A stretch of DNA of 23,783 nt from a virus: the IMG/VR virus record IMGVR_UViG_3300047471_000176, positions 1-23,783 of that record; one strand, written 5' to 3'. Every line of letters starts with the position of its first letter. Within the stretch, counting starts at the first letter, position 1. Shown here in pieces: positions 1 to 23,783 of this stretch. The notes under the pieces were generated by a model. The model searched no databases. It was not told the DNA's origin and worked only from the letters and a program-made list of their open reading frames with translations. The position numbers and the translations under genes are program-made.

Positions 1-81
1 GGCTGTATGGGACGCTTTCAATTGATCGACGGCGAATGGGTCAAGCTTGGCGGCGACGAACCTGATGGTGACGAATCATGA
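1..81 (+). CDS. C-terminal fragment of an unidentified small protein
   Basis: The reading frame is open from the first base and ends at TGA 79-81, giving the last 26 residues of a protein whose start lies outside the window. The tail is acidic and Gly/Asp-rich (ends GDEPDGDES). It is probably real because its stop overlaps the next start in the ATGA arrangement used throughout this phage. No function can be assigned from 26 residues. Confidence 0.6.
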   Translation, partial: GCMGRFQLIDGEWVKLGGDEPDGDES

Positions 82-302
82 CGCGCCACACAGCGGCGGG
101 ATATGGAATTATTGCGGGCATATTCTTGTCAGCGTCATTGGCGCTTTTTGCGTGGGCGTGCGTGACATTGGCCGATTCAAGCCCATTGGTGTTTTGTGCG
201 GGCGTCGCGCCATGTTTCTTGATGGTGTTTTTAGTTTGGCTTTTCATATCACGATTGGAAAGCGAGACCTTGCGAGCTGATGGGGAGACTGACGATGACT
301 GA
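78..302 (+). CDS. small two-TM membrane protein
   Basis: A 74-residue protein with two hydrophobic segments, about residues 9-31 and 38-58, and a short charged C-terminal tail (ETLRADGETDDD), so probably an inner-membrane hairpin. The ATG overlaps the upstream stop (ATGA), and the next gene starts inside its last codons (ATG 295, stop 300-302), so it is translated within a coupled run. I do not recognise the family. Two-TM proteins of this size in phages include holins and superinfection-exclusion proteins. The lysis genes are more than 11 kb away, so holin is not favoured here. Confidence 0.7.
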   Translation: MTRHTAAGYGIIAGIFLSASLALFAWACVTLADSSPLVFCAGVAPCFLMVFLVWLFISRLESETLRADGETDDD

Positions 303-546
303 AACCGTTGACGTTGGCGTGTGCGGATATGATCACCGGCCACACACGTATGCCCAGTGCCAAGAACACGACATACGCGCGTTTGCGGCGTGGCACAAGA
401 CGGGCAACATGAGTACCACCCGTGCGCGATGTGCGTGGCCTGACCACATTTGGTCACACTGGAAACCACAGCCGACCGAGCATGAGCTACGCGAATGCGT
501 CAATTGCGGCGCAACCGACACGCGCAACAAATTGAAGTCATCATGA
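295..546 (+). CDS. Cys/His-rich small protein, putative zinc-binding
   Basis: An 83-residue protein. ATG 295 is chosen over the in-frame upstream start at 280 because it overlaps the preceding stop, as in the neighbouring genes. Cys and His occur in the N-terminal half (VCGYDH, YAQCQEHD), and a CxxC knuckle (ECVNCGATDTR) lies near the C-terminus, consistent with a zinc ribbon or treble-clef fold. It is also rich in Trp and His in the middle. Function unknown; nucleic-acid binding is a guess from the cysteine pattern. The stop overlaps the next start at 543. Confidence 0.7.
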   Translation: MTETVDVGVCGYDHRPHTYAQCQEHDIRAFAAWHKTGNMSTTRARCAWPDHIWSHWKPQPTEHELRECVNCGATDTRNKLKSS

Positions 547-713
547 CCGACGCAACGAATATCGGGCCAACTGAATTTGTCGCATTGCTCAATTCAATGG
601 TTGAAGCGGGCTATGTAAAACGCACGCGCACGCTCGGCACCGAATTGGTCAAACTCACTGATCGTGGCCGTGCGGCAATCACATTGGCCGAGAGTGAAAG
701 CGAAGAGTCATGA
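543..713 (+). CDS. small winged-helix-like protein
   Basis: A 56-residue protein. The stretch from about residue 10 to 50 (FVALLNSMVEAGYVKRT, then TELVKLTDRGRAAI) looks like the recognition helix and wing of a winged helix-turn-helix: a helix, 'L..M...GYV.R', a beta-hairpin and 'LT..GR.A'. This pattern is seen in MarR/PadR-type DNA-binding domains. The acidic tail is ESESEES. It is short for a stand-alone regulator, so it may be a minimal DNA-binding protein. The start is set by the ATGA overlap at 543, and its stop overlaps the start at 710. The fold assignment is inference from pattern only. Confidence 0.65.
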   Translation: MTDATNIGPTEFVALLNSMVEAGYVKRTRTLGTELVKLTDRGRAAITLAESESEES

Positions 714-997
714 CAATCGCACAAGGCTCAGACGGCTTTACACGAGGTGAACCATTTATTTGGACTAATGCTGATGCGAACGCAAATTGGGGTAGTCGTG
801 GTAGAAAACCGAAATGCGGTTTTTGCCTTCGGGTTTTCGTTGTCGGTGACGTTGTGCGATGGCTGTATTGCCATGAAGGGCCGAACATTTTTGTTTGCGC
901 TGATGACGATTCGCCTGATGCAGCTATGCGCTTTGACGAAAGGTGGCGCACGGTCATTAGCCCTATTTTGCGCGAGTGGGGCGGGTACTACTCATGA
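710..997 (+). CDS. putative zinc-ribbon protein
   Basis: A 95-residue protein with a CGFC pair near residue 37 followed by Cys/His further on (LYCHEGPNIFVCADD), matching a four-ligand zinc ribbon with CxxC and C...C knuckles. The second half is acidic, then helical and Trp/Arg-rich. It sits in the same coupled run as its neighbours (ATGA at both ends). Function is not recognised. Confidence 0.72.
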   Translation: MTIAQGSDGFTRGEPFIWTNADANANWGSRGRKPKCGFCLRVFVVGDVVRWLYCHEGPNIFVCADDDSPDAAMRFDERWRTVISPILREWGGYYS

Positions 998-1152
998 CCG
1001 CCAAGAACAAGACCGCGCCAACGCCCCGCTGTGAGCAGTGCGGACACAAGACGCGCGAGCATAAAACGTATGACGTACAGGTGAATGGCCGAGCTTTTGG
1101 CACGTCAACAAACTGCATCGTGCGGCACTGTGACTGTGTGACAAGCGCGTGA
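994..1152 (+). CDS. 52-residue zinc-ribbon-like protein
   Basis: Translates from ATG 994 (ATGA overlap with the previous stop) to TGA 1150-1152. It contains CEQCGH near residues 13-18 and a C-terminal NC...HCDC cluster: five cysteines and several histidines in 52 residues, so a compact zinc-binding fold is likely. It closes the first run of small genes; a promoter-like element begins inside its end. No named family is recognised. Confidence 0.65.
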   Translation: MTAKNKTAPTPRCEQCGHKTREHKTYDVQVNGRAFGTSTNCIVRHCDCVTSA

Positions 1153-1158
1153 TACGGT
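1130..1158 (+). promoter_or_regulatory. candidate promoter for the recombination module
   Basis: GTGACT (1130-1135; four matches to TTGACA) is separated by 17 bases from TACGGT (1153-1158; TANNNT-type -10). Transcription would start near 1165, giving a leader of about 42 bases before ATG 1207. The -35 overlaps the end of the 994 gene. Support is moderate only. Confidence 0.35.
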
Positions 1159-1170
1159 CGAAGGTCTCAT

Positions 1171-1206
1171 TACCCCAACCACAACCACCAACGAAAGCGA
1201 GTTGAA
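1171..1206 (+). promoter_or_regulatory. A/C-rich unstructured leader of the Sak4-like gene
   Basis: The leader is almost free of G (ccccaaccacaaccaccaac) and ends with CGAAAGCGAG (1192-1201) five bases before ATG 1207. There is no classical GGAGG. The same ten bases occur at 2600-2609 before ATG 2618. The pair may act as a shared ribosome-loading leader. Confidence 0.4.
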
Positions 1207-2109
1207 ATGTCCGAAGTAACGCGAACTAGTTTGGCCGACCGAAAGACGTTTGCCAAAATCCTGATGTACGGCAAGCCGAAGAGTGGCAAGACCACAGCGG
1301 CGGCACAGGTGGCGAAGCTCGACAGTGTTGAGCGCGTTGTATATGTCGATTGTGAAAGTGGATTGAAGGCGCCGCCACTCATCAACTACTTCGGCGTGCC
1401 CGTTGACAAGATCGACGTGCACGACGAAATTACCGACGCGGCCATTGAAGCGCTGATGTTCGAATGCCTGACTTCGCCACCCGATGCGTTGGTGGTTGAC
1501 TCGGCCACTGAGTTGCACAAGAAATTGCTTGAAGAGATTGCCAACGCGAATCGTGATCGTGCGAACGCGGCGGGCAAGAACCGCGACAAGTATTCAATGC
1601 AAGTCGATGACTACGGCGACAACACCACGCAAATGCGCAAGTTGTTTCGCGGCTTTCGCGACGCCAAGGCGCACGTCATTTTCGTGGCCCTTGAGCAACG
1701 CGATACCGACAAGGCCACTGGGCTAATCAGTTACCGCCCGGACATGACGCCGAAGTTGTCGAGTGACTTGCTCGGCTACGTTGACATTGTCTGTCACACC
1801 ACGTGCGAAAGCGTCAGCGGCCAAGCCGAGCCGAACTATTGGGGCACGTTTCGCGCCGTTGATTTGTATGAAGGTGGTGACCGTTTCCACATGTTGCCCC
1901 CGCGACTCATCAACCCGAGCGCTGACCGCATCATTGCCTACGTCAATGGTGACCTGACCCTTGATGATGACGCTGACATGCAACGCGAATTCGCGCGCAT
2001 GGGCATCGATTCGACCAAGGCTGAAGAGCTCGACGCCGCATTGGCCCCGCCCAAGACCACAACGACCGCGCCCCCGCCGCTCAAGGGCGCGAAAGCGATG
2101 GCGTCATGA
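1207..2109 (+). CDS. Sak4-like RecA-fold ATPase (recombination)
   Basis: A 300-residue single-domain P-loop ATPase. Walker A is GKPKSGKT at residues 22-29 and the Walker B-type strand DALVVDS is at 93-99. Size and motifs fit the AAA_24/Sak4 group of phage RecA-like single-strand annealing proteins, which pair ssDNA during replication and repair. The C-terminal 20-odd residues are a low-complexity Ala/Pro/Thr/Lys tail. The gene lies two genes upstream of a probable ssDNA-binding protein, the usual partner of Sak4 proteins. The ATG at 1207 follows a G-poor leader with CGAAAGCGAG. The stop overlaps the next start (ATGA at 2106). A RadA/DnaB-like core without recombinase activity is the main alternative. 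Confidence 0.88.
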   Translation: MSEVTRTSLADRKTFAKILMYGKPKSGKTTAAAQVAKLDSVERVVYVDCESGLKAPPLINYFGVPVDKIDVHDEITDAAIEALMFECLTSPPDALVVDSATELHKKLLEEIANANRDRANAAGKNRDKYSMQVDDYGDNTTQMRKLFRGFRDAKAHVIFVALEQRDTDKATGLISYRPDMTPKLSSDLLGYVDIVCHTTCESVSGQAEPNYWGTFRAVDLYEGGDRFHMLPPRLINPSADRIIAYVNGDLTLDDDADMQREFARMGIDSTKAEELDAALAPPKTTTTAPPPLKGAKAMAS

Positions 2110-2546
2110 GCGCGCGTTTTCACGTAGCCGTCAACGCAACGAATCCGAATGAAAGCGTTGTCGTGCGTATTGATGAGACCGGGCAAGGCGCCGTTATTGC
2201 CCATGCGACGCCGTTTCAGGGCCAAGCAATTGCCAACGCGCTCAATAAGCAATTGGGCAGCGTTGAAACGCACATAACCAAATTGGAAACGCGAGTGCAC
2301 GCCGGTCTTAGTACCGACTCATGCGCACTACCGAAGTGTGGGGTGACGCGTCAATTTCATTCGCAAGAGTCGCCATCGATTGATCATGAATTCGTTGAGG
2401 CGAACGCGATGGCATGTGCGCGTTGTGGGCATCGGGTATCGGCGCCCGTGCATGATTCATTGGGCTATGTGGGCGGCGACAACGACGAAATCGAATATGC
2501 GCCCGACAAGCACGCATTCGAACCGCCGCGAGGCGACAAGAACTGA
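2106..2546 (+). CDS. unknown protein with Cys/His zinc-binding half
   Basis: A 146-residue protein. The N-terminal half (1-60) looks like a small alpha/beta domain (FHVAVN, SVVVRIDETGQGAVIAH, then a helix QAIANALNKQL). The C-terminal half carries C73, C78, H85, H94, C104, C107 and H109, consistent with one or two zinc sites. It starts within the stop of the Sak4-like gene (ATGA), so the two are translationally coupled and may act together in recombination. No family is recognised. The acidic and charged C-terminus is probably disordered. Confidence 0.8.
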   Translation: MSARFHVAVNATNPNESVVVRIDETGQGAVIAHATPFQGQAIANALNKQLGSVETHITKLETRVHAGLSTDSCALPKCGVTRQFHSQESPSIDHEFVEANAMACARCGHRVSAPVHDSLGYVGGDNDEIEYAPDKHAFEPPRGDKN

Positions 2547-2617
2547 GACCACGCGCAAGCGTGATCAAAGTGAAGTAACAACACCAACCAAAGCGAACAC
2601 GAAAGCGAGACAAAGAA
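2547..2617 (+). promoter_or_regulatory. leader with GNRA hairpin and A-rich ribosome-loading segment
   Basis: A 71-base spacer before ATG 2618. It opens with a small hairpin (CACGC 2550-2554, GCAA loop, GCGTG 2559-2563) whose GCAA loop is a GNRA tetraloop. An A/C-rich stretch follows, containing CGAAAGCGAG (2600-2609), the ten bases also present before the Sak4-like gene. No strong -35/-10 pair is seen. Confidence 0.35.
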
Positions 2618-3046
2618 ATGCCAAAGTTACCGAGCGAAACCGCAGCGGCGGTCGATGAGACCGAAGCGGCGCAAGGCTTTACACCCGTGCCCGATGCTTT
2701 ATATGTGGCACAGCTCACGGGCGTTGAAGTCAAAGACGGCGACGAGGGGCCGTATTGGGCGTGGGAATTTACAATCCCTGAAGGTCACCCTTACGCCAGT
2801 CGCAAGTTTTGGAATAACACGAGTCTGGGCGAAAAGTCACGACCGTTTTTCAAGGCGATGTTTGATGCGTTCGGCGTGAGCGCTGACACCGACACTGACA
2901 CACTGGTGGGCAGTTATGCCATCTTGAGCATTGGCACGCGCACCATTCAAAAGGGTGCACGCGCGGGCCAGTTGGCAAACACCATTCGCGAAGTGTTGCC
3001 GTATGCCGACGCTGATGGCGTGGCACCGGGCGACGAAAGCGCCTAG
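2618..3046 (+). CDS. putative ssDNA-binding protein (DUF669-like)
   Basis: A 142-residue protein. From about residue 22 it reads as a beta-rich domain (PDALYVAQLTGVEVKD, GPYWAWEFTIPEG, SRKFWNNTSL), then a helix (RPFFKAMFDAFGV) and further strands (VGSYAILSIGTRT). This order and spacing resemble the DUF669/phage SSB-like OB-fold proteins often encoded beside Sak4 or Erf-type recombinases. The acidic C-terminus (DADGVAPGDESA) is typical of SSBs, where it recruits partners. It would coat ssDNA during replication and recombination. The family call rests on pattern and gene context, not on alignment. Confidence 0.7.
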   Translation: MPKLPSETAAAVDETEAAQGFTPVPDALYVAQLTGVEVKDGDEGPYWAWEFTIPEGHPYASRKFWNNTSLGEKSRPFFKAMFDAFGVSADTDTDTLVGSYAILSIGTRTIQKGARAGQLANTIREVLPYADADGVAPGDESA

Positions 3047-3050
3047 AACG

Positions 3051-3134
3051 CCGCGTGCCCCGTTGACCCGCATGTGCTGACATGACACGTGGCGGGTCTG
3101 AAGCCTCACCCATTAGGCGACAACGGGCGCGCGG
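3051..3134 (+). ncRNA. predicted three-way-junction structured RNA
   Basis: Right after the SSB-like stop the sequence folds into a closed three-way junction. P1 pairs 3051-3065 with 3121-3134 (14 base pairs, one bulged C at 3058, one G-U). P2 pairs 3066-3071 with 3092-3097 and continues 3072-3076 with 3086-3090. P3 pairs GCCT 3103-3106 with AGGC 3115-3118. The junction strands are CTGAA (3098-3102) and GA (3119-3120). The layout equals a type III hammerhead, but key core bases differ. A strong hairpin at 3141-3186 follows, as expected for the 3' end of a transcript. Function is unknown; all pairings were read by eye. Confidence 0.45.
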
Positions 3135-3140
3135 TACATT

Positions 3141-3186
3141 GGGCACCCACACGGTTGCTAGTGACTTCTCAATCGTGTGGGTGCCC
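3141..3186 (+). terminator. strong hairpin, probable terminator of the recombination operon
   Basis: GGGCACCCACACG (3141-3153) pairs perfectly with CGTGTGGGTGCCC (3174-3186). Four further pairs (3154-3157 with 3170-3173, one G-U) bring the stem to 17 bp with a 12-base loop. The 3' flank (ttcatc) lacks a real U-tract, so termination may be inefficient or of the actinobacterial U-poor type. It lies between the recombination and primase genes. Confidence 0.6.
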
Positions 3187-3226
3187 TTCATCAGTCTGTG
3201 AATGATCAACGGCGGCGAAAGTAGGT

Positions 3227-5818
3227 GTGGTGGCAAGTGTTCGCGAAGAGGCACGGCGACTAGCCGCACTGGGCTTCAATCCGTTGCCAACGCGACGTGG
3301 CAAGAAAGCACCGGGCTTGCCGTCATGGCGTGAATATCAATCACAACCATCAGCATCGATGGTTGACAGTTGGTGGGGCACAGGCAGTAGTTACGTCGGC
3401 ATTTGGACATGCACGGGGACCATCAGCTCGCTGATTGTTCTTGACTGTGACAGTAAAGACGCCGAAACATTTTGGCGGTCAGTGATCGACGCCGAGATGT
3501 CGGCCACCACGTGCGTGAAGACCGCGAAAGGCGCTCACTACTGGTTCGCGTTAGCGCCCGGTGACAAGGTCGAATCATGGGCGATGCATGAAGGCACCAT
3601 GTCATTTGACGTGAAGGCTGAAGGCGGCGGCGTCATGACCCCGCCAAGCCCGCACCCCGATGGCGGTTTTTATACGTGGGTGCGCGACATTGACGCCATC
3701 TTGCCCGCGCCGCGTTGGCTACTCGACGGCGGCAATGCGGCAAAAGCTCGAATGGCGGGGAACGATAACGCCGAGCCATCGAGCATAGCGGCGAATTTCG
3801 GTGCGGGGAATGACAACGGTAATGGTGAGGGCATCGGGGTCACCCGCACCATGCTCAGTCACTTGCTCAACAACAAGCCCGATGTGGGCGGGCGCAACGA
3901 TTGGCTGACGCGGGTGGCGGGGCACTACGCCAAATCTATTCCATTCGAAAACGCCTATATGGACACCATGCGCATGGTCAATCGAACGTTGAGCACGCCG
4001 CTTGATGACGGCGAATTCATCAAGACCGTGTTGAGCGTGTGGAATTCTGAAAAGAACAAGGGCCGCACCACGGTCGAATCGTTGCAAGAGCGTGGGATTA
4101 CGTCAGGCGAACCCGCCGACGACAACGGGTGGCTGATCGGCACGGGCCACATGTTGATGACAACGGTATTGGTGGGCGATAAAGACGCCAAGGTGTCGAT
4201 GATGACTGAGTGGGGCAACTTCGATGTCACGACACTGGGCGTGATCAAGGGCACTGAGACAACGGATTATCTCGTGGTGTTGCACACTATCGGAGGCGAT
4301 GTCGAATGCAAGCTTGAGGGGCGCATACTGGGGTCAGCGCGTGACCTTGCGGTATGGCTCGCGGCTCGACAAGCGGCGATTGTGCCACCCATCGGTGACA
4401 CGCACGCGCGAGCTTCAGTTGCCGCGCGATTGCTCAAGTACGTAACCGCGCAATCAGCGCCCGTGTATCAAAGCGTGTCGGCGTTGGGTTGGAATGATGA
4501 CGTACACGGCTTTATAACGCACGAGGGAATTATCAGGGGCGGCGACAGTGAGCCGCAACCGTTCGGTGACTTGCGGCCAGCGCCGTCGCTCAATGAATGG
4601 GCGCCGTATCGCTACGGGTTCGTGGCTGACCGTGACACGGCCAAAGCTGTGTTGCATGAAGTCATGACCTTTCATGATGATGACGTGTGCGCGGTTTATG
4701 GCTCATGGTGGGCGGCGTGTTTCGTGAAGCCGCAATTGATGACGCGCACGGCGTTGTTTCCCTTCATGGCGCTTGAGGCGCCGTCAGAAAGTGGAAAGAC
4801 CACAGGATTTTTCGCGTTGATGATGCAACTGGCGGGCAATCGCGAAGGCCACGGTGAATACACGATGGCCGTGCTACGTGACCGTGTGAGCGCGCACCAC
4901 AATGGGCCGGTGTGGGTTGATGATGTGACTGACCCCGCTGGTGCATTCGATTTGATACGACAAGCCACGTCGGGCGGTAGCCGAAGCAAGAAAGCCGAAA
5001 ACCGACACAACCAAGAGACCGTCGCATTGGTGGCCCCGGTCACGATGTCAGCCGAAGGCTTGCACGCGTTGTCAACTGAAAAGGCATTGAGTGACCGAGC
5101 CATCAAATTACGCGTGCCGTCACCCATCGACCGGCGCTCATTGAAAGACCCGACGCGTTCGCAATGGGAAGACATAACCGAATTGCAATTGCAATGGCGA
5201 CGCGACTTGACGCAATTGGCCGGTTGGTATGTGTCGATGGCGTTGGAAGTGCTCGACTGGGTTGATGACGTAACCGAGTTGCGCCCTGACGAACGCGGTG
5301 GGCGTTTCAACGATTCAATGGCGGTCTTGCGCGTCGGTGCGCGCATTCTTGAGCACATGGGCATTGTGGGCGTGCGTGATCGTGTTGACGCGTGGGTGAG
5401 CCGCCAAGCCGAGCTCTATGACCCCAGTGCCAACATCTTGACCAAGGCGGTGTTGCCGTGGGCGTGGCGTGAAGCGGGTTACCCGCGTTCGGCGTACGGC
5501 GGGCAACTGTGCTTCATTGATGACCACATGACGCTGTGGTATCGCGAAGAGGCGCTCAGTGACGCGTGGGCGGCTCGACGGTCAATCAGTGAGCGTGAGC
5601 GCCAGTTGGGGTCTCTTGAGTCGTTGCGTGACCAACGAGGGCGAATCACGGGCGCCAAGGGCGTCGGTAAGCCGTTTGTGACCGCCCGTGGTGGTCATGC
5701 CCGTAGCCGCTATCACAGTCTGCCTAGCGACGTTTCAGCGAGCGTCGCAGCGGCTTCAGGGTGGGGTGGCGAAGAGGCCACGGGCGACACGCCATTGAAG
5801 TTTCGGGGTGTCGAATGA
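3227..5818 (+). CDS. primase-polymerase / P-loop ATPase replication protein
   Basis: An 863-residue fusion. The N-terminal 160 or so residues match the bifunctional primase-polymerase (Prim-Pol) fold: LGFNPLPTRRGKKAPG...W near 14-35, VLDCD at 71-75 (catalytic D73, D75), KGAHYWF with H104, and FDVKAEGGG with D128. The C-terminal half contains a P-loop ATPase of the DUF927/SF3-like kind: Walker A APSESGKTTG at 518-527 and Walker B GPVWVDDV at 560-567, followed by a helical region. It should prime and unwind the phage genome. Tandem GTG codons at 3227 and 3230 are the possible starts; no strong Shine-Dalgarno is visible. The origin-like spacer lies immediately downstream. Confidence 0.9.
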   Translation: MVASVREEARRLAALGFNPLPTRRGKKAPGLPSWREYQSQPSASMVDSWWGTGSSYVGIWTCTGTISSLIVLDCDSKDAETFWRSVIDAEMSATTCVKTAKGAHYWFALAPGDKVESWAMHEGTMSFDVKAEGGGVMTPPSPHPDGGFYTWVRDIDAILPAPRWLLDGGNAAKARMAGNDNAEPSSIAANFGAGNDNGNGEGIGVTRTMLSHLLNNKPDVGGRNDWLTRVAGHYAKSIPFENAYMDTMRMVNRTLSTPLDDGEFIKTVLSVWNSEKNKGRTTVESLQERGITSGEPADDNGWLIGTGHMLMTTVLVGDKDAKVSMMTEWGNFDVTTLGVIKGTETTDYLVVLHTIGGDVECKLEGRILGSARDLAVWLAARQAAIVPPIGDTHARASVAARLLKYVTAQSAPVYQSVSALGWNDDVHGFITHEGIIRGGDSEPQPFGDLRPAPSLNEWAPYRYGFVADRDTAKAVLHEVMTFHDDDVCAVYGSWWAACFVKPQLMTRTALFPFMALEAPSESGKTTGFFALMMQLAGNREGHGEYTMAVLRDRVSAHHNGPVWVDDVTDPAGAFDLIRQATSGGSRSKKAENRHNQETVALVAPVTMSAEGLHALSTEKALSDRAIKLRVPSPIDRRSLKDPTRSQWEDITELQLQWRRDLTQLAGWYVSMALEVLDWVDDVTELRPDERGGRFNDSMAVLRVGARILEHMGIVGVRDRVDAWVSRQAELYDPSANILTKAVLPWAWREAGYPRSAYGGQLCFIDDHMTLWYREEALSDAWAARRSISERERQLGSLESLRDQRGRITGAKGVGKPFVTARGGHARSRYHSLPSDVSASVAAASGWGGEEATGDTPLKFRGVE

Positions 5819-6174
5819 TGTGCACACCAAGGGTGTGCATTGCTATGTGCTTTGCCAGTATTCCCGATAGAAATAGTAAGATATTATGTTACAACGAGAT
5901 GTCAAACGTGACAAATCCTCAAAAAATGCACACAGAAGATCACTGGGGTGTGCATAGGGGTGATCATAGTTTTAGTCAGTATTTACATAGTGATACACAC
6001 ACGCACACCCTTTTGCGGATAATGCTACGCGTGCGCGCGTGCGCGCACATGCGCGCGGGCACGTGCGAGTCATTCTGGCGAAGTGTGTGCATAGCTCGAA
6101 ATGGACGAAATGAGACTCAGTCTCATGTAGGTGTTTGTCACAGTGGCAAGCGTCAGATAGGGTGGGCGAGATGA
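5818..6174 (+). CDS. doubtful 118-residue reading frame across the origin-like spacer
   Basis: An open frame starts at ATG 5818, overlapping the primase stop (TGATG), and ends at TGA 6172-6174, overlapping the polymerase start (ATGA). Both joins are of the type used by real genes here. Against it: the composition is odd (Cys, His, Met and Arg-rich, no recognisable domain), and it uses ATA, AGA, AGG and TTA codons that are rare in neighbouring genes. It also covers inverted repeats, an alternating purine-pyrimidine tract, a palindrome and a promoter-like element. I favour a non-coding regulatory region. Confidence 0.25.
   Translation: MCTPRVCIAMCFASIPDRNSKILCYNEMSNVTNPQKMHTEDHWGVHRGDHSFSQYLHSDTHTHTLLRIMLRVRACAHMRAGTCESFWRSVCIARNGRNETQSHVGVCHSGKRQIGWAR
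5819..6092 (+). repeat. iteron-like GTGTGCA repeats, candidate replication origin
   Basis: The 7-mer GTGTGCA occurs at 5833-5839, 5948-5954 and 6085-6091, and its complement TGCACAC at 5821-5827 and 5927-5933. The first two form a tight inverted repeat (TGCACACC-AAG-GGTGTGCA). The next two form ATGCACAC-N14-GTGTGCAT, interleaved with GATCAC (5938-5943)/GTGATC (5960-5965). Between the pairs is an A/T-rich stretch (about 5865-5926) unlike the surrounding coding DNA. Initiator-binding repeats beside an A/T-rich unwinding zone, between primase/helicase and polymerase genes, fit a replication origin or operator array. Confidence 0.5.
6026..6057. other. 32-bp alternating purine-pyrimidine tract (Z-DNA-prone)
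   Basis: Bases 6026-6057 alternate pyrimidine and purine without a break and are mostly CG/TG steps. This is the classical composition for left-handed Z-DNA and is also able to form GC-rich hairpins with the following bases to about 6066. A second alternating stretch (5993-6008, CA-rich) lies just upstream. Confidence 0.6.
6111..6125. promoter_or_regulatory. palindromic operator candidate upstream of DNA polymerase
   Basis: TGAGACT-C-AGTCTCA is a perfect 7-bp-arm palindrome ending nine bases before the candidate -35 element of the polymerase promoter. Essentially the same palindrome occurs at 10411-10425. The position suits a dimeric activator or repressor. Confidence 0.5.
6135..6163 (+). 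promoter_or_regulatory. candidate leaderless promoter of DNA polymerase
   Basis: TTGTCA (6135-6140) is 17 bases from TAGGGT (6158-6163), and the hexamer is followed by seven bases and then ATG 6171. Transcription would begin at or next to the start codon. The endolysin start at 12416 has the same geometry. There is no good Shine-Dalgarno before ATG 6171. Confidence 0.5.
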
Positions 6175-7976
6175 GTTTGCGACTTCCACGAGGGTCACGC
6201 AACGTGGCCGTTGACAGTGAGACCAGCGGGCTGTATGTCGATGACGGGGCGCGCATCAGCGTGGTTTCGGCGGCATGGCGCGACGTTCACACCAACAATT
6301 TGAAATCTGACGCGTGGGCGTTCGATCACGGGCGCAATGCGAAGGCGGGCCAAGACGACTTGTTGGCGCTGATTGACGCTGACCCGAATAGAACGCAATT
6401 TGAATGGAACGTGCTAATGCAATGGCTCAATCAACAACGGTTGATCATGCATAACGCCTATTTCGATTTGCAAATGTTTCACGCGGGTCATCGTGAATAC
6501 GGGTTTGGCATTGACTTGACTGACGCATTAGTGCACGACACGATGTTGACGCAATGGGTTCTTGAGCCGACAGAATCAGCGGCGTTGAAATCAACGGCGT
6601 CGCGCATATGGGGTGCGAATGAAAGTGCGTCGGCGCGAGCTATCGAAGCGCAGTTGGAAACCAACGGCGGGCGCTATGACTTTTTGCCGTGGGCTGAAGT
6701 CAGTGAGTATGCACGCCAAGATGCTGAATTGACGTTGCGACTGGCCGAGCGGCAATTTGATTTGCTTGAAGGCTCAAGTGAGTATTTGAGCGAACAAGTC
6801 GAAACCGAATTGAAAGTGTGCAAGGCGCTCACCCGCATGGCATATCGCGGCATTGGTTATGACGCGACACGTTCGCGATTGGAAGGCGCCAAGGCGAAAG
6901 CACAAATAGCGAAGGTGTCACACGAATTGCCTTTCAAGTTGACCGAAGCCGCCACACGGGCGTGGTTTATCAACACGTGTCGGTGCATACCGCATTGCAT
7001 GACGGCGGGCAAGAAAGCATCATTGAGTGAATGTTGCATCAGAAGTTTTCAGGCGCAAGGCGCGCCGTGGGCTGATGAATACGCGACATTGCAAAAGTTG
7101 AAGCGAACCGTGAGCGTGTATTACGACGGCTACGCCAAGGCGACGGGTGTTGACGGGCGACTCCGAACGGACTACAAACAAATGGGCACGATTTCGATGC
7201 GCTTCAGTTCGCATCGTGTCAATTTGCAAGCCATACCCCAAGACCACAAGCTTGAGCGCCTTGAGGGCGTGGTGTTGCCGCGCGCGTTGTTTCGTGCAAG
7301 CGAAGGGCAACAATTGTGGGAATTCGATTTAGGACAAGCCGAAGCGCGCGTGGGCGCGAAGATTGCGGGTTGCACGTCATGGCTTGAGATGTTCGAAGAG
7401 GGCCGCGATTTGCATAGTGAAACCGCGCGGCAATTGTTTGATGACGATTCACACAAATGGCGACAGATTGGCAAGCGTGCGAACTTCGCATTGATTTACG
7501 GCGTCGGGGCGCATACGTTTCGCGGCGACGTGGAAAAGATGACTGGCGTGATACTCAGTGAGCGTGAGGCGCAAGAAATTGTGACCGAATGGCGCAAGTT
7601 GTTTCCCGAATTCCCGCGCATCAATCATCGCACCGAAGACTTCGCGCGCCGACGTGGTTATGTCGAATTGATTGATGGGCGTAGGCGGTATTTTCGCCCG
7701 TTCGAAGAGATGCATAAGGCGTTCAACGCCGTGGTGCAAGGGTCGATTGCGCAAGTCATCAAGCACATCATGATTGACCTTGATGAATGTGGGTATGACT
7801 TGCTCTTGCAAGTGCACGACTCAATTGTGATTGAACTTGATGCGGGCGACATCGTTGGCAATGGCGCGCTGATCACGCGCCGAATGGGCGAGCTCGCAAC
7901 CAAGATGTGTGGGGTGCCGATGTTCGCTGAAGCGAAGCACTGGCACACGTTGGCTGACGAAAGTGTGAGTGTATGA
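6171..7976 (+). CDS. family A DNA polymerase with 3'-5' exonuclease
   Basis: 601 residues from ATG 6171, preferred over the in-frame TTG at 6135, which would form part of a promoter. Exonuclease motifs: D15/E17 (VAVDSETSGL), N95/D99 (MHNAYFD), Y180/D184 (EYARQDAE). Polymerase motifs: A, FDLGQAEAR with D386; B, R431-x3-K435...F439...Y443-G (O helix; F439 aligns with E. coli Pol I F762); C, QVHDS with H549/D550. It therefore should be the replicative, proofreading phage polymerase. It lacks a 5' nuclease domain, as is usual in phages. Oddity: five cysteines (C270, C272, C276, C288, C289) cluster in the thumb region. The stop overlaps the next start (ATGA 7973). Confidence 0.95.
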   Translation: MSLRLPRGSRNVAVDSETSGLYVDDGARISVVSAAWRDVHTNNLKSDAWAFDHGRNAKAGQDDLLALIDADPNRTQFEWNVLMQWLNQQRLIMHNAYFDLQMFHAGHREYGFGIDLTDALVHDTMLTQWVLEPTESAALKSTASRIWGANESASARAIEAQLETNGGRYDFLPWAEVSEYARQDAELTLRLAERQFDLLEGSSEYLSEQVETELKVCKALTRMAYRGIGYDATRSRLEGAKAKAQIAKVSHELPFKLTEAATRAWFINTCRCIPHCMTAGKKASLSECCIRSFQAQGAPWADEYATLQKLKRTVSVYYDGYAKATGVDGRLRTDYKQMGTISMRFSSHRVNLQAIPQDHKLERLEGVVLPRALFRASEGQQLWEFDLGQAEARVGAKIAGCTSWLEMFEEGRDLHSETARQLFDDDSHKWRQIGKRANFALIYGVGAHTFRGDVEKMTGVILSEREAQEIVTEWRKLFPEFPRINHRTEDFARRRGYVELIDGRRRYFRPFEEMHKAFNAVVQGSIAQVIKHIMIDLDECGYDLLLQVHDSIVIELDAGDIVGNGALITRRMGELATKMCGVPMFAEAKHWHTLADESVSV

Positions 7977-8128
7977 AAAATCAAAAACGAAAGTGTTACC
8001 CGCGATGTTGGTTTGCGTATCCGGGCCGCGTTGGCTCATCATCGCCAACGTGCGTGCGGTGCGGTTCACCTAATCCGCGTTATCGCAGTGGCGATGACGA
8101 CCGTTTGCATGATCGGTATTGGTCATGA
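7973..8128 (+). CDS. 51-residue basic Cys protein, putative zinc-binding
   Basis: Translates from ATG 7973, overlapping the polymerase stop, to TGA 8126-8128, which overlaps the next start. Four cysteines form two pairs (C-Y-P-R-C near residues 8-12 and CVRCG near 27-31), so a small zinc finger is plausible. The N-terminus is basic (MKNQKRKC) and the tail is DDDRLHDRYWS. Presumably nucleic-acid binding; family not recognised. Confidence 0.65.
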   Translation: MKNQKRKCYPRCWFAYPGRVGSSSPTCVRCGSPNPRYRSGDDDRLHDRYWS

Positions 8129-8141
8129 GAGTGCTCGCCAT
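8124..8141 (+). repeat. 18-bp direct repeat, left copy
   Basis: CATGAGAGTGCTCGCCAT at the start of the esterase gene is identical to 8993-9010 at the start of the RuvC-like gene. The copies are 869 bp apart and bracket the esterase gene. Confidence 0.75.
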
Positions 8142-8997
8142 TGTTGTGTTGTTGACGGCGTGGATTGTGACGCCGCACAACACCGTGACTGTGCATCGAA
8201 ATTTGTATGTCGTGTTGGGTGATTCGAATGCGATGGATTCTGAATCGTACGCAATCAATCCATTCACATTCAAGAATTACTACGGCACAGCGATTCAAAA
8301 TGGCGCTGACGCGCACGACTATTTGGCGTGGACATCATGGGATATGAAAGCGTCAGTGCACAACGTGGTTGGTCTTGATGCGGCGCAGTATCGAAGTGAC
8401 GGCACGCAAATCTTTGGCCCTGAATTGGGATTAGCTCGCGGGCTGTGGAATAGGTATCACGTGGGCGCAACGTTCGTGAAGGGCGCGCCACTCAATGCCT
8501 CAGTAGCGAATTGGTTGCCCGCGTCAATGATCACCTATCTGAAAGAACTGGTTGCCAAGATCAAAATTGTTATTGCTTTTGATACGGCGCGCGGGCACGC
8601 TGATGTTGTGCGCGGTTTCTACTGGAATCAGGGCGTGGCCGATGTGAACAAAGCAACGACTAAGGCGCAGTACGTCGCGCGGCTCAAGGTGGTCATTTCG
8701 TATCTTCGCGTGAGTTTCAATGCCGCAACGGCGCCGTTGGTCATCAGTGAAATTGATTTGACCAAGAACATTGCCTACCGTCAAGCCAATGGTGGTTGCA
8801 ATAATCCATATTTGTCATGCGCCCAAGAGACAACGGGCAATGATGTGATTCGCTCAGCTCAAGTGGCAATGACCACAGCATTTTCTCACACGTATGTTGT
8901 CGATACGCGCGGGTTGACACGCGCGACGAATGGCGTACATCTTGATGATGCGGGCGATTTGACATTGGGCTACGCACTAGCGAAGGTGACGCCATGA
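8125..8997 (+). CDS. secreted or anchored SGNH/SASA-type esterase
   Basis: A 290-residue protein. Residues 1-16 are hydrophobic (signal or membrane anchor). GDSNA at 32-36 provides nucleophile S34. FGPELGLARGL (97-107) and FYWNQGVADV (165-174) match blocks of the SASA/carbohydrate-esterase subgroup of SGNH hydrolases. The C-terminal block reads TNGVHLDDAG (268-277) with H272. The usual catalytic Asp at H-3 is Asn (N269), so it may work as a dyad or be altered in activity. The likely role is deacetylating a cell-surface or capsular sugar. It interrupts a replication gene run, and its first six residues (MRVLAI) and their DNA equal the start of the next gene, suggesting insertion as a moron. 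Starts and stops by ATGA overlaps. Confidence 0.78.
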   Translation: MRVLAIVVLLTAWIVTPHNTVTVHRNLYVVLGDSNAMDSESYAINPFTFKNYYGTAIQNGADAHDYLAWTSWDMKASVHNVVGLDAAQYRSDGTQIFGPELGLARGLWNRYHVGATFVKGAPLNASVANWLPASMITYLKELVAKIKIVIAFDTARGHADVVRGFYWNQGVADVNKATTKAQYVARLKVVISYLRVSFNAATAPLVISEIDLTKNIAYRQANGGCNNPYLSCAQETTGNDVIRSAQVAMTTAFSHTYVVDTRGLTRATNGVHLDDAGDLTLGYALAKVTP

Positions 8998-9010
8998 GAG
9001 TGCTCGCCAT
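8993..9010 (+). repeat. 18-bp direct repeat, right copy
   Basis: Identical to 8124-8141. Here it encodes the MRVLAI that begins the RuvC fold, so this copy is probably the ancestral one. Confidence 0.75.
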
Positions 9011-9404
9011 CGACCCCGGCGAAGTGCATTGCGGCGTCGCATTTTTTGACGATGGCGTTTGCACGCATACCGAAGAGTGCAAGCCATCGACGTTATTTGA
9101 GCATTTGGTTTTTGAGATGCTTGACGTTGTCGTATGTGAGGAGTTTCGACTTTATCCTTGGACAGCGGGCGCGCAATCGTTTTCGTCAATGGCGACGTGT
9201 GAAGTCATTGGCGTCATCAAATACATATGCGAGCAAGAAAGTATGCCGCTTGTTATGCAATCAGCGACGATCAAGAAAGTTGCGAGTGCGCAAATGAAAG
9301 CGCGTGGTGTTGACAATCTCGCGGTCGTGCAACGCAAGGGCGGGCACGCAGTTGACGCGTTCTTGCACGGGTGGTTCTACATCAATCAAACGAAAGGCGT
9401 GTGA
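8994..9404 (+). CDS. RuvC-like Holliday junction resolvase
   Basis: A 136-residue protein. The start MRVLAIDPG carries the first catalytic Asp (D7) of the RuvC/RNase H fold. VVVCEEFRLYP (about 45-55) supplies the acidic residue after the central strand. The C-terminal GGHAVDAFLHGWF (about 115-127) has the HxxDA motif of the last catalytic residue. This is the compact phage form that resolves branched DNA before packaging. It lies downstream of the polymerase, separated only by a zinc-finger-like gene and the esterase. The ATG overlaps the esterase stop. Confidence 0.85.
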   Translation: MRVLAIDPGEVHCGVAFFDDGVCTHTEECKPSTLFEHLVFEMLDVVVCEEFRLYPWTAGAQSFSSMATCEVIGVIKYICEQESMPLVMQSATIKKVASAQMKARGVDNLAVVQRKGGHAVDAFLHGWFYINQTKGV

Positions 9405-9405
9405 C

Positions 9406-9567
9406 ATGGCAAATTGTGAGCATTGTGGGTATGACGGCGACGCGATGGGCGATGAGTTACAAGACTTGCGTGTGTTGCGCGACAAGCAAGCCACAGTTAT
9501 CGATGCGCAACATGACGCGCTTGATGACATCGACACCATTACAGCGAAAGGGTTGAAACTACGATGA
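9406..9567 (+). CDS. 53-residue acidic protein with CxxC
   Basis: ATG 9406 begins one base after the RuvC stop. The N-terminus has MANCEHCGYDGD (CxxC), followed by an acidic helix (ELQDLRVLRDKQATVIDAQHDALDDIDTI) that could form a coiled coil. In-frame starts upstream would overlap the RuvC gene by about 100 bases, so 9406 is preferred. The stop overlaps the next ATG at 9564. Function unknown. Confidence 0.65.
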   Translation: MANCEHCGYDGDAMGDELQDLRVLRDKQATVIDAQHDALDDIDTITAKGLKLR

Positions 9568-9842
9568 CGGCTAACGGCATCATCATTGGCTACAAGGGCG
9601 ATGGCGACGTGACGGTGTATGCCGTGGCATCGGGTGCGCTGATGTGTGAGAGTGCGCACCACGAGAGTGGCGAGCTCTTCGGCGTCACGTCGGCGGCTGA
9701 AATGGCAACGCACGTGCGCGAGCATGTGAAGTTGGGTCATAGCGTGCCACAGGTACAATTTGCACGGTTCGAACATGATCAGTTGGCGTGGCAACGTTGG
9801 CTCAATACGTTCGATGAAACGGGGTCACATGTCGTGGGCTGA
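9564..9842 (+). CDS. unknown 92-residue protein
   Basis: Starts by ATGA overlap. Two strands appear in the N-terminus (GIIIGYKGDGDVTVYAVASGALMCES), followed by a helix (SAAEMATHVREHVKLGHS) and an aromatic C-terminal part (QVQFARFEHDQLAWQRWLNTFDE). It is a compact alpha/beta protein with no recognisable motif. Position among small genes between the replication and lysis regions gives no strong hint. Confidence 0.65.
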   Translation: MTANGIIIGYKGDGDVTVYAVASGALMCESAHHESGELFGVTSAAEMATHVREHVKLGHSVPQVQFARFEHDQLAWQRWLNTFDETGSHVVG

Positions 9843-9893
9843 ATTCAAGCAAGTGTGGTGCGATTACGTCAGGTGCACGAAAAGTTGGTTTCG

Positions 9894-10094
9894 ATGAGAA
9901 TGGTGACGTGTGATCGATGCGCGACGCCGCATGATGAATCGGTGAGTGGCATTAGCCCGTGCCGTAATCCACAAGAGGTACGCAATACTGAAACGCCGTG
10001 CCCGGTGTGTCACCACACGCATGACCAAGGGTTGATGTGTTTGACCGTGCTAGAGCTCGACGGGGGCCAAGTCGCATGTCAGTGTGTGAAATGA
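9894..10094 (+). CDS. zinc-ribbon-like small protein
   Basis: 66 residues from ATG 9894; GTG 9855 in the same frame is an alternative that adds 13 residues. Pattern: CDRC near residues 6-9, a single Cys, CPVCHHTH around 35-42, then C and CQC at the end. This is enough for two zinc knuckles. The stop overlaps the next start (ATGA at 10091). Function unknown, probably nucleic-acid or protein binding. Confidence 0.65.
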   Translation: MRMVTCDRCATPHDESVSGISPCRNPQEVRNTETPCPVCHHTHDQGLMCLTVLELDGGQVACQCVK

Positions 10095-10435
10095 AAGACC
10101 CCCGCGAGGCAATCCGCGAACGGTGCGGCGCGATACGGGCGCGAGTCACGGCAGTTTCAACAGGGCCGTGGGTTGACTATCACGGCGACAAGGTTGGCTA
10201 CTGCGACTGGCTGGCAGATTACGCCGAAGATGCCGATATGGAACTGGTGAACAACGCCCCCGAGGACATCGCGTGGTTACTCGACCAACTCACCGAGCAT
10301 GACCGCCGACTCGATGCCATCGCGGAAGCCGACCGCAATTACGCCGACACCGAACAGGACGAGTATCTGTTCCGTCAGACCGTCCGCGCCATCTTGGACG
10401 CACCTATCAATGAGACTGAGTCTCGAAACGTATGA
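10091..10435 (+). CDS. unknown acidic helical protein
   Basis: 114 residues from ATG 10091 (ATGA overlap). Residues 1-20 form a basic helix (DPREAIRERCGAIRARV). The middle has WVDYHGDKVGYCDWLADYAEDADMELVNNAPEDIAWLLDQLTEHDRRLDAIAEADR, a pattern frequent in small actinophage proteins of unknown role. The second half is strongly acidic and helical. The last codons contain the palindrome at 10411-10425. Codon use here is richer in GCC/CGC/GAC than in neighbours, so it may have been acquired separately. Confidence 0.72.
   Translation: MKDPREAIRERCGAIRARVTAVSTGPWVDYHGDKVGYCDWLADYAEDADMELVNNAPEDIAWLLDQLTEHDRRLDAIAEADRNYADTEQDEYLFRQTVRAILDAPINETESRNV
10411..10425. promoter_or_regulatory. second copy of the TGAGACT palindrome
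   Basis: TGAGACTGAGTCTCG differs from the copy at 6111-6125 only in the central base and the last base. It lies inside the end of the upstream gene, six bases before ATG 10432. Confidence 0.45.
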
Positions 10436-11070
10436 AAACGCCGCCAAATCTCACGTTGGTCAAGCCGCTGTGTGATCGTAAGACGTGCCCAATGTTCGGC
10501 AAGCCGCACGATAAATGCCGCGCTCACAATCAATCAGGTAAGCCGTGCGGCAAACCGCCGATGGCGGGCATGATTGTGTGCCGTACACACGGCGGCGCTA
10601 AGAAAAGCGCGAAGCGCAACGCCAGTGAGCGCATCGCCGTCAATGAAGTCATCAGTAAGGCGCGCAAGCTTATTGCGTTTGACGCTGATGATTCTGAAAC
10701 GCCTGAAGACGGTTTGTTGCGACAAGTGTTGTGGTCAGGTCAAATCACGCGCGCACTGGCCGACATCGTCAAAGACTTGACCGATGACACGTTGACGCAA
10801 CGCGGTATGGGCGGGTCAGTGCAACTCAATGTCTTCATGCAATGGTTCACTGAAGAGCGCGTGACGCACGCGAAGTTGTGCAAGCTCGCGATTGACGCCG
10901 GTATTGAACAACGACACATTGACATACTTGAGCGTCAAGCCGGTCAGATTGTTTCAGTCATCGTGGCCGTGTTGCAATCGCCGCGACTCAACTTGACGAC
11001 TGAGCAAATTACCAATGGCCGTGTTGCCGCCGCTGAAGTCTTGCGCGCATTGCCGGCGGGGGCGAAATAG
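10432..11070 (+). CDS. HGG-motif zinc protein, possible small terminase subunit
   Basis: A 212-residue protein. The N-terminus is a Cys/His module: C14, C19, C29, H32, C39, C50 and H53 within CRAHNQSGKPCGKPPMAGMI and VCRTHGGAKKSA. This matches the 'H...GKPC...P...G..VC..HGG' pattern found in phage HGG-motif proteins. The remaining 150 residues are helical (QITRALADIVKDLTDD, then ERVTHAKLCKLAIDAGI, EQRHIDILERQAGQIVSVI). Proteins of this kind often sit near terminase genes in actinophages, and a DNA-recognition role in packaging is plausible. Here the large subunit is 9.5 kb away, so this is inference. Start by ATGA overlap; the palindrome lies just upstream. Confidence 0.75.
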   Translation: MKTPPNLTLVKPLCDRKTCPMFGKPHDKCRAHNQSGKPCGKPPMAGMIVCRTHGGAKKSAKRNASERIAVNEVISKARKLIAFDADDSETPEDGLLRQVLWSGQITRALADIVKDLTDDTLTQRGMGGSVQLNVFMQWFTEERVTHAKLCKLAIDAGIEQRHIDILERQAGQIVSVIVAVLQSPRLNLTTEQITNGRVAAAEVLRALPAGAK

Positions 11071-11255
11071 TGCGACGCGAATGTGCTTGGTGCGACGGCC
11101 AAGCTATCGCTATGCTCATTGATGACCAAGAGCACTACGGCAAAGCCGTTTGCGAAAAGCATTTGCAAGTTGAAGACGCGCTTGAGTGCGAATTGCGCAT
11201 ACTCCGATTCGATGTTGCGAAGGGTGGTGAGGCCATGAAGCCAACGCTGTGCTGA
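11070..11255 (+). CDS. 61-residue Cys-motif protein
   Basis: The GTG at 11070 overlaps the TAG of the previous gene (TAGTG). The pattern CAWCDG near the N-terminus and VCEKH near residue 29 gives a likely four-ligand zinc site (CxxC...CxxH). A helix (LQVEDALECELRILRFDVAKGG) follows. Probably real given the tight overlap and metal-site pattern; function unknown. Confidence 0.6.
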   Translation: MRRECAWCDGQAIAMLIDDQEHYGKAVCEKHLQVEDALECELRILRFDVAKGGEAMKPTLC

Positions 11256-11279
11256 TACCCCTTCAAGCATTGGAGAGTC

Positions 11280-11747
11280 TTGATTACCAAACAACGAATC
11301 ATCATTGCAAATTTTATTATCATCATCGCACTGGCATTGACGTTCGCCATTAGCGATGCGCCCACGTCACAGGCGACGACGGCGCCCATAACCGCGCACG
11401 TTCGGGTTCACACTGACACCCGTGGCGCCTATCGGCATTGGCGCTTTCAAGTGTGGCGACACGCGTTGTATGTTCAATGGATTGCGCAGCTTCAGGCGCA
11501 ACAACACGCGGTCAATCGATTACCTCAAGCGTCGGGTTCGCTCTATGCGCAGTGGTATCGCATCAGCATGTGCGAAGAGGGCGGCGGGTGGTTCAATTCG
11601 GGCTACGCGTTTCCCAACTCACTGGGCATTACCCGGCGCAATTGGTTTAACAATGGCGGCGGTAGTGACGTGAGCGCGTCGGCACAAATAGCCGTCGCAC
11701 AGCGAGTCAACGGCTATGGCCCCGTACCCACGCATTGCCCGTGGTAA
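11280..11747 (+). CDS. secreted Rpf-like/transglycosylase-like protein
   Basis: 155 residues from TTG 11280, preceded by GGAGAG (11272-11277). The N-terminus is a signal peptide or anchor (basic ITKQR, hydrophobic IIIANFIIIIALALTFAI). The C-terminal domain (about 92-155) follows the resuscitation-promoting-factor pattern: WYRISMCEEGGGW with C98 and catalytic-type E99, SLGITRRNW, then SASAQIAVAQRVNGYGPVPTHCP with C153 as the disulphide partner. Rpf proteins are lysozyme-like muralytic enzymes of Actinobacteria. Here it may cleave peptidoglycan at entry or lysis. The export signal implies it acts outside the membrane. A TM peptide and an endolysin gene follow. Confidence 0.78.
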   Translation: MITKQRIIIANFIIIIALALTFAISDAPTSQATTAPITAHVRVHTDTRGAYRHWRFQVWRHALYVQWIAQLQAQQHAVNRLPQASGSLYAQWYRISMCEEGGGWFNSGYAFPNSLGITRRNWFNNGGGSDVSASAQIAVAQRVNGYGPVPTHCPW

Positions 11748-11854
11748 AGCGTCGGGGTAAGAACGCGTGGCGATTGGCGGCGTTGGTCATCATGATCGAC
11801 GTGGCTTTATGGGTGTTCGTCGTGGTGCTCTACGGCATTGACAAGGCGCATTGA
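11741..11854 (+). CDS. 37-residue single-TM peptide, possible holin or spanin-like
   Basis: GTG 11741 overlaps the end of the Rpf-like gene, and the frame runs to TGA 11852-11854. Residues 1-11 are strongly basic (VVKRRGKNAWR); about 12-33 form one transmembrane helix (LAALVIMIDVALWVFVVVLYGI). The tail is IDKAH. Position between two cell-wall hydrolase genes suggests a role in lysis. No homologous family is claimed. Confidence 0.55.
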   Translation: MVKRRGKNAWRLAALVIMIDVALWVFVVVLYGIDKAH

Positions 11855-11888
11855 CACATGCACTTATCGTGACAATGGCGATGGTACG

Positions 11889-11917
11889 TTGGGCGTTGGT
11901 GCCCACCAACGGGCCAA
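11889..11917 (+). terminator. hairpin before the late structural genes
   Basis: CGTTGGT (11894-11900) pairs with ACCAACG (11905-11911) around a GCCC loop. TTGG (11889-11892) and CCAA (11914-11917) extend it across a small internal loop. It is followed by TTCAAAC rather than a U-run. It could be a terminator, an RNA stability element or an attenuator ahead of ATG 11939. Confidence 0.4.
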
Positions 11918-11938
11918 TTCAAACGAGAGTGAGTCACG

Positions 11939-12289
11939 ATGTCTGTAGCGGGTAACCCAGTTTTCAAGGGCGCGTGGGTGGCAGCTACCGCCTACGTTCT
12001 TGATGACGTTGTCATGTTCGATGACCGCCAATATGTGTGCATCAATGCGTCAGGCTCGACGGGCAACCGCCCCGACACTGACGCTGTGCCGCCCACATTC
12101 ACTGGCACCTACTGGTCAGTGATTGCCACTGAGCCGGGTGTTGACGGTCTCAAGCCGTTGACGTATGTGCCACAGGCGCCCACGGCCAGCGCGCCCGCAT
12201 TCATCGAAGGTGGAATGTATTACGACACCACCTTGATGAAGCTTCGCATTGGTGGGGCGACTGGTTGGGAGACCGTCACCAGCGCATAA
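11939..12289 (+). CDS. carbohydrate-binding (CBM5/12-like) structural protein
   Basis: A 116-residue protein. Residues 9-35 (FKGAWVAATAYVLDDVVMFD, then DRQYVCI) match the small beta fold of CBM5/12-like modules: GxWxxxxxYxxxDxVxxxxxxYxC. The PPTFTGTYWSVIA block (about 51-63) is the usual closing strand of the module. The remainder (AFIEGGMYYDTTLMKLRIGGATGWETV) resembles the short beta motif common at the ends of phage tail/fibre proteins. It is probably an adhesin-like virion protein that binds cell-surface glycans. GAGAGTGAG upstream may serve as the ribosome site. A strong hairpin follows the stop. Confidence 0.75.
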   Translation: MSVAGNPVFKGAWVAATAYVLDDVVMFDDRQYVCINASGSTGNRPDTDAVPPTFTGTYWSVIATEPGVDGLKPLTYVPQAPTASAPAFIEGGMYYDTTLMKLRIGGATGWETVTSA

Positions 12290-12319
12290 GCGCACACAAT
12301 CGCATCGGGAAACGCGAGC

Positions 12320-12368
12320 AAATGGCCCCGTGCCTACGTCACATCGGCGTACGGTCACGGGGCCATTT
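12320..12368 (+). terminator. perfect 13-bp hairpin, probable terminator
   Basis: AAATGGCCCCGTG (12320-12332) pairs exactly with CACGGGGCCATTT (12356-12368) around a 23-base loop. The A/U-ended stem makes it potentially bidirectional, with the TTT of the 3' arm acting as a short U-run. It separates the 11939 gene from the promoter of the endolysin. Confidence 0.65.
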
Positions 12369-12379
12369 GTCGTTGATGC

Positions 12380-12408
12380 TTGACGCACGGGCACGTCACA
12401 TGTACGCT
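12380..12408 (+). promoter_or_regulatory. candidate leaderless promoter of the endolysin
   Basis: TTGACG (12380-12385), a 17-base spacer and TACGCT (12403-12408) are followed by seven bases and then ATG 12416. The layout is identical to the element before the DNA polymerase at 6135-6163. It lies directly after the 12320-12368 hairpin, as expected for a new transcription unit. Confidence 0.55.
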
Positions 12409-12415
12409 CACGGCC

Positions 12416-13141
12416 ATGACGACATTGCAAGATTGCCGAGCCGCCGTTGTCGCGTCAGCTCACTATTATCTGATTGATCACGCACAGTGCCATTACACCG
12501 AAGGGCCAAACCGCAATATCGGCTTACGCAATGCGCCGTTTGCATTGCCCGTTGACTTCGATTGCACGATGTTCTACACCACGTGCTTCAAAGACGGCGG
12601 CGTGCTCAATGACCCAAATGGCAAACTCGGCGGCGTCAATTATTCGGGCGAAGGCTATAGCGGCACGTTGTCAGCCAACGGCAAACGCTTGTTGCTTGGT
12701 GCGCGTTCGGCTCGACCGGGCGACGGCGTCATGTACGGGCCGGGTACGGGTGAGCATTGGGCGATGATCGTTGTAGCGGGTGCTGACCCGCTGACGATTT
12801 CGATGGGCGCTGAAGGTGACCCGCACTACATTCACGTGAGCCAAGACAATCGTTGGCCGAAGCGCTTTTACACCTTTGACATGATGGGCACGCCGCGTTA
12901 CCCGCCGGGTATGGCCCCCACGCCACCCGTTGTCACGCGCCCGAATTTGGCCGAAGGTATGCAAGGTCAGTACGTCACCTTTGCGCAAAACCGTTTGAAT
13001 GCGAAAGGTGCCAAGCCGAAGTTGGCCGTCGATGGGCAGTTTGGCCCGCTGACCAAAGCCGCCGTCATGCAATTTCAAACGCTCAACAAGATGCCCGTGC
13101 TAGGCGTCATCAATCAAGCGACGTGGGCAAAGCTCGCTTGA
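12416..13141 (+). CDS. endolysin: NlpC/P60-like peptidase + peptidoglycan-binding domain
   Basis: 241 residues from ATG 12416, preferred over an in-frame TTG at 12380 that forms the -35 element. The N-terminal domain carries FDCTMF with nucleophile C50, ARPGDGVMYGPG (98-110) and EHWAMIVV with H114, the cysteine-His layout of NlpC/P60/CHAP peptidases. A Pro-rich linker (about 161-176) leads to a C-terminal PG_binding_1-type domain, with DGQFGPLTKAAVMQFQ at 206-221 and the final TWAKLA. It should cleave peptidoglycan stem peptides at lysis. There is no signal peptide, so release would depend on a holin. The stop TGA overlaps the TTG start of the WhiB-like gene. Confidence 0.88.
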   Translation: MTTLQDCRAAVVASAHYYLIDHAQCHYTEGPNRNIGLRNAPFALPVDFDCTMFYTTCFKDGGVLNDPNGKLGGVNYSGEGYSGTLSANGKRLLLGARSARPGDGVMYGPGTGEHWAMIVVAGADPLTISMGAEGDPHYIHVSQDNRWPKRFYTFDMMGTPRYPPGMAPTPPVVTRPNLAEGMQGQYVTFAQNRLNAKGAKPKLAVDGQFGPLTKAAVMQFQTLNKMPVLGVINQATWAKLA

Positions 13142-13452
13142 CCACTGTGGCCGAGATTGAAGAGTGGACACAGTTAGCCAAGTGTCGCGGCCATTACGAA
13201 CTTCAAGACTTGCTTTTCTTTTCTGACCGGGGCAGCGGCGTGATCGACGCGAAGCGTTGGTGCAAGGGCCAGAATCCTGAAGGCACGCGCATTGGCGACA
13301 CGGTTGATGATGGCCGCGTGTGCCCTGTCATGGCCGAATGCCTCAACTATGCGCTCGACAACCACATTGGCCTAGGCACATGGGGTGGCGAAAGCGAGCG
13401 CCAACGCCGCATGTTGCAACGGATACGTCGCCGTCAGCGCAACGAGGGCTAA
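13138..13452 (+). CDS. WhiB-like Fe-S transcription factor with insertion
   Basis: 104 residues from TTG 13138, which overlaps the endolysin stop (TTGA); GTG 13123 and 13147 are in-frame alternatives. The sequence has the Wbl hallmarks: W...AKC (C16), LLFFSDRG, AKRWC (C42), VCPVMAECLNYAL (C62, C68), the GTWGG turn (80-84) and a basic tail (RRMLQRIRRRQR). Four cysteines would hold a [4Fe-4S] cluster. Oddity: C42 and C62 are separated by 19 residues, where Wbl proteins normally have two. Wbl genes are found in Actinobacteria and their phages, where they can alter host transcription. Confidence 0.85.
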   Translation: MTTVAEIEEWTQLAKCRGHYELQDLLFFSDRGSGVIDAKRWCKGQNPEGTRIGDTVDDGRVCPVMAECLNYALDNHIGLGTWGGESERQRRMLQRIRRRQRNEG

Positions 13453-13461
13453 GGTTTCGAC

Positions 13462-13635
13462 GTGGGTGACCGCCGTGAAGACCGCGAACTAATCGAAGAG
13501 ATTGGCGAGCTGACGGCAGCACTGGCGATACTCATTGAATTGCTATCGAACCCGATCATGGTGCAAGTAGTCAATTCGACGGGCAACACGCCTACTACCA
13601 TCGTTCTAGTACCGGGCACGCCCCGGCCAAACTAA
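13462..13635 (+). CDS. 57-residue small protein with coiled-coil start
   Basis: GTG 13462 to TAA 13633-13635. The N-terminus is a charged helix (GDRREDRELIEEIGELTAALAILIELLSN), probably a short coiled coil, followed by a beta-like tail (VQVVNSTGNTPTTIVLVPG) that ends in PGTPRPN. The next gene's protein ends in the similar PGTPVTN. It is followed closely by an AAAGGGG ribosome site for the 13646 gene. Possibly a minor virion component; no family recognised. Confidence 0.55.
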   Translation: MGDRREDRELIEEIGELTAALAILIELLSNPIMVQVVNSTGNTPTTIVLVPGTPRPN

Positions 13636-13645
13636 AGGGGCCACA

Positions 13646-13972
13646 ATGCCTGATTTCCAGTTGGGTGACCACCAAAACGTTGATGTCGTCATTGCATTGC
13701 TTGACGCTGACGGCGTGACCACGAAAGACGCGCCCGACGCGGGCAGTGTTGTTGCCGCGTTTGCGAGTGGCGTTGAATTGACCGCGACGGTGTCGCCTGA
13801 TCAAACCAGCGTCAACGTGCGGGCCAATGGCCCCGTCACGACGGGCGATGTGTTGACGGTGTCGGCCAACTTCAATGGTCAGCCATTGACGCCCGCCACG
13901 CTCGCATTCGATGTGCTCACTGGCCCGCCCGTGGCCGTGACCTTGACACCGGGCACGCCAGTCACCAACTAA
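13646..13972 (+). CDS. Ig-like/beta-sandwich structural protein
   Basis: A 108-residue protein with Shine-Dalgarno AAAGGGG at 13634-13640. The whole sequence alternates strands and turns (VDVVIALLDADGV, GSVVAAFASGVELTATVSPDQTSVNVRANGPV, GDVLTVSANF), typical of a bacterial Ig-like domain in phage virion proteins. It is Thr/Val/Pro-rich with no Cys, as usual for exposed decoration or tail proteins. Context, upstream of the tail fibre, supports a structural role. Confidence 0.7.
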   Translation: MPDFQLGDHQNVDVVIALLDADGVTTKDAPDAGSVVAAFASGVELTATVSPDQTSVNVRANGPVTTGDVLTVSANFNGQPLTPATLAFDVLTGPPVAVTLTPGTPVTN

Positions 13973-14015
13973 GGCTCACACCATTCGTTGACGTGTCGCG
14001 TTAGCGTATGGTCTC

Positions 14016-14621
14016 ATGCACCACGTGTTCGCGGCAATTGACAATTTGCCCGCGTGGGAACAAATCGCCGTTGGCGTTGCCGTCATTTGCATTGCCAGTT
14101 TCTTTACCTTCATCGCCATCAAGGTCAATCGGGGCGTCAATGAGCTGAAAGATGGTGCGGCCACGGCCAGAGATGTCAAGGTGCTCATGTGGGGCCGCGA
14201 TCAAACCGAAGATGAAGAGCGCAATGACATACCCGCACCCACGGGCTTTGTCAAAGAATTGCGTGGCTACCATGAAGACCTGTCGGGCATTACCGCTGTG
14301 CTTGACGAACGTGGCCGATTCATTGACCGCGCCATTGAGCAATTTGGCAAAATTGATTTGTCACTCAAGGGCATTGACGCCCGCCTTGAAAATGGTGACA
14401 ATCATTTGAATCGTATTGACGATCAAATTTCGGGCTTGACTGAAGCCGCTAGTACCGCCGCAACCGCCGCTAGTGCGACACTTGAGGTTGCTCAAAGCGT
14501 TGAAAAGAAAGTCACGCGCAACGGGGGCGATGGCCCTGACGTGGGAGATACGACGGCACGAACTGAAGACGCCGTGAACCGCATTGAAGCCATAGTCACC
14601 GGGCAAACGCCGACGCCGTAA
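14016..14621 (+). CDS. one-TM coiled-coil membrane protein, possibly holin-like
   Basis: A 201-residue protein. One TM segment lies at about 16-37 (QIAVGVAVICIASFFTFIAIKV). A long helical, charged region follows (about 80-150: LDERGRFIDRAIEQFGKIDLSL, then LENGDNHLNRIDDQISGLTEAA) with coiled-coil character, an Ala/Ser/Thr stretch, and an N-G-G followed by an EDAVNRIEAI end. A TM segment, a long coil and a terminal NGG/DAV-R motif recall membrane proteins in actinophage lysis cassettes (DUF2746 type). It sits 0.9 kb after the endolysin. No Shine-Dalgarno is visible; TAGCGT 14002-14007 may be a leaderless -10. Function is inference. Confidence 0.7.
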   Translation: MHHVFAAIDNLPAWEQIAVGVAVICIASFFTFIAIKVNRGVNELKDGAATARDVKVLMWGRDQTEDEERNDIPAPTGFVKELRGYHEDLSGITAVLDERGRFIDRAIEQFGKIDLSLKGIDARLENGDNHLNRIDDQISGLTEAASTAATAASATLEVAQSVEKKVTRNGGDGPDVGDTTARTEDAVNRIEAIVTGQTPTP

Positions 14622-14633
14622 CCTAATAACGTC

Positions 14634-17600
14634 ATGACGACATACACCTACGTTGATGCGCTATCGGGCCAACTCGACGCTGACCTAGGGCCAAGCGGCA
14701 CCACATTCGTTTCGTCAGCTCTAGCGGGCACGGCTTATAATCCCGGTTGCCCGGCGATTTCATCGCCCACGGTTGTGCGGGCGTCGCTCATTGTCGTCAA
14801 TCCCGCAACCGGCCAAGTGACCGCCCGTGAGGATATTGAATTTACTAGTTACCCCGGCACGGGTTCTAGCGCCACGATTACGCGCGCCCACAACGGCACG
14901 ACGGCGCAAGACTGGAAGAAGAACGCGCGTTGGGTAGCCGCGCTTGAGGCTGAAGACATCGAAGCGCTCATTGCCGCCGATGCCGCCAATACCGCCGCCA
15001 TCATTGCCGAAGCGTCGCGAGCTGTGGGTGCCGAAACGGCGCTGACAACGGCATTGTCAAATGAAGGCTCGACTAGGGCCGGTGCTGACACGGCATTGGC
15101 AACGTCGATTTCGAATGAAGCAACCACCCGTGCGAATGCTGACACGGCGCTATCCACATCAATTACCAGTGCCGTTGCCGCCGAAACCACACGCGCGACG
15201 ACGGCTGAAGGCGCGTTGATACCCCTGTCACAAAAGGGCGCGAACAGCGGGGTGGCAACTCTCAATTCGTCAGGCTTTGTGCCGCTCACACAACTGAGTG
15301 GGATTACCGCGACACAGTTGGCGACGACGGGCGTGACGGCAGCGGGTTACGGGTCAGCGTCACAGACATTGACAACGACGGTGAATGCCCAAGGCCAAAT
15401 CACGGCCATGTTAGCCGTCAACATTCAATTGAGCGAATCACAGGTCACCAGTCTCACGACAGACTTGGCGAATCGTGTGCGCGGGTCAACCATCAAGGTT
15501 GCCGCCGTTGACGCGAGCGCCGCTGAAAAGGCGGCGGCTGATGTTGTGTGCTCGGGCGTGCAAGCAACGGGTGGCGATGCCGCACAGATTGTCGCGGGAC
15601 TTCGCGATTTGCCGCACGTGAGCTACGGCTACATAACCGGCCAGCATGTCGGGTGCGTTGAGCTAAGTGAAGGCACGTTCTATTTAGAGTCAACCGCCTA
15701 TCTCGACATGCAAGGCGTATGGCTCAAAACGCAAGGCGCCGCTACGCGCATTGTGGCCGCTGACAATTTCGTTGGTACCGCGCTCTTGGTTATTGGTTCG
15801 AATCCTCTTGATCACCCGACATGGGGTGGGTTGTATTTTTCGACCGATGACGCGCCGACACAATCACCAACGGGCGTGCGAATCACCATGCCCACGCTTG
15901 GTGTGTATTCCACAACCAAGTGGGGCGTGTGCTCGGGCATTATCAACCGGGGCAACGCCACAGTCATCGAAGGCGTCAATGCGCAATATCTTCAGTATGA
16001 CGGTATTACACACGAGGGCTTTCAATACATTGGCACTAAAGGCGACACGCCCATTACCACGACACAAAACCTTGGCGGCACGGGCGGTTCAATCGCGGTC
16101 ACCAACGGTGCGCCGTTTGCCGCATTGGCGCCGTGTTATGCGCTGATTGGCAATGTGCCGAATTCGACCAACAACTATGTATCAGCTCTTGGGTTTTCCA
16201 CTAACGGCGCGTCAAGTAACTCAGTAACCACCAGCGGCGGTGCGAACGCGGGCATTGACTACGGCATACAACCGGGCATGTTCGTTGTTGCCCCATCAGG
16301 CGGCACCGTGCCAGCGGGCACGAAAGTCATGAGCATTTCGGGCACAACAATGTTGCTCAATCAAAACGTCACGCTCGGCACAGGCGGGGGCGGCACGAAT
16401 GCGTTGACGTTCTACGGTCAAGATTACGAAATGGTGCGCGTGACAAGCGTGGCGTCAAACACGCTCACCATTTCAGCACGTTCGCAAAACAATACATCGT
16501 GGAATGGCACTGGCGGCACGGCGGGTTCGCGTCACCCGTCAGGCAGTTACATCATGCCGATTTACACCACGTCAGCTAAAGCGGCACCGGGTCCAGCAAC
16601 GTCATACACGCACACCACGCGTGATTGCTTTGTGACCGGCATGGGGCGGCACGGCTATTCGCCGCGTCCGTTTGTTGATGACAGTGAATGGCACAACTGT
16701 CAACAATCGGGTGGCGCAGCGGTCTTGGCTGGCACTACACCGTTGGTCAACACGCCCATTGGTTTCTTGATTGGTGCGGCCAATAATCGTTTCTATGATT
16801 GTCACCCATTTGCCAACACCACCAATGGTGTCTATATGCAAGCGGTATCCGTCACCAACTCGCCCGCCACTAACACGTGGAATGGCGGCGAGATTGAAAC
16901 GAATGGGCAAGGTAGCAATGGCTCATCAGCCGTGCTCGCGTCATTGCAAGCAACGGCGGGCGGTATATGCATCAACGGGGCGCGCGCAGTATTGCTAACT
17001 GGCGGCACGTCGGTGTACGGCAACTACCCGCAAGACGTTTTCTGTGCCAACACTCACGCAATCACCATCGACACATTGTTGGCGTCATCGTCATCAGCAG
17101 TGGCAGTTCACTCGATTTACATTGACGCGACCAACTCAACATCAAGCGTGCCGACGCAAGTTCAAATCACTGACAACACATTGATTTACACAGCCAATGC
17201 ACCAAGCGCCAGTGTGGTGTATATCTTCGGCAACTCGGCCACGAATTCGACGGCCATTACCGTGTCGCGCAACCAGATCAGCGCTAGTAGCGGCTCAAGT
17301 GCGTCATTTGGTTCGGTCGAATTGCACTCATGCGCGGGCGCGGCTGTATGGGGCAATCAACTGGGCGGCTCATTCTTTGAATCGGGTACGTCGGATTTGA
17401 ACCAAGTGTGGGGCAACATCTTCAGCCTTTCAACGGCCACGTTCACGATGTCGGGCACGTCATCAGTTGCGTGGGATAACTGGAATTCGGCCAGCTCGCC
17501 ACCCGCTTTCATGCCCGCCTATGGCAAACGCGTGGGCACAACCGCCGCGCTCGGCAACAACTCGACGGCGTTGGCAACTACGGCGTTCGTCACGAGAGAT

Positions 17601-19037
17601 TTCGCGGCATTAGCGGGTGCCGCTTTCACAGGCGCCGTGACCGCACCAACGCCCAGTGCCTTTGACAATTCAACGAACGTTGCCACTACCGCGTGGGTCA
17701 ATACATTTCTTGCCAGTGAGTCATTTTCAACTGGCGATGTGCAAGGCAACCTTGCTCATGCCACGGTCATTGGCATTGACGGGTTGCCCATTACAGGTAC
17801 GTTGCCACTAACAACACTCAACCGCACATTGTTTTCAGATGGTGTGGGCAATATGCAATTTTCAACTATTACCGGCGACATCAATACGAAATCAGCAGGC
17901 GTTGGCTCGCACAAAGTCGTGGGCTTGCAAAGTGCGCCGATCAATGCCACGGCGGCACAAATTGGCCTAAGTGGTAGCACCTTGGCTGACGCGCAAATAC
18001 TTGTTTACACGACGGCGTCAAGTGCAAACAACTGGGCCAACGTCAGCTTGTCGGGTCACATAACAATGGACGACACAGGGCTTACCACGCTTGCCGATAA
18101 CGCCGTGTCAACCAACAAGCTCGCGGCCAACGCCGTGACCGCCGCGAAGATTGCCAACGCGACGATCACTGGCACACAAGTTGCCAATGACATTGCCCTA
18201 CCCGGTAACCCAACGACGACGACTCAAAACGCGGGAACGAACAACACGACCATTGCCACCACTGCCTACGCTGACCGAATGTTGCCATTGTCGGGCGGCA
18301 CGATGACCGGCGCGATTGCGATGGGTGGTCATTCAATCGGAGGCGTGTTCGTATTGACCGTCGCATCAACCGGCGCTAGTCAAGCCGCGCGACTGGTGGG
18401 TGCCACAGCGGGCGGCACGCCACAAAGCGGCACTTTCAGTGTTGGTGACTGGTTGCTTGACACCAGTGACGGGCGTTATATGCATTGTACGTCAGCGGGT
18501 ACGCCGGGAACGTGGGCGTATGAAGGCACGGCACTCACGCGAACGGCAGTGCCATCAACAACGACATCGTTGACGGCATCAACTGAAGTGTTGTTGGGCG
18601 CGGCACAAATGCGCAATCCCACCAACTCAACTCTCGTTGGTTCAATGTGGAAAGTCACGGGTTCGGTCACCAAGACAGGTGCGGGCACGGCGACATGGAA
18701 TGTTCAAATTCGCTATGGCACGTCATCAACGGCCACGTCGAATACTTCCATTGCTACATTCACCAGTGGCACCAATACGGGCGCGGCTGACCAAGCAACG
18801 TTCACCATTTTCATATATGTCACTGCCGTTGGCTCGGGCACATCGGCCACGATCGCGGCTAATTGTATGTACGCCAATCAACTCACCAGTTCAACGGGTC
18901 TTGGAAATTTGCCGCTTGTCGCGACATCGACGGCGGGCTTTGATTCAACGGTGACACAGCCATATATCGCGGCGACAGTCACATGTGGGTCAGGCGCCAC
19001 GATGACTGGCGTGGGCATGGTGGAACGTATTTGCTGA
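14634..19037 (+). CDS. tail fibre/tailspike protein with beta-helix core
   Basis: A 1467-residue protein, the largest gene here. Residues 1-110 form the probable virion-attachment domain. Residues 135-188 carry 18-residue repeats (TAL.T..SNE..TRA.AD) that would form a trimeric coiled coil. About 285-960 looks like a pectate-lyase-type right-handed beta-helix, opening with VELSEGTFYLESTAYLDMQG and continuing as Asn/Thr/Gly-rich rungs. The C-terminal third has the fibre signatures NNSTALATTAFV (about 974), NSTNVATTAWV (about 1011), NNTTIATTAYA (about 1201) and LSGGTMTGAI. It should bind and perhaps degrade a host surface polysaccharide. The catalytic residues cannot be told from sequence alone. 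Confidence 0.88.
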   Translation: MTTYTYVDALSGQLDADLGPSGTTFVSSALAGTAYNPGCPAISSPTVVRASLIVVNPATGQVTAREDIEFTSYPGTGSSATITRAHNGTTAQDWKKNARWVAALEAEDIEALIAADAANTAAIIAEASRAVGAETALTTALSNEGSTRAGADTALATSISNEATTRANADTALSTSITSAVAAETTRATTAEGALIPLSQKGANSGVATLNSSGFVPLTQLSGITATQLATTGVTAAGYGSASQTLTTTVNAQGQITAMLAVNIQLSESQVTSLTTDLANRVRGSTIKVAAVDASAAEKAAADVVCSGVQATGGDAAQIVAGLRDLPHVSYGYITGQHVGCVELSEGTFYLESTAYLDMQGVWLKTQGAATRIVAADNFVGTALLVIGSNPLDHPTWGGLYFSTDDAPTQSPTGVRITMPTLGVYSTTKWGVCSGIINRGNATVIEGVNAQYLQYDGITHEGFQYIGTKGDTPITTTQNLGGTGGSIAVTNGAPFAALAPCYALIGNVPNSTNNYVSALGFSTNGASSNSVTTSGGANAGIDYGIQPGMFVVAPSGGTVPAGTKVMSISGTTMLLNQNVTLGTGGGGTNALTFYGQDYEMVRVTSVASNTLTISARSQNNTSWNGTGGTAGSRHPSGSYIMPIYTTSAKAAPGPATSYTHTTRDCFVTGMGRHGYSPRPFVDDSEWHNCQQSGGAAVLAGTTPLVNTPIGFLIGAANNRFYDCHPFANTTNGVYMQAVSVTNSPATNTWNGGEIETNGQGSNGSSAVLASLQATAGGICINGARAVLLTGGTSVYGNYPQDVFCANTHAITIDTLLASSSSAVAVHSIYIDATNSTSSVPTQVQITDNTLIYTANAPSASVVYIFGNSATNSTAITVSRNQISASSGSSASFGSVELHSCAGAAVWGNQLGGSFFESGTSDLNQVWGNIFSLSTATFTMSGTSSVAWDNWNSASSPPAFMPAYGKRVGTTAALGNNSTALATTAFVTRDFAALAGAAFTGAVTAPTPSAFDNSTNVATTAWVNTFLASESFSTGDVQGNLAHATVIGIDGLPITGTLPLTTLNRTLFSDGVGNMQFSTITGDINTKSAGVGSHKVVGLQSAPINATAAQIGLSGSTLADAQILVYTTASSANNWANVSLSGHITMDDTGLTTLADNAVSTNKLAANAVTAAKIANATITGTQVANDIALPGNPTTTTQNAGTNNTTIATTAYADRMLPLSGGTMTGAIAMGGHSIGGVFVLTVASTGASQAARLVGATAGGTPQSGTFSVGDWLLDTSDGRYMHCTSAGTPGTWAYEGTALTRTAVPSTTTSLTASTEVLLGAAQMRNPTNSTLVGSMWKVTGSVTKTGAGTATWNVQIRYGTSSTATSNTSIATFTSGTNTGAADQATFTIFIYVTAVGSGTSATIAANCMYANQLTSSTGLGNLPLVATSTAGFDSTVTQPYIAATVTCGSGATMTGVGMVERIC

Positions 19038-19085
19038 TGCTTGCCACTTTGTCACTATCATTGCCCCAACTACGAAAGGGGTGAC

Positions 19086-19511
19086 ATGGCCCGCACCATG
19101 AAATACGGCGAAAAGGTGCCGTTGGAAGATCAAATCAAAGCACTCGACGCACGTGTTGAGGCGTACCGCAACGACATCAAGACCAATGAAATTGTTGGTT
19201 TCGAACGCGAAACGAATTACACATTGGCGAAAAAGCGCAAGGCGTCGAAAGATGAGCTTGACGCCATCGAACAGTCGTGCGTGGAAGTTGACAAGTTGAT
19301 TGAAACGCAAGAGCAATCAATCAAAGACTTGCTTGCCGAAAAGACGCGGTTGACTTCAAACCGCGAGGGCCGACGCGCTAACGCTAAGGTCACGAACATC
19401 AAAGACGCCAAAAAGTCAACGGGCATTTCACCCGTGCCGCGTCGGCCACGCGCCAAGAAAGTGCCCGCCAAGAAAGTGCCCGCCAAACGCACACCCGCGA
19501 AGCGCCGCTAA
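19086..19511 (+). CDS. coiled-coil protein with histone-H1-like basic tail
   Basis: 141 residues from ATG 19086, with Shine-Dalgarno GAAAGGGG at 19074-19081. Residues 10-100 are a charged helix likely to form a coiled coil (LEDQIKALDARVEAYRND, then DELDAIEQSCVEVDKLIETQ). The C-terminus is a Lys/Ala/Pro tail (RAKKVPAKKVPAKRTPAKRR) like bacterial histone-H1-type or nucleic-acid-binding tails; two units are an exact 15-bp tandem repeat. It could bind DNA or RNA during assembly, or be a scaffold-like or tail protein. The stop overlaps the next start (TAATG). Confidence 0.72.
   Translation: MARTMKYGEKVPLEDQIKALDARVEAYRNDIKTNEIVGFERETNYTLAKKRKASKDELDAIEQSCVEVDKLIETQEQSIKDLLAEKTRLTSNREGRRANAKVTNIKDAKKSTGISPVPRRPRAKKVPAKKVPAKRTPAKRR
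19452..19481 (+). repeat. 15-bp tandem repeat encoding AKKVP
   Basis: GCCAAGAAAGTGCCC occurs twice in a row and is followed by two degenerate units (AKRTP, AKRR). It encodes the basic tail of the 19086 gene and is prone to copy-number slippage. Confidence 0.85.
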
Positions 19512-19759
19512 TGTTGCTCGCCTTTGCCCAACAACCGTTTGCCGCGATGTGGTCATTTGAAGACACGGGCGCGAGCATCGGGTTGGGCAAGGTGGGCGGG
19601 TACGCCGTCGTGGCTCGCTTGAATGGGTATGCGGCGATTGCTCGAATGCACGGGCGCGCGTCACACGCTCACATGAATGGCGACGCCGCTACAGCCTCAC
19701 TCAATGGCTACGCCGCTGATGCTGTAATGGTTGGCACAGCGAAGGGTGACACAACATGA
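19511..19759 (+). CDS. nonapeptide-repeat protein
   Basis: 82 residues from ATG 19511, overlapping the previous stop (TAATG). From residue 28 to 77 it is built of nine-residue units: VGGYAVVAR, LNGYAAIAR, MHGRASHAH, MNGDAATAS, LNGYAADAV and a partial MVGTA. Position 1 is hydrophobic, position 3 is always Gly, and positions 5 and (except in the partial last unit) 8 are Ala. The spacing suggests a regular solenoid or beta-roll rather than a globular fold, and it does not match the RTX nonapeptide. The first 27 residues are non-repetitive and hydrophobic. Likely a small virion or host-surface protein; no family recognised. Confidence 0.68.
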   Translation: MLLAFAQQPFAAMWSFEDTGASIGLGKVGGYAVVARLNGYAAIARMHGRASHAHMNGDAATASLNGYAADAVMVGTAKGDTT

Positions 19760-20151
19760 GTCCGTTATACGATTTCGACGGCGGCAACAAGATTCGTTTT
19801 CGAACGGGCGACGGCACATCAGGCTTGTCCGATGACACGCCCTTTACCGCCATCGAAGCGGGCGGCACGCCGATTGACCCTGACGTTACCCAATTCAAAT
19901 TGGCAAAGAACGGCGCTGACGCTGACACCTTTACCTACACATGGGGCGCGTCACCGCCTGACCCCAGTTTCACCATCGTGCGCCTTGCGACGGGTGACTA
20001 CAAAGCCGAATTCGATGACGTGACCGATGACGATGAATACTGGGAAGGCCAATGGCTATGTCATTCTGATGACGCGGTCAATCACGACACCACCAAAACC
20101 AAAGTCGCGGGCAAGGTCATTCGCGTCATCATTAGAGATAGCGGGCTATGA
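19756..20151 (+). CDS. beta-rich structural protein
   Basis: A 131-residue protein with alternating strands and acidic turns: NKIRFRTGDGTSG, PIDPDVTQFKLAKNGADADTFTYTW, PSFTIVRLATGDYKAEFDDV, ending in VAGKVIRVIIRDSG. The order 'DPD-VT-F.......F.YT....P.I.R..TG.Y....D' is the layout of phage Ig-like or neck/tail accessory proteins that begin with 'D..V.L.v..PdG'. It is coupled to both neighbours by ATGA overlaps. Probable virion protein; exact role unknown. Confidence 0.7.
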   Translation: MSPLYDFDGGNKIRFRTGDGTSGLSDDTPFTAIEAGGTPIDPDVTQFKLAKNGADADTFTYTWGASPPDPSFTIVRLATGDYKAEFDDVTDDDEYWEGQWLCHSDDAVNHDTTKTKVAGKVIRVIIRDSGL

Positions 20152-20561
20152 CCATTGAGACAACCGAACCCGTAAAGACACACAGGTGGCGAACGGTGCT
20201 CGCCATTGTCTTTTTGCTCGGGTGGTTGGCGGCAATCTTCGGTTACATCTTTGACGATTGGTGGCGACACCGAATCATTGAAGACTTCTGGCCTATTGAC
20301 AATTCGACATTGTCGCCCAATTTGGTTGCGACGGTTATTCAATACGCCATCATCATCGTGACGGTTGTGTTGGCCTACCCACCAGCTCGCGATTTTTTCA
20401 AACGTGAATTCGCTAAGGCCAGTGCCGAACGCGCGGCACACCATGATGAAGCCACGGCGCACCGCGATGAATTGTTGCGCCACGTGCAACACATCATCAA
20501 GCATCACCCCGACATACCGCCATTAGAACCGAAGATGAATGCCGATACTTCAACTGAGTGA
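20148..20561 (+). CDS. two-TM membrane protein, holin candidate
   Basis: A 137-residue protein. The short basic N-terminus (KTHRWR) is followed by TM1 at about 16-34 (TVLAIVFLLGWLAAIFGYI), a loop rich in Trp and charges (DDWWRHRIIEDFWP), TM2 at about 61-77 (ATVIQYAIIIVTVVLAY), and then a long charged helix (RDFFKREFAKASAERAAHHDE). Two TMs with a charged C-terminal tail is a common holin layout. The alternative is a structural membrane-associated protein, because the gene overlaps the large terminase (by 23 bases), not the endolysin. Confidence 0.72.
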   Translation: MTIETTEPVKTHRWRTVLAIVFLLGWLAAIFGYIFDDWWRHRIIEDFWPIDNSTLSPNLVATVIQYAIIIVTVVLAYPPARDFFKREFAKASAERAAHHDEATAHRDELLRHVQHIIKHHPDIPPLEPKMNADTSTE

Positions 20562-21921
20562 CGCCGCAGCGGTAGCCGCTGAAATGCTCGACCCCACGTT
20601 GAGCCTTGACGACATCTCACGTGGCTTGCTCAACTGGCGCGACATTCGCCGCGACAACCAAACGCCACCCATTGACCCGCTCGACTGGTTCTTGTGGGTG
20701 TTACTCGCGGGGCGCGGCTTTGGCAAGACCGCGACGGGCGGCAACTTTCTACTTGATGAAATGCAAGCGGCGCCTAATTATTGGTACGCGATGATTGGCC
20801 CGACGTTTGACGAGGGCCGCGACATCATGGTTGAAGGTGAAAGCGGCTTGTTGTATTGGGCTGACGCGCGCAAGATTCGCCACACGTGGAATAAGTCGCT
20901 CGGGCATTTCACCATCAAGGGTGGCGCACGTGCTGACTTGTTCACCGCTGAAAAACCTGACGGCGTGCGTGGCCCAAACTTGCGCGCACTATGGGGCGAT
21001 GAATTCGCGTCATGGCGCTATGGGCAACAAGTGTGGCAAACGGTTATTTGGGCGATGCGTAAAGGCAACGTGAAAGCATTGTTGACGGGCACACCACAGG
21101 CCACGCCATTCGTCAAAGAAATTTTGCGTCAAGCGAGCGTGGTGACCAAGGGCGTCACGGCTGACAATGAAGCGAACCTCAGTTCGAAGTTTCTTGAGCG
21201 CGTCATCAAACCGCTTGAGGGTACGCGCCTATATCGACAAGAGGCGTTGGCTGAAATTCTTGAAGACGTTGATGGCGCCTTGTGGAAACAAGCCGAGATT
21301 GACGCCACCCGCGTCGCGAGCGTGCCGAGCTACCAAGAATACGACGGCGACGAATTGGTTGACGTGGCTGACCTTGTTGAACTGGGCGTGACGGTTGACC
21401 CGTCAGCGAGCAACAAGGGGCCACGTTCGGCAACGGGCCATGCCCAACGTGCCAGTGACGAATGCGGCATTATGCTCGCGGGCCGGGGTAGCGACGGCCA
21501 CGCCTATGTCATGGCTGATTGGTCAGAGCGGCTTTCAATTGAACAGTGGGCGGCGCGGGCCATTGACCTGTATGACATGTTTGAAGCCGACTGGATTGGG
21601 GCCGAAGTCAACCACGGGCACGACATGGTTGTGAGCGCTTTGACCGCACATTGCCGCGCAACGGGCCGGTCAGTGCCCAAGATCGTGCGGCTAAATGCCA
21701 GTCGCGGCAAGACCGTTCGCGCACAGCCGGTGCAAGGTCTTTATGTTCAAAGCATGGTTCACCACGTGGGCGTTTTTCCAAAATTGGAAGATGAAATGAC
21801 CACATGGATTGAGGGCGCCCCCGGCGCAAGGTCACCGAATCGGCTTGACGCTCTTGTGTACGCTGTGAGTGAGCTATTGCTAAAGCGCTCGGGTCGAAAG
21901 TTGGGTTACACGGCATCATGA
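20539..21921 (+). CDS. terL: large terminase subunit
   Basis: A 460-residue protein. Walker A is AGRGFGKT at residues 57-64. Walker B is RALWGDE at 149-155, with D154 and catalytic E155. LLTGTPQA is the coupling motif. The C-terminal RNase H-like nuclease has TVDPSAS (D287), GAEVNHGHD (E356) and NRLDALVYAV (D437). It is therefore complete in both the ATPase and nuclease parts and would package and cut concatemeric DNA. The start ATG lies 23 bases inside the preceding gene, and the stop overlaps the portal start (ATGA). The small subunit is not adjacent; the HGG protein at 10432 is the best candidate. Confidence 0.95.
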   Translation: MPILQLSDAAAVAAEMLDPTLSLDDISRGLLNWRDIRRDNQTPPIDPLDWFLWVLLAGRGFGKTATGGNFLLDEMQAAPNYWYAMIGPTFDEGRDIMVEGESGLLYWADARKIRHTWNKSLGHFTIKGGARADLFTAEKPDGVRGPNLRALWGDEFASWRYGQQVWQTVIWAMRKGNVKALLTGTPQATPFVKEILRQASVVTKGVTADNEANLSSKFLERVIKPLEGTRLYRQEALAEILEDVDGALWKQAEIDATRVASVPSYQEYDGDELVDVADLVELGVTVDPSASNKGPRSATGHAQRASDECGIMLAGRGSDGHAYVMADWSERLSIEQWAARAIDLYDMFEADWIGAEVNHGHDMVVSALTAHCRATGRSVPKIVRLNASRGKTVRAQPVQGLYVQSMVHHVGVFPKLEDEMTTWIEGAPGARSPNRLDALVYAVSELLLKRSGRKLGYTAS

Positions 21922-23783
21922 GCGTCACCGACCGCATACGCGATGTGATCATTGGCGAGTCGCGTTCGCTCGACATAGTTTCACCATCTCGCGGGCGCAA
22001 CGTTGAGATTCGTGACCCGTCGGGCGCGACTCTTCAAACATCGACCTACACCAATTTGGGCAAGCCAATGGTGCCCGTTTGGAATGCTGAAGACGCCGTG
22101 CGGCTCGCTTATTACGCCAACGTGATTGTGTATCGTGCCGTGTTTCAATGCGCAATGGCAATCAGTGGTCTTCCATTTCGCGCGGGTAAAGACCCCGAAA
22201 AGCCTGACAAGTTTGTGACGACGGCGCCACTGGCGCGGTTACTCTCACCCCCACCCGGTGGGCCAGCGCCACACGTGAGCGCACGCCGTTTGTGGGCGTG
22301 GACAGTTACGCAATATCTGATCACGGGCAAATGGGCGTGGGAAATTGAATGTGAATCACCAAAAGGCAAAGGTCAAATCGTCAACCTGTGGCCGTTAGTC
22401 AGTTGCGCTCTTGAGGCGTTACCGACGAAAAGCGGCAACGATTATTTCACGGGCTACAGCTACGGCAAACCGGGCACGACGGGCAACGAACGCCGCCCGT
22501 TGACACCTGACCAAGTCTTTTACGGGTGGCGCCCAATGGCTGATGACTACCGCCAACCCGAATCGCCGTTGCAAGCCGCGCGCCTTGGCGTCAGCGTGGC
22601 CGTCATGCAAGACCGATATGACTTCGCCTTTTTACGCAATGACGCACGCCCCGCCGCCATCGTGGTGCATGAAGCGTTCGCGACAAAACAAGAGGGCGAA
22701 GCATTCAAGCGCGCGTTTCGCGGCGACTTTCGTGGCCCCGACAATGCGGGCAAGACAATGTTTCTTGAAGCATTGGGCGACACTGAGCACGGTGTTATGG
22801 GCAGCATTGACATCAAGGTGCTTGGCATGTCACAGCGTGACGGCCAATTCATGCAACGTTACGAACAGAAGATCAATGACATTTGCGTGGCGCTCGGCAC
22901 GCCGTTGTCAATCTTGGGCGACTCTTCAAAACGCACCTATGACGCGGCCAATGTTGAACATCGCAACTGGTGGGAAAACACGTTGCAACCGTTGTGCTTT
23001 GAATTGGCTGATGAAGCCAACATGCAACTGGCGCCGCGACTGGGCAATGAGCTCGGTTGGTTTGACTTCAGCCGCGTCAAGGCGCTTCAGAGTGACAACA
23101 AACTTTTGACGCTCGGGGCGACGTTGCCAATGTTGGTGGGCGCCGGTAAGCCCATTGCCAGCACCGAACTTCGCGACGCGCTAGAACTGCCCACAACGCG
23201 CCCGCCTGACATGCCCGGTGAAACGGCCACGCCCGCGCCTACGGGCGCTGTGGCGTCAACTGAGCCGCCTACGGGCGTCGATGACGGGTCACCGGGTAAA
23301 GCGCCTGACACGGGAATGAAGCCCGCACCCGCACCAACGGGTACGCCCGATATAACGCCGCCGGGGCCGGGGCGTCAACCGGGTGCTGGCCGTGAAGCCG
23401 CTACCGAGACCCGCGAACGCACGCGCGAGACCCGCCTAACTGAATGGCGCAAGGTTGACGCCAGTGTGCGAGCGTTCGAACCCATCTTTGAAGAGGCCAT
23501 GCAAACCATCTTCGAAAAGCAAGAACGTAGTGTGCTCGCGAAGTTGCGTGACCGAAGGGGCGCACGCGCCAAGGGTGACGATGCCGCGTCACGTTTGTTC
23601 GATCAGGAGTATTGGTCACAGGAGATTGCGAAGGTCATGGGGCCGCATTATGGCACCGTGTTCGCGCGAGCGGGCGAAGCCGTTGAAGCCAAGTTTGGCG
23701 TCAGCTTCAGCGTCAAAGACCCATTGGCCCGCGAATTCATCGACAAGCGCGCGAATCAACTGGCGGGTCAAGTCAACGAGACT
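21918..23783 (+). CDS. HK97-type portal, fused to head-morphogenesis domain (3' cut)
   Basis: The frame opens at ATG 21918 (ATGA with the terminase stop) and is still open at the window end, giving 622 residues. Portal signatures: YYANVIVYRAVFQCAMAISG (about 60), FAFLRNDARPAAIVVHEAF, then CVALGTPLSILGDSSKRTYD and NWWENTLQPL. A Pro/Gly/Thr-rich linker spans about 425-506. After it, residues 507-622 (EWRKVDASVRAFEPIFEEAM, then LFDQEYWSQEIAKVMGPHYG and FIDKRANQLAGQVNET) resemble the N-terminal part of MuF/gp7-type head-morphogenesis proteins. A portal-MuF fusion is therefore likely; a portal with a long C-terminal extension is the alternative. The ring sits at the capsid vertex as the DNA channel. 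Confidence 0.9.
   Translation, partial: MSVTDRIRDVIIGESRSLDIVSPSRGRNVEIRDPSGATLQTSTYTNLGKPMVPVWNAEDAVRLAYYANVIVYRAVFQCAMAISGLPFRAGKDPEKPDKFVTTAPLARLLSPPPGGPAPHVSARRLWAWTVTQYLITGKWAWEIECESPKGKGQIVNLWPLVSCALEALPTKSGNDYFTGYSYGKPGTTGNERRPLTPDQVFYGWRPMADDYRQPESPLQAARLGVSVAVMQDRYDFAFLRNDARPAAIVVHEAFATKQEGEAFKRAFRGDFRGPDNAGKTMFLEALGDTEHGVMGSIDIKVLGMSQRDGQFMQRYEQKINDICVALGTPLSILGDSSKRTYDAANVEHRNWWENTLQPLCFELADEANMQLAPRLGNELGWFDFSRVKALQSDNKLLTLGATLPMLVGAGKPIASTELRDALELPTTRPPDMPGETATPAPTGAVASTEPPTGVDDGSPGKAPDTGMKPAPAPTGTPDITPPGPGRQPGAGREAATETRERTRETRLTEWRKVDASVRAFEPIFEEAMQTIFEKQERSVLAKLRDRRGARAKGDDAASRLFDQEYWSQEIAKVMGPHYGTVFARAGEAVEAKFGVSFSVKDPLAREFIDKRANQLAGQVNET

Follow-up and report, generated by a model that had tools for sequence, protein, structure and literature searches.

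The stretch of DNA analysed here (the window, 23,783 nucleotides, IMG/VR record IMGVR_UViG_3300047471_000176) is a fragment of the genome of an uncultured phage and carries genes for a primase, a DNA polymerase A, an endolysin and a terminase. Immediately after the endolysin gene lies an open reading frame coding for a WhiB-like (Wbl) protein in which the second and the third of the four cysteine ligands of the Fe-S cluster are unusually far apart (Table 1). As the primase resembles the primases of Streptomyces and Arthrobacter phages, the host is presumably an actinobacterium.

Table 1. Positions in the window of the Wbl gene, its upstream neighbor and the features of the encoded protein
Feature	Position	Strand	Basis
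Upstream endolysin ORF, C-terminal PG_binding_1	12380–13141	+	TGA overlaps the Wbl TTG
Wbl ORF, 104 aa from TTG	13138–13452	+	Translation, Pfam
Fe-S ligand 1, C16	13183–13185	+	Invariant in 30 aligned Wbls
Fe-S ligand 2, C42	13261–13263	+	Invariant in 30 aligned Wbls
Enlarged ligand 2–3 loop, 19 residues KGQNPEGTRIGDTVDDGRV (residues 43–61)	13264–13320	+	x8–x17 at the equal site in other phages
G44 of the C-x-G signature (C42-K-G44)	13267–13269	+	90/90 distinct enlarged proteins
Short beta-hairpin predicted within the insert (strands 51–52 and 55–56)	13288–13305	+	AlphaFold2, pLDDT about 84–89 locally
Fe-S ligand 3, C62	13321–13323	+	Invariant in 30 aligned Wbls
Fe-S ligand 4, C68	13339–13341	+	Invariant in 30 aligned Wbls
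GTWGG turn (80–84); W82 is the counterpart of WhiB1 W60, a SigA contact	13375–13389	+
Basic C-terminal helix (residues 88–104), expected DNA-contact segment	13399–13449	+	Sequence; model helix 87–103

The Wbl gene and its genomic surroundings

The start codon of the Wbl gene (TTG, 13138–13140) and the stop codon of the endolysin gene (TGA, 13139–13141) overlap in the tetranucleotide TTGA. Two rival in-frame starts, GTG at 13123 and GTG at 13147, are present and none of the three starts is preceded by a clear Shine–Dalgarno sequence; scans for promoters and terminators around the gene did not rise above the level of shuffled sequences. A further contig, IMGVR_UViG_3300046514_000169 (41,914 bases), is 99.99–100% identical to the window from 1 to 10066 and from 19122 to 23783, stops exactly at 10066 and 19122 and is devoid of the Wbl stretch. 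Since the matches at both ends of the window stop at exactly these positions, both contigs are fragments of one phage genome of about 51 kb, which is probably circularly permuted or circular. The window also encodes a carbohydrate esterase of the SASA type (PF03629, position 8119–8997), which lies amid the DNA-metabolism genes and not among tail genes.

The nearest relative phage (L009, IMGVR_UViG_3300048784_000146), whose terminase is 58% identical to that of the window, also has a Wbl gene after a lysis-type gene, before the structural genes and about 8 kb before the terminase gene. In contrast to the gene of the window, however, this Wbl gene starts 28 bases past the stop codon of the lysis-type gene, and its product has a C-x3-C spacing and no enlarged loop. 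Thus, the two phages share the position of the gene in the lysis and structural region, but neither the long loop nor translational coupling. The initial annotation had taken the TTGA join as a hint of late host takeover. The overlap is real, but it is a weak sign of such a takeover, as the start codon is ambiguous and the coupling is absent in L009; from the position of the gene we infer that the Wbl protein is expressed late. Between its structural genes and its terminase gene L009 contains an open reading frame of 1183 residues (5732–9283) which is built almost entirely from RTxTDSISISD-type repeats.

A Wbl core whose ligand 2–3 loop is enlarged

The open reading frame encodes exactly four cysteines with the spacing C-x25-C-x19-C-x5-C. 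The gap between C42 and C62 is therefore 17 residues longer than in the C-x2-C arrangement of host Wbls, and the C-x5-C spacing of ligands 3 and 4, the GTWGG turn and the basic tail are all intact. The Wbl family has been defined by four cysteines and a G[V/I]WGG motif (PMC6282962). Both are present in the window protein, with a threonine at the V/I position, which is variable in other phages as well. The Pfam family Whib (PF02467) matches with 45.9 bits (cut-off 23.6, E 8.6e-12). The alignment, interrupted by the insert, is limited to residues 61–93, corresponding to profile positions 33–65; in practice Pfam sees only the second half of the protein. The Pfam score, the four cysteines and the predicted fold (see below) confirm that the open reading frame encodes a WhiB-like protein, and the insert separating ligand 2 from ligand 3, which had also been proposed from the sequence, is real. 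A closer cysteine arrangement was sought, but no other nearby cysteine in the open reading frame could replace ligand 2 or ligand 3. The 17 extra residues are not explained by a frameshift, the frame is open throughout, and no tandem or internal duplication was seen. The window contains the DNA pattern encoding the feature a single time, and none of 100 shuffled sequences contains it, so that the feature is not due to chance.

Apart from the loop, the protein agrees well with characterized members of the family. WhiB1 and WhiB3 of M. tuberculosis and WhiB of S. venezuelae share with it the four cysteines, the C-x5-C spacing of ligands 3 and 4, the GxWGG motif, a tryptophan six residues before ligand 1, a pair of phenylalanines, the basic C-terminal helix and the predicted fold. 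They differ in having two instead of 19 residues between ligands 2 and 3 and V or I instead of T in the GxWGG motif. In an alignment of 30 Wbls the four cysteines and GxWGG are invariant (30/30), W10 is kept in 26 of the 30 rows, and the columns of F27 and F28 hold an aromatic residue in 28 and 27 rows, respectively. In the loop, by contrast, sequence conservation is confined to C-x-G and the closing residues.

The structure of the protein was predicted with AlphaFold2 from the alignment of 30 members and without modelling the cluster (pLDDT 88.8, pTM 0.77). The model has four helices (4–11, 33–42, 65–74, and 87–103) in the order typical of Wbls, and its convincing matches in the PDB are Wbls only, WhiB3 (8cwr, Z 9.6) and WhiB1 (6ono, Z 9.0), both of them in complex with region 4 of SigA. 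Loss of F31, F32, or W76 of WhiB3, which correspond to F17, F18, and W60 of WhiB1, abolishes SigA binding in WhiB3, and W3 of WhiB1 is a tryptophan near the cluster (PMC10245118). The counterparts in the window protein are F27, F28, and W82 for the SigA-contacting aromatics and W10 for W3. Three options had been put forward for the cluster at the outset: that the insert is normally looped out, that the cluster is tuned to a different redox signal, or that it does not form. The confident model of a Wbl fold and the ligands, invariant over 30 relatives, support the first; as the ligands are invariant, a loss of the cluster is unlikely.

Enlarged loops among phage Wbl proteins

Single-sequence searches of viral contigs with the window protein found no relative, and a tblastn search of 50,697 phage records returned Wbls of less than 60% identity and nothing closer. 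We therefore rely on pattern scans of the 2.9 million viral contigs of IMG/VR. The DNA pattern required C-x5-C, an alanine following ligand 4 and GxWGG, and excluded a cysteine three or four residues before ligand 3. It retrieved numerous true Wbls with C-x8-C, C-x9-C, and C-x10-C, and a second scan, exhaustive for x14 to x24, yielded proteins with x14, x15, and x17. The window protein has the longest loop of this series (x8, x9, x10, x14, x15, x17, x19), and no second protein with exactly x19 turned up in the x14–x24 scan; likewise, true Wbls with a spacing of x4 to x7 were not found in these scans. C-x-G follows ligand 2 in each of the 90 distinct enlarged proteins, as opposed to 6 of 82 proteins with C-x2-C (Fisher p about 3e-42, overstated since the sequences are related), and the residues after ligand 2 were not selected by the pattern. 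Judged by these sequences, the enlarged loop is an existing phage feature of which the window protein is the longest form found. The insertion, initially regarded as a singular oddity, is not one, since a graded phage series from x8 to x17 exists. Regarding a known phage Wbl family with the same insertion, enlarged loops of x8 to x17 do occur, but exactly x19 was not found elsewhere.

In a phage sample chosen by the CP, Ala, and GxWGG motifs irrespective of spacing, the 115 Wbls comprised 97 with C-x2-C, two with x3, 15 with x8, and one with x14, that is, the loop is enlarged in 16 of 115 (about 14%) of these motif-matched proteins. A scan of 396 Actinomycetota genomes with the enlarged pattern gave no Wbl-like match, and the C-x2-C pattern, used as a positive control, matched in 30 of 60 such genomes. 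Only two overlapping GC-rich matches in a single genome were obtained and these look like chance. With 19 residues from ligand 2 to ligand 3, the window protein cannot be filed in one of the host-type subclasses of Wbls, which have C-x2-C. It belongs to the enlarged-loop group of phage Wbls, which we define by at least eight residues between these ligands and by C-x-G, both of which it has. Neither PHROGs nor NCBIfam separates this group. Wbls with doubled cysteines at ligands 2–3, which could shift the spacing in the other direction, are encoded on the viral contigs L348 (ICRCCP) and L341 (LCCTCP), and one phage contig (L029, 5989–6682) has two adjoining Wbl reading frames, one with C-x2-C and one with C-x10-C.

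Members of the group are also found in isolated phages. The Streptomyces phages BRock (gp68, YP_009831793), GiJojo (149), and Alone3 (160) encode proteins annotated as WhiB which, like the window protein, have the enlarged loop C-x-G ... CP, although with x8 instead of x19. Their gene lies between the genes of a Holliday junction resolvase and an exonuclease, whereas the gene of the window follows the endolysin gene. A further member is a Wbl from an uncultured phage (L155, IMGVR_UViG_3300036790_000457). It has x17, and at the equal site a hairpin longer than that of the window protein is predicted with high confidence (strands 49–52 and 58–61). Unlike the gene of the window, the L155 gene is situated amid DNA-metabolism genes, and the sister of L155 (L148) has only x9. 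In a tree built on the Wbl core with the loop cut out, these x17 and x9 proteins are sisters (99/91), an x14 protein is nested in an x8/x10 clade (100/96), and the window protein is left unplaced because of too little signal. Both placements imply that the loop length changed repeatedly and that the fold tolerates such changes.

Descriptions of Wbls have so far relied on four cysteines, the middle two of which lie close together. A survey of WhiB proteins in actinobacteriophages (PMC8612146) does not mention the cysteines, and in the literature searched we found no cysteine-spacing variants of Wbls; subscription papers may contain an earlier mention.

Possible role of the loop

The ligands, the fold, the prediction of the hairpin, the shared C-x-G, and the presence in phages together with the absence from the sampled hosts are established by computation. 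Taken together, it appears likely that the gene encodes a functional, Fe-S and sigma-binding Wbl of an actinobacterial phage with a looped-out hairpin. C16, C42, C62, and C68 would still hold a [4Fe-4S] cluster. Where Wbls usually have a turn of two residues, the chain linking C42 to C62 would leave the core as a beta-hairpin and then return, such that the geometry of the ligands would be unchanged. By analogy to known Wbls, the holo-protein would dock on region 4 of the main sigma factor of the host via the cluster-adjacent aromatics W10, F27, F28, and W82, the basic C-terminal helix would contact promoter DNA and the host RNA polymerase would be redirected during infection. A phage Wbl acting on its host has a precedent in WhiB of mycobacteriophage TM4, as cited in PMC8612146 and PMC13148394. 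The hairpin itself might offer additional contacts at the rim of the interface between sigma and RNA polymerase, or cover the cluster as a lid, rather than act as a redox switch, a role for which there is less support than for the other steps.

It is possible, though somewhat unlikely in our view, that the loop is neutral slack, i.e., an old insertion in a phage lineage which was tolerated at a surface turn and has no function of its own. Loop length and sequence vary freely between close relatives, and L009 manages with a plain C-x3-C, so that the hairpin is not needed in the lineage of this phage. Nevertheless, C-x-G in 90 of 90 proteins and a length distribution with no members between x3 and x8 suggest a constrained design over drift and thus favor some constraint on the loop.

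An altered redox response is unlikely. The enlarged loop would shield or expose the cluster, which would then sense a different level of O2 or NO. The insert does adjoin the ligands, and the cluster of WhiB7, which has no counterpart of WhiB1 W3, is solvent-accessible and more sensitive to O2 (PMC10245118). But the residues of the insert include no candidate ligand or redox group, and the poor conservation of the loop outside C-x-G and the closing residues also argues against retuning.

We consider it improbable that the insertion abolishes the cluster and that the protein acts in its apo-form as a DNA-binding or dominant-negative decoy. Apo-WhiB1 binds DNA and its C-terminal helix is freed on cluster loss (PMC5741622), and the TM4 protein is cited in PMC13148394 as being able to inhibit host whiB2. 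On the contrary, the four cysteines, which would be lost in free decay, are kept in all aligned enlarged-loop proteins, the SigA-contacting aromatics are kept although they are relevant to the holo-form only, and the Wbl fold is predicted to be intact. An assembly or sequencing error is very improbable: a single metagenomic assembly covers the Wbl stretch, but the open frame, the lack of a duplication and an insert following the C-x-G rule of independent contigs all speak against it.

A looped-out hairpin next to an intact cluster is thus the reading we prefer. More tentatively, phages may carry their own subclass of Wbls, recognizable by C-x-G together with the enlarged ligand 2–3 loop and absent from hosts, in which the variable hairpin by the cluster may be a functional module adapting the Wbl to the host RNA polymerase, to a phage partner or to a different signal, with the window protein as its longest form. 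With about one in seven motif-matched phage Wbls enlarged and none seen in 396 host genomes, the enlarged loop points to a branch of the family on the phage side that is not mentioned in the papers searched. If the hairpin is functional, these proteins would show, as a natural experiment, how a sigma-binding Fe-S factor can acquire a new surface and yet keep its cluster, and they would be well suited to testing how phages divert the transcription of actinobacteria.
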